64,000 bases of DNA from IMG/VR virus record IMGVR_UViG_3300020405_000002, positions 1 to 64,000 of that record; one strand, given 5' to 3'. A model generated the notes under the pieces. It was not told the origin of the DNA. It saw nothing but the letters and a program-made list of their open reading frames with translations, and made no database searches. Made by a program: the position numbers and the translations under genes. This DNA comes from a virus. Below are positions 1-64,000 of this stretch, one piece after another (within the stretch, counting starts at the first letter, position 1; every line of letters begins with the position of its first letter).

Positions 1-1
1 G

Positions 2-70
2 TGGGAACCTAAATCTGGCGATTATATACCATTAGAAGGTGTAGATAACGTAATGCCATGGGAAAATTAA
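2..70 (+). CDS. 3' end of an unidentified gene (partial)
   Basis: An open frame enters from the left edge and stops at 68-70. The 22 visible residues (ending NVMPWEN) are too few to identify. The next gene starts inside its last 13 bases, the same overlapping style as the rest of this operon, so I take it as the 3' end of a real upstream gene. Confidence 0.55.
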   Translation, partial: WEPKSGDYIPLEGVDNVMPWEN

Positions 71-333
71 AATATGGTAAGAGCAATAAGTTACCACATT
101 ATTCACCAAGTAATGAAGAAAATGACGCATATTTATATTGCGTTAGAAATAATATAAGAATATGTACTATACCAGTAAAAAATGAAATAGGATTATGGTA
201 TATAGGTGTAAACATTGGGCCATATGTAAAAGGTGAAAAAATAAATTTATCACCACAAACATATGATAAATATAATGTTTACCAGAACTATTATAAATTT
301 TGTAAATATTATTATGATAAAAGAAAAAAATAA
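58..333 (+). CDS. hypothetical protein, 91 aa
   Basis: Small protein rich in Tyr, Asn and Lys, ending in a basic KRKK tail. No signal peptide, membrane segment or known motif is visible. It overlaps the preceding partial gene by 13 bases and the following hydroxymethylase gene by 20 bases, so it is co-transcribed with nucleotide metabolism genes. Function unknown. Confidence 0.7.
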   Translation: MGKLKYGKSNKLPHYSPSNEENDAYLYCVRNNIRICTIPVKNEIGLWYIGVNIGPYVKGEKINLSPQTYDKYNVYQNYYKFCKYYYDKRKK

Positions 334-964
334 ATTTTATAATGCAGATGAAGCGTTTGATCATTATTATAAAGTTTTACATAAGCAAGGGCATGCTTTC
401 GGTGATACAAGATGTTTATTTAATGTGGGTTTCGAAATTACCAATCCATTACAAAATAAGATACACACGAGCTATCGTTCTTGGTCTTATAAATATGCCA
501 AAAGAGAGTGGGCTTGGTATTTATCGGGAGATCCTAGCGCGGAAGAAATCGCTAAACACGCACCCATATGGTACAAAATGATGGATGCTGATGGTAATGT
601 AAGATCTAATTATGGTTGGCAATGGCAAAGAGAATATCAATTAGATAAAGTAGTAGCTATACTATCAAATGATAAAGACACAAGACAAGCTAGTATTAGT
701 ATATATGATGGTAAAGAAATATCTACATACAGAAATGATACGCCTTGTACTTATGCTATACACTTTTATATTTTTAACGAACGTTTAAACATGTCTGTTG
801 TTATGAGGTCTAATGATATATGGTATGGTTTTTGCAACGATCAGTACTGTTTTTCTAAATTACAAGAGCTTGTTGCTAACAGATTAGAAATAAAAACTGG
901 CACTTATTATCATTTTGTAAATAATTTACATGTATATTTAAATTTTATGAACAAACATGTTTAA
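314..964 (+). CDS. deoxycytidylate (dCMP) hydroxymethylase, thymidylate-synthase family
   Basis: 216 aa member of the thymidylate synthase/dCMP hydroxymethylase family, which transfers a one-carbon unit from methylenetetrahydrofolate to C5 of a pyrimidine nucleotide. Visible motifs, in order: SNYGW (98-102), the catalytic Cys145 in TPCT, MRSND (164-168), YGFCND (171-176) and LHVY (205-208). As recalled, T4 gp42 has SNYGW, MCTN, MRSNDVVFGFRND and LHVY in the same order. Asp176 sits where thymidylate synthases have the Asn that selects dUMP; Asp there is the mark of dCMP hydroxymethylases. Start 314 is preferred over 263: the extra 17 residues would be a low-complexity shadow of the upstream gene. 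Product would be 5-hydroxymethyl-dCMP for phage DNA. A dUMP-acting relative is the main alternative. Confidence 0.82.
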   Translation: MIKEKNKFYNADEAFDHYYKVLHKQGHAFGDTRCLFNVGFEITNPLQNKIHTSYRSWSYKYAKREWAWYLSGDPSAEEIAKHAPIWYKMMDADGNVRSNYGWQWQREYQLDKVVAILSNDKDTRQASISIYDGKEISTYRNDTPCTYAIHFYIFNERLNMSVVMRSNDIWYGFCNDQYCFSKLQELVANRLEIKTGTYYHFVNNLHVYLNFMNKHV

Positions 965-978
965 AAAAAAACAGTAAA

Positions 979-1725
979 ATGTATTACATTTATCATATAC
1001 CGACAATTAAAAAGATAGGATGCACTAAAAATTTAAAACTACGTGTTGAAGATCAACAAGGTTGGAAAGATAATGAATATGAAATATTATATGCGTCTAA
1101 TGATATAAACAAAGCTTCAGAAGTAGAATATAAATTACAAAAAGTATATAAATATAAAGTAGACGTTAACAGATATAAAACAGTAGTAAATATGAAATTA
1201 AACACAACAGCACAAACTACTACATTTTATTGTAGTAAAGGTAATTTAACAAAAGAGTTATTGTTAGGTAGAAAAATAGATCTTAATGATGACGTCATAA
1301 ACATAGATTCAGATGAAAAAGCTAACTGGATTATTAAAAACTCAAAAGAGTCTATGTTTAATAAAGAAAGAAGCTTCGTGTATAACAAAGCTATGCAAGA
1401 AGCTTTTAGTAGAAAAGATGTTGACATTTTTTCTATGTTTGACTCTATTAGAGAGTGGGCTAGACAAAGAGGCATTTATGATAAAGGAGATGCAAAAACA
1501 CAACTAATAAAATTATATGAAGAAACTGGAGAACTCGCAAAAGCAGTACTTGAAAATAACAAAGAAGATATTGTTGATGCTATTGGTGATAGTGTTATTG
1601 TACTTACTAATCTCGCCAATATGGTTGATGTCGATATTGAGACTTGTATTAGCTCTGCTTATAATGAAATATCTAATAGAACTGGTAAGATGAAAAATGG
1701 AACTTTTATCAAGGATAAACTTTAA
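979..1725 (+). CDS. fusion: GIY-YIG-like N-terminus plus MazG-like NTP pyrophosphohydrolase
   Basis: 248 aa with two apparent domains. Residues 1-90 begin YYIYHIP, followed by KIGCTKN and Arg22, the pattern of short GIY-YIG nuclease-like domains. Residues ~150-248 carry the all-alpha MazG signature: EETGEL (181-186), then a helix with Asp197, Asp200 and Asp204 (DIVDAIGD), i.e. the paired acidic motifs that bind Mg and nucleotide triphosphate. MazG-type enzymes hydrolyse (d)NTPs to (d)NMPs plus pyrophosphate; T4 dCTPase gp56 belongs to this superfamily. It lies directly after the dCMP hydroxymethylase, so destroying dCTP and supplying dCMP is an attractive but unproven role. The middle (90-150) shows nothing recognisable. 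Confidence 0.75.
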   Translation: MYYIYHIPTIKKIGCTKNLKLRVEDQQGWKDNEYEILYASNDINKASEVEYKLQKVYKYKVDVNRYKTVVNMKLNTTAQTTTFYCSKGNLTKELLLGRKIDLNDDVINIDSDEKANWIIKNSKESMFNKERSFVYNKAMQEAFSRKDVDIFSMFDSIREWARQRGIYDKGDAKTQLIKLYEETGELAKAVLENNKEDIVDAIGDSVIVLTNLANMVDVDIETCISSAYNEISNRTGKMKNGTFIKDKL

Positions 1726-1742
1726 TTTTAAAACAACAAACA

Positions 1743-2189
1743 ATGAGAAACTTAATTTTATTTTTATTGCCTTTTATAGGCTTTTCACAGGATTATAACG
1801 ATTCTGTAACCTTTTTAAACACGGTAAGAACTTATTTTGATTTACCAGCATTAACTTTAAATAATGATTTATCAATCAAAGCACAAATAAAAGCTGAAGA
1901 ATCAGCAAAGATTGATGAATTTATACATTTTTATGTTGATGATCATGGTGAGATGGTATATCGAATACCGCAAGATATGGTAGAAAAAGGTAGAGATTAT
2001 GTACTAGATGCTAACATAGGTTGGACACTTAAAGAAGCTCATATTAAAAATCAATTGTTCTGCAAAGAGTGTAAGGAAGTTGGTTTTGGCTATGCTGAGA
2101 GTGATAATTGGTACTATGTTGTAGCTATATATGATTACTTATATGATTATAGACATTTTAAAGAAACAAATAATGAAACTACAAACTAA
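1743..2189 (+). CDS. secreted CAP/SCP-domain-like protein
   Basis: 148 aa. Residues 1-16 form a signal peptide (Met-Arg, a hydrophobic run of Leu/Ile/Phe, then FSQ before Asp), typical of Bacteroidetes. The mature start (FLNTVRTYFDLPALTLNNDLSIKAQ) matches the opening of CAP (SCP/PR-1) domains: a helix, the Leu-Pro-x-Leu turn, then a second helix. A late YYVVAIY strand fits the CAP C-terminus. The canonical His pair is not obvious. The product should be exported to periplasm or envelope, odd among DNA-metabolism genes; a role in envelope modification or superinfection exclusion would be a guess. Confidence 0.6.
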   Translation: MRNLILFLLPFIGFSQDYNDSVTFLNTVRTYFDLPALTLNNDLSIKAQIKAEESAKIDEFIHFYVDDHGEMVYRIPQDMVEKGRDYVLDANIGWTLKEAHIKNQLFCKECKEVGFGYAESDNWYYVVAIYDYLYDYRHFKETNNETTN

Positions 2190-2424
2190 AGACAAAATTG
2201 TACATAGCGTAATAAGAGAGTTTGATAAAAGATCAGCTGTGGGTTACGCTAAGTATGGTCAATCAATGCACGACGAACAAACATCAGGTAAAAAAGATTT
2301 AAAAAAATATCTACAAGACGTTAAAGAAGAGCTAATGGATGCAATACTATATATCCAAGCTGCTCAAAATTCGTTACGTGACGAGATTGAAGAGTGTTAT
2401 ATAAATGATCAAAAGGAAGAGTAA
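2173..2424 (+). CDS. MazG-like small protein (putative nucleotide pyrophosphohydrolase)
   Basis: 83 aa from the ATG at 2173, which overlaps the end of the CAP gene by 17 bases; the longer frame from 2131 adds only 14 shadow residues. All-helical, with REFDKRSAVGYAKYG then EELMDAILYIQ, a pattern shared with short phage MazG-like/all-alpha pyrophosphohydrolases (the EExxD helix would hold the metal). A second such protein in the operon strengthens the nucleotide-pool reading. Substrate cannot be told from sequence. Confidence 0.55.
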   Translation: MKLQTKDKIVHSVIREFDKRSAVGYAKYGQSMHDEQTSGKKDLKKYLQDVKEELMDAILYIQAAQNSLRDEIEECYINDQKEE

Positions 2425-2908
2425 ACGCGGTCCAGTTGTATCAAAAAAAATAACATATCGCGGAATTAATTTTGCGTCTGGATTAGAAAAATATATGTAT
2501 GTTGCTTTAAATAAAGCAAAAATAAAAGCTAAATACGAAGGTGAAACATTTGTGTTAGTTAATGGTTTTTATTTTGATAATGAAGTATATGAAAGACAAA
2601 CGAACAGCAAAGGTGAGTTTAAAAATAGAGGTTGTAAACGTATATTGCCTATAAAGTACACACCAGATTTTATAGGCGATAACTTTATAATTGAATGTAA
2701 AGGAAGACCTAATGAGTCTTTTCCGATTAGGTGGAAGTTATTTAAAAAACTTGTTACAGAACAATTTCCTGGTTACAAGTTATTTAAACCACAAAATCAA
2801 AAAGAGTGTGATGAAGTTGTTCAAATAATAAAATATGGCAAAATTAATAATAGGGAATTATCGAGTAAAAAACAAAGTAAAAAGACCAGGCGTACACGCA
2901 AAAAGTAA
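2405..2908 (+). CDS. T7 endonuclease I-like Holliday-junction resolvase (PD-(D/E)XK)
   Basis: 167 aa. Active-site set of the endonuclease I family: Glu28 in SGLEKY, Asp88 in YTPDF, and Glu97-x-Lys99 in IIECKG, matching T7 gp3 (SGLE, YTPDF, ETKG). These enzymes resolve branched DNA before packaging and also degrade host DNA. The insert between the first Glu and YTPDF is longer than in T7, and the C-terminus is a Lys/Arg-rich tail. It overlaps the previous gene by 20 bases. Confidence 0.85.
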   Translation: MIKRKSKRGPVVSKKITYRGINFASGLEKYMYVALNKAKIKAKYEGETFVLVNGFYFDNEVYERQTNSKGEFKNRGCKRILPIKYTPDFIGDNFIIECKGRPNESFPIRWKLFKKLVTEQFPGYKLFKPQNQKECDEVVQIIKYGKINNRELSSKKQSKKTRRTRKK

Positions 2909-2969
2909 AACGTCAAAACTAAAAAATAGTAAAAATTATGTTAAACCTTATAACAAACAAGGAAGATGA
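2835..2969 (+). CDS. small basic protein, 44 aa
   Basis: A short frame begins inside the 3' end of the resolvase gene and ends in the ATGA shared with the next gene. The product is strongly basic (RPGVHAKSKTSKLKNSKNY, ending KQGR). The RPGVHxKxKxSxxKxSKNY pattern looks conserved rather than random. No function is known to me; nucleic-acid or virion binding is possible. Confidence 0.6.
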   Translation: MAKLIIGNYRVKNKVKRPGVHAKSKTSKLKNSKNYVKPYNKQGR

Positions 2970-3103
2970 CTGGTTGGGAATTATCATGTGGTTTATATCC
3001 AGGTGTGTTATTTGGTATAAGAAGTTATATAGAAGCAAAATTTACAGAACATGTACTATATTTGCCTTTTGTAGAAGTATGTTTAACTGTACATTACGAT
3101 TAA
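2966..3103 (+). CDS. small hypothetical protein, 45 aa
   Basis: Starts on the ATGA overlap with the upstream gene and stops two bases before nrdB, which argues for translation. The product is hydrophobic and aromatic-rich (WELSCGLYPGVLFGIR, then LYLPFVEVCLTV), but neither stretch is long enough to call a membrane helix. Function unknown. Confidence 0.6.
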   Translation: MTGWELSCGLYPGVLFGIRSYIEAKFTEHVLYLPFVEVCLTVHYD

Positions 3104-3104
3104 T

Positions 3105-4073
3105 ATGAGTTTATTTAAAGAAAGAATACCTTACAAACCTTTTGAATATCCTGAATATTATACAGAAGGTTGGTTAAAACAAGCACAAGCATTTTGGTTA
3201 CACACTGAAATACCTATGTCAGGTGACGTGAAAGACTGGAATGAAAAACTTACAAGTTCAGAAAAAAATCTTGTAGGTAATATATTATTAGGTTTTGCGC
3301 AAACAGAATGTGCTGTATCAGATTATTGGACACAAAATGTAGTATCATGGTTTCCTAAACATGAAATACAACAAATGGCAATGATGTTTGGATCACAAGA
3401 GACAATACATGCAGTAGCATATTCTTATTTAAATGAAACATTAGGCCTAGAAAATTTTGAAGCTTTTTTACATGAACCTGCAACTGCAGAACGTTTTGAT
3501 AATTTAGTAAGTTACAAAGGCAATGATCCTAAAGGTATAGGTAGATCATTAGCTATATTTAGTGCTTTTGCAGAAGGTGTATCTTTATATTCTGCTTTTG
3601 CTGTGCTATACAGCTTTCAACTCCGTAATTTATTAAAAGGTATAGGTCAACAAATGAAATGGTCAGTAAGAGATGAATCGTTACATAGTAAAATGGGTTG
3701 TCAATTATTTAGGCATATGTGTCAAGAAATACCTGAATTAAAAAATGATTGTTATGATGATGTTATTAAAGCAGCAGAAACAATGCTTAAAGCAGAAGAA
3801 AATTATATCGATAAAATGTTTGAACAAGGAGATATTGAAAACCTTAAATCTAACGACCTCAAACAATTTATTAGAAAAAGGCTTAATGAAAAAATCGTTG
3901 AACTCGGTTACAGCAACGAACGGAAGTACTTTGATTATGATGAAAAATCAGCCGCAAACCTCGACTGGTTTTATCACCTCACAGGAGGCCATACTCATAC
4001 TGACTTTTTCGCTATTAGGCCTACTGATTATTCAAAACCTAATGAAGGTGAGGATTTTGAAGATATGTGGTAA
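3105..4073 (+). CDS. nrdB: ribonucleotide reductase class I, beta (radical) subunit
   Basis: 322 aa, a normal length for NrdB. All six diiron ligands are visible: Glu68, Glu99, His102, Glu157, Glu191 and His194. The radical Tyr is at 106, four residues after the first His, so this is a Tyr-radical (Ia/Ib-like) enzyme. It partners NrdA, encoded 211 bases downstream, to reduce ribonucleotides to deoxyribonucleotides in the cytoplasm. The C-terminus (EDFEDMW) is the acidic tail that docks on NrdA. Two bases separate it from the preceding small gene. Confidence 0.95.
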   Translation: MSLFKERIPYKPFEYPEYYTEGWLKQAQAFWLHTEIPMSGDVKDWNEKLTSSEKNLVGNILLGFAQTECAVSDYWTQNVVSWFPKHEIQQMAMMFGSQETIHAVAYSYLNETLGLENFEAFLHEPATAERFDNLVSYKGNDPKGIGRSLAIFSAFAEGVSLYSAFAVLYSFQLRNLLKGIGQQMKWSVRDESLHSKMGCQLFRHMCQEIPELKNDCYDDVIKAAETMLKAEENYIDKMFEQGDIENLKSNDLKQFIRKRLNEKIVELGYSNERKYFDYDEKSAANLDWFYHLTGGHTHTDFFAIRPTDYSKPNEGEDFEDMW

Positions 4074-4087
4074 ATTAATTTAATTAT

Positions 4088-4312
4088 ATGAAAGAAAGTA
4101 AATTAGTAGAAATGTGGAATCGCATTGAAATTTTAGGAAAAAATCAACAACAAATAATAAACGAAATAAACAATTTAAGAGATTTAGCTGTTGGCACCAT
4201 GGGTTTAGTTAAAAAATTTCCTGATTACAATGATGCGATAGCAAAATTAACTGAAGATATTAAACAACAAAAAGACAAAAAAGATGTGGAACAACGAGTG
4301 GATAAAGGGTAA
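4088..4312 (+). CDS. hypothetical coiled-coil protein between nrdB and nrdA, 74 aa
   Basis: Mostly helical, with heptad-like spacing (MWNRIEILGKNQQQIINEIN) and a charged C-terminus. It overlaps nrdA by 29 bases. No known family recognised. The position between the two reductase subunits hints at a shared role, but nothing in the sequence shows it. Confidence 0.65.
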   Translation: MKESKLVEMWNRIEILGKNQQQIINEINNLRDLAVGTMGLVKKFPDYNDAIAKLTEDIKQQKDKKDVEQRVDKG

Positions 4313-6026
4313 AGACTATCCTGCTTGGGGTGATACAGATGTCTATAAAAAAACCATATCAGGTGGTTATTTATATAATGGTGAAACACCAAGAGAGGCT
4401 TACATGCGCGTTGCAAAAACCGTAGCAAGACGTTTATATAAACCAGAATTAGCAGATAAATTTTTTCAATATATATGGGATGGTTGGCTTTGTTTAGCTT
4501 CACCTGTGTTATCTAATACGGGTACAGACAGAGGTTTACCTATATCTTGTTTTGGTATTGACGTTGCTGATAGTATACAGGATATTGGTAATAAAAATTT
4601 AGAAATGATGTTACTTGCAAAACACGGTGGGGGTGTAGGTATCGGAGTAAATATGATACGTCCTGCCGGATCTAAAATAACAGGTAATGGAACTTCAGAT
4701 GGCGTTGTCCCTTTTTGCAAAATATACGACTCAACTATACTCGCGACAAACCAAGGTGCCGTTAGAAGAGGAGCTGCAAGCGTTAATATCAATATTGAAC
4801 ACAGTGACTTCCTCGAGTGGTTGGAAATTAGAGAACCTAAAGGAGATGTCAATAGACAATCTCTTAACCTGCATCAGTGTGCTGTTGTTGGCGATAAATT
4901 TATGCGAAAACTTGAAGCGGGAGATAAAGAAGCTAGGAAAAAATGGGGCAAACTTGTCCAAAAACGCAAAGCAACTGGCGAACCATATATCTTATTTAAA
5001 GGGAATACAAACAAAAATAATCCAGAAGCATATAAGAAAAATAGTCTAAAAGTACATATGACTAATATATGTAGCGAAATAGTTTTACATACAGATGAAT
5101 CACATAGTTTTGTATGTTGTTTATCTTCTGTAAACTTAGCTAGATATGATGAATGGAAAAATACAAATTTAATATACGATAGTATATGGTTTTTAGATGG
5201 TGTATTAGAAGAGTTTATACAAAAAGCTAAAAACATGAAAGGCTTTGAGAACTCTGTGAGATCTGCTGAAAAAGGTAGAGCACTCGGGTTAGGAGTGTTA
5301 GGTTGGCATACCTTGTTACAAAATAAAGGTATTGCATTTGAAGGCTTATTAGCACAATTTAAAACACGTGAAATATTTTCAAAAATTAAAATCGAAACAG
5401 AAAGAGCTAGTAGATCGTTGGCCGAAGTTTATGGCGAACCTTTATGGTGTGTTGGAACTGGGATGCGCAATACTCATCTCCGTGCTATTGCACCTACTGT
5501 CTCAAACAGTAAACTAGCAGGAAATGTATCTCCAGGTATAGAACCTTGGGCTGCAAATGTATTTACAGAACAATCTGCAAAAGGAACTTTTATAAGAAAA
5601 AACAAAGAACTTAAAAAAGTATTTCGTAGATTAGCTATTGACAACAAAGAAACATGGGATAAAGTTTTAAAAGACGGAGGTTCAGTACAAGATATAAAAC
5701 AGCTAGATGGTTGGTATTATGATGATAATGGTAAGCTGAATAATGAAGAAGGAGAACCTGTAAAAAATGTATTTAAAACTTTTAAGGAGATAAATCAACT
5801 AGAATTAGTAAACCAAGCTGGTATACGACAAGACTACGTTGATCAAAGTGTTAGTTTGAATTTGGCTTTTCCGTCACAAGCGGAACCTAAGTGGATAAAT
5901 AAAGTTCACTTAGAAGCATGGAAGAAGGGTATTAAAACCCTATATTACATGAGGACTGAATCAGTTCTCAGAGGTGACATAGCTGCAAAAGCTATGAATC
6001 CAGATTGTTTGTCCTGTGATGGATAA
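4284..6026 (+). CDS. nrdA: ribonucleotide reductase class I, alpha (catalytic) subunit, without ATP-cone
   Basis: 580 aa. Catalytic elements: Cys89 (SCF), the NxCxE site Asn261-Cys263-Glu265, a second redox Cys at 278/279, the radical-transfer Tyr pair in LYYMRTES, and the mobile C-terminal CxxC at 575-578 for thioredoxin-type reduction. E. coli NrdA is ~760 aa; the missing part is mainly the N-terminal ATP-cone that senses dATP, so this enzyme should escape overall dATP feedback inhibition, as is common in phages. Converging late genes lie beyond the terminator at 6052. Confidence 0.95.
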   Translation: MWNNEWIKGKDYPAWGDTDVYKKTISGGYLYNGETPREAYMRVAKTVARRLYKPELADKFFQYIWDGWLCLASPVLSNTGTDRGLPISCFGIDVADSIQDIGNKNLEMMLLAKHGGGVGIGVNMIRPAGSKITGNGTSDGVVPFCKIYDSTILATNQGAVRRGAASVNINIEHSDFLEWLEIREPKGDVNRQSLNLHQCAVVGDKFMRKLEAGDKEARKKWGKLVQKRKATGEPYILFKGNTNKNNPEAYKKNSLKVHMTNICSEIVLHTDESHSFVCCLSSVNLARYDEWKNTNLIYDSIWFLDGVLEEFIQKAKNMKGFENSVRSAEKGRALGLGVLGWHTLLQNKGIAFEGLLAQFKTREIFSKIKIETERASRSLAEVYGEPLWCVGTGMRNTHLRAIAPTVSNSKLAGNVSPGIEPWAANVFTEQSAKGTFIRKNKELKKVFRRLAIDNKETWDKVLKDGGSVQDIKQLDGWYYDDNGKLNNEEGEPVKNVFKTFKEINQLELVNQAGIRQDYVDQSVSLNLAFPSQAEPKWINKVHLEAWKKGIKTLYYMRTESVLRGDIAAKAMNPDCLSCDG

Positions 6027-6051
6027 ATAGTTGAGTTGTTTGTTTGTTGTT

Positions 6052-6077
6052 AAAAAGAGGACTTTTGTCCTCTTTTT
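6052..6077. terminator. bidirectional Rho-independent terminator
   Basis: Perfect 11-bp hairpin (AAAAAGAGGAC, TTTT loop, GTCCTCTTTTT) with U-runs on both strands. It sits between the convergent ends of nrdA (plus) and the late block (minus) and should stop both transcripts. Confidence 0.92.
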
Positions 6078-6079
6078 TT

Positions 6080-6499
6080 CTACTCTATATCTTTAAGTTT
6101 TTTCTTTGCAAGATCTCTATCATCGTAATCTAATGCAGCTTTAAGTATAATTTTATCCATAACACTATCTTGATTGTCTAACATGGTTTTTTGTAAATCT
6201 ATAACCATAGCTTCAAGTCTATCTTTTGCAGCTACTAAAAGATCTATTTGATTATTTTTTTTATCGATCTCTGCTTTTAAAGCGTTTACATCATCTGGTT
6301 TTGTTCCAGTTATAGAACTAATAATTACAGGTATACTTGCGGCTATTGTGCCTATTAACATCATTACAACTTCTTTATTTGAGTCTAATACTGGAAATTG
6401 TAATAAAGTTACTATAATACCTATAACAAATAGAAATATAAATAAGCTACCAACATATGATCTTATTTCTTTTGCTACGCCATTTTTAGGAAGTGCCAT
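6080..6499 (-). CDS. membrane protein with two TM helices and coiled-coil tail (holin-like)
   Basis: 139 aa. Two hydrophobic helices, about 17-37 and 44-64, are joined by a short turn (FPVLDSNKE). A charged helical C-terminal half (65-139, KAEIDKKNNQIDLLVAAKDRL) is likely a coiled coil. The topology fits a class II holin or other lysis membrane protein. It is the last gene of the late block, directly before the terminator. A second holin candidate exists at 45844, so one of the two may do another job. Confidence 0.6.
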   Translation of the reverse strand: MALPKNGVAKEIRSYVGSLFIFLFVIGIIVTLLQFPVLDSNKEVVMMLIGTIAASIPVIISSITGTKPDDVNALKAEIDKKNNQIDLLVAAKDRLEAMVIDLQKTMLDNQDSVMDKIILKAALDYDDRDLAKKKLKDIE

Positions 6500-6644
6500 C
6501 GTTTTTATTTTTTTCTTTTATTCGTTTATATATACCCATAGAAGTATAAACTATAGTTAATATTAAAACTATAGTTTGGAGAATAGGATTTATAGGACTC
6601 ATGCTTGTCACAAGAGCAAATGCGCTTAGTGCATATATTCTCAT
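6486..6644 (-). CDS. small membrane protein, 52 aa
   Basis: Starts at ATG 6644 (an in-frame GTG lies 9 bases further upstream). A hydrophobic helix spans about 20-40 (ILQTIVLILTIVYTSMGIY), followed by a basic KRIKEKNKN tail. It overlaps the holin-like gene downstream by 14 bases, suggesting a paired lysis or membrane function. Confidence 0.6.
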   Translation of the reverse strand: MRIYALSAFALVTSMSPINPILQTIVLILTIVYTSMGIYKRIKEKNKNDGTS

Positions 6645-6664
6645 ATCTTCCACTTTATTGTTGT

Positions 6665-6805
6665 TTATTTATTATACTTTGATTTCATAGTAATAGGTAC
6701 ACAGTTAGGTACTTTTCTACCACCTTTCATTTTCATACCGATAGCTTCATATCCTTTCCAACATGCGCCTTTTAAACCTTTACCTTTTTTCTTATATAGT
6801 GCCAT
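6665..6805 (-). CDS. small basic Cys-containing protein, 46 aa
   Basis: Compact frame with GACWKGYEAIGMKMKGGRKV then PNCVP. The motif CWKGYxxxGMKxKGGxxVPNC looks conserved in marine phage late regions by my recollection. Eleven bases separate it from the 2019-residue gene. Probably a minor virion protein; role unknown. Confidence 0.65.
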   Translation of the reverse strand: MALYKKKGKGLKGACWKGYEAIGMKMKGGRKVPNCVPITMKSKYNK

Positions 6806-6816
6806 AATTAATTAAT

Positions 6817-9800
6817 TTATTTTTTAGTCGTTGTTTTTTTACCTAAACTTTGCTTAAATACTGGCTGTACATACATCGGCGGTAGATCCAACGACCATCG
6901 ATCCCAACCTGATAGTAATAAAAGCCTTTGATAATCTTCTATATTGTGGTTTGCTGCTATATATATATTTTGCAATTTACTTAATGCTCTTGCTGCAGGT
7001 AAATTTGTAAATGCCTGAGCAATTAGGCCATATGACATCCATCTAGGATTCATAACTTGTTCTGGTGTAAACTTATTACCAATAACATCCATTTTATAAA
7101 GCTCTTGGTTATATTTCCATATACGACCAGCTCTTATTATGTTTCTAAGTTTTGATTGTATTGGTGGTGAAAATGATGTAGCTTCAATTGCTAAATTCTC
7201 AAGATTATATGGTTTACCAGTTGCTTTCGGTTCTAAATAAAACTCATTAAGAATATTATAAGAAGTTACACCAACAATACCAAGAGGTCCTATACCTCTA
7301 GCATGACCTGTAACAGAACCAGTGATAGCTCTTTGTAAATTATCTTTTTCTTTTTCATCTTCAGGATCAAATACATTTAAAGCAGATTGTAATACGTTAA
7401 ATATTATAGACTGTATTGCTCCATAATACATTATGTTTGCTAAATGAGCTTTACCATTACCTCTGCCATTAACTAAGTCTAATGATTTTTTCTTTAATAT
7501 TCTAGCATATTGCATGTTTGTGTTAGCAAAAGCAAACAATAATCTACCTGCTATTGTATCAGATTGAAGCTGTGATATTTTGTCAGGTCTTGCTGACTGT
7601 TGTGATTCTTCTGATATTGCTATCCAATCAAGTTTTGCCTGTTCTTTAGCATCACTTTCAGTCATACCATCTTTAAGGTATTTATTAATTCTATTTCTAT
7701 AAAAAGTAGCACCACCACTAGCAATTGCAAAACTATCCATAAATCTTGTTGGTGCAAAACCAGCTTTTTGTATTCTGGCAATTACTCTCCATAATTTATT
7801 TTTATCAACAGCTAACTGAGCTATTTCATCTGCTGCTACATCCATTTTTAAATCACCTCGTCTATCTTTTAAATATGGATCCATATATAATTCAACAACA
7901 TCTTTTGTAAATTGAGGTACGTTAGCCATAGCTTTTGCGGCAGCTATAGGATTGTTATCTTCTAGATTTAAATAGTTTATAGCAGAAATACCCTGTAACA
8001 TAGCAGATCTCATATTAAAAAACATAATAGTACCTACAGAACCATTAACCCAGTCTAAAAACCTTTGACCTTGTACATCAGGGCTTACACTTCTATTTCT
8101 ACCTGATTTCATACGTTTTAATGAGCTTTTTAAAGCACTTACATACCAAGAACCATATAAAGCTTGTAGTTTATTAAATGTATCTTCAGTAAATATAGCG
8201 TCAACATTATCTTGAAACGGTGCCATTATTTCTTGGCGTTTTTTACCGTTTGCGTAATCTAATAAATCTGTTCCTATAGTACCACCTAACCAGTTTGTGC
8301 TATAATCAACATATAATTGTTGGTTACCGTCTGGGCCAACATTTTTTGTCATAGTACCAACGCTTTCTGCAAATGCTTTTAATTCTTTATTTTCTGGCCT
8401 GTTTATAGCTTCCATTGCTTGATTAACCTCATTTATAGTTAAATCAGTCATATTAGCTTTTGCACCTAATGGTTTACCATCTGAATCTAAATCTGTTGGT
8501 AAAGTCAATGTACCATTAATCCTAAACAAATATATTCTTACAACATTTTCTCTTGTAAGCTCTGTGCCTTTTAATTTTGTACTTAAAAAATTATCTACAG
8601 CTAATTGTTTAGCACCTTTTACTCCGTTTTTATAAGCTGATAATGTTCTTCTTAACATTTTATGTTTTTCCATTAAACCAACTTTATATTTTGTTGCCGC
8701 GTAAGTACTTCTGTTAAAAGGATCAATTAATTTTTCTTTATAAAACTTCATTTGCTCTTCACCTTTTTTGCCAGATGAAAGAGTTTTATATAATAATCCT
8801 GTAAAATCTTCTGCAGAAGGAGGTATAACACTTATTTGTCTTAAGAAACGTTTTCTAGATTCAAAATCACGAGCAACGTTTTTAGAAAATACTTTATCAG
8901 CTTCAATACCTGTACTTTCTTCTAAAATTTCATTCATTCTTTGTTCTAACTCAGTACGTTCACCTTTTGCAGCCTTTTCTCTTTTTTGATGTTCTATTCT
9001 TACTTGATTATTCATATAATCTTGTAATTCACCTTTTTTCATTTTAGCCGCACCTTTTGGCAACATATTGTGTGATCTTAATATATCTATAATATTTTTT
9101 TTAGTTAAAGAATAATATTCATCATCTTCAGGTATACCGTCCTTTTCTCTAAAATATTCTGTAAATGTTTCTGTATTGTTTTTTCTATACACAACTTTTA
9201 AACCCTGACTAGTAGCTTTTTCTGCTTCATCGTATAATTCTTTTAATTTATTTCTGTCTAGTTTTTCGCTTGTAGTAACGTAGTTTTCTAACTCTGCTTG
9301 TGTTGCAAGCATATAACCAGCATCAATAAAATCAAGACCAAATTCTTTAACAAAAAATGAGTGCATTTCTTGTATGGTCATTTTGCTATAATCTTTTCTA
9401 CCTTTTAATTTTTCTGAAGCTCTACTTATTTTTCTTATTCTATCAGCTGTAGCACTTTCTAATTGATCGAAATTAATATCACGTATTTTATTTTGTAGAT
9501 TTAATATAACTCTTTCACCAATTTCTTTTAAAGCAACGTCTTGTAAGTTCATATCAAGCAATGCTTGTGATTGCCTAAATCCTTCTTGTACTGTTTTATT
9601 TTTCTGTAATAAATCATTAGCAAATTGGAAACCTAAAGCATCAGCCATTTGTTTTGCTAAAGTAGTTTTATGTTGTGATTTTAACTGTGGAGATACTATG
9701 TTACGTTTATTTATATCTTCAGACAATACACTCTTTGGACTAATATAATGTTCTAAGAGTTTTTCTCTAACTTCTTCAAAAGGTTTTAATTTATTGTTTT

Positions 9801-12800
9801 CAAATAATATATCTCTTAAATCACCTTTAGTAGCAGTTTTTACTTTTTCAATAGTAAAAGTATTATATATACCTCTTATGTATTTTCTAACAAAATCATC
9901 ATATTTTTTTTGTTTGCCTAAAGTTGTTTCGTTTATTTTAAAACCAAAAGCTTTTCTAAATTGTGTTTGTAAAGCAGAAGCAAAAGGCCTTGTATAATAT
10001 AAAGGAAACTTACCTGTACTCAATATCTTTATAACATCTTTCTCTACATCTTCGTAAGTTGTTCTTTTAATACCTAAATCTCTTGCTGTTCTTTCACCTC
10101 TTATAGGTAATTCTTCAACTTGCATTTCAGTACCAGGTTCTACAATGTCTGCAATATCTGTAGATCCAATTGTTACATCTGTTTTAATAACTTGATCAAG
10201 TAAACCTTTTGCTCTATTGCCTAAATTTTGCATTATATATTGTGACAAAGGTGTACCCATTTCAGGTTTATATGAATTTAATAAACCATACAAAGAATTA
10301 GCAGTTCTTTTACTATCAATACCATAAGTTAAATAAAACTCAAAAGTATCTTTATCAATTGCTCTGTCTTTAAAACCTTCATACTCTTTAAAATATCTAT
10401 TTACTGTTTGTTTAATAAATGGTAAATTAATCTTTTTTATTTCTTGTAATGATTCAAAACTTTTACCTTTTTCATTATAAACTTTTTGTGTTTGTTCAGA
10501 TCGTTTTATAGATTCTTTTGAAACACCTTCAACTGGCGCAACTTCAGAAGCTTCTTCAAGATTTTTTATTTGTCTAACGTTTTCTTGTATTTCTGCTTTT
10601 TGTTCTGTAGTAAGGTTTTCTGCGCCACCTGCTTCTTTTAATATTTCTTTGTTTTTATTTACAAGCTCTTGTCTAGATAAAGAAAGTTGCTCACCAACTT
10701 CTGCATTCATGGTATCATCTTTTGATATTATTCTACCTTGCATACCTTCGTTTGCAATACGCACTACAGATTTATCTACATAACCTTTTCTTATGGATCT
10801 ATTAAAGTCTTTTAAAAAGTTTAATACATCACCACTTTGATTAAATTTTCTATTTATACCTACAGAATAAAGAGATCTTCTTATAACATCACCTAATTCA
10901 GTAAGTTTAGAATCAGTTAATGATAAATCACCATTAGCTAAAGCATCATTAAATAAAGTAAAAACTTCTTGATCTAATTTCTTTTTACCTTGATCTTTTC
11001 TAGCTATATAGGTTTGCATACGTTGTGTGAACTCGCTGTCTTGTACATCTTCGCTGCTATATCTTGTTTTTAATATATCAAAAACTTGTTCAGCTAATGC
11101 TTCTGCGTTAGCTTCACCACTTTGTATAGTCCTAACCATTATAGCATGTAACAACTCATGTGCAGGAGCATTTACATTTTTTGATTGTATAGTAGCAGCT
11201 TTGTTTATTACAATAAGATTTTGTTTAGGAAAGAAAACACCTTCAACACCTCTTCTTACCATTTTTTGACCTTTCATTTTATCTAAAAAAGCGTCAAATT
11301 GCTCTTGTGATTTAAATTCTTGCAAATCTAAATCTAAAGTTCTAGCATATTCTTGCGTAGCGCTTAAAGTATTTTCGTAACTATTATCTAATGCATTATC
11401 TAGTATAACTTCGTTACGCTTGTTTAAGTTTTTAATTTTTTGAGCATTTTTAGTTTTAACATCAAGTGCTAAATTTTCATCACTATTTAAATCTTCAAGT
11501 TTGTATATTTCATCTCTGTTTTTAGCATATTCAGTTAAATTATCACCTTTTAACGCATTGATACCCAGTTTGTTTTGTATTTTTAAATTTACAATTTTTT
11601 GTTCTTCTTCTGCCATCATGTCTTGATAAGCAGCTTGTTCTAATGGATTATCTGTCTGTTGTGCTTCATAAGAAAACTTAGACAAGTTAGCCATACTATT
11701 TCTTAATTCAAACTGTGTTTGTGAAGGCATTAAAATGTTTTCAGCTAAATTACGATCCATAGGTTTTACGTATGTATCTTGCACAGTGTTAACAGCACCA
11801 CCTGTAAATGCACCTATTGTAAAAGCTTCTACTAATGTATTTCTAACTTCTGGCCAAGTAAAATCTCTACCTAATGTTAGTTTATCTAATAATAAGTTAA
11901 CAGATTCAGTTAAACTTTCTGAAAATCCTTCGCCTGCAGGTTTTATACCGTATTTTTTAAAAAACGTCATTAAACTGTTTTCTAAATATTCTTTTGCAGC
12001 AGTTGCACCTCCTGTATTTTTAACTATTTTTGCTGCAAATAATAATTTTCTAGTCAACAACTCACCTGCAGCTTCGTTTGCACCAGTTAATAAACTATTT
12101 ATTGCTATTTTACCTAATGCTTCATTAGGATTACGCCTTACTTCTTCATCAAACTTACCTGACATAATACTACCACCAAACAAAGCTATAGCTCCTGGGC
12201 CCATATATGCAGCAGCAATAGAAGGTGCAGATTCAAGAGCACCACCTACTGTCATTTCAATAGCGGCAGCATAATTTTTATTTTCTAAAGCTGTATAAAT
12301 ATCTGCATCTTCATATTTTCTAACCATTTGACCAAAACCTCCAGCAATACCCTTTAAATTTTTTGATGCAAAAGGGCTTGCTATAGAAGCTGTATTTTCA
12401 ATAGCATCTTTTAATGCTATTTTTTCATCACCAGTCATATTTGGATTATAAGTAACATAAGCTGCGTATGCTAAATTTTCTGGTATTGATTGTAAGTTAC
12501 CAAGGGTATTAAAAATACCTCTACCAGTTCTACCTATTAAAGTGCTAACTACATTTTTAGATTTTTCTTGTTCTTCTTCTGTAAGAGCTAATGTGTTTGC
12601 TACTGTACCTGTGCTAGGATTTTGATAATATGCCGATGTAGAATCGCCCAAGCTGAAGTCCAAAGATCCGGGTGCTATTAGATTTCCTGCAGTCGCACCC
12701 GGTACTACAGTCTTTGGCTTTCCCAATAACTCATCTTTTAATTTAAGTTCGTATTTTTCAATATATTCGACCATTGTCATACCTAGATTTTGTGCAGCTG

Positions 12801-12876
12801 TTTGCACTTGCTCTTCAGTATACTCCATGCCTTGATAAATATATACTTTATCTATATTGTTTCCTATATAATTCAT
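6817..12876 (-). CDS. giant internal virion / DNA-ejection protein with HELLH metallopeptidase motif
   Basis: 2019 aa. The N-terminal 400 residues contain Gly/Ala-rich hydrophobic stretches (about 205-245 and 350-366) suited to membrane insertion. HELLH at 573-577, in a hydrophobic helix (PAHELLHAIM), is the zinc metallopeptidase HExxH signature. The remainder is long, helical and charged, with no further recognised domain. The location, last of the large virion genes after the nozzle and Ala/Gln-rich protein, matches where podophages encode internal proteins ejected with the DNA (T7 gp15/16 role). The catalytic reading rests on the motif alone. Confidence 0.65.
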   Translation of the reverse strand: MNYIGNNIDKVYIYQGMEYTEEQVQTAAQNLGMTMVEYIEKYELKLKDELLGKPKTVVPGATAGNLIAPGSLDFSLGDSTSAYYQNPSTGTVANTLALTEEEQEKSKNVVSTLIGRTGRGIFNTLGNLQSIPENLAYAAYVTYNPNMTGDEKIALKDAIENTASIASPFASKNLKGIAGGFGQMVRKYEDADIYTALENKNYAAAIEMTVGGALESAPSIAAAYMGPGAIALFGGSIMSGKFDEEVRRNPNEALGKIAINSLLTGANEAAGELLTRKLLFAAKIVKNTGGATAAKEYLENSLMTFFKKYGIKPAGEGFSESLTESVNLLLDKLTLGRDFTWPEVRNTLVEAFTIGAFTGGAVNTVQDTYVKPMDRNLAENILMPSQTQFELRNSMANLSKFSYEAQQTDNPLEQAAYQDMMAEEEQKIVNLKIQNKLGINALKGDNLTEYAKNRDEIYKLEDLNSDENLALDVKTKNAQKIKNLNKRNEVILDNALDNSYENTLSATQEYARTLDLDLQEFKSQEQFDAFLDKMKGQKMVRRGVEGVFFPKQNLIVINKAATIQSKNVNAPAHELLHAIMVRTIQSGEANAEALAEQVFDILKTRYSSEDVQDSEFTQRMQTYIARKDQGKKKLDQEVFTLFNDALANGDLSLTDSKLTELGDVIRRSLYSVGINRKFNQSGDVLNFLKDFNRSIRKGYVDKSVVRIANEGMQGRIISKDDTMNAEVGEQLSLSRQELVNKNKEILKEAGGAENLTTEQKAEIQENVRQIKNLEEASEVAPVEGVSKESIKRSEQTQKVYNEKGKSFESLQEIKKINLPFIKQTVNRYFKEYEGFKDRAIDKDTFEFYLTYGIDSKRTANSLYGLLNSYKPEMGTPLSQYIMQNLGNRAKGLLDQVIKTDVTIGSTDIADIVEPGTEMQVEELPIRGERTARDLGIKRTTYEDVEKDVIKILSTGKFPLYYTRPFASALQTQFRKAFGFKINETTLGKQKKYDDFVRKYIRGIYNTFTIEKVKTATKGDLRDILFENNKLKPFEEVREKLLEHYISPKSVLSEDINKRNIVSPQLKSQHKTTLAKQMADALGFQFANDLLQKNKTVQEGFRQSQALLDMNLQDVALKEIGERVILNLQNKIRDINFDQLESATADRIRKISRASEKLKGRKDYSKMTIQEMHSFFVKEFGLDFIDAGYMLATQAELENYVTTSEKLDRNKLKELYDEAEKATSQGLKVVYRKNNTETFTEYFREKDGIPEDDEYYSLTKKNIIDILRSHNMLPKGAAKMKKGELQDYMNNQVRIEHQKREKAAKGERTELEQRMNEILEESTGIEADKVFSKNVARDFESRKRFLRQISVIPPSAEDFTGLLYKTLSSGKKGEEQMKFYKEKLIDPFNRSTYAATKYKVGLMEKHKMLRRTLSAYKNGVKGAKQLAVDNFLSTKLKGTELTRENVVRIYLFRINGTLTLPTDLDSDGKPLGAKANMTDLTINEVNQAMEAINRPENKELKAFAESVGTMTKNVGPDGNQQLYVDYSTNWLGGTIGTDLLDYANGKKRQEIMAPFQDNVDAIFTEDTFNKLQALYGSWYVSALKSSLKRMKSGRNRSVSPDVQGQRFLDWVNGSVGTIMFFNMRSAMLQGISAINYLNLEDNNPIAAAKAMANVPQFTKDVVELYMDPYLKDRRGDLKMDVAADEIAQLAVDKNKLWRVIARIQKAGFAPTRFMDSFAIASGGATFYRNRINKYLKDGMTESDAKEQAKLDWIAISEESQQSARPDKISQLQSDTIAGRLLFAFANTNMQYARILKKKSLDLVNGRGNGKAHLANIMYYGAIQSIIFNVLQSALNVFDPEDEKEKDNLQRAITGSVTGHARGIGPLGIVGVTSYNILNEFYLEPKATGKPYNLENLAIEATSFSPPIQSKLRNIIRAGRIWKYNQELYKMDVIGNKFTPEQVMNPRWMSYGLIAQAFTNLPAARALSKLQNIYIAANHNIEDYQRLLLLSGWDRWSLDLPPMYVQPVFKQSLGKKTTTKK

Positions 12877-12879
12877 ATT

Positions 12880-14409
12880 TTATTGTATTATAGGTTGATC
12901 TGTATTAACCTCTTGATTTTGTTCATTAGTTCTTCCAGGATTTAAAGCTTCATATGGTGTCATAGGATCAACTAAACCAGGCAAAGTTTTATTTTTAGGT
13001 GGGCCAAGTATCTCTTGAATTTCAGTAGTATTATACCCAGCTAAAGCAAGTAATTGCCTTTGTAATTCATCATTTGTTAATTTATATGTTATCTTACCAC
13101 TTTTATCTCTTTGTTGAACAACTAAAGTTGCTGTTTTATTTGTATTAATATTTTTTACATTAATTGTAATACTTTCAGCATGTTTGTCTCCATTTATGTC
13201 TAATGCCATAGGACTACCTGTTACATTAAATCCTGTTTGTATTAACATTTGTTGAAACGCAGGTGTACCAAAATCTACTTCTTGTCTTGGGTTTTTAATA
13301 GCTATATCTTGGCTTTGTGTCGGATTAGAAAAATCAGTATTTTTTATATTATCTCTTTGTGCTTCTTTTTCAAGTCTTTTTCTTTCTTGATCTAATTCAT
13401 AAGCAGTTTTACCTTTATCACCACCTTCTTGTTCTCTTTTATTTCTTTCATATGCTAATCTTCTATTCCTTAACTGTGTTTCTGCACCTTTTCTTAGTTG
13501 ATCTTTTATATGAATAGTCATGTCATTTAATGTACCGGCTCTACCATCTCCATCTATATCTTCCCTATATACACCATTTAATTCTTCTCTTGTATAGTTT
13601 AATTTATCTAAAGCTATAGATTCTATTTCATTATTTGTAAAAGTCATAGCATCAAGTTCTTTTTCTATAGCCTCTATATTTCCAGGATCATTTTCCCATC
13701 TAAGATCTCTTTGCCCTTTTTCTATAATTCTTTCTATTTTACTTAAGGTTTCTACATATTTAACAGTTTCCCTTTCCATTGGTTGGTAAGCATCAGCATA
13801 TTCATCTATTGATACCATTACATCATCATCTAATATATCATCCTTTTTAAAAAGAAAGTGTGCTTTGCCATCTATCTCTACAACCTCATCCCACTCTCTA
13901 TTAGTGAGTCTATTATCCATGTGTATTGTAACAGCATCATTTGCTTTACTAGTACGATCACCTCCAGCTTGATTAGGGTTTCTTCTATCTTTGTAATTAT
14001 TCATACGTTCAGAAAACATTGTTTTATAATTTGTTAACTGATTAATTTGCGTATTAATTTCGTTTAATGCTTTTATTTTTTCAAAACCCTGTAAGTTGTT
14101 TGCTGCAAATTGATATTCTTGTTGTAAATTTAAAAAAGCATTTGTTGTATAGTCCCTAAACTCAGGTGGTACTGTATTAGGATCAAAATTTCTCATGTTC
14201 CTAAAATCAGCCATTTTTTCAGCTTCTATTTTTTCTTGTGCTTTTTCATATTTTTCTGCTTCTATTTCAGCTTTCCTTTCTATTTCAGTCATTGCGGCTA
14301 TAAAAGGCTTTAATGCTTCTTCTACAGGCGTAGCAAGATCAATACTGCGTCTGATTTGTGCCATCGCAACATTTCTTGCTAGTCTCGGATTATAAGTTCT
14401 ACTTGGCAT
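12880..14409 (-). CDS. helical internal virion protein, 509 aa
   Basis: Strongly charged helical protein with a Glu/Lys/Ala coiled-coil segment near 40-75 (EIERKAEIEAEKYEKAQEKI). A DIDGDGRAG loop near 285 resembles an EF-hand or dockerin calcium loop. It lies 3 bases from the giant internal protein gene and 14 bases after the Ala/Gln-rich one, so the three probably form the ejected core. No enzymatic motif seen. Confidence 0.6.
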   Translation of the reverse strand: MPSRTYNPRLARNVAMAQIRRSIDLATPVEEALKPFIAAMTEIERKAEIEAEKYEKAQEKIEAEKMADFRNMRNFDPNTVPPEFRDYTTNAFLNLQQEYQFAANNLQGFEKIKALNEINTQINQLTNYKTMFSERMNNYKDRRNPNQAGGDRTSKANDAVTIHMDNRLTNREWDEVVEIDGKAHFLFKKDDILDDDVMVSIDEYADAYQPMERETVKYVETLSKIERIIEKGQRDLRWENDPGNIEAIEKELDAMTFTNNEIESIALDKLNYTREELNGVYREDIDGDGRAGTLNDMTIHIKDQLRKGAETQLRNRRLAYERNKREQEGGDKGKTAYELDQERKRLEKEAQRDNIKNTDFSNPTQSQDIAIKNPRQEVDFGTPAFQQMLIQTGFNVTGSPMALDINGDKHAESITINVKNINTNKTATLVVQQRDKSGKITYKLTNDELQRQLLALAGYNTTEIQEILGPPKNKTLPGLVDPMTPYEALNPGRTNEQNQEVNTDQPIIQ

Positions 14410-14423
14410 ATCTTTTATTTTTA

Positions 14424-15107
14424 TTATTTACCTACAAGTGACAAAGGATCAAAACCACCTACAGCTGCAGTAGCTACGCCACCTACAACTTTTCCTATAC
14501 CACCTACTAGGTTTTGTGTTGCCTCAGCTCTTGCGGCATCAGCTGCGGCTTTTCTTTGTGCAGCCATATCTAATTGTGTTTCTAATTTACCAAACTGTTG
14601 TTCTTGTAAATATTTAGCACCTTCAGCTCTTTGTGCTTCTAAGTTTTGTTGGCCTTGAGCTCTTGCCATTTGATTAGCAGCTTCTTGTTGGCCTATACTA
14701 GCAGCTGATTGTTGTAAATTAGCTGAGCTCTGTTGAGCAAGTGTTTGTGCAAGTGCAGCTATACCACCACCACCTGCAGCACCTTGTAAACCAGATAATG
14801 TTCCAGCTAAAGCTTGCTGTTGTTGTTGTGATTGAAACTGCGCTTGTTGTTGGTTAACAGTTAAATCCTCAAAAGGATTAGTCATATTTTTTGTAGGATC
14901 TTGAAACTCAAACGCGTCATATTCTGTTTTACGCATTTGTAATTCTTTTTCAGCCTCTCTTTGTTCTCTACGTCTTGCTCTACCACCTACTAAACTACCA
15001 GCAATACCAGCAAGACCAGACGCTATACCCGCTATACCGCCAGCACCTTCTTTTGTAACTCCGCTTAATGGGCCGCCACCGCCGCCGCCACTTAAAGGTA
15101 ATCCCAT
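14424..15107 (-). CDS. Ala/Gln/Gly-rich virion protein (T7 gp14-like role)
   Basis: 227 aa. The N-terminus has a Gly run and the Gly/Ala hydrophobic stretch GGIAGIASGLAGIAGSLVGG (~23-42). The middle is Gln/Ala-rich helix (QQQAQFQSQQQQQALAG), and the C-terminus is another Gly/Ala/Val hydrophobic stretch. Small internal core proteins of podophages have this composition and position. The role is inferred from composition and order, not homology. Confidence 0.6.
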   Translation of the reverse strand: MGLPLSGGGGGGPLSGVTKEGAGGIAGIASGLAGIAGSLVGGRARRREQREAEKELQMRKTEYDAFEFQDPTKNMTNPFEDLTVNQQQAQFQSQQQQQALAGTLSGLQGAAGGGGIAALAQTLAQQSSANLQQSAASIGQQEAANQMARAQGQQNLEAQRAEGAKYLQEQQFGKLETQLDMAAQRKAAADAARAEATQNLVGGIGKVVGGVATAAVGGFDPLSLVGK

Positions 15108-15119
15108 AATATTTTATTT

Positions 15120-15443
15120 TTAATTACTACTATACATTGTTTCACTGTTTATTGCATATAACTCACAAAAATCAGTACTATCGTTTTGCATCTTTATAGT
15201 TGCTTGATAACCAAGCAGTCCACTACTATTAATCACGTTATTTTTTGCAAACATAAAGTAATCACCAATAGAAGGTCTCTCTGCTTTTGCATCTATATCT
15301 ACTATAAAGCTTAATCTGTCTTCAGCAACAGACACACATGGACCTACAACTTTTAATTGTCCATTTTTTTCAAACATAATAATATCACCTTTCTGTAGTG
15401 ATATATTTATTTCTTTTGCAAAATTTATTTCTAAGTTCGCCAT
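15120..15443 (-). CDS. hypothetical virion protein, 107 aa
   Basis: Beta-rich small protein (LEINFAKEINISLQKGDIIM, then GDYFMFAKNNVINSSGLLGY). It is one base from the giant nozzle gene and 12 bases from the Ala/Gln-rich gene. Likely a minor tail or connector component; no family recognised. Confidence 0.6.
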   Translation of the reverse strand: MANLEINFAKEINISLQKGDIIMFEKNGQLKVVGPCVSVAEDRLSFIVDIDAKAERPSIGDYFMFAKNNVINSSGLLGYQATIKMQNDSTDFCELYAINSETMYSSN

Positions 15444-15444
15444 G

Positions 15445-18400
15445 TTATTCGTTTATATTTAATTTTGTCATTTTACCAGTATAAGGCGTAGCCCATTGTG
15501 ATGATACAACTGGTGCTATATCTCCTACACTAATGCTATACATACTAGGATAATTACTATTTTCAGGAAAATCTGTATATGCCTGAAACTTTTCAAATTC
15601 CCTACGGTTTGTAACTCTATTGTATTTAAATATTGGTGTAGGTTGTTGTGCTTTCATACCGTATAATGCAAATGCTGTAAATACTTTTTGTGGTACACCT
15701 GTAATTTGATCTGTTTTAAAATACAAACCATTAGCAGTTATATTATTATAAACTTGTACTTTAAAATTTAAAATACCTCTACCAACATAATCTAATTGTA
15801 CTTCAGCTTCCCATGTGTTTTTTGTAGTATCTGTTATTTTAAAACCTTCAATATGCATATTTTCAATAGCTTTTGTAGGTGGAACACCATTTGTATAATT
15901 AGTTGTAGTTACAATATTTAAAGTACCTGTATTAGCTAATGTTTTATTATCTGGTATTTGTAAAGGAGATTCATATCTCAAATCTACATATGTACCTGTA
16001 ATTTTAATTTTTTGGTTAGCTAAAGATCTATCAGCTACTATACCAATTTTACTTGCATGCATAAATCCTCCTAATGAAGATACTAATTTTTGATTTCCAT
16101 AAGCATAACTATATTTAACTTTTGGCCTATTAGGATCTGGACATTCATCTTTTTTAAATGTTATTTTATTTGATTTATTTATATTACGATAATGCCCTTT
16201 TGCAAGATATGCAGGTTGTCCACTATAATCTACTGTTATAGGATCAGCTAATTTATTATAACCTTCTATACTAAAAGAATAATAATCTTCTACTTTATAA
16301 CGTATGTTATTATCTTTATCTCTAAAAAACAATAGACTTCCATCTGTTAACTTTGTATCTGTAGAATACATTGTTATAGTTTGTATGTTTTTATCTATAG
16401 GTATACTACAAGGATGATTCCTATGTGCTATAGTGTTTCCAACTTTAACTTTATACTCTGTAAAATAATTTGGAAAATCATTATTTAAAGTAGCTACAAG
16501 GCTAGGCCTGTAAGTTATCCAGCTTCCAGGCGAAGTACCACCAAAGTTATATTTTATATTTATTGTTAATGTTTTACGATCAGAACTTAACTCAAATGGA
16601 CCTGTTATACTTTTACTATTACCATATATATCTGTGTAACTACCCGCCGCAGCTTTACTTATATAACTACCTGAATCAGGAAAAGTAACATCAAATTTAT
16701 TAGTATCTGTAATACTAGCATCCCACCAATACCATAATACATCCGGTAATGTAAGTATATTTTGTATTAATCTATCTTGATTACTAGCATCCCTAACATG
16801 CCAATTACCAGTTCTATATCCATTAGAAGGTGCATCAAAATTCACATTCCATCCTCCTGTTTCTACCACTCTATGATTTGGGAAATTAGTTATAGATGTA
16901 ATATTATATTGAGCTGCTATAGTATCAATAACTGAAACAGCATGAGAGTGATTATGACTTATTGATACACTACTATTACCGTTTTTCTTTGTAAAACCGC
17001 TCTCTTTAAGCTGTGTAGGCATAGTTATCAAAACATGTGTTTTAACACCTGTTGTAGCTTGAAATAATTGTTCTACAGGTCTTATAGTAATAGTTTGATT
17101 ACTTGAAGGCATTTTAAATGCAATGTTTTTAAAGCCTACAGATAACTCATTTGATGTACCACTTGTTCTTGCGCCAAACTGAACTCTATCTGTGTATGTA
17201 GATGTTACATCATTATTTGAACTATCATATAATTTAAATGGTTGCGTATTTGTAAATGTTGTTTTGGGCTCATAGTTTGATGCTGCATTTAAAGTAAAAA
17301 AGTAATTACGTGAAACACTATGTATTTTATTTGATGGTGCTGTAATAGTATATGGTATTGAAGCACCTAAATAACCAACTGTGCTATAATTAGTTGTTGC
17401 AGTTCCTGAAGCTGTAGTATTACTGTATGCAAAAGTTAAAGTAACATTTTTTTGTATTATATTTTCTAAGTCTAAGAAAAAGCTTTCACTATTCGCTATA
17501 TTATCAGATGTAATTTTACCTTCTATAGCTAATGTATCATTTGTAGCTGTAGTAATAACAAAATTAGAAAAAACTATATTAGTACCAGTTGTATTTGTAG
17601 AAAACTGTAAATCATTAAAAACCGGTGTTTTTACAACGCTATAACCTGTACCATTAAGCGTTGTTGTTAATTTAAAATCAAAATTTGCTTTATCAGCTGC
17701 ATAACCTGCAATTTCTACGTTTTTTAATGCAGAAGCAGCAGAGCTTAGTAACAAATTGTTTGGATTTATAATTAAGCTTATATATTGTAACGTACGTAAT
17801 GGTCTAGATAAAGTATAAGTTTCTGAACCAAAGTTAGCATCAAATTCCGTATCTCCTTTTGTATTAATTTTTACAGTAAAATTTAAAGCGCTGTCACCTG
17901 CAGGAAAATCTAAATCTATATTTTCTATATCAGTACCAAAAACTATAGTTTCTGTTTTAATTACTGAAGAAGCATCTGAAAATATTATTTCACATTCTGC
18001 ACCTGCTTCACCAATTATTTGTAATATTCTGTTTTCACCATCATTACTGATAGCACTAGTATCAAGTTTACTAGATAATAATTTTGGTGGCGGTATATAT
18101 ATTTCTTGCGGATCTACAGTTAAAACATAGTTTTGATTACTTGTATCTACAGTTGGTATTGTAATACTTTCTATTACATCTACGCTACCATTATTATTAG
18201 TTAGTTTTAAAGTAATTAATGAATTATCAATACTTATATTTTGTTTTATTAATGTAAAACCAGAATCAGGCGATACTTTTCTTTGTTTTATTATTTGTTC
18301 AGTTCCAGGATCATTAGTAATTGTAAATGTACCATTACCTACATCATCAGTAAAATTAAAACCTGTAATACTATAATTACCACTAACTGTAACAGGTTTT

Positions 18401-21400
18401 AGTAATATTTTACCTGTAAGCGTTATTATTATAGTTTGACCATTTACAGGGTTTAATGATTCTAAATATTTACCGCTAATTTTAACAATTACATCGTCAT
18501 TATCATTATCAAAAGTTATTAAACTAGATGAGTGTGTAAATAGTGTTTTATTTATTAAATAAGAACTACCGGCTATTAATCTTATCTCTATATCATCTAT
18601 ACTTTTATCTTGTTTTATTTCTATATCGTTTTTTTGTTGCGATGACCAAGATGTACCATCTTCTACTTTTACATTAAATTTATCTATTGTTTTTGCACCT
18701 ACTTGTACTATATAATCCGGCGCACCAGCTGCTATAGATCTACCAATGCCTTGTGTAGAAAAGTTTTTATTGTCAAGTGTATTTATATTTTTACTTTCTT
18801 GTGTAATATTAGCAAAATATTTATTTTCTTTCTCTGTAAATGCAGTTTCATTACCAATTACTTGATCTGTTCTCAATGTTTTAGCTACCCAACCATTTGT
18901 ACCTTCATAACCTAAAGTTTTAAACTTTTTAATTACGGAAGGATTATCATTTATAACTAACTCTACAAACGAAGGATATTGTACATCATAAAAATTATTA
19001 AATAAAGAATTATTACTATAATGTTGCCATAATTCTCCAAGTCTATACGTGTAATATACGTTATTTAAATAAACACTGTTCTCTGGTATAAACGAAAGCC
19101 TTGATACCCAACCATTTGTGTCTTCAGAAAAACATATTGTATCTTGATCATCAAAAGAGATATTATAAAGACCATTTCTAGGATCATAACTACCTCTAAA
19201 TAAACCACTACTAAATAATCTGTTACGGAAAAAACTACCCATAAAATTACTTGATATAGGTGTTAATCCATTTTTAGATAATCTTAATATACTACCTCTT
19301 TTTCTATCAGCAAAATAACATCTAAAACCATGTGCTGCAAAAGATTCTGGATTATTGCTTATTCCGTAATCACCATTGTATTCTATAGGATCGCCCAGTA
19401 CTCTTGAGTCTGATATTAAATTAGAACTACCATCTGCATTGTACAAAGCAGATTTACTAGCTAATACTCTCAAAGTTTTATCTTCACACAAAACAACTAA
19501 AGAATCATCCCAAGCGTGTAACTTTTGTATACTACCATAAATAGGTAAAAAGTCTTTAGTTATAGGATTAGCCATGTTAAATTCATTTGTTTTATTAACA
19601 CCGCTTCTTGAATTTATAATACCACTAAATATAAGGCCATTAAACTTGTGTTCTTCTAAAAATGGTTGATCTAATACTGTAGAAGCTTTTACACCATTAT
19701 CTATAAAAACAGCATTAAAATCATCACGTATCCTATTTGATTCTACACCATTATTAAATGATATTGCGTTGTACCAATTAAGATCAAGCTCTGTGTTGTG
19801 TTTATCAATATCTATAATATCTGATGCCTCAAAATATATATTTAATTCTGTTTTACTTTCTAAAGGTTCTGTTTCAAATATAGCTGGATCTTTTACAATA
19901 GTTTGTTCATCATCTATTTCTTGTAAAATTTCCATTTGTATTTCTTCTTCCCATGTGTCATCACCTCTTGTACAAACTGTTTCATCTAATGGTTTAAAAT
20001 TACCATCTTCATCAATAAATCTAAAACTTATTCTTTTATAATCTCTTCTGTTAGTACCACCAAAACCTCTTCTAAAATCTTCTACTAATACTTGGCCTAT
20101 TTCATATATTGTATCATGATGTAAAGTATTGTCTTGGTTAGTAAACCTTACGAAATTACCTACTTTTGCAATTTTTGCTAATTTTTCAACTTTACTATTC
20201 ATAAAGCGAGTAGCTGCTTCTAATGTAATATTATACTCTAAAGAACCAACAACAATTCTTTCACCAGTTTCTGGTGTATTACCGGGTACTTTTGAACCAC
20301 CAAAACCTACAACAAAATGGTTTCTAGGATCTTCATCATGTTTACCTGCAGCGTTTGTTTTACCTCTGTTAGCATTTTCGTATGTATTAGGATTTTTTCT
20401 TCCTGTACCTTCTGGCTCGTTTTCGCTATACACACCTATTAAATTGTTTGACGCTTTTGCTAAATACTCAATACCACCTACAGTTTGTTTAATAATAGAT
20501 TCTATTAAAGCTGTATTAGTTTTTATTTTTACAAAAAATCTACCATCAAATTCTTTATCACCAGCAGCGCTAAACTCCTCATGTATTGTTACATTAACAC
20601 CAAAGTTAGTACCTGCATCTCCTAAATTGCCAGTGCTTTTATTATAAATAATATGTACATCTTCTTGAAATGGATCTTCAAAATCTATTTTAATTTCATT
20701 ATCACCAGAAGGATGTTGTGAAAGTCTTTTTATTTTATATAACTTTGACTCTTTTCCTAAATATTCAAAAGATATATATCTACCAGCTTTTACTTCTTTA
20801 GCATCATCTAAAGGAACACCATCACTGCTACCGTTTATTTGTTTTATTTGTATACTAGCAAAGTCTTTTACTGGTGCATTGTTTTCTGCGTTTGATTTAT
20901 TAGTTATAGTAGCACCACCACCAGAACCACTATAATCATCTGTAAAAACAACATCTGCAAAAGAAACTACAGCTTTTTTTCTAGCTGTTATAAATTCAGG
21001 TGGTTCTGCTGATATATCTATTATTTTATATCTATTATTTTCGAAAGTACATGGTTGATTATCACCATGGTTTTTCTTTAACAATAAATAATGTTCTTCT
21101 GTAACTTTATTTCTTTCACCTGACGGAAAACTTATATAACTAAAACCATTTTCCTCATCATTGTATATTCTATCAGCCGCAAGATTATAATATTCACCTG
21201 AAGTTTCTTTTATAAAATACCTATAATGTGTTGCCCAAGCAGGTGGTTCATTGTTTAAATTTACACATATTCTATTATTATTTATAGATTCATTTTTTGG
21301 TACAAATAAAGCGCCTGTTTCGTTTGATAATACAGGTGTTTGCCTATTATAATCATCGCTATACACAACCCCAAGCTGATAATTTCTATTTGATTTTATA

Positions 21401-23040
21401 GTTGTTTTTAAATTACTAGCATATGGCTTGTATTTTACATCAAACTCAGGATCTTTATATATATCATAGTTTTGTGTATAATTTCCATATATTATTCTAT
21501 TACCTGTAACCTCTTGCGCTTTGGCTTTTTTTGGTACATTATCCCATTGTCTTAACAGCTGTGTGTTTTCTATAATACTGTGTATTTGCTCTTTGTTAAT
21601 AACAAAAACATTATTAAAATCTTTTGTTTTTTTAGTTACTAAATTATATACATTATTATTTCTTGTTTCTTTAAATAAAATATCTATTTCAACAACTTCA
21701 TCAGAACCTAAATCAAAATCACTTAATTCTATATTACGTGTTTGATTTACCATACCATAATTAAACGCCTCTTTACCATCATATCTAAAATATTCTAAAA
21801 ACGGATAAAAAGCTACTTGTGTAAATGGAGAAAATACAGAGTATTCACCATTTTTATATTTCCATCTATAAGCAAATCTTACAAAAGTAAGCTCATATAT
21901 AGGATCTTTTTCTATTAACGTAACAATGTATTTAAGACTACCTTTAATTGGATCTTCTGTAGTAATATTATTTATTATTATATCTACTTGTCTTGCATCT
22001 ACAGGGCCATATATTAAATCAATAGTACCTTCAATTATTGTTTCTTCTTCTTCTGCAACAAACTTTAATAAATCCCCTTTTTTCCAATTAGGTTGTCCTG
22101 TAACATTAGTTAGTGTTATTTTATCTCCTGCAGATTTATTTTCAAAATCTATATCTAAACTTGCACTCGTATTACCACCAAGGTTAGTATTTTTTATAAC
22201 CATTGTAGGTGCTTTTTTTGGCGCCTTTTTTATAACACTTACATCATCTTCCGTAATAGCTCTGCCATTTATTTGTGTTTGGTTACCTACAATTTTATAA
22301 TTACTAAACTCACTTATATTAATACGTCTAGGTTGATTTAAATTATCTGTCCAAAATAATAAACCATCTATAATATTGATACCTGTAACTAAATTATTTT
22401 TTGAAAAATTTAAAAAACCTTTTGTAGTATATGTAAAGGTTATATCTACAGAGCTGTAATCTTTATTGTTATATGTTATATTTTTAAATATATATTCACC
22501 ATCTTCTTTTAATATAACTGTATTTTTTGGTATTGATAATTTTATTTCTGGCTGTGTTACAGACAAATCAAAATTATTTTCTACTAATGTCTGGCCATCG
22601 TCATTTTGGTTTATAGTATTACCTATAACTTGCTCTAAAACAGGATCATACGTTAAAATTAATTCACCTTCTTTTGATTGTTTTATACCTAAATCTTTTA
22701 TAACATCAATGTTTGTTTCTTTTTCATCTAACAATATAGGTTTAACTTCTTTTGTTATTTCATCAAACTCATATATTGCATCTATTAAATCAGATGTTAC
22801 AAGCCAAAAAAGTTTATTGTTTTTTGTATCAGCAATACTACCTATTGTTTTAGCATTAATTAAGTTTATATCAGATAATTTTTCATTACCTAATATATTT
22901 TCAATAGCACCAACATCTGAACCTTCTGATGCAGAAACTTGTATATTAAGAGCGTCTATATATTCACCATTAGGTACAAGTCTATCATCAAGGTCTTTAT
23001 TCATGCGGCCTTGTGTAAATGTATGCTTGATTTCCGCCAT
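15445..23040 (-). CDS. giant tail nozzle/stabilisation protein with extended Ig-like C-terminus
   Basis: 2531 aa. The opening (FTQGRMNKDLDDRLVPNGEY, then DALNIQVS) recalls the tail-nozzle/stabilisation proteins of crAss-like and marine podophages, the position of T7 gp12. About residues 1-1300 contain propeller-like repeats (NNKLFWLVTSD, LLFWTDNLNQP, RGSILRLSKNGL). About 1350-2531 is Thr/Asn/Ser-rich beta sequence with repeated short strands, resembling tandem Ig-like or adhesin modules. Nozzle homologues are usually much shorter, so the C-terminal half looks like an appended fibre. It starts one base before the 296-residue connector gene ends. Confidence 0.7.
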   Translation of the reverse strand: MAEIKHTFTQGRMNKDLDDRLVPNGEYIDALNIQVSASEGSDVGAIENILGNEKLSDINLINAKTIGSIADTKNNKLFWLVTSDLIDAIYEFDEITKEVKPILLDEKETNIDVIKDLGIKQSKEGELILTYDPVLEQVIGNTINQNDDGQTLVENNFDLSVTQPEIKLSIPKNTVILKEDGEYIFKNITYNNKDYSSVDITFTYTTKGFLNFSKNNLVTGINIIDGLLFWTDNLNQPRRINISEFSNYKIVGNQTQINGRAITEDDVSVIKKAPKKAPTMVIKNTNLGGNTSASLDIDFENKSAGDKITLTNVTGQPNWKKGDLLKFVAEEEETIIEGTIDLIYGPVDARQVDIIINNITTEDPIKGSLKYIVTLIEKDPIYELTFVRFAYRWKYKNGEYSVFSPFTQVAFYPFLEYFRYDGKEAFNYGMVNQTRNIELSDFDLGSDEVVEIDILFKETRNNNVYNLVTKKTKDFNNVFVINKEQIHSIIENTQLLRQWDNVPKKAKAQEVTGNRIIYGNYTQNYDIYKDPEFDVKYKPYASNLKTTIKSNRNYQLGVVYSDDYNRQTPVLSNETGALFVPKNESINNNRICVNLNNEPPAWATHYRYFIKETSGEYYNLAADRIYNDEENGFSYISFPSGERNKVTEEHYLLLKKNHGDNQPCTFENNRYKIIDISAEPPEFITARKKAVVSFADVVFTDDYSGSGGGATITNKSNAENNAPVKDFASIQIKQINGSSDGVPLDDAKEVKAGRYISFEYLGKESKLYKIKRLSQHPSGDNEIKIDFEDPFQEDVHIIYNKSTGNLGDAGTNFGVNVTIHEEFSAAGDKEFDGRFFVKIKTNTALIESIIKQTVGGIEYLAKASNNLIGVYSENEPEGTGRKNPNTYENANRGKTNAAGKHDEDPRNHFVVGFGGSKVPGNTPETGERIVVGSLEYNITLEAATRFMNSKVEKLAKIAKVGNFVRFTNQDNTLHHDTIYEIGQVLVEDFRRGFGGTNRRDYKRISFRFIDEDGNFKPLDETVCTRGDDTWEEEIQMEILQEIDDEQTIVKDPAIFETEPLESKTELNIYFEASDIIDIDKHNTELDLNWYNAISFNNGVESNRIRDDFNAVFIDNGVKASTVLDQPFLEEHKFNGLIFSGIINSRSGVNKTNEFNMANPITKDFLPIYGSIQKLHAWDDSLVVLCEDKTLRVLASKSALYNADGSSNLISDSRVLGDPIEYNGDYGISNNPESFAAHGFRCYFADRKRGSILRLSKNGLTPISSNFMGSFFRNRLFSSGLFRGSYDPRNGLYNISFDDQDTICFSEDTNGWVSRLSFIPENSVYLNNVYYTYRLGELWQHYSNNSLFNNFYDVQYPSFVELVINDNPSVIKKFKTLGYEGTNGWVAKTLRTDQVIGNETAFTEKENKYFANITQESKNINTLDNKNFSTQGIGRSIAAGAPDYIVQVGAKTIDKFNVKVEDGTSWSSQQKNDIEIKQDKSIDDIEIRLIAGSSYLINKTLFTHSSSLITFDNDNDDVIVKISGKYLESLNPVNGQTIIITLTGKILLKPVTVSGNYSITGFNFTDDVGNGTFTITNDPGTEQIIKQRKVSPDSGFTLIKQNISIDNSLITLKLTNNNGSVDVIESITIPTVDTSNQNYVLTVDPQEIYIPPPKLLSSKLDTSAISNDGENRILQIIGEAGAECEIIFSDASSVIKTETIVFGTDIENIDLDFPAGDSALNFTVKINTKGDTEFDANFGSETYTLSRPLRTLQYISLIINPNNLLLSSAASALKNVEIAGYAADKANFDFKLTTTLNGTGYSVVKTPVFNDLQFSTNTTGTNIVFSNFVITTATNDTLAIEGKITSDNIANSESFFLDLENIIQKNVTLTFAYSNTTASGTATTNYSTVGYLGASIPYTITAPSNKIHSVSRNYFFTLNAASNYEPKTTFTNTQPFKLYDSSNNDVTSTYTDRVQFGARTSGTSNELSVGFKNIAFKMPSSNQTITIRPVEQLFQATTGVKTHVLITMPTQLKESGFTKKNGNSSVSISHNHSHAVSVIDTIAAQYNITSITNFPNHRVVETGGWNVNFDAPSNGYRTGNWHVRDASNQDRLIQNILTLPDVLWYWWDASITDTNKFDVTFPDSGSYISKAAAGSYTDIYGNSKSITGPFELSSDRKTLTINIKYNFGGTSPGSWITYRPSLVATLNNDFPNYFTEYKVKVGNTIAHRNHPCSIPIDKNIQTITMYSTDTKLTDGSLLFFRDKDNNIRYKVEDYYSFSIEGYNKLADPITVDYSGQPAYLAKGHYRNINKSNKITFKKDECPDPNRPKVKYSYAYGNQKLVSSLGGFMHASKIGIVADRSLANQKIKITGTYVDLRYESPLQIPDNKTLANTGTLNIVTTTNYTNGVPPTKAIENMHIEGFKITDTTKNTWEAEVQLDYVGRGILNFKVQVYNNITANGLYFKTDQITGVPQKVFTAFALYGMKAQQPTPIFKYNRVTNRREFEKFQAYTDFPENSNYPSMYSISVGDIAPVVSSQWATPYTGKMTKLNINE

Positions 23041-23930
23041 TAGTGTTTAATTTGTTTAGATTTACCTCGCATTGTTTGAGTAAGATCTTCTATATTAATA
23101 TTTGCAAGTCTTAGTTTTGCAGATCGCATTGCTGCTTTTTTTTCTTTTTTTAATCTATTTATTTGGTACTCAGGTATATTAGCTTTAGCTGACATAATTG
23201 CAAGAGCAATAGACTTATACATTGCTTCTTCTGCAAACTTATGTACTTTCATATCTTCATCTACATTAAGTCCATCAGAAACATATTTTAAAATTATTAT
23301 TTTTTCTTTTACACCATTGCTAAATGAAATCACTCCTCGTGATTGATCTATTATAAATAAATCATTTTTATTAGCGTCTTGTGGACTTAAACCATACCTT
23401 TTTCCATAATCTACATTATAACCGTAACCTTCTTCTAAAAAAGTTATATCAGTAGAGTCTCGATCTTCATATCCTGTACTTTGATTTTTGAATCTTTTTG
23501 AAGCTTCAGATTCTTTACCTATAAGTACATTACCTTTGTCATCATATAAATAATTATAATCTTTATCCTGTAAATATGGAACAGGCCCGGTTGTATTTCT
23601 GCTAGGTTTTAATGGTCTTTCTATACCGTTATCATCTAAACAAGTAACTCTAACATAACTAACAAAGTCATGTGGTAAAGGTATAGATAAAGATGGTGGT
23701 ATTTCTACCTCTATAGATTTAATATTGTCTATTGTATCAAAACTTAGCTCTTGTAAAGTCCTTTGTGCATGATATGATACCTCTGTCCTTTTAGCTGATT
23801 TTATAATTTTATCATCACCAACATATGATACTAAAAAATTACTAATTATATCATCAATTGTTGTAAATTGATAATAACCTTGGTTTTTACTATTATAATA
23901 TTCTTTTGGTGTGTATTGTGCTAAAGCCAT
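23040..23930 (-). CDS. tail tubular / head-completion protein, 296 aa
   Basis: The N-terminus (YTPKEYYNSKNQGYYQFTTI) and the motif PLPHDFVSYVRVTCLDDNG are of a type seen between connector and nozzle genes in crAss-like and marine podophages. It contains an RxxD-rich central loop and a helical basic C-terminus. Gene order portal, capsid, connector, this protein, nozzle supports a gp11-like tube or ring role. Confidence 0.6.
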   Translation of the reverse strand: MALAQYTPKEYYNSKNQGYYQFTTIDDIISNFLVSYVGDDKIIKSAKRTEVSYHAQRTLQELSFDTIDNIKSIEVEIPPSLSIPLPHDFVSYVRVTCLDDNGIERPLKPSRNTTGPVPYLQDKDYNYLYDDKGNVLIGKESEASKRFKNQSTGYEDRDSTDITFLEEGYGYNVDYGKRYGLSPQDANKNDLFIIDQSRGVISFSNGVKEKIIILKYVSDGLNVDEDMKVHKFAEEAMYKSIALAIMSAKANIPEYQINRLKKEKKAAMRSAKLRLANINIEDLTQTMRGKSKQIKH

Positions 23931-23933
23931 GTG

Positions 23934-24614
23934 TTAAGATTTTTCTTTTTGTACTTTTAAAGTATCTTTTTGTTCTGCAACTTGACTAACATCAGGTTGT
24001 TTTATAACCAAACCAGCATAACTAAGTATTTTATATACTATTGTAGTTTCATCAGATTCATGTATTTCATAATCAGTTGCTGATGTAGAATCATATTTTG
24101 CAATATCATTTATTTCTACATATCCCCATGTAACCGCGCTAGGTTTTTTAATATAAGTACAGTTCAATGAATCAATAGATGTAGGATAAACTGTAAGTTC
24201 ATTACCATTTCTTATATAAACAGGTTTTTTAAGATCAGGCTTTGTCAATCTTGATGCATTTATATGTAAAAAATCATTTTGGTCAATAGGATCAACTTCT
24301 AATGTATTGTCATAATACACAGTTCCTAATCTGTATAAGTTTGTAGGTAATGCAAAAACAGAATTTGCTTTTGTAAGTGAAGCTGTAGTTCTAAAAAGAT
24401 TAATTTTCTCTTTTATATTATTTACTATGTTAGCATATTCGTTTGTAATTTCACCTGCTCTGTTAAATTGGCTTACATCATAAAAATACTGTTCAAACAC
24501 TTCTAATTGTGCTTGGTTAGCCAATAAGTTATACTCTTGAGGTGTCATATATCCTCTGTTTTCTTTATTGAGTATAGCTTGTACTCTTTGATAAACTGTA
24601 TCTACGCTAATCAT
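23934..24614 (-). CDS. head-tail connector (adaptor) protein, 226 aa
   Basis: Helical N-terminus (SVDTVYQRVQAILNKENRGY, then MTPQEYNLLANQAQLEVF) typical of podophage adaptor proteins that dock on the portal, followed by beta-rich sequence. The order capsid, small protein, this, tube, nozzle is consistent. It lies downstream of a hairpin at 24637-24658 and 3 bases before the next gene. Confidence 0.65.
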   Translation of the reverse strand: MISVDTVYQRVQAILNKENRGYMTPQEYNLLANQAQLEVFEQYFYDVSQFNRAGEITNEYANIVNNIKEKINLFRTTASLTKANSVFALPTNLYRLGTVYYDNTLEVDPIDQNDFLHINASRLTKPDLKKPVYIRNGNELTVYPTSIDSLNCTYIKKPSAVTWGYVEINDIAKYDSTSATDYEIHESDETTIVYKILSYAGLVIKQPDVSQVAEQKDTLKVQKEKS

Positions 24615-24636
24615 ATTATTTATTTATTATAGTAAT

Positions 24637-24658
24637 AAAGGCCACCTAAGTGACCTTT
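24637..24658 (-). terminator. hairpin terminator or attenuator after the 252-aa gene
   Basis: On the minus strand AAAGGTCAC/GTGGCCTTT pair over 9 bp (one G-U) around a 4-base loop, followed by TATTACTATAA rather than a long U-run. It lies in the 58-bp gap between two head genes, so partial termination or mRNA processing is likely. Confidence 0.55.
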
Positions 24659-24672
24659 ACACTATAGATGGT

Positions 24673-25431
24673 TTATTTTAATTTTTTTTGTATTGATTTA
24701 TAAACCTGTACACCTTCGTCAGTTTTCAAAAATGCTGCAAATGCAGTATAAGGATTTTCTTCAAAAGGTACTGACATTAACTTTTTGTTATTACTAGCCC
24801 AATGAAAAGACTTTTGATCTCCGGCTAAATTTATAACTCCAGCTTCTGTAGCTTTTATTGCAAAATTTCTAAGTTGCACATTATCATCTTCAACAAGTTC
24901 TACAAATAAAAATGGATCTTTTTTAGCAAATAATAATATATCCCTTTTTATTTCTGAAGAAGTCATTTTAGATACACTAGAACCTTGTTCTACTCTTAAT
25001 ACAGCTTCAGCGTGATCTATATCTAATTCTTTAGCTAAATTTAAAGCAGCAATCTCTGCATTTAAATCATGTAGTTCATCTTTTGCTTCTGCAACATTAT
25101 CTACTTCATAATAAGTTTTATCTTTTTGTGGATGATATAAACTTAATAACTTTTGTAATGCTTGATCAGATTTAGGAACAAACAATGATCCATTTTTAAA
25201 AACAATATGTTTTAATGTAGAAAAACCTGTTTGTTCATCTCTGAAAGGAGAGTTTTGGTTACTTGCGTAACGTAATTCTCTACTTTGACCCTTTTCTTCG
25301 TCCCACCACATCAAAGGGTTTCTACTATGGTGTTTTGATGCAAGCGTAAATGTGATAGGTTCTTTACCGCTTTTCAAAACATAAGTTCTGTCTTTAAACT
25401 CCCAAGAAGGAGTATTTAATTTTTTTGTCAT
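24673..25431 (-). CDS. head-associated hypothetical protein, 252 aa
   Basis: No family recognised. The N-terminal half is beta-rich with aromatic residues (PSWEFKDRTYVLKSG, NPLMWWDEEKG); the second half is helical and charged. It is framed by hairpins on both sides, and lies between capsid and adaptor genes. A capsid decoration or completion protein is plausible; not shown by sequence. Confidence 0.55.
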   Translation of the reverse strand: MTKKLNTPSWEFKDRTYVLKSGKEPITFTLASKHHSRNPLMWWDEEKGQSRELRYASNQNSPFRDEQTGFSTLKHIVFKNGSLFVPKSDQALQKLLSLYHPQKDKTYYEVDNVAEAKDELHDLNAEIAALNLAKELDIDHAEAVLRVEQGSSVSKMTSSEIKRDILLFAKKDPFLFVELVEDDNVQLRNFAIKATEAGVINLAGDQKSFHWASNNKKLMSVPFEENPYTAFAAFLKTDEGVQVYKSIQKKLK

Positions 25432-25457
25432 AATATGATATAATAAGATTAATAAAA

Positions 25458-25496
25458 ATGAGTAAAAAGGCGCCCATACAGACGCCTTATACTCAT
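25458..25496 (-). terminator. strong hairpin directly after the capsid gene
   Basis: ATGAGTA/TACTCAT (7 bp) and AAGGCG/CGCCTT (6 bp) stack, with small internal asymmetry, around a 10-base loop. It sits in the only sizeable gap after the capsid gene stop at 25505. This probably sets capsid mRNA level by termination or 3'-end protection. Confidence 0.65.
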
Positions 25497-25504
25497 GTTA
25501 AAAA

Positions 25505-26932
25505 TTACGCCTGAGTAACAGACTTAAATAATACAAAGTTATTAGCACCTTGTACACACAAACATCTCTCTGACAAGAAATGTACGTTCATTTCGTCTTT
25601 ATCAGTTGTATAAACTCCACCTACAGAACCAGTGATCCAAGATTTCATCTTTCTATCATCTGCTTCAGAAGCTCTGTATCTAATATGCAAGAAAGGTCTT
25701 TTTATGTTTTTACCTAACTGTTGATCATAAACAGTAGAAGTACCGGCAGGTACTAATACACCGTCAATGTCTTCTGTTAGTCCTCTCGTAGCTGCATCAT
25801 TAAGATATTTCCAGTCAGTTTTATAAAAGTCATAAGAACCTCTTCTAAAACCGCTAAAACCTAGATTTAACGCCATGTCTTCACTGTTGTTAAATACTCC
25901 AAAAGAAGTACCGCCATTATAATGTGCGTTAACAGCTCCAAGCATATCGTCAAAAGCTAGTGCAGTGTTTCTTTGTAAGAAAAGCATATTTTCTTCAATT
26001 GCTCCCTGCTTATCAAGATTTTTAAGTATTTCATCAAAGTCTTGTAATGCAGTTCTAGTTGTACTACCAGTAAGTGCAGCTTCACCAGAATTAAAGTTTT
26101 GGTAAATATTACCTCTTGATTCTAGTGCAGCAAATAAACCTTCAGTACCTTTATAAGAAGCACCAATTGCTCCAGAACCTGTGGCAGCAAGTTCACCTTC
26201 TACCATTGCCATTTCAAGATAATCTTCAAATCTTAGTCTAGTTTCATGCTCAGACTTTAAATACCATAGATAACCAGAAGCACCATTTTCTGTAGTAACT
26301 TCAACCCAACCAATTTGTGCAGCATCAGATCCTGATATAGAATACTTATCTTTAATAATAATTGGTGAATTACTAAATTGCTGAAAACCAGCATCAATAG
26401 ATCCATCCATACCATCAGTACCTTTACCAAATTCTGAACCATAAACAAATACTTTAACAGTTACACCTGTACCAGTAGATAAACCAGCAGCATCAATAGT
26501 TGAACCACCATAAGCTTTTACTGTAAATGTATTAGTAGTAACTTCAGTAACTACAGCTTTAATAGTAACTAAACCTTCAGCAATTGCTACAGTTTGTCCT
26601 TTTCGAACAGCGTGTCCGTTTTTAGTAATTACACCGGTTGTAGTGTTCGCAGACGCGTCATCATAAGCGATGTGTAATCTTCCTTGTTCTGACCAAATTA
26701 CTTGATCTGACGCAGAAGGTATTTCAGCTCCTACCATTCGTAAAAAAGAAGATACAGATCTGTTACCATATCTTTCTACTTCTTTTTCATAAACGTCGGG
26801 TAAGAATTGTTGAGCGAACGTGCCGCCCCCTGAAGAACTATCAAATGTTAGATAATTCCCAGCAAAAAGTGTTTTTGTAGGTGAAGGCGTTAATCCCGCA
26901 GGAAACGATCCACCTGTTGCAAATAATCCCAT
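25505..26932 (-). CDS. major capsid protein
   Basis: 475 aa. Gly/Ser/Ala/Thr-rich, with an N-terminal arm (FATGGSFPAGLTPSPTKTLF) and the segment QQFLPDVYEKEVERYGNRSV. The C-terminus ends in LSERCLCVQGANNFVLFKSV. Size, composition, and position after portal and acidic scaffold fit an HK97-fold major capsid protein; the motif style resembles crAss-like and marine podophage capsids. A strong hairpin follows the gene, as expected for the most expressed virion gene. Fold not provable by eye. Confidence 0.75.
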   Translation of the reverse strand: MGLFATGGSFPAGLTPSPTKTLFAGNYLTFDSSSGGGTFAQQFLPDVYEKEVERYGNRSVSSFLRMVGAEIPSASDQVIWSEQGRLHIAYDDASANTTTGVITKNGHAVRKGQTVAIAEGLVTIKAVVTEVTTNTFTVKAYGGSTIDAAGLSTGTGVTVKVFVYGSEFGKGTDGMDGSIDAGFQQFSNSPIIIKDKYSISGSDAAQIGWVEVTTENGASGYLWYLKSEHETRLRFEDYLEMAMVEGELAATGSGAIGASYKGTEGLFAALESRGNIYQNFNSGEAALTGSTTRTALQDFDEILKNLDKQGAIEENMLFLQRNTALAFDDMLGAVNAHYNGGTSFGVFNNSEDMALNLGFSGFRRGSYDFYKTDWKYLNDAATRGLTEDIDGVLVPAGTSTVYDQQLGKNIKRPFLHIRYRASEADDRKMKSWITGSVGGVYTTDKDEMNVHFLSERCLCVQGANNFVLFKSVTQA

Positions 26933-26947
26933 TTTTTACGTTTTAAA

Positions 26948-28231
26948 TTATTGTTTTATTTTAAATCTCAATTTTGAACTATCATCACCACTAATTGCTC
27001 TTACTTTAAACCCTGATGTTGTCTGCACTTCTTCATGCGAACCTCTTGGTGCCATGTCGATATTTTTTGACTTTGCTAATTGTTCTTTTATAGCATCAGC
27101 ACGTCCTTGCTCGTAAAAATGGTTTGCAATAGCATCTGAGTTCATAGCTGTAAATAATGCTTTGTGATAACCACCAACATCTTGCATTTCATTTTTATCG
27201 TTAGTAAATCTACTAACTAATGAATTTATATCTGATTGGTTACTACGTACATCATTTGCATTTTTGACATTATATCTATACCTATTCTTACCCACTTTAA
27301 ACTCAAAACCTTTGAATTTTTCGTTGAAATAATCATTAGTCTTTTTTTCAAATATAGATCTTTGTTTGTCAGCAATTTTTTTTGATGACTCTTGTTCAGC
27401 TTTGTATCTATTGTAAAACTCAACAGCTTCTCTTTGTTCAGGATTTAACTTGTTACTTAACTTAAGTTCCTCGTAATATTTATCCTTGTTTTTAAGCAAA
27501 CTGTTTTTAGCTTCTGCAATAGATTCTTTCAAAGCTATTTTTTTGCGTTTTATTGTTAATTCGTCGTCCTCATCTTCATTTATAGAATAATTGTCTTCCA
27601 TTTGAAAACTAATTTCTTCATCATTAAGATGTGGTTTGTTTTGACGATAATACTCTCTTAAAATTTGCATATCGTCCATAGCGTCAAAATCTTTATTAAG
27701 ATTAACATAATCTTCTATGTTTCCGCCTGTATCTTTCATGAAATCAACAAGTTTCTGTATATTTTCAGGTAACTCGTTAATCTCTTGTTTAATATTTACA
27801 TCTTCTTCTTCTTGTTTAAGCTTTTCAGGTATATCTTTTATTTTATCAACTAGTGTATTTTCATTTTCTTCAACTTTTTCGTCTTCTTGTATAAGCTCAA
27901 CTACTTGTTCTTCTTTTTCATTATTTTCTTCACTAGCGGGCCGTACTTCTGCGTCCACTTTTTCGCTAACTTCGGCTTGTTCGCCCACATCCACGCTTGT
28001 TGTTTCTTGCTCTTGAACGGCATCTTCTTGTTTTTTGTTTACCTCTCTTAAATCAACTTTTATAACATCATCATCTTCTTCTAAATTAAGTTTGATGTCT
28101 TTTTTCTCCTGTACAACTTCTTTTTTGTTTTCATTGTCAGTATTCACCTCTTCTTTTTTTTCAACGTTTTCGGTAGTTACGTTTTCTTGATTTTCTGCAA
28201 CTTCTTCAGTTACATTTTTTTCATCTGCCAT
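26948..28231 (-). CDS. scaffolding protein (acidic, coiled-coil)
   Basis: 427 aa. Residues 1-150 are extremely Glu/Asp/Lys/Val-rich and probably disordered. A helical region follows, with coiled-coil character near 240-310, and a short basic C-terminus (KLRFKIKQ) suited to capsid binding. The place between portal and capsid genes is the classical scaffold slot. No protease motif was seen. Confidence 0.7.
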   Translation of the reverse strand: MADEKNVTEEVAENQENVTTENVEKKEEVNTDNENKKEVVQEKKDIKLNLEEDDDVIKVDLREVNKKQEDAVQEQETTSVDVGEQAEVSEKVDAEVRPASEENNEKEEQVVELIQEDEKVEENENTLVDKIKDIPEKLKQEEEDVNIKQEINELPENIQKLVDFMKDTGGNIEDYVNLNKDFDAMDDMQILREYYRQNKPHLNDEEISFQMEDNYSINEDEDDELTIKRKKIALKESIAEAKNSLLKNKDKYYEELKLSNKLNPEQREAVEFYNRYKAEQESSKKIADKQRSIFEKKTNDYFNEKFKGFEFKVGKNRYRYNVKNANDVRSNQSDINSLVSRFTNDKNEMQDVGGYHKALFTAMNSDAIANHFYEQGRADAIKEQLAKSKNIDMAPRGSHEEVQTTSGFKVRAISGDDSSKLRFKIKQ

Positions 28232-28259
28232 AATAAAATATTATAAAATTAGTATAAAA

Positions 28260-30683
28260 TTATTTCGGTTCAAATTGTTCCATATTAAAACCGCTTCCCA
28301 TGGTATCATTACCACTTGATTCAAACTCTTTTGTTTTACCGCCAGTTTGACGTTGCTCTATAAGTTGAGATTGTTGTGATGCTTGCATTTTTGTTCTTTC
28401 GTCTTTTCTATCTTCTTTATATTTTTCTTTTGCATCAATAACACCTCTTTGTTTTTCTTGCATTTGCATATTTAAATTAAATTCATATGCCATAAGCTCT
28501 TTTTTAAGCTCTTTTTCAGTTTGTAACCTTTGTATTTCTAACTGTGCTTTTGTTTGTTCTAACTGTGTTTGTTGTTGCGTAATAGCTTGTTGTTTTTGCA
28601 CTTCTGCTTGTGCTGCTACTTGTTGTGCTTGTGCATTAGCTTGTGATTGTGCTTGTATATTTTGTTGTTGCATCTCTTGATCCAACTTTTGTTTCTTTTT
28701 TCTACGTACTTTTAATAATTGATTAGCTAGTTTTAAATTTTTAACTTCTCTAATATCTATTGCATCTTCTAAATATATTTGATCTTTAGCCAATGCTTGT
28801 TGTATATTATTTTCTAATCTTGCCTTTTCTTCTTCATCAGGTGATAATTCTATAAAAATACCAAAATCATGTAAATGCATATTTTTGATGTCATCTAACG
28901 TACCTACATTATATCTACCTATACTTGATATAAATGAATCTCTAGTAGGTGAATATTCTAAAATATCTGATATTCTTAAACTAATAGCTTCAGCTGTTTT
29001 AACTGTCAAATAAAGACTTGATTGTAAAATATGTCTTGTAGCTGTATTACTATTTGCAGCTGCTAATTTTTGTACACCAACTAAAGCATTTTTATCTGGC
29101 GTGCTACCATCTCTTGCTTCATTAAGTCCGGTTACGTCTCTTATCATTTGCATATAATAATTATATGTTTGTATAAGAGAATTTATTTTATTATTACCAC
29201 CATTAGATGTTAATTCTGTAATAGGTACTTTACCTGGGTTCATATCACCTTCCATTGTAAGTGATCTACCTATAACAGAACCAGTTTGGAAAAACATATT
29301 TAAAGCTTCTTGCGGATTATAATTAGTTCCATTGCCTAAATCTATTTCTGCTAAACCATCCGCATCTAAATATACACCATCAGGTATCATACGTGATAAA
29401 ACTTGTTGTAACTTTAAATGTGTTAATTGTATCATGTCAGCAAAACCAGTTATTCTACTAACTAATGATTCTATACGACCTTTATATATTCTAGGTGCTA
29501 CAACACTGTAATTTAACATTACTTTTGTTGTATCTGCTTTTGGTCTTATCATATTTTTAGATAATTCCCATTTTAACATCCTATTTTGCCCTAATATATA
29601 CGCTCCATCATATACAACTTCTACTGATCTTGATATTTTATCAAATAATGAACGTACGTCTTTTGGTGGATTAAACTGATCATCTTTTTCTATAACTTTT
29701 AATGCACCACTTGCGGTTTGTTTTACTTTATACACTTCATTATTATAAGTCTTATAATTAAAATATAAAACTTGTATTGTATTTTTATCTAAAACACTAT
29801 CTTCATTAACATATCTATTATGTGACGCTGGTGTTTGTACACCTTGTTTTGTAATATTACCTAAATCTTCATCTGTTAGCTCAGGAAATTGTGTTTTAAG
29901 ATCATTTACTGTAACACTTTTTATTTCACCTATATAATATATATCGTCAAAATAAGGTGAAAATGTATAAGAATAAACTATATCAGCTGGATCTACATAT
30001 TCAACTTTAATACCTTGTGATTTATTAAATGAATTTTTAACACAACCTATACCTATAGTTACTAAATCATAATTTATTCTTCTTTGTGTTAAATCATATT
30101 TATTGGTATTAAATACATTATTTATAGCTTGCTCTTCCGCTATTTCTATAGCTTGCTTATAATCTATTTGCATGTGCAACGCTAACTCTTCTTCTGTTTC
30201 TGGTAATTTTTCTGGATCATGATTTCTTATATCAATACCAGTTTCATTATTTATTTTTTCTGTAAGTTGTTTTGTTTGCATGTCCATAATCATAGACTCA
30301 ACGTAGTTTGTTCTTTCTTGCACAGAACTTTGATCTTGTGAAAAAGCTTTTACGTCATATATTCTATCAGACATACCATTAACTACTATATCTACAAATT
30401 TTGGTATAATAGGTACAGGTTTCCAATCCAAATTTAAATAAGACAAATCACCATTAATAGATAATTCATCTTTATATTTTTTAACTGATTGTTCTCCTCT
30501 TGAATACAATCTTAGTCTATGATACTCATCTCTATTCGAATAAAATCTAGTAGCACCTGAATCTCTTTTAAACCATTCATGTTCAATGGCCTGAGCAACC
30601 TCTAGGCCATATTCTATGGTTGCTTTCTCTTCATCAGAAGCTATTTGACTCGGAAATGAACTTTTTTGTATTGTTTCAGCCAT
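28260..30683 (-). CDS. portal protein
   Basis: 807 aa. N-terminal core motifs (WKPVPIIPKFVDIVVNGMSD, YDVKAFS, DLVTIGIGCVKN) resemble crAss-like portals. The central helical region includes VTGLNEARDGSTPDKNALVG, typical of the portal clip/crown transition. The last ~170 residues are Gln/Ala/Lys-rich helix (QQNIQAQSQANAQAQQVAAQ), a long barrel or crown tail. It lies immediately after the large terminase and before the scaffold. Confidence 0.85.
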   Translation of the reverse strand: MAETIQKSSFPSQIASDEEKATIEYGLEVAQAIEHEWFKRDSGATRFYSNRDEYHRLRLYSRGEQSVKKYKDELSINGDLSYLNLDWKPVPIIPKFVDIVVNGMSDRIYDVKAFSQDQSSVQERTNYVESMIMDMQTKQLTEKINNETGIDIRNHDPEKLPETEEELALHMQIDYKQAIEIAEEQAINNVFNTNKYDLTQRRINYDLVTIGIGCVKNSFNKSQGIKVEYVDPADIVYSYTFSPYFDDIYYIGEIKSVTVNDLKTQFPELTDEDLGNITKQGVQTPASHNRYVNEDSVLDKNTIQVLYFNYKTYNNEVYKVKQTASGALKVIEKDDQFNPPKDVRSLFDKISRSVEVVYDGAYILGQNRMLKWELSKNMIRPKADTTKVMLNYSVVAPRIYKGRIESLVSRITGFADMIQLTHLKLQQVLSRMIPDGVYLDADGLAEIDLGNGTNYNPQEALNMFFQTGSVIGRSLTMEGDMNPGKVPITELTSNGGNNKINSLIQTYNYYMQMIRDVTGLNEARDGSTPDKNALVGVQKLAAANSNTATRHILQSSLYLTVKTAEAISLRISDILEYSPTRDSFISSIGRYNVGTLDDIKNMHLHDFGIFIELSPDEEEKARLENNIQQALAKDQIYLEDAIDIREVKNLKLANQLLKVRRKKKQKLDQEMQQQNIQAQSQANAQAQQVAAQAEVQKQQAITQQQTQLEQTKAQLEIQRLQTEKELKKELMAYEFNLNMQMQEKQRGVIDAKEKYKEDRKDERTKMQASQQSQLIEQRQTGGKTKEFESSGNDTMGSGFNMEQFEPK

Positions 30684-30684
30684 G

Positions 30685-32892
30685 CTATTTAATTATTTGC
30701 GAATGCATCCCTTTATTGTTAAATCTTTTTATTTTTAAATCTACTGATTTTGTTTCATACTTAGGTTTTGGATGATATAAATGTCTATTGCAAGCCATTA
30801 TAGCTAAACCAGAGCTAATTGTAGCATCAAATTTAGTTCTTTTATTAATATCAAACCTTGCCCAATCGTTTAATGTTTTATTAAAATAAATATTACCAGC
30901 ACCTTGTTCGTTATAACCTACATATTTATCTATATATGTTTCTATAGCGGCAGCATGTGCTTGTTTTATATCTTCAGATGTATTTGGTATACCACCTATT
31001 TCTTTTTCTGTAACAGATAATTTATTCCATATTTTATCAGGTCTATTCATACTAAAACCTCTATATCCTCTTCTTTTTATATAATACAATAATCTTGGTT
31101 TATTGTTTTCTGCAAGTATAGGCATACCATAAAATACTAATGCCATTAAAACATCTTCAAAAAATATCTCCGCTGTTTGTGGCCTTGCTACATATTCTAA
31201 AAAAAATGTATTCGGTGGCGCATCTTCCATACTGTATTTTGTAAGGCCATGCAATGCACCTTTAGATCCCACACCGTCAACGGTGCCTGATATATCGTAT
31301 GAATCACAACCAAATGCTCCAATATGTTCATTACCAGGATATTTTATACCATTCTTTACTATTACATTGTTTTCCAAATTCTTAGGTGGTGTCCAACTTA
31401 TAATAAATCTACCATTATTGTTAGGTGTAAAATGTACTTTTGTATCTTTTATACCATTATCCCAAGAAAAACTTCCTTTAGTTAACAAACCAGATCTTTG
31501 TGCGTCTTCATTAAAATCTATTTGTTCGTATATTTTACTTAAATTAAATATACTGTTTTTAGCTTCATCTCTAAACGCATGTTCTTCTGTACGAGGAAAC
31601 TGTCTATAATATTCGTTTAAAGCGTCACTGTCATTTTTTAAACCATCTACTTCGTTTTCCCAAAACTCAATAACTCCTGTATCGATGTATTCGCCATCAT
31701 GGCTTTTCTTTGGTTCTTTTGGTGTGTCAAAGACAGGTAATCCATAAGAATCAATATATCCTTCGTAGTTCCATTCCATAGGTATGAACAAAGAATATAA
31801 TCCCGAGCTAGTCTGTCCGTTGCGGTTTCTGCGAGTAACGTCTGAATCATAATATATTTTTTTAAAATTATCTCCTCCTTTATCTAAAGCGTTTGAAGTT
31901 GATCCCATCATACACTTACCTACAATTCTACTACCTAATCGTAATGTTGTTTTAGTAACACGCCAATTGTTAAGTATATTATCAGGCCTTTCCCACTTAC
32001 CAGATTCATCGTGTACTAATAATTTTAATTTTTCACCATCGTAACTATTGTCCCCTGTATTTTTCCAATCAATAGTAGTATCTAAACCTTCTATAATTTT
32101 ATTAGTACTAACATTTGTTATAGACTTTCTTGTTAATTTACTAGCAGGTACTCTATAAGCAAGCTCAGATTTTGGCCTGTCCATACCATCTTGTATTGGT
32201 TTAAAGAAAAAAGGATAGTTTACTGATATAGGTACGACCTTGTCGGTAAACATTTTTTTAGCATCTGCACCTGTTTTTGATAATATACCGAATCTTGCAT
32301 CGCTAGATATAGTTGCTTGGTGTACTGTTTCTCCGCTCGACATAAAGCTAAAGCCAGAGCGTCTATTTTTGAGGTAGCACATACCATAACATCTCTTGTC
32401 GGCTTTGCACGCTTCCCAAAATATATAAAATAATCTATTGGCTTCTCTGTAATCGGGTTTACCAACATCAATTTTACTCCATTGCAAGTACATGTAGTGA
32501 GAACCAGTAATATAAGTAGGAACACCTTTATTATAAAACCAGTAACCTTTGTCTCTTCTATTAAACTCTTCATCTATATACTCAAACCATTTGTTTTTAA
32601 AATCTAATGGATATGTTTCCCAATCAAATATAGTTTTTATATTTTTTAACTCTTTTGGTATAGGTTTTGCTTGCCAAGTATCAATACTTTTGTCAATATT
32701 TTTAGGAATTTTCGGTAATGCTATACACAAATTTTGTATTTCTATTATTTCACCTATTTGTCCTGTCTTACTTATAACAATAACATCATGTTCTTGATTA
32801 TAACCATACTCCCATTTTTTTGATCTGTTTAATCTATTAATAACTTTAGATTTTATGTGATCAATGGTCTTAATTAGCTTTTGTTTATACAT
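30685..32892 (-). CDS. terminase large subunit
   Basis: 735 aa DNA-packaging motor. The N-terminal region has GYWFYNKGVPTYITGSHYMY, a signature shared with crAss-like TerL. A variant Walker A (LKNRRSGFSFMSS, ~175-187) is followed by Walker B with catalytic Glu (LLVHDESGKW, ~290) and a motif C-like GSTSNAL. FGCDSYDISG (~530) would hold the first nuclease Asp of the RNase H-fold domain. It overlaps the upstream 91-aa gene by one base and lies 1 base from portal. Confidence 0.9.
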   Translation of the reverse strand: MYKQKLIKTIDHIKSKVINRLNRSKKWEYGYNQEHDVIVISKTGQIGEIIEIQNLCIALPKIPKNIDKSIDTWQAKPIPKELKNIKTIFDWETYPLDFKNKWFEYIDEEFNRRDKGYWFYNKGVPTYITGSHYMYLQWSKIDVGKPDYREANRLFYIFWEACKADKRCYGMCYLKNRRSGFSFMSSGETVHQATISSDARFGILSKTGADAKKMFTDKVVPISVNYPFFFKPIQDGMDRPKSELAYRVPASKLTRKSITNVSTNKIIEGLDTTIDWKNTGDNSYDGEKLKLLVHDESGKWERPDNILNNWRVTKTTLRLGSRIVGKCMMGSTSNALDKGGDNFKKIYYDSDVTRRNRNGQTSSGLYSLFIPMEWNYEGYIDSYGLPVFDTPKEPKKSHDGEYIDTGVIEFWENEVDGLKNDSDALNEYYRQFPRTEEHAFRDEAKNSIFNLSKIYEQIDFNEDAQRSGLLTKGSFSWDNGIKDTKVHFTPNNNGRFIISWTPPKNLENNVIVKNGIKYPGNEHIGAFGCDSYDISGTVDGVGSKGALHGLTKYSMEDAPPNTFFLEYVARPQTAEIFFEDVLMALVFYGMPILAENNKPRLLYYIKRRGYRGFSMNRPDKIWNKLSVTEKEIGGIPNTSEDIKQAHAAAIETYIDKYVGYNEQGAGNIYFNKTLNDWARFDINKRTKFDATISSGLAIMACNRHLYHPKPKYETKSVDLKIKRFNNKGMHSQIIK

Positions 32893-33167
32893 TATTTAGA
32901 CCTTTTTTCTGCAAAACCACCAAAAATCTCTTTTTTATCTGTTGGTTTGTCTTCTAAAATATTTTTTTCTGTTTCTACACGTGATAATATTTCAAAAGCA
33001 TCAAATATTGCTAGTTTTTTTGTTGCAGCTGCATTTTTTAACCTATCGGCAGCCAATTCATCGTCAGAATCTTCAACTATTATCTCTTCTTCTGCAACTC
33101 TTATAAGCTCATGCACTGCTTTATACCCAGCTTGTATTATATTCGACTTCAGTTCCTTTGCGTTCAT
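32892..33167 (-). CDS. candidate terminase small subunit, 91 aa
   Basis: All-helical protein (IIQAGYKAVHELIRVAEEEI, LAADRLKNAAATKKLAIFDA) directly upstream of TerL and overlapping it by one base. Small helical DNA-recognition subunits sit in this slot in many phages. No helix-turn-helix is certain, so the call rests on position and helical content. It overlaps the 199-aa gene by 47 bases. Confidence 0.5.
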   Translation of the reverse strand: MNAKELKSNIIQAGYKAVHELIRVAEEEIIVEDSDDELAADRLKNAAATKKLAIFDAFEILSRVETEKNILEDKPTDKKEIFGGFAEKRSK

Positions 33168-33720
33168 ATTTAATTGATATTGAATTTATTGGTATACGAT
33201 ATAATCTCTCATTGTCTATAACAAACTCATACTCACTATTTGGTGTAAAGCCAATTAAATCATTATTTTTTAAATTTAACTGCTTTAAATCACTCCCTAG
33301 ATGCTTTAAAACACCTACTAATGGCTTTTCTTTTACATTATCAAAGCTATTATCATTATGTATTGGTTTTACAAAGCAAAAACCTTCAGGTGCATACCAT
33401 TTATTTTTTCTTTTATATAAAAATATTTGATCGTCGTAGCAAAAATATTTATTTTCTTCAAAAAAACTTTTACTATTTTTTTCTATACCTTTTATATCAT
33501 AAAATCTTCTAAATACATTATGATGAACTATTACAATATCGTTTACTTGTAAATTGTATTTTGTATTTACTATAGGTGTTTCAACTATTACACCTAATCT
33601 ATTTACAAACTTATGATCTTCAATACTAGTATTTAAAATAAGCTCTTTGTCACTTACCTTTTTTTTATTAGTATATCTACCGTTAATTGGCTCAACAATA
33701 TAACAGTGTGTGTGTTTCAT
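33121..33720 (-). CDS. putative GroES/cpn10-like protein, 199 aa
   Basis: Beta-rich, with VIVETPI, then VNDIVIVHHNVFRRFYD, ENKYFCYDDQIFLYK, a second block NNDLIGFTPNSEYEFVIDNE and a terminal YRIPINSISIKYE. This resembles the strands of a GroES-type barrel (the NDIV strand, the oligomer edge), and the genome also has clear GroEL and GroES. No mobile loop can be placed with certainty. Alternative: a virion or assembly protein with an unrelated barrel. Confidence 0.4.
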   Translation of the reverse strand: MKHTHCYIVEPINGRYTNKKKVSDKELILNTSIEDHKFVNRLGVIVETPIVNTKYNLQVNDIVIVHHNVFRRFYDIKGIEKNSKSFFEENKYFCYDDQIFLYKRKNKWYAPEGFCFVKPIHNDNSFDNVKEKPLVGVLKHLGSDLKQLNLKNNDLIGFTPNSEYEFVIDNERLYRIPINSISIKYERKGTEVEYNTSWV

Positions 33721-33938
33721 TAATATTGTAAATTAAATTCTATACTTACAGCCATGTTTTTATTAAATTCTTTCCATGGCAACATTTCATCATCTTTTTT
33801 TATAAAGATTTTATAACTATTTTTTTCTTCTAATATTTCTGATATAATATGTCCACCAAAAACTTCTTGGCCAACACTATAATGCATTGCATCGTTTTTA
33901 TAATCACGACCAATACTAATTTTTCTTATTAGATTCAT
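33720..33938 (-). CDS. hypothetical protein, 72 aa
   Basis: Small beta-rich protein (VGQEVFGGHIISEILEEKNS). Its start overlaps the end of the coiled-coil gene at 33916, and its stop meets the start of the 199-aa gene. No function recognised; its neighbours suggest an assembly role. Confidence 0.6.
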   Translation of the reverse strand: MNLIRKISIGRDYKNDAMHYSVGQEVFGGHIISEILEEKNSYKIFIKKDDEMLPWKEFNKNMAVSIEFNLQY

Positions 33939-34167
33939 TTTTTTTCATTTTACTAAATTTACCTGTTTTAAAATCTATATCTACGTCTCCGTATGTTTCT
34001 TTTAATTCAGATTTTAATTTATTTAATTGTTGACCAATAATATCAAATTGATGTAATAATACATGTTTTTCTGTTTCTACTTTACCTATTTGATTTTGTA
34101 CATTAGTTAATACAGTAACTAAATTTTGAAGTTTAGTCAACTCTTCGGTTGTAATTTGATTTTTCAT
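33916..34167 (-). CDS. coiled-coil protein, 83 aa
   Basis: Start set at ATG 34167; the longer frame from 34206 runs into the giant adhesin gene. Sequence is one long amphipathic helix (LQNLVTVLTNVQNQIGKVET) with a short basic tail. Such small coiled coils next to tail-fibre genes can be fibre chaperones, but nothing specific is seen. Confidence 0.6.
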   Translation of the reverse strand: MKNQITTEELTKLQNLVTVLTNVQNQIGKVETEKHVLLHQFDIIGQQLNKLKSELKETYGDVDIDFKTGKFSKMKKNESNKKN

Positions 34168-34184
34168 TTTATTAAATTTATTTA

Positions 34185-37100
34185 TTAAGCTATTGCAAGA
34201 TACCAAAATCTTGCGGCATTTAAATTAGCTGATGAGTTACTACCTACACTAAAACCATCTTGATTAAATGATGTTACATGATTAGAGTCAGTGTTTTGTG
34301 CGTTATTTAAATTTGCATATAATTGTTTTGTAGTACCTCTTGAATTATCTGTCATGATAAAACTATAACCACTATTAAAACATCTTAACATTACAAAAGA
34401 AGGTTTAAATCCTGTGATTATGTTTTGTGATCCACCGTTACCGACATATTGTCCAACTTTTTGGTAACCTGGTATTGATCTAAACGCGTAACTTACATAA
34501 TCATTACTTAATTTATTCATTTCATTAGCAGAAGACACACCAACACCTATACTATTATTTGTCATACCTGTGTAAAACCTACTACTTGATGAATGTGTTG
34601 CAATAGCATTTGTAGTGTTTAAAGTAAAATAATCATCTGTTACTCTATTTATATTTTGACCTACAATCCATGAAGTAGCGTTAGTAAGGTTTTTTGTTAA
34701 CACAAGTTCAGGTGGTTTTGATAAACCATGCGGTACACCAATATTAGTTTTAGCAGTACCAGACCATTTAGTTACACTAAAACCAGATTCATCACTAGCA
34801 GATACAGTAGAATTTATTATAGCAGGATTATATTGTGGAGCTGTTAAATCATAATTTGTTTTTATTTGTTCTGGCGTTAATTCTGCACCATATACTCTTA
34901 TCTGTCCTAATTTTCCATCATAATATGCAGCGTTATAATCTCCATATCTTCCTATAGTAAAGTTTTTAGCATTTGCTCTACTATCTATTGTTGAAGAATT
35001 AGCATCTATAAATTTACCATTTACATACACTTTTCTATGTGTTCCATTAGATGTATAAACTAAATGATACCATTGACCTGCTTGATAAACACCGCCAGAT
35101 AAATTACCTCCTCCAATTAAAAATATATTATAACTATTACCGCTACCTCTAAGAGAAACAGATACACCATAACCACTTGAATCATTCATGCCCCATATAT
35201 ATTTATCTGCTCTTGTATCAGTATTAAACCACACTTCTACAGACCAAGGCACAGAAGCCCAGTTTGCACTTAGTGTTGTACTTATAAGATCATTACTACC
35301 ATCAAATTCAAAATAATGCCCTTCTTGATCAGCTCTAACTTTTGTTCCATTTACTAATGTACCATCATTGTTAGAAGACGATAAATCATTTACTAAAGTT
35401 GCATTACTTGATGAATCATAACAATTAAAATCATTAGGATCAAAGTTTAATAATAAATTATCTGATGTAGCGTTTGTAGCTACACTAGTTCCTTGAAATA
35501 ATGTTTTAGTTGCATTATAATTTGCTCTTATTTGTGCTTTTGTTAAAGCAGCGCTATATATACGTACTTGACTTAACTTACCGTTCCATGCAGGATGTGC
35601 TGTTACTGAATTTGCACCACATATATTAACTACACTTGTATTTGCAGTACCTACAGTACCACTACCAACAACTTGTGCATTATAGGTAGTAGGTTCAGAA
35701 CCATTAACATATATACTTGCTCTTTTTTCTGACGCATCCCATACAAGTACAACATGTTGCCATTTATTTCTAATTGAACCTTCGTCAAATAAAGTTGTAC
35801 CAGTTCTTGTATAAGATGTAGTGTCATAATCATAGAAATAATAACCTGTTGAAGTTGTATAATTTAAAAACCATTGGTTACTAGTACTGTCACCTTTATG
35901 TATTAAAGATTGTTCATTTGTACTTGAATCTCTATATACCCACATTTCAACAGTAGTATCAGTATCTAAATTAAAAGCAGTATTATGTGGAACAGAAATA
36001 AAATCATTACTACCATCTAATTCTAAATAATTACCATAAGCATCAGTTCCGTGAGTAGGACCATTTGTTAATGTACCATCATGATTATTACTTGTCAAAT
36101 CATTTACAGTAGTGTTTGTTTGTGCAACAGTGAATGTGCCTGCGGCAACATCTGGTATAAATTCCCAAAAACCTTGATATGTACCTCTTGAGTTACCAGA
36201 AAAAGTAACTTTAAAATATGTATAAGCAGCGCTTGTAGTAAATGTTGTATTTTTTTGTGTTCTTGTTGCACTTACACTATAAGGTGGAGTTGCAGCATAA
36301 AAATTTTCTATTAATGTGTAATTACTATTATCGTTAGATCCATATAATTTTACTCTACCAGTATAATCATAATAACTAGATTCTAAAGCACCAACTTGAA
36401 AACCATCAACTTTTACTGGTTGAGACATGGTTAACACTATTGTGTTGTTAGCTTCACCGTTTCCATTATTACCAAAATATATAGCACCACTAGTATCTTG
36501 CATCCTTGCTATTGTAGGTCTATTTCCATAACCTGTTGGATAAGTTGAAGTGTGAGTCATACTGCTTACATAACTATAAAAGTTTTCACTACCAGTATAC
36601 GTATATGATTGATTTACAGTAGGTGAATAACTACTACTATTAGCAAAATTATAGTCTAATTCAAGATTTGAGCTAAGTATACCGGCTGATGTATATGTTG
36701 GATTTTTTGTTTCAACATCACCGCCCTTCCAACACCATGCGACATAACTACGACTTGAGTTATTTAAATTTGATTTATTACCGGTACCTGAAATCGTATA
36801 TCCATCTGTATTAAATGAACTAATTCTTTGATTTGCTTCACCACTATCTCCACCTTCACCACCAGTTTCAGCTGGTATAAGCCAGTAATCGCTATCTTTA
36901 ACTCTTAACTTGTCATGTATCATGCCATAAAAGCCTATTTGTAGTGCTTTAGTCCAAACCATTGCAGGATCAAAACCTAATTTTATATCTCTACCTGACA
37001 TATCGTTACCAGTATATGACAAAGCTTTAAAATATTTTTCTGGATATTTACTTGCTGTATTTGTATGATTTATAAATTTAGATGTATTAGATTTTATAGC

Positions 37101-40100
37101 ATCGCCTAAATTATATTTTGCTGGTATTTCTGCCCATGCTAAATAAAAATATTCATTTGGATCACCAACACTAGAATCAGCTGATGTTACTCTAAAACCA
37201 TTTGATTGAAATAATAAATTATCTGAGCTACCACCATTACCACTTGCAGTGTTACTATTTAAATACATTTCTAAATCTCTATGATTTATAGTATCTCTAG
37301 CATTATCATACACATACCAATTTTTTGTTACATCTACGTTTTTTATAACAACTAACTTTGGTTTAAAACCTAAATCTATAGATACACCTTTACTTGCATT
37401 ATCTGATCCTACATATGAACCTGATTTAAATAAACCAGTTACATCATGCCATATATAAGCAATACCTTCTGAACCACTACTAAAAGGATCATTAGTTTGA
37501 AATGTAATATCTGTAGAAGAAAATGTAGGTACTCCAGAGTTATCAAAAGCATTACCACTATTTACAAAACCTCTGCCTTTACCTGAAATTTTTGTATTGT
37601 AAAAAAACCAATCACTATTAGCATCTGTTCTTTTTAACATCATAGCAGTAGGCGCTGAACTCAGACCATGTTTTAAAACTACATTACTAGCGTTTGTAGT
37701 ATATTTTATTATACTAAAACCACCTGTAACATTAACAGATCTTTCAGCCGCGCTAACACCTGTACAAGTACTAGTTATATTTGTAATTGTGTCACCGGCT
37801 TTAAATGCAATAGCTTGATAAGTTTCTTCACCATCATTTACTCTTTGTGAATTATCTTTACCTAATGTAAAACCATTAGAGTTAAATCCCATTAAAGACG
37901 TACCATCTTGTGTGTAGTTATCATCATTACTTGAAAACATAAGTTGTTTTTGTACACCTCTTAATGAATCATAAACTTGAAAAGGTTGAGTAGCACCAGT
38001 AGTTTGTTTTAATATTAAAAGACTGGGTTTAAAATCTAAAACATTTATTTCATGATTGTGTTCTGTACCATTATATAATATTGTTTCAAAATGATCTGAA
38101 GCTCTTTCTAAGTCTGTTGGATCTATATCAACACTAGGGTACAAGTTTGATGTACTAAAATCTTTATAACCAGACGGTATACTATATGTAAATGGTTTTT
38201 GGCCAAAGTTCCAATATGTTTCTGCCCATCCAGCACCTCCTTGAGCATCATTAGTAAAACCGCATAATGCTTTAAAATATTTTGAATTATCAGATGGTAA
38301 ACCTGTGTCTGTAAAAACCGCACTACCGTTTTTTAATAAATAAAAATTACCACCATCTAAATCTAATTTAAAACCAAATATTGTACCTTGTGTCATAGTG
38401 TAGCCGCTATCAGCAAAGTTTGTTACTTGTTGGAAGTTAGTTACACCATAAGGTGAAACATCAACACCATTAACAGCTGCACTTATTTCATTACTTGAAT
38501 TCGAATAACTATGTTTGTAATTAGAAGTAACACCTAAATAAGGCATATAAGTGTTAGATTGTACAATTTCTACTTCCCAATACCATTTACCACTATTAAC
38601 TTCTACATTACTAAAAGCAGAAGCATAATTACCTCTTACTTGTGATCTACGATTATTATGTACTGCTAAATCATTAGCATTACCACCAAAACCACCACCT
38701 AATTGAATCATGTGTGGATATGTTTCTTCTAGTGATTCTTTAGTATGATCATCTGCAGTTAAATTAGCACCGTTAGGCCTTACCCTTTTTGTGTTAGGCG
38801 ATATGTCTATTAAAGATAAAACGTTATAGTGACCTTGCGTTGCTCTAAAGTTTTGTGCTACTTCAGCATTTGTTAAATGTTTGCTATACACACGTACTTG
38901 TGCTATTTTACCATCAAACTTACCTGCATAGTTATGATAAGCTCCTAGTGTAGCTTGTACGCTTGGTGTTGATACTGTACCTGATAAAGCAGCTGTGGTT
39001 ACTTTTAAATGTCCATTTACATAAAATCTTAATTTTTTATCTACACCGTTCCAAGATGCACAAATATGTTCCCATTTATTAAGACCTAAAGTATCAGTAG
39101 TTTGTGCTGTTACAGCTGAGTTACTTGTATTATACATCGATACATTATAACCAATAGAAGTATTAAACCATTGTAATAAAAAACCATAACCGCCTGAAGC
39201 ATTTTGTACTTTAGCAAATATATATTGTTCTGCATTAGAGTCTCTATTTATCCATGCTTCTACTGTATAACCAGCGGTATTACTTGGTGTAATAGACGCA
39301 CTGTTTGCTATAGTACCGTATTGTGAAGATCCGTTAAAATCAAAATATCCACCGTTGTTTGAGCTATATGTTGGTGTACCAACTAAAGCAACATTATTAC
39401 CATTACCACTTTTATCGTTCCACGCTGTTCCAGTAAAACTTGTTTCATCTGTTCCGTCTGCATCCCAGTCACCTGCATCTAAATGTAATCCTTGACTTGT
39501 AGTGTTTAAAGTTCCAGTATCTGTATTGTTAAAATTTATATGCCAACCATTTAATCCATAAAAATAATCTGATTTACCAGCATTGTAATTTTGTAACACT
39601 TGAGCATCTGTTAAAGCTGTGTTGTACATATAAGCTTCGCCTGCATAACCGTTTAAATTTAACGCACCAGCCCAACCACCTATATAATAATTTGTAGCAT
39701 TTGAATGACCACCTGAATAAGTTACAGTTGAAGTATAAGTATGTACTAAAACACCATTTATATATAGTTTAACTGTAGTTGTATTTGCAGTAACCATTAT
39801 ATGGAACCACTCATTCAATTTTACATGATCTGATAACTTTACTGAAGTTTCATCATACCATGATGTACTACCATTACCCATTTGTACATAAATCCTATCA
39901 TAAGGTGTAGCTGAACCGTTCATACCTACTGTAAGTGATGTATGTGCACCTGTACCTGCGCTATCTACAAGTAAGCCAGCATACTGTGTATAAGCGTTTA
40001 AATTAAACCAACCACCTACGCTTGCTGTAGTACCTGTACCAGCTGTATATCCTGTTGTTATATAAGCTGTTGAACTACCGTTAAATTTATAAATACCGTT

Positions 40101-41027
40101 GTTATTGCTTTTATGTGTAGCCCCAGCTGCAGGTGTACCATGTCTATTATTACTAGTAGTATCATTTGCATTATCTATAAACTTATAATGCGCTTGTAAA
40201 CCTGTAGAATATACAGTTTGTGTGCTTACTGGATTTATACCTAAAGGTACCCATACACCATTTTTTAATTCTCCAAATTTTGTAGGCAAATAATTATATC
40301 CATCAACATAAACAAAATTCGTAATTGTCATATCTTGTCCTGTAGAACTAGACCAAAAATCATCATTTATTCTTTGATAATTACCAAACTCTATAGCTGC
40401 GCCATCAGTTAAATTAGGTACTGTTCCCCATGTTAATTCTATACCGTTTATCCAATATCTAACTTTTTGTATATCTGATAAATCATTTGTATCAATACTA
40501 CAAACATGATGATACCAACCTCTTTTATCTAAAGTTACTTCGTTAGATATATAAGTATTACCACTTCGACTAACAACAATTTTACCATTTGCTGATCCAC
40601 TATTTCTATATATCCATAGATAACTACCTGAACTTGCTCCTGATGAATAATATGTTATATCGTTTGTATTATCAAAAGTATGTTCTTTTACCCAAAAACT
40701 AAATGTACCTTTTGTATTAGTATAATTTTCTGCTAAATCAGAACTAACATCACTTACAATAACACTTTTGTGATTATCTGATACACTATCCATATGTAGT
40801 GATTGGCCTAGTGCACCATTTTCTTCAGTTGTTGGCATTACAGCATAAAGACTTTGTCCTCTTAATTCTGACATAGATCGACCTGTTATAGTGTCACCGT
40901 CAGAAACAGCGGTAAATTTTACAGCATTATTATCACCAAGAGAAACATCAGTTTCATTAGTATCTGCTTGTAACGTTGAATTTATATCATCGTTTAATTT
41001 TATTTCACCTGTACTAGGAATTGGCAT
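34185..41027 (-). CDS. giant LamG/SPRY/discoidin-type tail adhesin
   Basis: 2280 aa. The N-terminus (PSTGEIKLNDDINSTLQ) is a particle-attachment type. Five concanavalin/LamG-like modules are recognisable by the W-h-H-h..h.Y.NG pattern: about residues 171, 412, 656, 1757 and 1989 mark their core strands. A SPRY-like domain is near 800-960 (KWYWEVEIV, YLGVTSN, FGFKLDLDGG). A discoidin/F5-8C-like module is near 1500-1620 (VDGFQVGALESS, VKLYGSNDNSNY). The C-terminal ~100 residues contain GFKPSFVMLR-type repeats. Presumably a receptor-binding fibre that contacts host glycans. Confidence 0.75.
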   Translation of the reverse strand: MPIPSTGEIKLNDDINSTLQADTNETDVSLGDNNAVKFTAVSDGDTITGRSMSELRGQSLYAVMPTTEENGALGQSLHMDSVSDNHKSVIVSDVSSDLAENYTNTKGTFSFWVKEHTFDNTNDITYYSSGASSGSYLWIYRNSGSANGKIVVSRSGNTYISNEVTLDKRGWYHHVCSIDTNDLSDIQKVRYWINGIELTWGTVPNLTDGAAIEFGNYQRINDDFWSSSTGQDMTITNFVYVDGYNYLPTKFGELKNGVWVPLGINPVSTQTVYSTGLQAHYKFIDNANDTTSNNRHGTPAAGATHKSNNNGIYKFNGSSTAYITTGYTAGTGTTASVGGWFNLNAYTQYAGLLVDSAGTGAHTSLTVGMNGSATPYDRIYVQMGNGSTSWYDETSVKLSDHVKLNEWFHIMVTANTTTVKLYINGVLVHTYTSTVTYSGGHSNATNYYIGGWAGALNLNGYAGEAYMYNTALTDAQVLQNYNAGKSDYFYGLNGWHINFNNTDTGTLNTTSQGLHLDAGDWDADGTDETSFTGTAWNDKSGNGNNVALVGTPTYSSNNGGYFDFNGSSQYGTIANSASITPSNTAGYTVEAWINRDSNAEQYIFAKVQNASGGYGFLLQWFNTSIGYNVSMYNTSNSAVTAQTTDTLGLNKWEHICASWNGVDKKLRFYVNGHLKVTTAALSGTVSTPSVQATLGAYHNYAGKFDGKIAQVRVYSKHLTNAEVAQNFRATQGHYNVLSLIDISPNTKRVRPNGANLTADDHTKESLEETYPHMIQLGGGFGGNANDLAVHNNRRSQVRGNYASAFSNVEVNSGKWYWEVEIVQSNTYMPYLGVTSNYKHSYSNSSNEISAAVNGVDVSPYGVTNFQQVTNFADSGYTMTQGTIFGFKLDLDGGNFYLLKNGSAVFTDTGLPSDNSKYFKALCGFTNDAQGGAGWAETYWNFGQKPFTYSIPSGYKDFSTSNLYPSVDIDPTDLERASDHFETILYNGTEHNHEINVLDFKPSLLILKQTTGATQPFQVYDSLRGVQKQLMFSSNDDNYTQDGTSLMGFNSNGFTLGKDNSQRVNDGEETYQAIAFKAGDTITNITSTCTGVSAAERSVNVTGGFSIIKYTTNASNVVLKHGLSSAPTAMMLKRTDANSDWFFYNTKISGKGRGFVNSGNAFDNSGVPTFSSTDITFQTNDPFSSGSEGIAYIWHDVTGLFKSGSYVGSDNASKGVSIDLGFKPKLVVIKNVDVTKNWYVYDNARDTINHRDLEMYLNSNTASGNGGSSDNLLFQSNGFRVTSADSSVGDPNEYFYLAWAEIPAKYNLGDAIKSNTSKFINHTNTASKYPEKYFKALSYTGNDMSGRDIKLGFDPAMVWTKALQIGFYGMIHDKLRVKDSDYWLIPAETGGEGGDSGEANQRISSFNTDGYTISGTGNKSNLNNSSRSYVAWCWKGGDVETKNPTYTSAGILSSNLELDYNFANSSSYSPTVNQSYTYTGSENFYSYVSSMTHTSTYPTGYGNRPTIARMQDTSGAIYFGNNGNGEANNTIVLTMSQPVKVDGFQVGALESSYYDYTGRVKLYGSNDNSNYTLIENFYAATPPYSVSATRTQKNTTFTTSAAYTYFKVTFSGNSRGTYQGFWEFIPDVAAGTFTVAQTNTTVNDLTSNNHDGTLTNGPTHGTDAYGNYLELDGSNDFISVPHNTAFNLDTDTTVEMWVYRDSSTNEQSLIHKGDSTSNQWFLNYTTSTGYYFYDYDTTSYTRTGTTLFDEGSIRNKWQHVVLVWDASEKRASIYVNGSEPTTYNAQVVGSGTVGTANTSVVNICGANSVTAHPAWNGKLSQVRIYSAALTKAQIRANYNATKTLFQGTSVATNATSDNLLLNFDPNDFNCYDSSSNATLVNDLSSSNNDGTLVNGTKVRADQEGHYFEFDGSNDLISTTLSANWASVPWSVEVWFNTDTRADKYIWGMNDSSGYGVSVSLRGSGNSYNIFLIGGGNLSGGVYQAGQWYHLVYTSNGTHRKVYVNGKFIDANSSTIDSRANAKNFTIGRYGDYNAAYYDGKLGQIRVYGAELTPEQIKTNYDLTAPQYNPAIINSTVSASDESGFSVTKWSGTAKTNIGVPHGLSKPPELVLTKNLTNATSWIVGQNINRVTDDYFTLNTTNAIATHSSSSRFYTGMTNNSIGVGVSSANEMNKLSNDYVSYAFRSIPGYQKVGQYVGNGGSQNIITGFKPSFVMLRCFNSGYSFIMTDNSRGTTKQLYANLNNAQNTDSNHVTSFNQDGFSVGSNSSANLNAARFWYLAIA

Positions 41028-44000
41028 CTTCTATCTTTTTTTCTAGGTTATTTACTTTTTGTGTAAGTTCTTTGACTGCTTCAATTAATACAGCACTTAA
41101 TTTTTCATAATCAACTGTTTTAACTTTATGGCCATCTAGTAACTCTTTTTCATGTACTATATGTGGTATAACTTCTTCAACTTCTTGTGCTACAACACCT
41201 AAATCATGTTTACCTTTTCTATTACCACTTTTCCAATCATATTCTACACCTCTTAATTTATTTACTGTTTCAAGAGCATCAGGTATTGTTTCTATATTTT
41301 CTTTTAATGAAACATCAGAAACAGAAGTTGAAAATGCTATAACATCACCATCAACTAATAAATCTTTATTTGTTGAGTCTATTTCCATTATAACTGTACC
41401 GCCAAATGCCCATTGGTGTTTACTTGCAGTAGATTTATAATAATTATCAGAGCTATAACCGATTTGTTCTATATCATCTCTACAGTCTGCGTCAATATCC
41501 ATTGTATTACCTGTAAGTGTCATACCTGCACCTCCTGCAATATTTGTAGCAGTAACAAAATTAGCTTTTGTTATTGTTTTGTGTGCAGATGCTGTAGCAT
41601 CATAAAATAATATTTCATCTGCATCAGCTATTGTTGTTTCAACAGTTAAATCATTTATTGCTAGTCCTATATTACCTGTTTCTGTAACAGTACCTGTTAG
41701 GCCTGTATCAGTACCAACAGATCTAACACCAGCACCTATATATATAGTACCACCCATGTTTGAATGAGAAGAACAATAATAATATAATGTTTTTGGTGTA
41801 TCTTGTTCTACTGTAATCTCTGTAACTCCTGATACAGATGTGTCTACGTTTGTTGTAAAAGCAGAACTATTAGTTGAATCTGTAGAAAATCTAAGTGGAT
41901 GACCAGTAGGATGTGTAAATCTATATTTAAAACCAGGCATTAAAGTTACATCAGCTTGTTGTGTACCATCTATATAATATTTACCGCCAGACTCAGTTAC
42001 TGTTATATCATTTCTAAAATATTTTAATGATATTTCATTTGCTGTTTTTCTTGATTCTGTTCCACTGTTTTGTAATATAAATTCAGTACCGGCACCTATG
42101 TCAGCAGTCATATCAGTTAATTCAGAAAAATCTAAAGCAAATGATATAGTTTCATCAGAACTTTGATTTACTGTAAATGCTTCACCACCTGATAAACCAG
42201 TACCAGCTGTTAATGTTATTGTATTATTATTAACTGTAGGTATTGTTGGTGTACCTGTAAAGTTTGAATAATCTAAGTAATACGAACCTTGTTGTCCATC
42301 TAATGTGTCGGCATCTATGCCATTACCTGCTCCTTCATCAGCTGTAGTAAGTATTTGTACTTCTGCACCTGCAAGACCAGCATACCATTTATCTTGTGAT
42401 TCATTCCATATTAAAGAAGCATTTGTTTGCGTACCTCTTTCAACTTCTATACCACCATTTTCGCTTGGTGAAGATCCTGAATAATTATTATTAAGAACAA
42501 TTATATTGTCATCTACTGTAACTGTTTCTGTATTTACACTAGTTGTAGTACCACTAACTGTTAAATTACCAGTTACAACTAAATTACCTGATGTAGTTAC
42601 TGTTACATCTGTTGCATCACCTATTGTAAAGCTTTCTGTTATCTGTGGTAATCTAGCTGTTAAATTTGTTACGTTAACGTCTGTATCTGTATTGCTAGTA
42701 AAAGTTAATGCACTTTGCATATAATCTTTTAAAACACTAGCATCTGTTCTTTTAATTGTACCAGCATCACTTATAAGTAATTCATCTGTTGCAGCTATAC
42801 CGCTAGCAAGTTCTGTTTGTCCACTTATAATATTATTATTTAACATACCTGATTCAACAGCTCCTGTAGCTATTGTAGCAGCAATACTTGTTGTACCACT
42901 TCCTGTTAAATCGCCAGAAAGTGTAATTGTTTGATTAGCTGTTAAATAACCTTGACCTGTTACAAAAGCATGTATTTGATCGCCTGTAGCTAAAGATGTA
43001 CCGCTATCAGCTACAGCTGCCGTTGATATAGCTGTTGAAGTCAAACCAGTAACATGACCATTACTGTCAAGTGTTACATCTTGTATATATGTTAAACCAC
43101 TATTGTCTGCAGATGAAGCTGCACCTGATATTGTAGGGTGTGCTGATGCTAATGTAAAATTAGGATATGTACCTGAAATAGTCATATTACCTCCGTTGGC
43201 TATAGCAACAGTTTGATCATATTTATTAGTAGTACCCTCTGTTATTGTATCTGTTGTTACTGTTACATTTTCAAATCTACCATCAGTATTATCATATCTT
43301 AAAAATTGATTTGATGATGGGCTACTTACATGTACATCTGACAAATCACTTAATTGTGCTGCAGCTGCCGAACCACCTACAGCTATAGCAGATATACTTC
43401 TATGTATACCGCCTGTTAAAAATTTAGCTTGAGAAGCTGTGGATAAATTAGTAGTATTTTGTTTTACAATTACAGCACCAAGATATATAGCTTGTTCAGC
43501 TGTATTTGCTGCTTCTGTAAAACTTTCAAGTTGATACTCTTTTTCAGCGTCTGCCATTGTATCATATTGTTCTTTACCATAATAAACAACAATTGTATTT
43601 ATTTCATTTGGAAAATAATATAAACGCTGTACTGTAAACTTATTACTAGCAACAGTAGCTAAAGTACCTGAACTATTATCATATTTTGTAGGATCTATTT
43701 GTGTATAACCACTGCCATCATTAGAATCTAATATGTGACCAGTAGAATTGTCTGCATAGTATCTATGTATAACAGCATCTGTTTTTGCACCATCAGATAT
43801 TAAAGAAGGATTATTAGGATCAGAACTATAATTTCTACCAAATGACCAAGCAACACCAGCTGCTCTATTTAATTTTAAATTACTGCCATTTGCTGTAACA
43901 AGGTGTCCTGATTTTTTTAATGGGCCAAATATTCTTGAAAACTCTTGTAGTTGTGGTATAGCTCCATACGCTGTTATAGGAAAAGTTTTTACAAAATCAA

Positions 44001-45840
44001 TAGTTCCACTAGTATGTATTACTGATCCTATTATAATATTATGTGCTTGTTGTGCATCTGTAAATGGTGTAGTTTGTTGATTTACAGTACCTGCAGAATC
44101 TACATATATCCAAGTATTTTTTTGTTTATTATTACTTGAATCGAGACCAGTACAATTAATAGTTTGTTGTGACCATGCTACATGTTTTATTTCAGGATGT
44201 GGTTCTGACGCACTAGGTTCTTTATTAAGATCATTAACTATACCTGTACCTGCAGCGATTGTAAATTGTGTATTGTTTGCTTTTGTTAATCCACCTCCAC
44301 TTGTAATACCTGATGGTATATTTTCTGTAACGTCATCTATAGAAAGTTCTTTGTCATCATATCTAAAATGTAACACATTTGTGCCGTCTTTTGCTTTTAT
44401 AAATATTGCGTTATCATTAGTTGTAGTGCTAGCACTTGTAAAAGAAAGTACATTATCAACAGTCATGTTATCTGCAGATGCATCAGCTGTGACTGTTAGA
44501 TTATTACCAATAGTTACATCATTAGGTAAACCTATTGTAAAAGTTCTATTTGTTGTAAGATCTTGTGAGCTAGATGGTGAAGTTTCTATTTCATTTGCAG
44601 TACCTGAAATAGTTATTGTAGTATTTTGATCAAGTATTGTAGGTTTATTCTGTATAAAAGAATCTGCGTTTGTATTTGTTTCAGTCCAGTTAGACTGCAC
44701 ATTTTGTTCTGCATTACTTGATACACTTGTTAATTTTGTTCTTTCTGCAGAAGTAATTATAGCACCAGAACCTGCACTAGTTACATCAGCAAGTGAAGTT
44801 ACATTCATTGCTGTTGTTACAAGATTAGTAGGTTTGTTTTGTATAAATGCATCAGATGTTGAGCTTGCCTCAGTCCAATTTGCTTGTACATTAACTTCAG
44901 CACCTGAAGCAACACTATTTAATTTAGTTTGTAAAGCATCCGTAAAATCATTTGCAGATAAACCCTTACCTGTTTCTGTGTTTTGTTTAGAATCTAATGC
45001 CGTTTGTAATCCTGCAATATTACTTATAGATAAATTATCTAATGTTGATTTATTTGCTTCAATAAAATCTACTACTTCTTGTAGTGTATCTAAATTAACA
45101 TTGTCAGAAGTTAAAAGTGTATTTATAGAATCAATAAAACCTTTTAAAGTTTTACCCTGTTCTGCCGAAAGTACCTTAGTTGTACCACCAGTTGTTAAGT
45201 CATTTACAATGTCTGTATTTAAAATTCTATTAGTAATAGTGTTTACTAAACTTCTTTCTGCATTTGTAATTATAGCTCCAGATCCAGCTGATGAAACATC
45301 ATTTAATTCTGTAACTGAAAATGAGTTTAAATTTTTTAAATTATTACCTAATGTAGATACATAATATTCTGAATCTTTTTCAAGATCTCCAGATGCGTCT
45401 TGTTTTGTTACTGCTAGTATTTTATAAGTACCTGATGTAGAATTAGTTATGCTATCAACTCTGTATATACCAAAATTATTTATATCACCTTTTTTTGTAA
45501 TTCTTACATCATAACCAGCTAACACATCAATATAGCTGTCAACTAATTCTTTTTGTAAATTTTTAAATGATAAATGCAGTGAAGTAATATCTGCAAAAGG
45601 AGTGTTAGTATAAGAACCTGTGCTTGTAGTAATAATACCAAATTGATCACTATCAGAATTGTAATCAGAAGCTTTGAATACAATACCATCAAACTGTTTG
45701 ATAAAGTTTTCGTTATTTGCAAGGTCTAATAAACTTTCTACTGAAAAGTTTTTTGTTACGTTGTCAGTGGAGTTTGACCCAATAACTTTATCGTTTAAAT
45801 TTAGATCAACATCTTGATCGTATGTAAATATTCTTGCCAT
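41014..45840 (-). CDS. tail fibre with cupredoxin-like domain and peptidase S74 autochaperone
   Basis: 1608 aa. The N-terminus (MARIFTYDQDVDLNLNDKVI) is similar to the 737-aa fibre at 51212. The middle has tandem fibre repeats (ANWTEASSTSDAFIQNKPT). About 1290-1370 resembles a cupredoxin: HPLRFS then YYYCSSHSNMGGTI, giving His, Cys-x2-His and Met in blue-copper order. The C-terminal ~105 residues are an S74 intramolecular chaperone (SDVSLKENIE, RGVEYDW, GVVAQEVEE, VDYEKLSAVL) that trimerises then self-cleaves at the Ser-Asp site. It overlaps the giant adhesin by 14 bases. Confidence 0.85.
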   Translation of the reverse strand: MARIFTYDQDVDLNLNDKVIGSNSTDNVTKNFSVESLLDLANNENFIKQFDGIVFKASDYNSDSDQFGIITTSTGSYTNTPFADITSLHLSFKNLQKELVDSYIDVLAGYDVRITKKGDINNFGIYRVDSITNSTSGTYKILAVTKQDASGDLEKDSEYYVSTLGNNLKNLNSFSVTELNDVSSAGSGAIITNAERSLVNTITNRILNTDIVNDLTTGGTTKVLSAEQGKTLKGFIDSINTLLTSDNVNLDTLQEVVDFIEANKSTLDNLSISNIAGLQTALDSKQNTETGKGLSANDFTDALQTKLNSVASGAEVNVQANWTEASSTSDAFIQNKPTNLVTTAMNVTSLADVTSAGSGAIITSAERTKLTSVSSNAEQNVQSNWTETNTNADSFIQNKPTILDQNTTITISGTANEIETSPSSSQDLTTNRTFTIGLPNDVTIGNNLTVTADASADNMTVDNVLSFTSASTTTNDNAIFIKAKDGTNVLHFRYDDKELSIDDVTENIPSGITSGGGLTKANNTQFTIAAGTGIVNDLNKEPSASEPHPEIKHVAWSQQTINCTGLDSSNNKQKNTWIYVDSAGTVNQQTTPFTDAQQAHNIIIGSVIHTSGTIDFVKTFPITAYGAIPQLQEFSRIFGPLKKSGHLVTANGSNLKLNRAAGVAWSFGRNYSSDPNNPSLISDGAKTDAVIHRYYADNSTGHILDSNDGSGYTQIDPTKYDNSSGTLATVASNKFTVQRLYYFPNEINTIVVYYGKEQYDTMADAEKEYQLESFTEAANTAEQAIYLGAVIVKQNTTNLSTASQAKFLTGGIHRSISAIAVGGSAAAAQLSDLSDVHVSSPSSNQFLRYDNTDGRFENVTVTTDTITEGTTNKYDQTVAIANGGNMTISGTYPNFTLASAHPTISGAASSADNSGLTYIQDVTLDSNGHVTGLTSTAISTAAVADSGTSLATGDQIHAFVTGQGYLTANQTITLSGDLTGSGTTSIAATIATGAVESGMLNNNIISGQTELASGIAATDELLISDAGTIKRTDASVLKDYMQSALTFTSNTDTDVNVTNLTARLPQITESFTIGDATDVTVTTSGNLVVTGNLTVSGTTTSVNTETVTVDDNIIVLNNNYSGSSPSENGGIEVERGTQTNASLIWNESQDKWYAGLAGAEVQILTTADEGAGNGIDADTLDGQQGSYYLDYSNFTGTPTIPTVNNNTITLTAGTGLSGGEAFTVNQSSDETISFALDFSELTDMTADIGAGTEFILQNSGTESRKTANEISLKYFRNDITVTESGGKYYIDGTQQADVTLMPGFKYRFTHPTGHPLRFSTDSTNSSAFTTNVDTSVSGVTEITVEQDTPKTLYYYCSSHSNMGGTIYIGAGVRSVGTDTGLTGTVTETGNIGLAINDLTVETTIADADEILFYDATASAHKTITKANFVTATNIAGGAGMTLTGNTMDIDADCRDDIEQIGYSSDNYYKSTASKHQWAFGGTVIMEIDSTNKDLLVDGDVIAFSTSVSDVSLKENIETIPDALETVNKLRGVEYDWKSGNRKGKHDLGVVAQEVEEVIPHIVHEKELLDGHKVKTVDYEKLSAVLIEAVKELTQKVNNLEKKIEDANS

Positions 45841-45843
45841 TTT

Positions 45844-46254
45844 TTATTTATGTTTATTGTTGCCAAATACTTTTTCGACGCCACGAGAACCAAAATATCC
45901 TCCTATTACTATAGTTAAAAGACTGGTTATTGAATCAAGTGGATAACCTAAATACCAACCTATTACATAAGAAACAGTTAAAAAAACTAAAACTAGCGGC
46001 CGAACATTAGATGCAAGCCATGACCCTGATCTAGCATCGGCAACCCATCTTTTAGTGGTACCATCTATCTCAGCTCTTTCTAATCTTAATTTTTCTAACG
46101 CAATCTCTTTATCTGCCTCTGACATACCACTGCTACCTATAATAGCTTCTATAATATTGCCAGCAGGAGTACCGCTTGCAAGCGATCCAACAACATTTGG
46201 TATTTTGTTTAATAGAAACTTACCAACTGCCGTGTCTTTAAACTTCTTTTTCAC
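45844..46254 (-). CDS. holin, 3-TM family
   Basis: 136 aa. The motif TKRWVADARSGSWLASNVRP is the hallmark of the three-TM holin family also found in gene transfer agents. The hydrophobic helices after it (LVLVFLTVSYVIGWYLGY; SLLTIVIGGYFG) and a weaker Gly/Ala N-terminal helix give the topology. It should form inner-membrane lesions to release the endolysin encoded about 480 bases upstream (46734-47192). Confidence 0.75.
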   Translation of the reverse strand: MKKKFKDTAVGKFLLNKIPNVVGSLASGTPAGNIIEAIIGSSGMSEADKEIALEKLRLERAEIDGTTKRWVADARSGSWLASNVRPLVLVFLTVSYVIGWYLGYPLDSITSLLTIVIGGYFGSRGVEKVFGNNKHK

Positions 46255-46255
46255 T

Positions 46256-46429
46256 TTATTTTTTGTCTGTAATTTCTTCTATCTTGTTTTTTAGTTCTTG
46301 AAATTTATCTTCAAGTACATCTGCAATACCATCGCCATCTCTGTCTTTTAATACTTTAGCAGCAACTAAAACACCAAATACAACAGCTATAAATAATAGT
46401 ATTGATAGAATAATAACTATAGTTTCCAT
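46256..46429 (-). CDS. small membrane protein with EF-hand-like loop, 57 aa
   Basis: Begins with one TM helix (ETIVIILSILLFIAVVFGVL) followed by DRDGDGIADVLED, a calcium-binding-type loop, and a helical charged tail. One base from the holin gene. Placement with holin and endolysin suggests a lysis accessory, perhaps spanin-like or holin-regulating. Confidence 0.6.
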   Translation of the reverse strand: METIVIILSILLFIAVVFGVLVAAKVLKDRDGDGIADVLEDKFQELKNKIEEITDKK

Positions 46430-46446
46430 ATATATTTAATTAAGGT

Positions 46447-46734
46447 TTAACAATTCCATCTGCGCCTTGCAGCCCTACCTCTAGGACCTTTCCAACCTCT
46501 ACTTCTAGCGCAAAAAGATCTACGCCTTGCGGCTCTTTTTCCAGTTGGATTTTTTTCTGTTACAGCTGTTTGAAGTTTACTGCCAGGATTTTGGCTTTTA
46601 TACGATTTTACACCAGCTTCTGTCATACCAGCACCCTCTTCTTTTGTTCTGAAGTGTCTACCTTTCCCTTTTGTTCTTTTATTAGTCTGCATTATAGGAC
46701 TTGTAAAAGGATTATTTTGTTGTATGTAAGCCAT
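46447..46734 (-). CDS. basic DUF6321-type protein, 95 aa
   Basis: Very basic, with GAGMTEAGVKSYKSQNPGSK, LQTAV and a C-terminus RSFCARSRGWKGP ending RRWNC. This pattern recalls a small conserved phage family (DUF6321, by recollection) found in late regions of marine phages. A virion or DNA-associated role is likely but unproven. It abuts the endolysin gene with a one-base overlap. Confidence 0.6.
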   Translation of the reverse strand: MAYIQQNNPFTSPIMQTNKRTKGKGRHFRTKEEGAGMTEAGVKSYKSQNPGSKLQTAVTEKNPTGKRAARRRSFCARSRGWKGPRGRAARRRWNC

Positions 46735-47192
46735 TATATTTGTATATATTTTGTTTTACCGTTTTCTTTTATTGCTTTTAATATTCTATTTCTATTATTA
46801 TCGCAATAACTAAAATGAATCCAATTTGGATTTATATCATCACCAAACTCCCATATTAATTGATCAAACTCTAGATTTTCTTTTATATAATTAAAGTAAT
46901 CAGCGTTTGTAAATTTTTTGCTATACACATCATCTATATCTATAGCTTGGCCTTTACAATGTTGTGACCGTGTACTACCGCCTATAGCTTTGTTAAGCTC
47001 AGGGCTACGATAAAATGATGATATATAAATAGGTTCGCCTATGTAAATACGTAAAGGTTCAAATACTTTATTTGCTACAGTTTGCATATTTATTAATATA
47101 TCATTTGTTGGAAAATTATCTATACCTAACCTTGTAGCTGTGTTAGATTTAGTTGCTTCCTTTAAAGAAATATGCTCACTTATATTTGTCAT
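46734..47192 (-). CDS. endolysin, M15-type peptidase
   Basis: 152 aa. The D,D-/L,D-peptidase zinc motif HxxGxAxD is present as His78 to Asp85 (HCKGQAID), with the third ligand in WIHFSY near 127. The substrate-side motif SSFYRSPELN (58-67) is also typical of the M15_3/VanY type. It cleaves peptide bonds in peptidoglycan stem peptides. No signal peptide, so it depends on the holin downstream. Confidence 0.88.
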   Translation of the reverse strand: MTNISEHISLKEATKSNTATRLGIDNFPTNDILINMQTVANKVFEPLRIYIGEPIYISSFYRSPELNKAIGGSTRSQHCKGQAIDIDDVYSKKFTNADYFNYIKENLEFDQLIWEFGDDINPNWIHFSYCDNNRNRILKAIKENGKTKYIQI

Positions 47193-47193
47193 T

Positions 47194-47346
47194 TTAATAT
47201 TTGCAAGACTGCTTCATTATAGGGTGATTATACTTCATAATTGGTCCTCTAGAACCACAGCCTTTTCCTATTTCTACTTTGCATGTAGGGCAAACTGCAG
47301 CCGAAGCTCCTCTTCTTGAATGTACTCTTTGTGTGATTGGTATCAT
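47194..47346 (-). CDS. small Cys-rich protein, 50 aa
   Basis: CPTC plus further Cys at 30 and 47 (VCPTCKVEIGKGCG) suggests a small zinc-binding knuckle. It fits between the endolysin gene and the 215-aa gene with 1-base gaps. Function unknown. Confidence 0.55.
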   Translation of the reverse strand: MIPITQRVHSRRGASAAVCPTCKVEIGKGCGSRGPIMKYNHPIMKQSCKY

Positions 47347-47347
47347 A

Positions 47348-47995
47348 TTATTTCTTTTTACCTTTTTGTTGTTTTCTATCTACATAATCTTGGTATGTTT
47401 CTCCAGGTTTTTTACTAGATCTACCACCTAATTCTTTAAACTCTGCTAAACGTCTAAACATTTCTCTAGTACGCGCCGCTCTTGCGTTGTGATCTCTTAT
47501 TCCAAATTTAAATTTACGGAACTGCACATCAAAATCTCTTGAGTTTGAATGAACACTTTCTTGACCTCTTTTATATGATCTTTCTAAATCTTTTAAATTT
47601 CTTGGACCACCTACGATAGCAGTATATTTACCTGCATCATCATAATAACCATGAACCATACCGGCGTCATCAGTTCGTATACGTGCTCTAGAGTCTGACA
47701 TCCTGTTAGTTCCATCTTCTCTTTTTTCAAAATAATAACCTTCTTGTCTTGCTGCTCTTTCTACAGCAGCTTCTGTTGGTTGATAAGCGCCTCCAGTTGT
47801 ATCTGTGTTTTTTATTCTAACAGGTATACCATCATCATCATACTCAAAATAATCTTTTCTATTTGAAGATGCGTCTTGTTCTTTACCTGTTTGAAAAAGA
47901 GCGGCATTACGCATCATCAAACCTGCATTAGATTTAAAAATGCTAGAGTCATCTATATTTTTTGGCTTGTTAAAGCCGTCCATTTTAAATGCCAT
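47348..47995 (-). CDS. hypothetical late protein, 215 aa
   Basis: Charged, Arg/Lys/Asp-rich protein with many Tyr (YFEYDDDGIPVRIK, AARTREMFRRLAEFKELGG). No membrane or signal segment. The N-terminus (MAFKMDGFNKP, GLMMRNAALFQTGK) loosely resembles that of the neighbouring 127-aa protein (ANAMKSAALYAYGKSDK), hinting at a shared virion-associated motif. Confidence 0.6.
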   Translation of the reverse strand: MAFKMDGFNKPKNIDDSSIFKSNAGLMMRNAALFQTGKEQDASSNRKDYFEYDDDGIPVRIKNTDTTGGAYQPTEAAVERAARQEGYYFEKREDGTNRMSDSRARIRTDDAGMVHGYYDDAGKYTAIVGGPRNLKDLERSYKRGQESVHSNSRDFDVQFRKFKFGIRDHNARAARTREMFRRLAEFKELGGRSSKKPGETYQDYVDRKQQKGKKK

Positions 47996-47997
47996 AA

Positions 47998-48381
47998 TTA
48001 ATCAAAAAAACTTTTAATTTTACTTTTAGCTTTATTATAAAGTCTAGGTATTTCAACAGCAAGATCTGTAGCACCTCTTGTTTTACCAACATTTACTTTA
48101 ACTTTACCACCTGCAAATTTTCTTTGCCCTGCAGACGCTTGCATACCTGTTCCTTTTTCTCCAAGTGATAGTCTTTCTCTTCTTTCAGATTCCGATTCTT
48201 TTTTCTTGTTTCCTTCTGCTTGCATTAATGCCTTGTCACTTTTGCCATAAGCATATAATGCAGCTGATTTCATAGCGTTTGCTCCTGACTTAGTAAATAC
48301 ATGTGAATCATCTGTTGACATACCTTTTGTGCCAAAATGTTTCTGTGTGAACGGCACAGCCGTTTTTCCTGGTTTTCCCAT
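47998..48381 (-). CDS. hypothetical basic late protein, 127 aa
   Basis: Basic protein with FTKSGANAMKSAALYAYGKS near the N-terminus and a Lys-rich C-terminus. Two bases from the next gene. It probably belongs with the 215-aa protein as a minor virion component; no family recognised. Confidence 0.55.
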   Translation of the reverse strand: MGKPGKTAVPFTQKHFGTKGMSTDDSHVFTKSGANAMKSAALYAYGKSDKALMQAEGNKKKESESERRERLSLGEKGTGMQASAGQRKFAGGKVKVNVGKTRGATDLAVEIPRLYNKAKSKIKSFFD

Positions 48382-48392
48382 AATAATTGTTT

Positions 48393-48701
48393 TTATACGT
48401 TTTGTTTTCTATATGCTTCGGCTTCCCACTCTAATTTTGGAGAACCTTCTTTCATTTTTTTTCTACTATACTTTTCACCTTTCCAATATACATAGTCATC
48501 ATCATACGAAAGATCTTTTCTTAATATTTGATCTCTATGTACTTTTTCATGTTTTTTAGCTAGTTTTTGTTGAACAGGTGAAAGATTTTTATTTACAACT
48601 ATTGTGCCATCGTTTAATGTAATACCATGAACATCTTTACCTAAATTTTCTTTTAAAACTAAACCACTATCTAGTATCAAGTTTTGTATGTTATTTTTCA
48701 T
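48393..48701 (-). CDS. putative HExxH metallopeptidase-like protein, 102 aa
   Basis: Start placed at ATG 48701, which forms an ATGA overlap with the upstream gene; ATG 48713 is the alternative. HEKVH at 51-55 matches the HExxH zinc motif and is followed by KLEWEAEAYR, where a third acidic ligand could lie. Small phage proteins of this type are recurrent, and their substrate is unknown. Confidence 0.5.
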   Translation of the reverse strand: MKNNIQNLILDSGLVLKENLGKDVHGITLNDGTIVVNKNLSPVQQKLAKKHEKVHRDQILRKDLSYDDDYVYWKGEKYSRKKMKEGSPKLEWEAEAYRKQNV

Positions 48702-48949
48702 TTTGTAACCCATAAATCTTGAAATTTATTTTTTGATACTATATTTTTCATAGGTGTTTCAACAACGTAGTTTGCATGTCTAAACTTATAGTTGTTTTCA
48801 GGATACATTAGCGTTCTATAACCTTTGTCATCTTCACCTAAAACTTTGAACTCTACACCTACCATAGTTATATCACCACCTTTTATAATATTTTGAGGTT
48901 TACTTACATCAGGACTGTTTTTTTTATAACCTTTTGTAGATGTCTTCAT
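48698..48949 (-). CDS. hypothetical protein, 83 aa
   Basis: Lys-rich N-terminus followed by a beta-rich core (GGDITMVGVEFKVLGEDDKG). It overlaps both neighbours by a few bases (ATGA type), so it is co-translated. No family recognised. Confidence 0.6.
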   Translation of the reverse strand: MKTSTKGYKKNSPDVSKPQNIIKGGDITMVGVEFKVLGEDDKGYRTLMYPENNYKFRHANYVVETPMKNIVSKNKFQDLWVTK

Positions 48950-49386
48950 TATCTTGTTTTGTCTTTTATCATGTTGTCTATTGCAAAACCAAAAACTTTA
49001 TCTGTATAAGATTTGTTTTTTACAAAGAAACTTCTTGTTTCTGATATATCTTCTTCACCAAGTAATATCTTATATATTCTAGTTATAAGATGTTTACACT
49101 TGTATGATATTTTATATAAATTATATTTGTTTGTAGTTCTATTTCTTTTTTGATAAACAGTAATCCAACCATCTTTTACAAGACGCTCCCACCTGTGTTT
49201 ATCCCAAGAATATGTATATACACCTTGTATATAGTCATTTCTTGAAAATATGCCTATACAATCAAAGTATATTAATAGTTCTAAATCGGCTTCTTTTAAA
49301 TTATTGTTTTTACAAGCCCATTTCCTTACTATTCTATAATATTTAAATAATTGAAGTTCGCGTATGTCGTTTGCTTCTATTTTCAT
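48949..49386 (-). CDS. winged-helix DNA-binding protein (candidate late regulator)
   Basis: 145 aa. LFKYYRIVRKWACKNNNLKE, then ADLELLIYF, then RWERLVKDGWITVYQKRN gives helix, recognition helix and wing in the order of MarR-like winged-helix proteins. It sits between GroES and small late genes. Such proteins often control transcription or DNA packaging; it could regulate the late block it lies in. Confidence 0.6.
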   Translation of the reverse strand: MKIEANDIRELQLFKYYRIVRKWACKNNNLKEADLELLIYFDCIGIFSRNDYIQGVYTYSWDKHRWERLVKDGWITVYQKRNRTTNKYNLYKISYKCKHLITRIYKILLGEEDISETRSFFVKNKSYTDKVFGFAIDNMIKDKTR

Positions 49387-49640
49387 AAAACAACGACTAC
49401 GTCTTGTTCTTTTATAACATAAAGAAGTTCACCTTCATGTTCTATGCCGTAGCCAGCATGCCTGTCATAATATATGAAATCATTGTTACTAATTCCTTCA
49501 ACATTAGTACCGACAGAGCGTACTTGAGCTTTTCTATATCGTATTTCATCTTGATGTTTGTCAGTTAAAATTAATCCATTTTTTTTAACTGGATCTGTTT
49601 TTATACGATCAATTATTAAATATTTATTGACAGCTTTCAC
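49383..49640 (-). CDS. groES: co-chaperonin GroES
   Basis: 85 aa, slightly shorter than bacterial GroES (~95). Barrel motifs are visible: NKYLIIDRIKTDP, the loop region KKNGLILTDKHQDE, AQVRSVG, DFIYYDRHAGYGI and the final strand EQDVVVVL. The gene overlaps groEL by 4 bases on one side and the winged-helix gene by 4 on the other. It caps the phage GroEL to fold virion proteins, like T4 gp31 with host GroEL. Confidence 0.8.
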   Translation of the reverse strand: MKAVNKYLIIDRIKTDPVKKNGLILTDKHQDEIRYRKAQVRSVGTNVEGISNNDFIYYDRHAGYGIEHEGELLYVIKEQDVVVVL

Positions 49641-51196
49641 TTTTCTCTTACATTAGATATTACACAATCAGCTGACATTATAGTAGTTGCAACACTACAT
49701 GCATTAATTAAGGCAGTTTTTGTTACAAGCAATGGATCTATTATACCTGCTTCATACATATTAATACTTTCACCTGTATTTATATCAATACCAAAGTTTT
49801 TCTTTTTTGATCTTTTAGCATTAATGTTTGCATTTTTCAATATAGTATGAAACGGTGCTTGTATTGCAGCAAGCAATAAATCATCATGGCCACACTTTGC
49901 TCTATTACTTACAACAGCATCCATAAAAGCTACACCACCACCCGGAACTATACCTTCTTTAATTGCTGCTTTTACAGCATATATAGCGTCTTCTATACGA
50001 TCTTTTTTTTCTTTTAATTCTATCTTAGAATTTGCGCCAACATATATAACACCTACAGAACCAGAAAGCATTGCTACTCTTTCTTCTAATTTCTTTTTTG
50101 CGTAAGGATTTTTTTCTTCTTTTATTTGTTTTTCTAACTGCTTAATCCTTTCTTTTATTTGTTCTGTTTGAACGTCTACAGTTATAACAGTGTTATTTTC
50201 ATCTGTAACCGATTTTACAGCTTGACCTAAACAGCTATTGTCAATTAGGTCTAAATCATCACCGAGCTCTTCATTAATTACCTTAGCCCCTGTAATTATC
50301 GCAAGATCATCTAACATATCTTGTCTTATAGATGAGAAACCCGGTGGGTCAATAACATTGACCTGAATATTTCCTTTGACTTTATTCATTATAAGTGCAG
50401 ACATAACTTGTTGTTCTACATCACCAATAATTAATATAGCCCTTTTATTTTTAATTGCATATTCTAATACACTTTGTATTTTTCTTACAGTAGAAACTTT
50501 AGAATCTACAAGTAATATTAAAGGATTTTTTAATACACAATTATTTTTGTCTTTATCAGTAATTAGGTGCGGCGATTTAAGGCCAGAATCAAATTGTACT
50601 CCATCTACGATTTCTACGTACGTTTTTTCAGTTTCTGACTCTTCCATCAACACTACACCGTTTTTGCCGACTTTTATATATGCTTCTGCAATTATCTCAC
50701 CTAATTCATTATCATTATTAGTTGAAATACTTGCAACTTGTTTTATCTCTTTATCAGTAACTATAGGTATAGATATTTTATCTAAGTATTTAATTACTTT
50801 TTGTTTTGTGTCATTTATAGATTTTTTTAAATCTCTAACATTACACTCTTTACCACAAAAATCATAATACAGTTCTAAAATAGCATGCGCTAATACTGTT
50901 GATGTAGTTGTACCATCACCTGCTTCTTTAACTGTTTTTTGTGCAGCTTCTTTTATAAGTGTAGCACCTATGTTTTCTACAGGATCCATTAAAACTACAC
51001 TTTGTGCTACTGTTACACCATCTTTAGTAATTATAGGTTTACCTAAAGCATCTTCATATATAACACATTTACCTGACGGTCCTAATGTTGATGCAACAGC
51101 ATTATTTAACTTATTTACACCACTCATTATTTTTTTTTGAGCAGCGACGTCAAATGTTAAATCTTTGACGATTTCACTCGGGTTATTAAATTCCAT
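49637..51196 (-). CDS. groEL: chaperonin GroEL
   Basis: 519 aa (bacterial ~545). ATP-site motifs: LGPSGKCVIY, ITKDGVTVAQ and GDGTTT (93-98). EGIVPGGGVAF and YEAGIIDPLLVTKTALINA mark the C-terminal equatorial domain. The usual Gly-Met tail is absent, so the chamber may differ. With groES it is inside the late virion block, between two tail-fibre regions, implying a dedicated role in folding giant structural proteins. Confidence 0.95.
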   Translation of the reverse strand: MEFNNPSEIVKDLTFDVAAQKKIMSGVNKLNNAVASTLGPSGKCVIYEDALGKPIITKDGVTVAQSVVLMDPVENIGATLIKEAAQKTVKEAGDGTTTSTVLAHAILELYYDFCGKECNVRDLKKSINDTKQKVIKYLDKISIPIVTDKEIKQVASISTNNDNELGEIIAEAYIKVGKNGVVLMEESETEKTYVEIVDGVQFDSGLKSPHLITDKDKNNCVLKNPLILLVDSKVSTVRKIQSVLEYAIKNKRAILIIGDVEQQVMSALIMNKVKGNIQVNVIDPPGFSSIRQDMLDDLAIITGAKVINEELGDDLDLIDNSCLGQAVKSVTDENNTVITVDVQTEQIKERIKQLEKQIKEEKNPYAKKKLEERVAMLSGSVGVIYVGANSKIELKEKKDRIEDAIYAVKAAIKEGIVPGGGVAFMDAVVSNRAKCGHDDLLLAAIQAPFHTILKNANINAKRSKKKNFGIDINTGESINMYEAGIIDPLLVTKTALINACSVATTIMSADCVISNVREK

Positions 51197-51211
51197 TAAA
51201 TTAAATTTATA

Positions 51212-53425
51212 TTACTTATCTATTTTAGATTTTAATATTTCTATATCTTTTTGTTGTTGTTTTACTGTTTCTACTAATAAACCTATTACACCATTATAAT
51301 CAACTGTTAAATGTGAAGTACCCAGCTCAAGATCGTTAACCTCTTTAACTATACTAGGCATAACTTGTTGTACATCTTGTGCTATAATACCACCACTTGC
51401 TTTACCAGTTTTTCTCCAATCAAATGTAACACCTTTTATTTTTTTAATCTTTTCAATTGGATTATTAATTTGTTCTATATTTTCTTTAATTCTTTCATCA
51501 GATGCTATTGCGGTAGAAAAAGCAATAACGTCACCATCTACTTGTAAATCACCATCTGCTTCTAAACGCATTTCATTATTTCCATTTACATAAAAATCAA
51601 TTTTAGTGTTACCAGTAGTATCCCATTGTGTTCTTGTATTAGCCGCGTTAGGTAACGCTGATAATATAACATCATTTTTAAGTTTAGAAAAAGCAACTGC
51701 ATTAGCAGCTATTTTAGCTTCAGTTACTGCTAAATTATTTATTTTATTAGTTGTAACTGCACTTGTACCTAATTTTGTTTCTGTCACAGCGCTTGCAGCT
51801 ATTTGTGCAGTACCAACAGCGTTGTCAGCTATCAATGCATTTGTTATTGCATCGTCAGCAATAAGCGGAGTAGTTATAGCGTCATCAGCTATCATAGCTG
51901 TAGTTATAATATCGTTTACAAGATGATTAGCATCAAGAGCTCTAAATTCTAATGCATTGCCTGCAGAGTTTACTGTTAATAGTTGATGTGCAGAACCTAT
52001 AGAACTAGGTGTATCTGTTAATGCGGTAAACGTAGTTGCACCAACTTGTGATGTGTCTACCCATTTTAAACCTTTATAGTTAGTACCACTTTGATTATTT
52101 GCATCAAGCGCTAATACTTTACCAGCCGTACCTGTATTTACAGTTGTAAAATGATTAGCATTACTAACTTTAAAATCTTGAAACTGTAAAGCGTTTGCTG
52201 CAGTGTTTATTGCTAACATTTGACCAGCACTACCAAAAGAATTAGGTGTATCAGTCATAGCTATAAACGTACTTGCACCTGAACCTGCTGTAGACCAAGT
52301 TAAATTACCACTACTGTCTAAAGCTAGTACTTGGCCTGTTGTACCTGCAGATGGTGATAGTTTTGCAGCTGTTACAGCGTTATTAGATATATTTGATGTA
52401 CCAATTGCGTTTAATGTAGCTAACGAACCAGCATCTGTTACATGCGACATTGTATGTGTGTGATCTGCTCTTGGTATTTTTGCAGCATTTCTACCTGTAA
52501 CTGCGGTTTCTACATCTTTAAATGCAGCACTACCAAAAGTAAATGTTGGATCAGTACCTGAAAAACCTCCACCTAAATTAAACGTTAATGTTTCATTATT
52601 CTGTGTTATAGAGTTTAAGAAATAGTTTGCAGCTGAATTAGCAACCCATGTAAACCCATCTGCACCGTCTGATGTTAATGAGTAACCTGATACTGGAGCG
52701 TTTGATATTTTTAATTTTTCTTCAGTTATTGCATCAGGCGCTACTTTTAATGTTGTTATAGCTTCATCAGTTATTTCATTTGTATCAACTGTGTCTTTAT
52801 AAGCTAAAGCTTTCAATGCTGATGTATCTAAATCTGTTATTGCTAAACCTGATGCTAGCTGTGTTTTTATAGATGATACACTTTCAAAAGCGGCAGAACC
52901 AAAAGTAAACGAAGGGTTAGATGCGCCATTTACAGAAAATGTAAGAACATTACCATCTTTAGTTATACCATCTAAATAAAAGTTTGTGTCAGATATACTA
53001 GCTGATGATACCCAAGAAAAAGATCCATCACCATCTGATGCTAATAATTGTCCTGAAGTACCATTTCCTGATACATTTAAATAATATGCTGTTATTTCGT
53101 TTTCACCAACAACTTGTGAAGTGTTAAATGTTGTTGTTGCAGGCATAAATGAAGATGCTGCAGAAAATGCAGCTGAACCTAGCGTTAGCTCTTGGTTGTC
53201 TATACCGTTCATCTGGAACGTAACAACGTTTGTAGATGAGTTTACTGTTATACCACTTAAATAGTAATTAGTGTCTACAGTACCTCCGGCAGATAATGAT
53301 ATAAAATCTATTAGTGATCCTACAGAATAATTACGTGTTACATTAGTATTATTTGCGTCTGATCCTATAAGTATATCATCTCTTGATAATACTAAATCCC
53401 GATCGTAAGTTGATATTCTTGCCAT
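51212..53425 (-). CDS. tail fibre with peptidase S74 autochaperone
   Basis: 737 aa. N-terminal attachment segment (MARISTYDRDLVLSRDDILI) resembles that of the 1608-aa fibre. The shaft has short repeats (MIADDAITTPLIADDAITNA, then similar units) typical of trimeric fibre stalks. The C-terminal ~105 residues are S74-like (SDERIKENIEQ, KGVTFDWRK, GIIAQDVQQV, VDYNGVIGLL). The Ser-Asp before ERIKEN is the presumed self-cleavage site. It lies 15 bases upstream of groEL. Confidence 0.85.
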   Translation of the reverse strand: MARISTYDRDLVLSRDDILIGSDANNTNVTRNYSVGSLIDFISLSAGGTVDTNYYLSGITVNSSTNVVTFQMNGIDNQELTLGSAAFSAASSFMPATTTFNTSQVVGENEITAYYLNVSGNGTSGQLLASDGDGSFSWVSSASISDTNFYLDGITKDGNVLTFSVNGASNPSFTFGSAAFESVSSIKTQLASGLAITDLDTSALKALAYKDTVDTNEITDEAITTLKVAPDAITEEKLKISNAPVSGYSLTSDGADGFTWVANSAANYFLNSITQNNETLTFNLGGGFSGTDPTFTFGSAAFKDVETAVTGRNAAKIPRADHTHTMSHVTDAGSLATLNAIGTSNISNNAVTAAKLSPSAGTTGQVLALDSSGNLTWSTAGSGASTFIAMTDTPNSFGSAGQMLAINTAANALQFQDFKVSNANHFTTVNTGTAGKVLALDANNQSGTNYKGLKWVDTSQVGATTFTALTDTPSSIGSAHQLLTVNSAGNALEFRALDANHLVNDIITTAMIADDAITTPLIADDAITNALIADNAVGTAQIAASAVTETKLGTSAVTTNKINNLAVTEAKIAANAVAFSKLKNDVILSALPNAANTRTQWDTTGNTKIDFYVNGNNEMRLEADGDLQVDGDVIAFSTAIASDERIKENIEQINNPIEKIKKIKGVTFDWRKTGKASGGIIAQDVQQVMPSIVKEVNDLELGTSHLTVDYNGVIGLLVETVKQQQKDIEILKSKIDK

Positions 53426-53434
53426 TTTGTATGT

Positions 53435-53620
53435 TTATTTTTTACAATACTTCAATAAAGCAGCTGATGTACCTTCTCTTAACATCCTAAGGTCTGCTGC
53501 ATCTATTTTACCATTATTGTTTTTATCCAATTTTTTTTGTTTTGCTGTAAGTTTTAATGCAGCTTTTTCTGCTTTGCTAGCATGTACAGCCTTTCGCTGC
53601 GCGTCTGATTTATAACCCAT
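53435..53620 (-). CDS. small EF-hand-like protein, 61 aa
   Basis: Basic Ala/Lys helix followed by DKNNNGKIDAADL, a single EF-hand-type loop, and a short helix. It ends 9 bases before the S74 fibre gene. A minor virion protein is likely; calcium binding is inferred from the loop only. Confidence 0.6.
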   Translation of the reverse strand: MGYKSDAQRKAVHASKAEKAALKLTAKQKKLDKNNNGKIDAADLRMLREGTSAALLKYCKK

Positions 53621-53624
53621 TTTT

Positions 53625-53762
53625 TTATTTATTTAGTTTATCCCATAGTTTTGCTAAAACATCGATGCTCTCAATATCTATAACATGATCATTTAAGTAA
53701 TCACTTATTTTTTCGAGAGTTTCAGCTTTTACACGACTATGTAGTTTTTCTACATTTTCCAT
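53625..53762 (-). CDS. small helical protein, 45 aa
   Basis: Acidic helical peptide (VKAETLEKISDYLNDHVIDI, ending KLWDKLNK) in a 150-bp slot between two clear genes, with ATG 14 bases after the previous stop. No family recognised. Confidence 0.55.
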   Translation of the reverse strand: MENVEKLHSRVKAETLEKISDYLNDHVIDIESIDVLAKLWDKLNK

Positions 53763-53776
53763 TACATTAAATTAAA

Positions 53777-54034
53777 TTATACTTTACGTGTGTGTTTTGT
53801 GTTTTTTATTTTAGTACCTTTTCCAAACCCGCTCCTATTTTTATTTACAGAGACCCAAGACATTGTTGTGTGATCAAAATCTTTACCATCAACGTTTCTA
53901 CCCTCTTTCTTCGCCGCTCTGCGGCGTTTTTGATTTGCGGCTTTCATTTTTCTTCTTCTTGGCGTTTTGGCGTATGCTAGATCGCGTGCTTTTTTAGCTG
54001 CCGCTGCTTTCGGAGATAATTTTTGTTTTGCCAT
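53777..54034 (-). CDS. small highly basic protein, 85 aa
   Basis: Extremely Lys/Arg-rich (KMKAANQKRRRAAKKEGRNV) with a Gly/Asn-rich C-terminus. Possibly DNA- or RNA-binding, or packaged in the virion. It overlaps the 69-aa secreted gene by 41 bases. Confidence 0.6.
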   Translation of the reverse strand: MAKQKLSPKAAAAKKARDLAYAKTPRRRKMKAANQKRRRAAKKEGRNVDGKDFDHTTMSWVSVNKNRSGFGKGTKIKNTKHTRKV

Positions 54035-54203
54035 TTTTTTTGTATTTACGCCAAAGTTTTTGAGCTTGTATAATAGTTATTTCTTTCCGATCTAGTTTTT
54101 GTCTTATTTCAGTGTAAACATTTAAGCTTTCACTCGATAGTTCTTTTGCAGTCACAGAGTGTGACATCACCACGGCAATCGCGGCAGTAAGTATATGTTT
54201 CAT
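53994..54203 (-). CDS. small secreted protein, 69 aa
   Basis: The N-terminus KHILTAAIAVVMSHSVTA is a signal peptide with an Ala-x-Ala-like end. The mature part is helical and charged (EIRQKLDRKEITIIQAQKLW). The signal supports this frame despite overlaps with both neighbours. It could act in the periplasm during lysis; that is a guess. Confidence 0.5.
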   Translation of the reverse strand: MKHILTAAIAVVMSHSVTAKELSSESLNVYTEIRQKLDRKEITIIQAQKLWRKYKKNGKTKIISESSGS

Positions 54204-54318
54204 ACGTTTGTGTGTTTGAGGCTAAAATTGCCTTTGTTAGTGCGTCGATACTTTTACGTATCTCTTTTAATTCGTTTCTAATGCCATTACTCTTGACATG
54301 TATAGTTTCTTTCTTCAT
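54130..54318 (-). CDS. small protein with Cys motif, 62 aa; first gene of the late block
   Basis: Helical N-terminus (NELKEIRKSIDALTKAILAS) and a Cys-rich tail (CRDCRGDVTLCDC) that could bind zinc. It overlaps the secreted 69-aa gene by 74 bases, so one of the two might be spurious, but composition of both looks gene-like. It is the most upstream minus-strand gene; the late promoter should lie just beyond 54318. Confidence 0.45.
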   Translation of the reverse strand: MKKETIHVKSNGIRNELKEIRKSIDALTKAILASNTQTYETYTYCRDCRGDVTLCDCKRTIE

Positions 54319-54694
54319 TTCTGAATATAATTATACTTAATTACTAATTACATAAGTTACTAAATATTTAAGATCTAATGACTTTAGCCTGTTACTATAT
54401 AATTATTAATAGCTTATGTCACTGTGAAGGTAAAAAATATATTAGATATATTGGGGTGAAGTGCAGCAACTATACGGAGCGTTACCGTACTCGAACTGAA
54501 AACGCTTTTCTACACCCAGCCCCACCTTGATTTCTATTTCTGTAAAAAAACTTTTAGCTTTTACGCCCCCCGGGCCTAGGCCATAGTACAGAGCTTACCG
54601 TGTATAGCAACTATACGAAGCATTCTTAACTATAAAATGATAATATATATGTAATTAATTTTACAACTTTATTATTAAATTAAAATTATATATT
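54319..54694. promoter_or_regulatory. divergent intergenic region between late and early blocks
   Basis: 376 bases with no gene. It separates the leftward late block from the rightward early block, so it must hold promoters for both. The left part is AT-rich with TATAAT-like sequence on the minus strand (54334-54339). The middle (54450-54605) is unusually GC-rich and foldable: AGCGTT/AACGCT pair at 54478-54483/54501-54506, and GGCCTAGGCC is a perfect palindrome at 54573-54582. The right end carries an early promoter motif. A replication or packaging site here is possible. Confidence 0.6.
54614..54644 (+). promoter_or_regulatory. early promoter motif copy 1 (TACGA-N20-GATAAT)
   Basis: TACGA 54614-54618 and GATAAT 54639-54644 are spaced by exactly 20 bases, 50 bases ahead of the 54695 gene. 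A degraded relative (TACGG-N20-GAAAAC) lies at 54473-54503. Confidence 0.7.
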
Positions 54695-54946
54695 ATGAAA
54701 ACAAGTAAAAAAGTAAAAGTAACAAAAGTAAAAAGATTTGTATTATCACAAAAGAACGTTAAAGACAAAGACTTGATACTAGAGTTTACTACACACGAAG
54801 GTGTAACACATCAGTACTCACCATCTAAAGTATTCGCACAATTAAAAGATAGATTTGAAGCGATGCCATGTTGGTCTAAGTATAAAAGTTATACTAACAG
54901 TAAAAATCTACCAAGATTTGTACGAGACTTAGAAACTATTGTTTAA
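54695..54946 (+). CDS. hypothetical early protein, paralogue A, 83 aa
   Basis: Basic N-terminus (KKVKVTKVKRFVLSQKNVKD), a beta-rich centre and the conserved end FEAMPCWSKYKSYTNSKNLP. About 60 percent identical by eye to the protein at 55260, with the same length and leader sequence. An early, highly positioned duplicated pair suggests a host-takeover or regulatory role, but no known domain is recognised. Confidence 0.7.
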   Translation: MKTSKKVKVTKVKRFVLSQKNVKDKDLILEFTTHEGVTHQYSPSKVFAQLKDRFEAMPCWSKYKSYTNSKNLPRFVRDLETIV

Positions 54947-54986
54947 CCAAACGACCTGAGCATGTCATTAAACTGCTTTTTTTATT

Positions 54987-55085
54987 ATGAACTTTATAGA
55001 GATTTTAGAAACTATTTCACTTTACGGAGTATACTGTGTAGCGATACTAATGATAATAAGTATACTTAACGCCTTCTTCTTTTGA
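54987..55085 (+). CDS. possible 32-aa membrane peptide
   Basis: Short frame coding a mostly hydrophobic peptide (SLYGVYCVAILMIISILNAF) after a T-rich leader. It occupies the gap between the duplicated genes. Size makes it uncertain. Confidence 0.35.
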   Translation: MNFIEILETISLYGVYCVAILMIISILNAFFF

Positions 55086-55090
55086 GAAGG

Positions 55091-55183
55091 TGTATAGCAT
55101 GTATAGCAATGTATAGCAAAGCATAGAAGAGTGAAGAGCAGTGAAGCGAAGAAGAGTATGCGATATGTGTATAGCAAATACGA
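55091..55183 (+). repeat. TATAGCA short repeats, cluster 1
   Basis: TATAGCA at 55093, 55102, 55112 and 55170 (another at 54603), mixed with purine-rich GAAG/GCGAAG units (GAAGCGAAGAAGAGTA at 55143-55158). Non-coding, upstream of paralogue B, and running into its promoter motif. Confidence 0.7.
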
Positions 55184-55209
55184 AGCACTCCTCATTTAAA
55201 ACTGATAAT
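55179..55209 (+). promoter_or_regulatory. early promoter motif copy 2
   Basis: TACGA 55179-55183, 20 bases, GATAAT 55204-55209; 50 bases ahead of the 55260 start, the same distance as in copy 1. Confidence 0.72.
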
Positions 55210-55259
55210 ATTAATGTTATTAATTTAACAAAATCTTTATAAATTTAAAATTATATATT

Positions 55260-55514
55260 ATGAAAAGTAAAAATTCAAAAGTAACAGTACAAAAGGTAAA
55301 AAGGTTTGTACTATCAAAGAAGAATGTTAAGCAAAGTGATTTGGTTTTATCGTTCACTACAAAAGAAGGCAAAGAATACAAGTATTCACCTTCAAAGGTA
55401 TACGAGCAACTCAAAGAGCGATTCGAAGCAATGCCTTGCTGGCACAAGTACGGAAATTATACAAATACTAATAATTTACCTCGCTTCGTTCGCGAACTCG
55501 ACAACATCGAGTAA
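55260..55514 (+). CDS. hypothetical early protein, paralogue B, 84 aa
   Basis: Second member of the tandem pair: VQKVKRFVLSKKNVK, YSPSKVYEQLKERFEAMPCW and NLPRFVREL match paralogue A. The promoter motif and the leader AAAATTATATATTATG are duplicated with the gene, so each copy is its own transcription unit. A perfect terminator hairpin follows at once. Function unknown. Confidence 0.72.
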   Translation: MKSKNSKVTVQKVKRFVLSKKNVKQSDLVLSFTTKEGKEYKYSPSKVYEQLKERFEAMPCWHKYGNYTNTNNLPRFVRELDNIE

Positions 55515-55520
55515 CATTCA

Positions 55521-55547
55521 AAAGGTCAAGCATTGCGCTTGGCCTTT
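55521..55547 (+). terminator. terminator after paralogue B
   Basis: An 11-bp stem, AAAGGTCAAGC/GCTTGGCCTTT (one G-U), with a 5-base loop, directly after the stop codon. The U-run is short (TTTAT), so efficiency is uncertain. Confidence 0.7.
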
Positions 55548-55548
55548 A

Positions 55549-55640
55549 TGTATAGCAAAGCAGAGTAAAGAAGAGAAAAGTGTGCAAGAAAAGAAAAAGA
55601 TGCTTGTATAGCAAAGCGAAGCGAAGAAAAGAAGAGTAAT
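55549..55640 (+). repeat. TATAGCA / GCGAAG repeats, cluster 2
   Basis: TATAGCA at 55551 and 55607, each followed by AAGC and purine tracts (GCGAAGCGAAGAAAAGAAGA at 55615-55634) that echo cluster 1. Non-coding. Confidence 0.65.
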
Positions 55641-55782
55641 TCTTTACTAAAAGGGTGACAGAAGGGTGTTACTAGTCTTATCTTACTACCTATTGTCACA
55701 CTACTTACAAGTTTTTCACATACTGGGGTTTTCTTTTAGACCTCCACTATATTTCCTACAAGTAAACAAGTTATCAACCTTA

Positions 55783-55814
55783 TACGATGCACCAATTATA
55801 TAAGCACTGATATT
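55783..55814 (+). promoter_or_regulatory. early promoter motif copy 3 (variant)
   Basis: TACGATGCACC then GATATT after 21 bases instead of 20; 45 bases ahead of the 55859 gene. The only copy with changed spacing and -10-like box. Confidence 0.55.
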
Positions 55815-55858
55815 ATTATAAATTTAAAATTATTTAATAACCTTTAAAATTATATATT

Positions 55859-56071
55859 ATGACTTCAAAAATTAAATATTCACCGACAACTAATAAACCT
55901 TATATTATTATTAAAAATAAGAAATACTTCGGTTTTACACTCGACAAAGTTCCTCAAAGATTTGCAAGTGACAAAGATACAAGTATCAGAAACTGGTTTA
56001 ACCTCAAAGGTTATACATTTCTGTCTCGCGAAGATTTTGTAGACATGTATGGTAATTATACAATAGAATAA
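55859..56071 (+). CDS. hypothetical early protein, 70 aa
   Basis: Basic, Tyr/Lys-rich protein (KIKYSPTTNKPYIIIKNKKY). It shares the leader AAAATTATATATTATG with the duplicated pair. First of a run of small early genes. Function unknown. Confidence 0.65.
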   Translation: MTSKIKYSPTTNKPYIIIKNKKYFGFTLDKVPQRFASDKDTSIRNWFNLKGYTFLSREDFVDMYGNYTIE

Positions 56072-56104
56072 ACTTATACACTAAATATTTAAAATTATAT
56101 AACT

Positions 56105-56278
56105 ATGAAAACATTATTAAAATTTGAGCACGAGATTTGGTTTTTTGAAGGTCAAGAACCTTTATACCTAACCACAGAGAAAAACACTTTACAAGAAATT
56201 ATAAAATTTTTAGATGAGATTGATATACCATCTGAAAATATAGAATCTATTAAAACTATAAAATTAATAACTAAATGA
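56105..56278 (+). CDS. hypothetical early protein, 57 aa
   Basis: Acidic small protein (FEHEIWFFEGQEPLYLTTEK) preceded by the AAAATTATATAACTATG leader. Its stop overlaps the next start (ATGA). No family recognised. Confidence 0.55.
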   Translation: MKTLLKFEHEIWFFEGQEPLYLTTEKNTLQEIIKFLDEIDIPSENIESIKTIKLITK

Positions 56279-56451
56279 GTAAACAAGAATTAATAGACGA
56301 AGTATACAATCAAGTGATACAAGAGTATTCTCACCTCGCAGATGAGTATGAGGGTGATGAATTACAAGATAAGATCATGGAAATAGTAGACAGAGAAATA
56401 AAAGATATAACTAACAGTAAAAAAATAAATAATGGAAATAAGAATATATGA
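56275..56451 (+). CDS. hypothetical early protein, 58 aa
   Basis: Acidic helical peptide (LIDEVYNQVIQEYSHLADEY) in an ATGA overlap with the upstream gene; overlaps the next by 20 bases. Similar in style to the 45-aa protein at 56712 (both begin MSK and a helix). Confidence 0.55.
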   Translation: MSKQELIDEVYNQVIQEYSHLADEYEGDELQDKIMEIVDREIKDITNSKKINNGNKNI

Positions 56452-56581
56452 CCAAGAAACAACTAACGAAATAGATAGAATACACTTAGATGTTACCGAT
56501 GGAAAACCGTCAAAAGAATTAATTAATAATATCTTGAGAACACAGTATAATTTAGATAAAGTGTTCTGGAGTATAATGTAA
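56432..56581 (+). CDS. hypothetical early protein, 49 aa
   Basis: Small acidic protein (EIRIYDQETTNEIDRIHLDV) ending KVFWSIM. Overlapping start, no recognised family. Confidence 0.5.
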   Translation: MEIRIYDQETTNEIDRIHLDVTDGKPSKELINNILRTQYNLDKVFWSIM

Positions 56582-56586
56582 TAGAT

Positions 56587-56715
56587 ATGGATAAATTAGA
56601 TTTAGATTTTACTTATGAGCAACTAATGCAGTGGAAACAAAGTGATTGTGTACACCTCGCATTACAACAACAAGAAATAATAAAAAAGTTAAACCCAGAT
56701 AATTTTGAACTATGA
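56587..56715 (+). CDS. hypothetical early protein, 42 aa
   Basis: Small helical protein (LDFTYEQLMQWKQSDCVHLA) five bases after the previous stop, with an ATGA overlap to the next gene. Confidence 0.5.
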   Translation: MDKLDLDFTYEQLMQWKQSDCVHLALQQQEIIKKLNPDNFEL

Positions 56716-56849
56716 GTAAATTACAACAAGAAACAATAGATAAACTATACAACCATTTCAAAAAGGAAAGACCTGACCTGTCTGATACTCACGTTATGGA
56801 TATGGTGTATGATTTTATACATAACTCACTAATGATGAGAGGTGAATAA
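56712..56849 (+). CDS. hypothetical early protein, 45 aa
   Basis: Helical peptide (QQETIDKLYNHFKKERPDLS) closing the small-gene run just ahead of promoter copy 4. Confidence 0.5.
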   Translation: MSKLQQETIDKLYNHFKKERPDLSDTHVMDMVYDFIHNSLMMRGE

Positions 56850-56854
56850 CTTTA

Positions 56855-56885
56855 TACGACACACTTTATTAAACTATATGATAAT
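56855..56885 (+). promoter_or_regulatory. early promoter motif copy 4
   Basis: TACGACACACT, exact 20-base spacing, GATAAT at 56880-56885; 17 bases before ATG 56903. Begins 5 bases after the previous stop. Confidence 0.75.
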
Positions 56886-56902
56886 ATAATAAATTATAAA
56901 TT

Positions 56903-57118
56903 ATGACAAACTTATGTAAATGTGGCAACGTTATACCACAAGGCCGTGTAGATCTCGGCTACAAAAACTGCGTGCAATGTAGCTCTGTCGAGCCATATGG
57001 TTGTGTACCTGTTACCAATCATAAAACCGGCAATGCTATACACGTTTTGCCTTTATCACAGGCACAAGCAATCAACAAGTCATTTCAACGTAAAGGTTAT
57101 GGCACATGTCTAAAATAA
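56903..57118 (+). CDS. small Cys-cluster protein, 71 aa
   Basis: CKCGN near residue 5, then CVQCSS near 23, and further Cys residues; four Cys in CxC and CxxC arrangement could form a zinc ribbon. C-terminus is basic. First gene after promoter copy 4. Possibly nucleic-acid or protein binding. Confidence 0.6.
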   Translation: MTNLCKCGNVIPQGRVDLGYKNCVQCSSVEPYGCVPVTNHKTGNAIHVLPLSQAQAINKSFQRKGYGTCLK

Positions 57119-57125
57119 ATAAACT

Positions 57126-57365
57126 ATGCAAGTAAGATTAATCAAAGAAGAAAATTTAGATCACTTAAAAGAAGTAATCAGAGTAGAATACAACGCAAGT
57201 ACAGATACTTATGTTTATTCTTGTGATACTTTCACGAGATACTGTGATAGTATAGAAGAAATATTTAAATTAAATGATAAAGAATATTACAATATGTTAG
57301 AAGAAGACTGTAAAGAATTTAAAAAACAATATAATGAAAAATGTAACAATAACATTAAAAAGTAG
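57126..57365 (+). CDS. hypothetical early protein, 79 aa
   Basis: Acidic protein (LIKEENLDHLKEVIRVEYNA, then CDTFTRYCDSIEEIFKLND). It overlaps the next small gene by 32 bases. No family recognised. Confidence 0.55.
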   Translation: MQVRLIKEENLDHLKEVIRVEYNASTDTYVYSCDTFTRYCDSIEEIFKLNDKEYYNMLEEDCKEFKKQYNEKCNNNIKK

Positions 57366-57462
57366 TTTACCTACAAAAGAATTGAACAAAGTAATGGAAG
57401 ATATGCTCTGGGATTCAGAGTATAGTTACCAATTTGAAGATGCAGAGTGGAATATAAAATAA
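57334..57462 (+). CDS. hypothetical early protein, 42 aa
   Basis: Small acidic protein (SLPTKELNKVMEDMLWDSEY). Short but gene-like in composition and position. Confidence 0.45.
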   Translation: MKNVTITLKSSLPTKELNKVMEDMLWDSEYSYQFEDAEWNIK

Positions 57463-57467
57463 ATAAT

Positions 57468-57587
57468 ATGAAAAAAGAAATAGATATAAATAGATTAAAT
57501 GAATCTGCTTATTATACTTATGGTGTAAGCTTTGGTGATTTAACACCACAGCAACAACAAGTAATAGTAGAATTTATAGATAAATAA
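57468..57587 (+). CDS. hypothetical early protein, 39 aa
   Basis: Small protein (YGVSFGDLTPQQQQVIVEFI) ending 5 bases before the first tRNA-like gene. Confidence 0.5.
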   Translation: MKKEIDINRLNESAYYTYGVSFGDLTPQQQQVIVEFIDK

Positions 57588-57592
57588 AAAAA

Positions 57593-57732
57593 GTACGGAT
57601 AGCTCAGTCGGTAGAGCAGTGTGGCTTAACTTACAAGTGTAACGGTATGGCTTAATTACCCATACTCAGTTTAGACGCGGAAAATAATTTGTAAGGTCGC
57701 AAAGGTCGTAGGTTCGAGTCCTACTCCGTATA
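57593..57732 (+). tRNA. tRNA-like gene with a 65-nt insertion in the anticodon loop
   Basis: Acceptor stem GTACGGA (57593-57599)/TCCGTAT (57725-57731), 7 bp with one G-U. D-arm GCTC/GAGC (57602-57605/57614-57617). T-arm GTAGG-TTCGAGT-CCTAC (57708-57724). Anticodon stem TGTGG (57620-57624)/TCGCA (57697-57701), 5 bp with two wobbles. Between the stem halves lie 72 bases instead of 7. TAA occurs at 57627-57629 and 57692-57694; removing the 65 bases from one copy to the other leaves the loop CTTAAGG with U33 and anticodon UAA, and a 75-nt tRNA. The insert folds: CTTACAA/TTGTAAG (57630-57636/57689-57695) and GTATGG/CCATAC (57645-57650/57660-57665). The short variable loop does not fit tRNA-Leu, so identity is open. 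Confidence 0.7.
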
Positions 57733-57734
57733 GA

Positions 57735-57975
57735 GTATATAGCTGTAGTGCATAGGAACTCAGGGAGGAGATACGTGCGCAGGCTATTGAAGTGTCAGGA
57801 ACGACTGTAGATAATCTAAGGGAGGCGATGTAACTTCGTTCAGAAGTGAGCCCATAGTGAATTAGGTTGTAGGTCGGAAAGATGATATAAACAGTTATGC
57901 ATGTGTGTCTTGTTGACATGAGAGACATTACGGAAGTGTATTGCATATCATTCCTGTTTCATCCACTTCTTTTTT
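57735..57975 (+). ncRNA. structured non-coding RNA of unknown class
   Basis: About 240 bases, clearly GC-richer than the flanks, with no convincing ORF on either strand. Helices: ACTTC/GAAGT (57833-57837/57843-57847), GATGATAT/ATATCATT (57881-57888/57945-57952, one G-U) and GTCT/AGAC (57907-57910/57923-57926). It ends in GGAAGTG/CACTTCT (57932-57938/57964-57970) plus six T, a terminator-like end; AGAAGTG at 57842 could pair with the same CACTTCT. No RNase P, tmRNA or group I core motif was recognised. Confidence 0.5.
57932..57975 (+). terminator. putative terminator ending the structured RNA
   Basis: A 7-bp stem, GGAAGTG/CACTTCT, with a 25-base loop followed by TTTTT. It lies directly before the second tRNA-like gene. 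The alternative pairing of CACTTCT with AGAAGTG at 57842 makes a long-range closing stem instead. Confidence 0.45.
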
Positions 57976-57976
57976 A

Positions 57977-58112
57977 GAGATGAGTGCTGCCTTGGTGGCC
58001 GGAGTGTTTTTTGCGCTTTTAGTATTTGGAGCGCGCGGTTTCATATCCGTATAATTTTGACACACACGTTAGGTTAATAATAAATGAGAGGTTCGAATCC
58101 TCGCTCATCTCC
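57977..58112 (+). tRNA. second interrupted tRNA-like gene (long variable arm)
   Basis: Acceptor pairing is perfect: GAGATGAG (57977-57984)/CTCATCTC (58104-58111). T-arm GAGG-TTCGAAT-CCTC (58088-58102) is canonical in loop. The anticodon stem may be GTGTT (58004-58008)/GACAC (58059-58063), with 50 bases between instead of 7, including GCGC/GCGC and CGG/CCG hairpins. A ~23-base stretch between this stem and the T-arm looks like a long variable arm (Leu/Ser/Tyr class). The D-arm is poor, and the anticodon cannot be fixed. It may be a decayed or intron-like-interrupted tRNA. Confidence 0.45.
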
Positions 58113-58128
58113 TATATAGTTTACGTTA

Positions 58129-58159
58129 TACGACACACTATATAATAGTAACTGATAAT
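58129..58159 (+). promoter_or_regulatory. early promoter motif copy 5
   Basis: TACGACACACT, exact 20-base spacing, GATAAT 58154-58159; 17 bases before ATG 58176 and heading a long operon of small genes. Confidence 0.75.
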
Positions 58160-58175
58160 AATAATAAATATAAAT

Positions 58176-58358
58176 ATGAACACAGAACAACTAAAGCGTA
58201 AAATTGCAAGGCAACAAGCGCAACAAAACAACTTGTTTAAACGACAAGCACCTACTACGTTTAAAAAACGTACTAGAGTAACATATAGTCGTAATACGTT
58301 GTGGTTACCGATTAACCACGCACGTACTTACTATACACATGTAAAATATGCGTTATGA
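58176..58358 (+). CDS. small basic Gln/Arg-rich protein, 60 aa
   Basis: N-terminus QLKRKIARQQAQQNNLFKRQ, then a basic Thr/Tyr-rich tail. Likely nucleic-acid binding by composition. First gene after promoter copy 5; ATGA overlap with the next. Confidence 0.6.
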   Translation: MNTEQLKRKIARQQAQQNNLFKRQAPTTFKKRTRVTYSRNTLWLPINHARTYYTHVKYAL

Positions 58359-58495
58359 AATTAAATAAAGAACAAAAAAAGGCAGCAATGAATAGTTTGC
58401 TACTAAACCCTATGTTTATGAAAAAAATAGCAGCGCAAGGTTATACACCAATACAATTAAGAGAATTATTAATTAAACTAGAACAACAATTATGA
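58355..58495 (+). CDS. hypothetical early protein, 46 aa
   Basis: Helical basic peptide (KEQKKAAMNSLLLNPMFMKK, then YTPIQLRELLIKLEQQL). Overlaps both neighbours by ATGA. Confidence 0.55.
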   Translation: MKLNKEQKKAAMNSLLLNPMFMKKIAAQGYTPIQLRELLIKLEQQL

Positions 58496-58629
58496 AAACT
58501 TATTTATGTACAGAACACGGAGAGAGATTTACAATAAAAGCTAAAGATACAGCTGACGCTCAAGAACAAGCAATGTTATGGGGTGCTGAAGTTATAGGCG
58601 AAGTAATAAACGGAGAGGTAAGAATATGA
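58492..58629 (+). CDS. hypothetical early protein, 45 aa
   Basis: Small protein (YLCTEHGERFTIKAKDTADA, then AMLWGAEVIGEV) resembling the short stress-like or regulator folds that place a CxxHG turn at the start. Not assignable. ATGA overlaps on both sides. Confidence 0.55.
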   Translation: MKTYLCTEHGERFTIKAKDTADAQEQAMLWGAEVIGEVINGEVRI

Positions 58630-58898
58630 TGGCAACACTTAACTTACGGCAAAACGAAAATGTATCACCTAGCCAAGTTATGATTTTTATTAATTTAGAA
58701 ATACAAAGGCATTTAAGTGATAAAGAATATTGGGGCACAGAACAAAATATAAAGCAAGAAAACTTTATATATGATTATGCGCTGAAGAATAAAATAGTAG
58801 ATCAAGACTGGTTTGATGCAAGGTTAAAACATACCTGTATTGAGATGCTACAAGATTTATATAATGTATTTTCAGAAAAATATTATGCAAAAGGATAA
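58626..58898 (+). CDS. hypothetical early protein, 90 aa
   Basis: Helical protein (VSPSQVMIFINLEIQRHLSD, DYALKNKIVDQDWFDARLKH). Two adjacent start ATGs; the first forms an ATGA with the upstream stop. No family recognised. Confidence 0.6.
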   Translation: MMATLNLRQNENVSPSQVMIFINLEIQRHLSDKEYWGTEQNIKQENFIYDYALKNKIVDQDWFDARLKHTCIEMLQDLYNVFSEKYYAKG

Positions 58899-59094
58899 AA
58901 AAATATTTTATTGGAATGAAGACACTGTAGATTACTACGTAAGACACGAAGAAACCAATGGTTGGCCAAGCACGGCAACACGTATATTAGAATTTGTAAC
59001 TAACGAATGTGATTTAGAGGAGGATGAAACTGTTATAGATCTATTTAGATCTTTATCAGAAGCAGTATATAATAAGATTAATTATGCAGGATAA
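58885..59094 (+). CDS. hypothetical acidic early protein, 69 aa
   Basis: Start set at ATG 58885; the longer frame from 58840 adds 15 residues from the shadow of the upstream gene. Acidic, aromatic N-terminus (KIFYWNEDTVDYYVRHEETN) and helical remainder. It overlaps the next gene by 11 bases. Confidence 0.6.
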   Translation: MQKDKKIFYWNEDTVDYYVRHEETNGWPSTATRILEFVTNECDLEEDETVIDLFRSLSEAVYNKINYAG

Positions 59095-59203
59095 AAAAGA
59101 CATAATAGAAGAAGTGTTATACTGGCTTGAACATACTACTATGTCAAGAGAGGCAATAACAGATATATTTAAAGATAAACTAAAAGAAATAAATAATGAG
59201 TAA
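59084..59203 (+). CDS. hypothetical early protein, 39 aa
   Basis: Acidic/basic helical peptide (DIIEEVLYWLEHTTMSREAI). Overlaps both neighbours slightly. Confidence 0.5.
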   Translation: MQDKKDIIEEVLYWLEHTTMSREAITDIFKDKLKEINNE

Positions 59204-59447
59204 ACAAGGATATATAACAATATTAGATTTTGAAATAGGTAGTGTATTTCAATATGAAATAGCAGATATGAACATGCAAACAGAAGCATGCGAGCAATTT
59301 ATAGAAGATAAAGGCCATAATGTTACTAACTGTGAATGGATGATGCATAAAGATGGCACTATAAAGTTTGATTACCCTAAAGAGGTAACAGAAGATTTAA
59401 GACGTATTGATATTAATATGGATGGAACAAGAGAAATTTGTGGATAA
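59196..59447 (+). CDS. hypothetical acidic early protein, 83 aa
   Basis: Beta strand followed by helix (ITILDFEIGSVFQYEIADMN, CEQFIEDKGHNV, CEWMMHKDG). The composition recalls small phage inhibitors, but no family is recognised. Confidence 0.6.
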   Translation: MSKQGYITILDFEIGSVFQYEIADMNMQTEACEQFIEDKGHNVTNCEWMMHKDGTIKFDYPKEVTEDLRRIDINMDGTREICG

Positions 59448-59448
59448 C

Positions 59449-59604
59449 ATGAATAAATATAAATATAAAGTTATGACTGTATTAGACACAATAGCTGATG
59501 AAAAGTATGCAGAGTTTGGCTTTGATACATGCGATAGTAATCAGAAAGAAGAAATACTTCGTTGCTATACACAATTACTTTTAAGCGTAAACAAAAAACA
59601 ATGA
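59449..59604 (+). CDS. hypothetical early protein, 51 aa
   Basis: Start at ATG 59449, one base after the previous stop; the frame from 59407 adds shadow residues. Mostly helical (VMTVLDTIADEKYAEFGFDT). Ends in an overlap with the next start at 59601. Confidence 0.5.
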   Translation: MNKYKYKVMTVLDTIADEKYAEFGFDTCDSNQKEEILRCYTQLLLSVNKKQ

Positions 59605-59843
59605 GAATAGAACTAGAAGTAACAAAAACAACAGATGATTTTCTTACAGATATATATAAGTATAACTGTAAAATATCAGATATACTAATGGGTCCTAATA
59701 AAAACTTGTGTTTTTATATTGAAGGGTCTGAAGTAAACTTAATGAAGTTTTACTTTGAGCATTACTGTGATGAATCAACAGCACAAGATGCAAAAGATTT
59801 TTATAATTATGTAATAGAAAAAAAGCAAAGATGGAACACATAA
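59601..59843 (+). CDS. hypothetical early protein, 80 aa
   Basis: Start at ATG 59601 with ATGA overlap; the ATG at 59562 lies in the upstream gene. Mixed strand/helix (RIELEVTKTTDDFLTDIYKY, NLCFYIEGSEVNLMKFYFEH). Overlaps the next gene by 13 bases. Confidence 0.55.
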   Translation: MRIELEVTKTTDDFLTDIYKYNCKISDILMGPNKNLCFYIEGSEVNLMKFYFEHYCDESTAQDAKDFYNYVIEKKQRWNT

Positions 59844-60175
59844 AAGAATTAGAAAAATTATTAGATATAACAATAACAGAAGACTTTACAGGTATTGCTG
59901 ATCTTACTATAGAAACAAGATATACGGCTGACCAATATGAAGTTTATGTAATAACAGATGCTCGCTACGACTCAGCACTTATATTTGACGAAGACGTTTT
60001 TTATTACGAACCGGGTTTTGAAGATGATATAATGAGTAGAGTTAAAAGCTTAGATTCTGGATCTACTGTATTTGTCAGTGACATTGAAACTTTCTTCCCT
60101 GAAGAAGCTGTTCATGTTTGGATTATGGATTACAAAGAAGCACAAGAAACATTTAAAAACGTAGACGATGAGTAG
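59831..60175 (+). CDS. hypothetical acidic early protein, 114 aa
   Basis: Strongly acidic (ITEDFTGIADLTIETRYTAD, then DEDVFYYEPGFEDD). Such acidic early proteins can mimic DNA or inhibit host nucleases and polymerases, but no specific evidence is seen. Ends in TAG overlapping the next gene by 8 bases. Confidence 0.6.
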   Translation: MEHIKELEKLLDITITEDFTGIADLTIETRYTADQYEVYVITDARYDSALIFDEDVFYYEPGFEDDIMSRVKSLDSGSTVFVSDIETFFPEEAVHVWIMDYKEAQETFKNVDDE

Positions 60176-60455
60176 AAGTTATCCTATATGGAACGAAATA
60201 AATTCATGCGCATATGCAGGTAATAAAAGCTATGGTATAAAAGAGCATGGTGAGCTTACTTGTTATATAGGTACAAGCGCTAGTAGATCTTATGAATTTT
60301 TTACTCATAAGGTAACACATAGACAGCTTGATAATAATACGCATGAGTATAGATATTATGTAGACAATAAGTTAATTAAAAGAGCTACATACAGGCACAA
60401 ACAAGACACAATGTTAATTACTAAATATGGAAATAACGAGCAAACTAAAATATAA
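60168..60455 (+). CDS. hypothetical early protein, 95 aa
   Basis: Tyr/Ser/His-rich, beta-type (YPIWNEINSCAYAGNKSYGI, ELTCYIGTSASRSYEFFTHK). The pattern suggests a compact beta-barrel; no known family. It overlaps the next gene by 29 bases. Confidence 0.6.
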   Translation: MSRSYPIWNEINSCAYAGNKSYGIKEHGELTCYIGTSASRSYEFFTHKVTHRQLDNNTHEYRYYVDNKLIKRATYRHKQDTMLITKYGNNEQTKI

Positions 60456-60603
60456 AATACAAGGACCAAGAGAAACTGCATATAATGTATGGCGTGTACA
60501 TTGGAAAGCAGGTAAACTATTAGCAGGTTATGAAGATTTTACTACTCATGAAGCTGCAGAAGAATATGTAAAAGAATTACACGAAAAATATGTAACAAAA
60601 TAA
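60427..60603 (+). CDS. hypothetical early protein, 58 aa
   Basis: YNVWRVHWKAGKLLAGYEDF followed by an acidic helix (HEAAEEYVKELHEKY) gives a strand-strand-helix layout common in small phage proteins. Function unknown. Confidence 0.55.
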   Translation: MEITSKLKYKIQGPRETAYNVWRVHWKAGKLLAGYEDFTTHEAAEEYVKELHEKYVTK

Positions 60604-60605
60604 TT

Positions 60606-60842
60606 ATGGCAAACATGAGTTATTGTAGGTACGAAAACACCTCAAAAGATTTACAAGACTGCGTTGATACCTTATGGGATAGCGACTGCAGCGAAGACTT
60701 ATCATCTATATATGAAGTTCAAGGCCTTAAAAAATTACTAGACCTTGCACATGAAATAGTTAATATGGAAGATAAAATAATTAATATATTAGAAAATCAA
60801 CATAAAGATGTTGTAAAAAAAGATATTTGGAAAAATGGATAA
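60606..60842 (+). CDS. conserved small phage protein (MANMSYCR type), 78 aa
   Basis: The start MANMSYCRYENTSKDLQDC recalls a small family common in Bacteroidetes phages. Acidic middle and helical C-terminus (GLKKLLDLAHEIVNMEDKII). Function unknown. Confidence 0.65.
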   Translation: MANMSYCRYENTSKDLQDCVDTLWDSDCSEDLSSIYEVQGLKKLLDLAHEIVNMEDKIINILENQHKDVVKKDIWKNG

Positions 60843-61125
60843 ACAATATATAGATGATCGTATAGAAGCTATGCTTATTTCTAAAATAGCTCACTATAGA
60901 TTAAAAGTTAGAGAAAAATATAGACTACGGCATGTACAAAATGGTATTAATGATACTATAACAGATAAAGAAAACCGTATGTTATATCTACGTGCTGCTA
61001 TAAGAGATTTAAAAGTATGGCTTACTATAGCTAAATTAATAGATAAAGCAAAATATCCTATGGATATACATAGAAATATTATACCTTATCCAACACATAT
61101 GGCTAAAGAATTAACGAGTGAATGA
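60835..61125 (+). CDS. hypothetical basic early protein, 96 aa
   Basis: Arg/Lys-rich helical protein (IAHYRLKVREKYRLRHVQNG, then YLRAAIRDLKVWLTIAKLID). Possibly nucleic-acid binding. It overlaps the previous gene by 8 bases. Confidence 0.6.
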   Translation: MDKQYIDDRIEAMLISKIAHYRLKVREKYRLRHVQNGINDTITDKENRMLYLRAAIRDLKVWLTIAKLIDKAKYPMDIHRNIIPYPTHMAKELTSE

Positions 61126-61138
61126 AGTAAAAATACAA

Positions 61139-61282
61139 ATGTGGATTATGGATTACATGGGAGCACCGTGGAACTTTGATATTATAAATCATATGATCCA
61201 CACTTTTCATGAACAGTTTACTCCTGAAGAACAAGTACGTTGTTTAGGTTTACTGTATAGAGAATACGATGCGTATAAATAA
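61139..61282 (+). CDS. hypothetical early protein, 47 aa
   Basis: Aromatic small protein (MWIMDYMGAPWNFDIINHMI). An in-frame GTG at 61118 would add 7 residues. Its 3' end contains the upstream half of promoter copy 6, so the promoter is embedded in coding sequence. Confidence 0.55.
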   Translation: MWIMDYMGAPWNFDIINHMIHTFHEQFTPEEQVRCLGLLYREYDAYK

Positions 61283-61295
61283 GTTAAATGATAAT
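61265..61295 (+). promoter_or_regulatory. early promoter motif copy 6
   Basis: TACGATGCGTA, exact 20-base spacing, GATAAT 61290-61295; 24 bases before ATG 61319. TACGA falls inside the preceding coding sequence, showing the motif is constrained in spite of coding. Confidence 0.7.
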
Positions 61296-61318
61296 ATAAT
61301 AAATAACAAACAACAACT

Positions 61319-61723
61319 ATGGATTTAAATAAAGAAGATTACAGAAGTTTAAAAACTTTCTTAAGTAATATAAATTACAGCAGAAAGCCTTGGCGTCCTG
61401 AAGACGTAACAACAAGTGTTGATGTAAATAAAATTGAGCGGCGATACTACGCTGCTATACACCAACTGCCTTTTATATGCTCTTCAAGATTTGCAGAAGA
61501 GGGCTGGTATACTGATGCCTTTGACGAATACCATAAGTCAGATGACGATGGTGTTAAGATATATGGCCCACAGTATTGGCGTACAGAATATGAAGGCGTA
61601 TGGTATCTTATTAATAATGAAGGTTATGATTATGCAAGATATGTAACACAATTAGTTAATTACTCAACAAAAGAGTTTAAAGATAATTTTGTAACAGGTT
61701 ATAGCCCAGCAATACTATATTAA
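61319..61723 (+). CDS. hypothetical early protein, 134 aa
   Basis: First gene after promoter copy 6. Charged N-terminus, then an aromatic-rich half (YYAAIHQLPFICSSRFAEEG, YEGVWYLINNEGYDYARYVT). No domain recognised; the Tyr/Asp-rich repeats resemble small phage inhibitor proteins only loosely. Confidence 0.6.
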   Translation: MDLNKEDYRSLKTFLSNINYSRKPWRPEDVTTSVDVNKIERRYYAAIHQLPFICSSRFAEEGWYTDAFDEYHKSDDDGVKIYGPQYWRTEYEGVWYLINNEGYDYARYVTQLVNYSTKEFKDNFVTGYSPAILY

Positions 61724-61978
61724 ATGAAAGCAAAAATAAAACAAGTACCATATACACTTGGATCTGGTACAGACAAGGAAAAAACAATAAATCAATGGCG
61801 ATTAACGTGGATTGCACCAAGTAAAACAATAACAACTTTTCATAATTCACTTGAAGAAGTTTTTAACGCAATGCGTGATCATCAAAGAAATAAAGAATTA
61901 TATGAGCTTGAAGATCAAGCTATAACTGAATGGTATGAAGAAAACAGAAAAAATGGATCTAATTGGACTGGTGACTAA
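61724..61978 (+). CDS. hypothetical early protein, 84 aa
   Basis: Starts directly after the previous stop. Beta-rich N-terminus (TLGSGTDKEKTINQWRLTWI) and helical acidic C-terminus. Overlaps the next gene by 26 bases. Confidence 0.6.
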   Translation: MKAKIKQVPYTLGSGTDKEKTINQWRLTWIAPSKTITTFHNSLEEVFNAMRDHQRNKELYELEDQAITEWYEENRKNGSNWTGD

Positions 61979-62147
61979 GTATAAAGACTTAGAAGACCGT
62001 AAAAACGAAATAGAAGATATTATTTTAAAAGGCGGCAATAGTCTAGATGTACAAATGGAACTGTTAACTGAATATAGAGATATATTTAAAAAAATATCAG
62101 ATCAGAAAAATAAAATATCTAATGCTGTATACGATACACCTAGATAA
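61953..62147 (+). CDS. hypothetical coiled-coil early protein, 64 aa
   Basis: Start chosen at ATG 61953 rather than 61935 to limit overlap. Long helix (LVTKYKDLEDRKNEIEDIIL, then LLTEYRDIFKKISDQKNKIS). Its 3' end contains the TACGA half of promoter copy 7. Confidence 0.55.
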   Translation: MDLIGLVTKYKDLEDRKNEIEDIILKGGNSLDVQMELLTEYRDIFKKISDQKNKISNAVYDTPR

Positions 62148-62160
62148 TTTTTGTGATAAT
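62130..62160 (+). promoter_or_regulatory. early promoter motif copy 7
   Basis: TACGATACACC, exact 20-base spacing, GATAAT 62155-62160. If transcription starts near 62167, the first usable ATG is 62194 rather than 62169. Confidence 0.72.
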
Positions 62161-62193
62161 AATAAATAATGTTTAATTTAAATTTAATAAAAA

Positions 62194-62292
62194 ATGGATT
62201 TTTACACTTTTTTCGAAGGTGCAGACGTTGGTTTCGTTATCGGCGTTTGCATAAGCAGCGCAATATTAATTGTGTCAGAGTTAATGGGATGA
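62194..62292 (+). CDS. small membrane peptide, 32 aa
   Basis: Codes FYTFFEGADVGFVIGVCISS followed by more hydrophobic residues, one TM helix. It forms an ATGA overlap with the next gene. The overlapping frame from 62169 gives an Arg/Phe-rich shadow in the same place, so this frame is preferred. Confidence 0.55.
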   Translation: MDFYTFFEGADVGFVIGVCISSAILIVSELMG

Positions 62293-62480
62293 TCATTGAC
62301 AAAGCTACAATTGACTACTTTAAAACAGTAAGACGGTATGATACTGATCAGCAACTTAGAGAGCAAATCGGTTCATGGCTAGAGTTGTTATATCACCGTT
62401 ATGGTATTGATTATCAAGACGTTATATATAACAAAGAAGAACTAATAGAAGAATTTTATAAACAAATAACTAATGACTAA
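62289..62480 (+). CDS. hypothetical early protein, 63 aa
   Basis: Start at ATG 62289 on an ATGA overlap. Helical (DKATIDYFKTVRRYDTDQQL, WLELLYHRYGIDYQDVIYN). The frame stays open upstream to 62169 but the extra 40 residues are compositionally unlike a protein. Confidence 0.6.
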   Translation: MIIDKATIDYFKTVRRYDTDQQLREQIGSWLELLYHRYGIDYQDVIYNKEELIEEFYKQITND

Positions 62481-62718
62481 TAAAAAATATAATATAGAAG
62501 AATATTTAGAGATAAATAGCAAGATGCAACGTATGCTTGGCCTTGTAGATAGTTTTCAAATAAAATATATACAAAGCAGTATTAAAGAGCATATAATAGA
62601 ACCGTTAATTAAAGATGGTTTTGAAGAGGACGATATAAATCTTCTTATGTCAACTGCTATACACGCAGCGGTAAACAACTTACCAAGAATAGAGTCTCAA
62701 GAACTATATGAAGATTAA
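62473..62718 (+). CDS. hypothetical acidic early protein, 81 aa
   Basis: Helical acidic protein (QRMLGLVDSFQIKYIQSSIK, then LIKDGFEEDDINLLMSTAIH). It overlaps the previous gene by 8 bases. No family recognised. Confidence 0.6.
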   Translation: MTNKKYNIEEYLEINSKMQRMLGLVDSFQIKYIQSSIKEHIIEPLIKDGFEEDDINLLMSTAIHAAVNNLPRIESQELYED

Positions 62719-62720
62719 TT

Positions 62721-62864
62721 ATGAATGAGATATTTTCAATGGGTGATTTACCCAATGCATTTTATATAACGCCAAGCGTTGCTATAATAAATGACGATAA
62801 ATATACAATATTACAGATATGTATATTTAAATGGTTTTTAGATATAACACTTAAATCAAAATGA
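62721..62864 (+). CDS. hypothetical early protein, 47 aa
   Basis: Small protein (FSMGDLPNAFYITPSVAIIN) with a hydrophobic C-terminal half. It overlaps the DnaA-like gene by an ATGA. Confidence 0.5.
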   Translation: MNEIFSMGDLPNAFYITPSVAIINDDKYTILQICIFKWFLDITLKSK

Positions 62865-63358
62865 ACGAGAAAGCAAAATTAGAAATAATAAGAGATCTTG
62901 TACAATCACAACTAGGCATACCAGACATTGGTAGCAAAAAAAGGTTTTTAGACAATGTGTTTGCAAGAAATTTATATTTTGTTTTATCAGTTAACTTAAC
63001 TAAATACTCAAGCTTAGATCGTATAGGCAGCGTGGTGAACAGACATCACGCTACTGTACTACATGGTATACAAAAATATCAAGATGTAGTAATAGATTCG
63101 AAAGATAAAAGATTTAGTTATTTAATAGAAGCTTACGATAATATAGAAAAGTTTATTTTAGAAAAAGAAGCAAAAGAAACAGAAGAACAAGAAGAGTTAG
63201 AGATGAATATAACAAACTTTAAAGTGCTCGAGAATAGAATAAACAACATTATATTTAGACTAAACTTACTAGAACGGAAAAACAGAATTATACAAGAACA
63301 ACTAAACAATGTTACAAGAGAATATGACAACAGACAAGCTGTTGAAGGAAATAGTTGA
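62861..63358 (+). CDS. DnaA domain IV-like DNA-binding protein
   Basis: 165 aa. Residues ~25-75 carry the DnaA C-terminal fold: FARNLYFVLSVNLTKYSSLD, then IGSVVNRHHATVLHGIQKYQ, where RHHATVLH (61-68) is the DnaA signature (usual form RxHTTVLH) that reads the DnaA box. There is no AAA+ ATPase domain. The C-terminal half (~100-165) is a Glu-rich coiled coil. It could bind phage or host DnaA boxes, to start phage replication or block host initiation. Ends in TGA; overlaps the KTSC gene. Confidence 0.8.
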   Translation: MNEKAKLEIIRDLVQSQLGIPDIGSKKRFLDNVFARNLYFVLSVNLTKYSSLDRIGSVVNRHHATVLHGIQKYQDVVIDSKDKRFSYLIEAYDNIEKFILEKEAKETEEQEELEMNITNFKVLENRINNIIFRLNLLERKNRIIQEQLNNVTREYDNRQAVEGNS

Positions 63359-63557
63359 AGTTAGTTCTTCAGCTATATATAGTATAGAATATAATCATGA
63401 AACACATGATCTTTTAATAACATTTACAAGTGGTGTGCGTTATGTATACTACAATGTAAGTTATGATGATTTTGTAAGTTTAAAATATTCTAACTCTATA
63501 GGATCTTATTTTAACAAACAGATTAAAAATACATATGAATGGCAATTATGTAAATAA
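63309..63557 (+). CDS. KTSC-domain protein
   Basis: 82 aa (77 aa if the second ATG, 63324, is used). SSAIYSIEYNHETHDLLITF, then GVRYVYYNVS and GSYFNKQIKNTYEWQ follow the KTSC domain pattern (SSxIxxxxYDxxxxxLxIxF, YxYxxVP, SxGxxFNxxI). KTSC occurs alone or next to replication and translation proteins; its function is poorly known. Confidence 0.75.
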   Translation: MLQENMTTDKLLKEIVEVSSSAIYSIEYNHETHDLLITFTSGVRYVYYNVSYDDFVSLKYSNSIGSYFNKQIKNTYEWQLCK

Positions 63558-63783
63558 AATATTAGAGTATATAAAAAGTAAAAGAAAGAAAAAACTACGT
63601 AAAATACATATGATACGTAGGTTAAAAACAAGATCTTTCAAGTACAAGTATACTTTAATTAATTTATGTATAAGCTATGCTGCAAAAGGTTTAAAACAAG
63701 GACGATTTATATATAGAGTTAGAAAAACAGTTAAACTTTTAATGCGAAACGAAGAGTTATTAAATAAAGTAAAAAAGAAGTGA
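63535..63783 (+). CDS. small highly basic protein, 82 aa
   Basis: Lys/Arg-rich (ILEYIKSKRKKKLRKIHMIR) with a small hydrophobic patch. Likely nucleic-acid binding. It overlaps the KTSC gene by 23 bases. Confidence 0.55.
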   Translation: MNGNYVNKILEYIKSKRKKKLRKIHMIRRLKTRSFKYKYTLINLCISYAAKGLKQGRFIYRVRKTVKLLMRNEELLNKVKKK

Positions 63784-63814
63784 CAGAAGATTATTATATT
63801 AACAAGCTATTGTC

Positions 63815-64000
63815 ATGCGGAATATGAGCTACTTAGATGTAAATAAAATTATATACAGGCGCGATCCAGTATCTGACTTACCTACGTATCATACAAAAGA
63901 TTATATGTTTTATGAACAAGGTACGCACCAGTGTTATGAGTTATTTAGAACTAAAGCTAAAATTACAACTATAAGATCTTTAGTATGGCATTTAACTGTT
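63815..64000 (+). CDS. 5' part of an unidentified gene (runs off the window)
   Basis: An open frame starts at ATG 63815 (or 63824, in frame) and continues to the edge. The 62 visible residues (YLDVNKIIYRRDPVSDLPTY, then HTKDYMFYEQGTHQCYELFR) are not recognisable. Confidence 0.5.
   Translation, partial: MRNMSYLDVNKIIYRRDPVSDLPTYHTKDYMFYEQGTHQCYELFRTKAKITTIRSLVWHLTV

What the first reader, a model, noticed from the sequence alone, without database searches (positions are those of the whole stretch)
54614..62160. Repeated two-part early promoter TACGA-N20-GATAAT
Seven copies (54614, 55179, 55783, 56855, 58129, 61265, 62130), all on the plus strand and all shortly upstream of a gene or operon start. 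Six have exactly 20 bases between TACGA and GATAAT; one has 21 and GATATT. Extended consensus TACGAnRCAy..tGATAATA. The two halves sit where -35 and -10 boxes would be, but the upstream box matches neither TTGACA nor the Bacteroidetes TTTG/TAnnTTTG type. None was noticed ahead of late genes. This points to an early promoter class read by a phage-encoded or altered host sigma/RNA polymerase. In two cases the upstream half lies inside coding sequence, so it is constrained twice.
Basis: seen in the sequence. Interest (0 to 1): 0.8.

Follow-up and report, generated by a model that had tools for sequence, protein, structure and literature searches.

The report
Early-arm promoters of sigma-carrying flavobacterial phages
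Seven near-identical two-part switches in front of a phage's first genes are real promoters, belong to a family shared by many uncultured marine and freshwater phages thought to infect Bacteroidetes, and are most likely read by a promoter-recognition protein (sigma factor) that each of these phages carries itself.

Summary
The window is part of a 68.7-kb phage record; just past the window end the phage encodes its own sigma-70 factor (record 64425-65177). Seventy-six IMG/VR relatives carry this sigma; in them TAC[AG]A-N19-21-GATAAT occurs 281 times on the sigma/early strand and 3 times on the other. The family consensus is TTACAAACTAAATACGA-N8-[G/C]GATAATATA; the window's TACGAnRCA is a sub-clade variant. 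In 225 unique sites picked by the two boxes alone, the base 12 nt after the G of GATAAT is a purine in 99%: an initiator exactly where +1 should be. The sites do not fit the Bacteroidetes housekeeping consensus TAnnTTTG, are nearly absent from cellular genomes, and absent or sporadic in three related phages without this sigma. No RNA-polymerase signature was found in the giant virion proteins. Best reading: early-arm promoters used by host core RNAP with the phage sigma. That sigma reads them, and that they are early, are inferences; covariation tests were inconclusive. A palindromic operator tracking a neighbouring HTH gene adds a second regulatory layer.

The parts
54614..54644 (+). promoter copy 1 (TACGA-N20-GATAAT); predicted +1 = G at 54651; gene starts 54695
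55179..55209 (+). promoter copy 2; predicted +1 = G at 55216; gene (paralogue of the first) starts 55260
55783..55814 (+). promoter copy 3 (N21, GATATT); predicted +1 = A at 55821; gene starts 55859
56855..56885 (+). promoter copy 4; predicted +1 = A at 56892; gene starts 56903
58129..58159 (+). promoter copy 5; predicted +1 = A at 58166; gene starts 58176
61265..61295 (+). promoter copy 6; upstream box inside the last codons of ORF 61118-61282; predicted +1 = A at 61302; gene starts 61319
62130..62160 (+). promoter copy 7; upstream box inside the last codons of ORF 61935-62147; ATG at 62169, so almost leaderless; the +1 position is T, the one exception of the seven
63815..64000 (+). HTH protein gene (215 aa; continues past the window end to record 64462). 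It overlaps the phage sigma-70 gene, which lies wholly beyond the window at record 64425-65177 (250 aa; L008 10425-11177)
   Evidence: HTH. Sigma: Pfam PF04542/PF04545; TIGR02937 65 bits against cut-off 42.9; PHROG 351 E=1e-22; PDB RpoS/FliA
54378..54422 (.). degenerate copy (15/20) of a palindrome GTGACAATAG-N24..26-CTATTGTCAC at the head of the minus-strand arm
55655..55699 (.). good copy (18/20) of the same palindrome, upstream of promoter copy 3
63780..63816 (.). third copy (17/20, spacing shortened to 17) overlapping the HTH start codon

Best explanation
The repeats are sigma-70-type promoters. TACGAnRCA sits at about -37 to -29, GATAAT at -12 to -7, and transcription starts on a purine 7 bases after GATAAT. 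They drive the block of small genes at the head of the replication arm. The most likely reader is the host core RNA polymerase carrying the phage's own sigma-70 factor, encoded in the same arm (record 64425-65177) and probably co-transcribed with an HTH regulator. Shown: the promoters' fixed geometry, strand and location bias, clade-wide conservation, +1 purine, presence of sigma. Inferred: that this sigma reads them; that the genes are early; that sigma is topped up by read-through from these promoters (positive feedback); that the HTH protein binds the palindromes and regulates its own operon and the divergent region.
For: Chance is excluded. TAC[AG]A-N19-21-GATAAT: 281 plus against 3 minus in loci fetched mainly because they encode the sigma. 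Most loci with enough upstream sequence have a per-genome consensus with the same 25-bp box-to-box distance. In 30 whole records the matches cluster in one arm. 82% of 392 sites have an ORF's ATG within 60 nt, against 20% of random positions. In 225 unique sites chosen by the boxes alone, the base 12 nt after the first base of GATAAT is A/G in 99%, while neighbouring positions hold little or no G. Host sigma-A (TAnnTTTG at -12..-5, PMC9723704) does not fit: of 392 sites 1 has G at -5, 1 has T at -6, 5 have T at -8. A scan of IMG/VR for the family promoter gave at least 119 stretches, against 3 in about 85,000 cellular genomes. 33 of 37 long contigs found by promoter alone encode the sigma, and the longest exception breaks at the missing sigma region. 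Related phages without this sigma have 0, 0 and 2 matches. Three phages share the TACGAnRCA variant, with sigmas 61-74% identical to the window's. No RNAP signature in the giant virion proteins.
Against: If sigma is needed, something must make the first sigma: an early box lies within 300 bp of the HTH-sigma operon in only 1 of 72 loci and no clear host promoter was found there; virion delivery was not testable. Promoter divergence tracks the whole genome: sigma's partial correlation is 0.28 (p 0.017) with the divergent lineages included but not significant without them, and an exonuclease does as well. Column-wise mutual information is as noisy. L067 has a different -35 box with an ordinary recognition helix. 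Only three sigma-less relatives were compared. No transcript data.
Confidence: 0.7

Rival explanations
1. The promoters are read by the host RNA polymerase with a host sigma factor (housekeeping or alternative), perhaps helped by a phage activator such as the HTH protein on the upstream box; the phage sigma then reads other, later promoters.
For: Explains how genes ahead of sigma could be transcribed at once. The upstream block varies more between lineages than the -10 block. One HTH-less genome (L070) lacks the TTACAAAC box.
Against: The sites mismatch TAnnTTTG at -12, -8, -6 and -5 in nearly all copies. The family promoter is almost absent from cellular genomes. A second HTH-less genome (L083/G057) keeps an upstream box. 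Sigma-54 and ECF motifs known in flavobacteria look different.
Confidence: 0.17
2. A phage-encoded RNA polymerase injected with the virion (as in N4 or crAss-like phi14:2) reads them.
For: Distant kin of crAss-like phages: a muzzle domain hit in the 2531-aa virion protein; giant virion proteins of unknown function.
Against: No conserved DxDGD catalytic motif and no Pfam, PHROG or PDB match to an RNA polymerase in the giant proteins examined. The two-box geometry with +1 seven bases after the -10 is that of a sigma-70 holoenzyme. A sigma factor would be superfluous.
Confidence: 0.05
3. The repeats are operators of a phage regulator, not promoters.
For: Repeated, conserved and upstream of genes; probable operators occur nearby (palindrome).
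Against: Two asymmetric boxes at fixed distance, all in gene orientation, next start codon within 60 nt in 82%, near-invariant +1 purine.
Confidence: 0.03

Closest known systems
phiEco32 / 7-11 phage sigma factors and their promoters (PMC4331800)
   Same: Podovirus with two divergent gene arms, own sigma factor, phage-specific promoters inferred from genome sequence, host core RNAP implied.
   Different: There sigma serves middle and late promoters with a TGATGT/TATA-type motif and the early ones are host sigma-70. Here a two-box promoter is repeated about 5-11 times in the early arm, none was found ahead of structural genes, and no host-type promoter stands out there.
T4 gp55 and SPO1 gp28/gp33-34 sigma factors (from general knowledge)
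   Same: Phage sigma redirects host core polymerase to phage promoters.
   Different: They control late or middle genes; T4 late promoters have only a -10 box; neither has TACRA-N20-GATAAT.
Bacteroidetes sigma-A promoters, TAnnTTTG (PMC9723704)
   Same: Two-part promoter with the downstream box at -12 to -5.
   Different: Sequence at -12, -8, -6 and -5 is incompatible; upstream box differs.
N4 / crAss-like phi14:2 early promoters read by virion RNAP (N4: PMC4496689 abstract; phi14:2 from memory)
   Same: Promoters ahead of early genes of a podovirus-like phage.
   Different: No polymerase signature found here; sigma-70 geometry instead.

Membership tests
promoters of a phage-encoded sigma-70 factor | phage encodes a sigma-70 family protein | tested here: met
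   Pfam, NCBIfam above cut-off, PHROG 351, PDB, Foldseek
promoters of a phage-encoded sigma-70 factor | sigma-70 geometry: -35 and -10 boxes, +1 purine about 7 nt after -10 | tested here: met
   fixed box distance; +1 purine in 99% of 225 unique sites
promoters of a phage-encoded sigma-70 factor | motif and sigma occur together | tested here: met
   only three sigma-less relatives examined
promoters of a phage-encoded sigma-70 factor | promoter specificity covaries with sigma recognition residues | tested here: inconclusive
promoters of a phage-encoded sigma-70 factor | holoenzyme with this sigma initiates at them | not testable with these tools
   needs in vitro transcription
Bacteroidetes sigma-A promoter | TAnnTTTG at -12 to -5 | tested here: not met
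virion RNA polymerase promoter | a phage RNA polymerase gene | tested here: not met
   no match or conserved DxDGD motif in the giant virion proteins; not every small ORF was scanned
early promoter | active at once after infection | not testable with these tools
   inferred only from position ahead of small genes and replication genes

The most novel reading that the evidence does not exclude
The phage sigma travels in the virion and is injected with the DNA, so that host core polymerase is commandeered for the very first phage transcripts: an early programme that never uses host sigma.
Probability: 0.18. Interest if true: 0.82.

Novelty: new variant of a known kind. Interest (0 to 1): 0.58.

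Why it matters
It gives a defined promoter class, a predicted start site and a candidate dedicated sigma factor for an abundant, uncultured group of aquatic phages. It makes testable how such phages start transcription in bacteria whose own promoters (TAnnTTTG) are unusual. The promoter-sigma pair could also serve as an orthogonal expression tool in Bacteroidetes, and the lineage variants (GGATAAT, CGATAAT, TGATAAT, TATAATA; TTACAAAC, TTGCAGA, TACGAnRCA) are a natural series for sigma specificity.

Tried and rejected
Virion RNAP: searched the giant virion proteins, nothing found. Host sigma-A promoters on the early arm: strict matches at background level. Covariation of promoter with sigma: partial Mantel and mutual-information tests did not single sigma out, so not used as proof. 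HTH protein as reader of the upstream box: one HTH-less genome lacks the box (L070) but another keeps one (L083), so not adopted. RNA structure in the HTH-sigma leader: no consensus fold; the element proved to be a DNA palindrome. Late promoter motif: none found de novo. A possible counter-example, G097 (9 promoters, no sigma), starts inside the helicase gene and ends in an early gene, so the sigma region is simply missing. The 64277 match: taken as coding conservation. AlphaFold models were of low confidence (sigma 64, HTH 69.5); only the sigma-2 helices were confident, and Foldseek of the HTH model gave nothing significant. Literature searches found no description of this motif, but only open-access PMC text was searched.

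Full report
What was checked. The gapped pattern has 7 matches against 0.29 expected and none on minus. In the whole 68,734-bp record a weight matrix separates the seven (32-38 bits) from one weaker site at 64277 (19.5) and from background (13 or less).

What the genome is. The minus arm (about 6-54 kb) holds portal (PHROG 6547), large terminase (PHROG 6681), virion proteins, GroEL and tail fibres; one 2531-aa protein has a crAss-type muzzle C-terminal domain. The plus arm starts at 54.6 kb with small genes and runs into an HTH protein, a sigma factor, a PDDEXK/exonuclease VIII-like protein and a primase-helicase; plus-strand genes at the record start (ribonucleotide reductase) continue it if the record is circularly permuted. 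Nearest cultured relatives by terminase and virion protein are Cellulophaga (phi38:1, Calle) and Flavobacterium (elemo) phages; the nearest by terminase in the phage collection is the uncultured MW202828 at 63%. The host is therefore taken to be a Bacteroidetes bacterium, by inference. This sigma has no match in the phage collection.

The sigma factor. Record 64425-65177, beyond the window end, encodes 250 aa with sigma-70 regions 2 and 4, TIGR02937 above its cut-off, PHROG 351 and PDB matches to RpoS and FliA. Foldseek agrees, although the model is poor outside region 2.

The promoter is clade-wide. A search with this sigma brought 76 IMG/VR loci. TAC[AG]A-N19-21-GATAAT occurs 281 times on the sigma strand and 3 times on the other. 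Per-genome consensus: TTACAAACTAAATACGA-N8-[GC]GATAATATA in most. The TAC[AG]A-to-GATAAT distance equals that in the window, so TACGAnRCA is read here as the local version of TACAAAC. Variants: window phage, L009 and L368/G111 TACGAnRCA with TGATAAT or TGATAT; L017/L083 TTGCAGA with AAGATAATA; L067 ATATAAGTTT; L070 AAAAACGAC with TATAATA. All copies in a genome shift together, as expected if one trans-acting reader imposes the specificity. In 30 whole records the matches cluster in the early arm.

It marks transcription starts. 82% of 392 sites have an ORF's ATG within 60 nt, against 20% of random positions. Six of the seven window copies obey; 62130 has T there and an ATG two bases on.

Who reads it. 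Flavobacterial sigma-A wants TAnnTTTG at -12 to -5 (PMC9723704); the sites do not have it, and such promoters are at background on the early strand. The family promoter occurs in at least 119 IMG/VR stretches but in only 3 stretches of about 85,000 cellular genomes, all Flavobacteriaceae MAGs. Of 37 long contigs fetched by promoter alone, 33 encode the sigma; G097 (65.9 kb) lacks it because the contig is broken there, and the other three (45-54 kb) are probably fragments. MW202828, phi38:1 and elemoA, which lack this sigma, have 0, 0 and 2 matches. No RNA polymerase signature was found. Phage sigma on host core is the simplest reader. Two attempts to prove it by covariation failed to discriminate: promoter distance correlates with sigma distance (r 0.73) but also with other replication-arm genes (0.66-0.71); sigma's partial r is 0.28 (p 0.017), and 0.06 (not significant) without the divergent lineages; mutual information was noisy.

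How it would work. Some first sigma is made (weak start or read-through) or injected; sigma-holoenzyme then fires the early-arm promoters; read-through supplies more HTH and sigma. The HTH start overlaps a palindrome, GTGACAATAG-N24-26-CTATTGTCAC, that recurs mostly 100-500 bp upstream of an early promoter, in the divergent region. It is found in 70 of 71 HTH-bearing loci and in neither of the two near-complete HTH-less genomes nor in the three outgroups, so the HTH protein is its likely ligand. How late genes are switched on is open; two structural genes carry a conserved AT-rich box right before their ATG.

Known or new. Phage sigma factors with phage-specific promoters are a known kind (phiEco32 and 7-11, PMC4331800). 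New here are the clade's promoter, its restriction to the early arm upstream of the sigma gene, and the palindrome. No description was found in open-access text.

Noticed in passing
54378-54422, 55655-55699, 63780-63816; e.g. L039 1252, 1853 and 9250: Palindrome GTGACAATAG-N24-26-CTATTGTCAC at the HTH-sigma operon start and in the divergent region; present in 70 of 71 HTH-bearing loci, absent from two near-complete HTH-less genomes. Likely operator of the HTH protein.
   Followed up: partly
minus-strand genes starting at 25431 and 28231, and orthologues: A conserved AT-rich box (ATTTAATTATATTATATT or ATTATATAATATTTTAT) lies directly before the ATG of two structural genes in most of ten genomes; in one case it follows a terminator-like hairpin. 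Candidate late start signal.
   Followed up: partly
L085/L086 (MW202828) 44573-48962: ATCGGTGTCGTTAACGACACAA, a palindrome, repeated about 7 times in leaders of early genes of the sigma-less relative.
   Followed up: no
just upstream of copies 1 and 2 (about 54602 and 55168); also L009, L067, L070, L012: GTATAGCA box just upstream of the -35 region of some early promoters, about 7-8 times enriched.
   Followed up: partly
54695-54946 and 55260-55514: Tandem paralogous genes (83 and 84 aa), each with its own promoter copy.
   Followed up: no
L008 10425-10463 (record 64425-64463), first 13 residues of sigma: N-terminus MKKYNVQNY[IV]RYK is nearly invariant in sigma factors otherwise about 40% identical to the window's; possible core-binding or other fixed contact.
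   Followed up: no
leaders downstream of early promoters in relatives (L009-L084): Starts on G have longer leaders (median 22 nt, often ATGTAA around the start), starts on A shorter ones (median 10 nt).
   Followed up: no
62861-63358: Small protein with a DnaA C-terminal (domain IV) DNA-binding domain (PF08299).
   Followed up: no
L382 and L383: Two Flavobacteriaceae MAGs carry the family promoter consensus ahead of what looks like the same gene; origin unclear.
   Followed up: no
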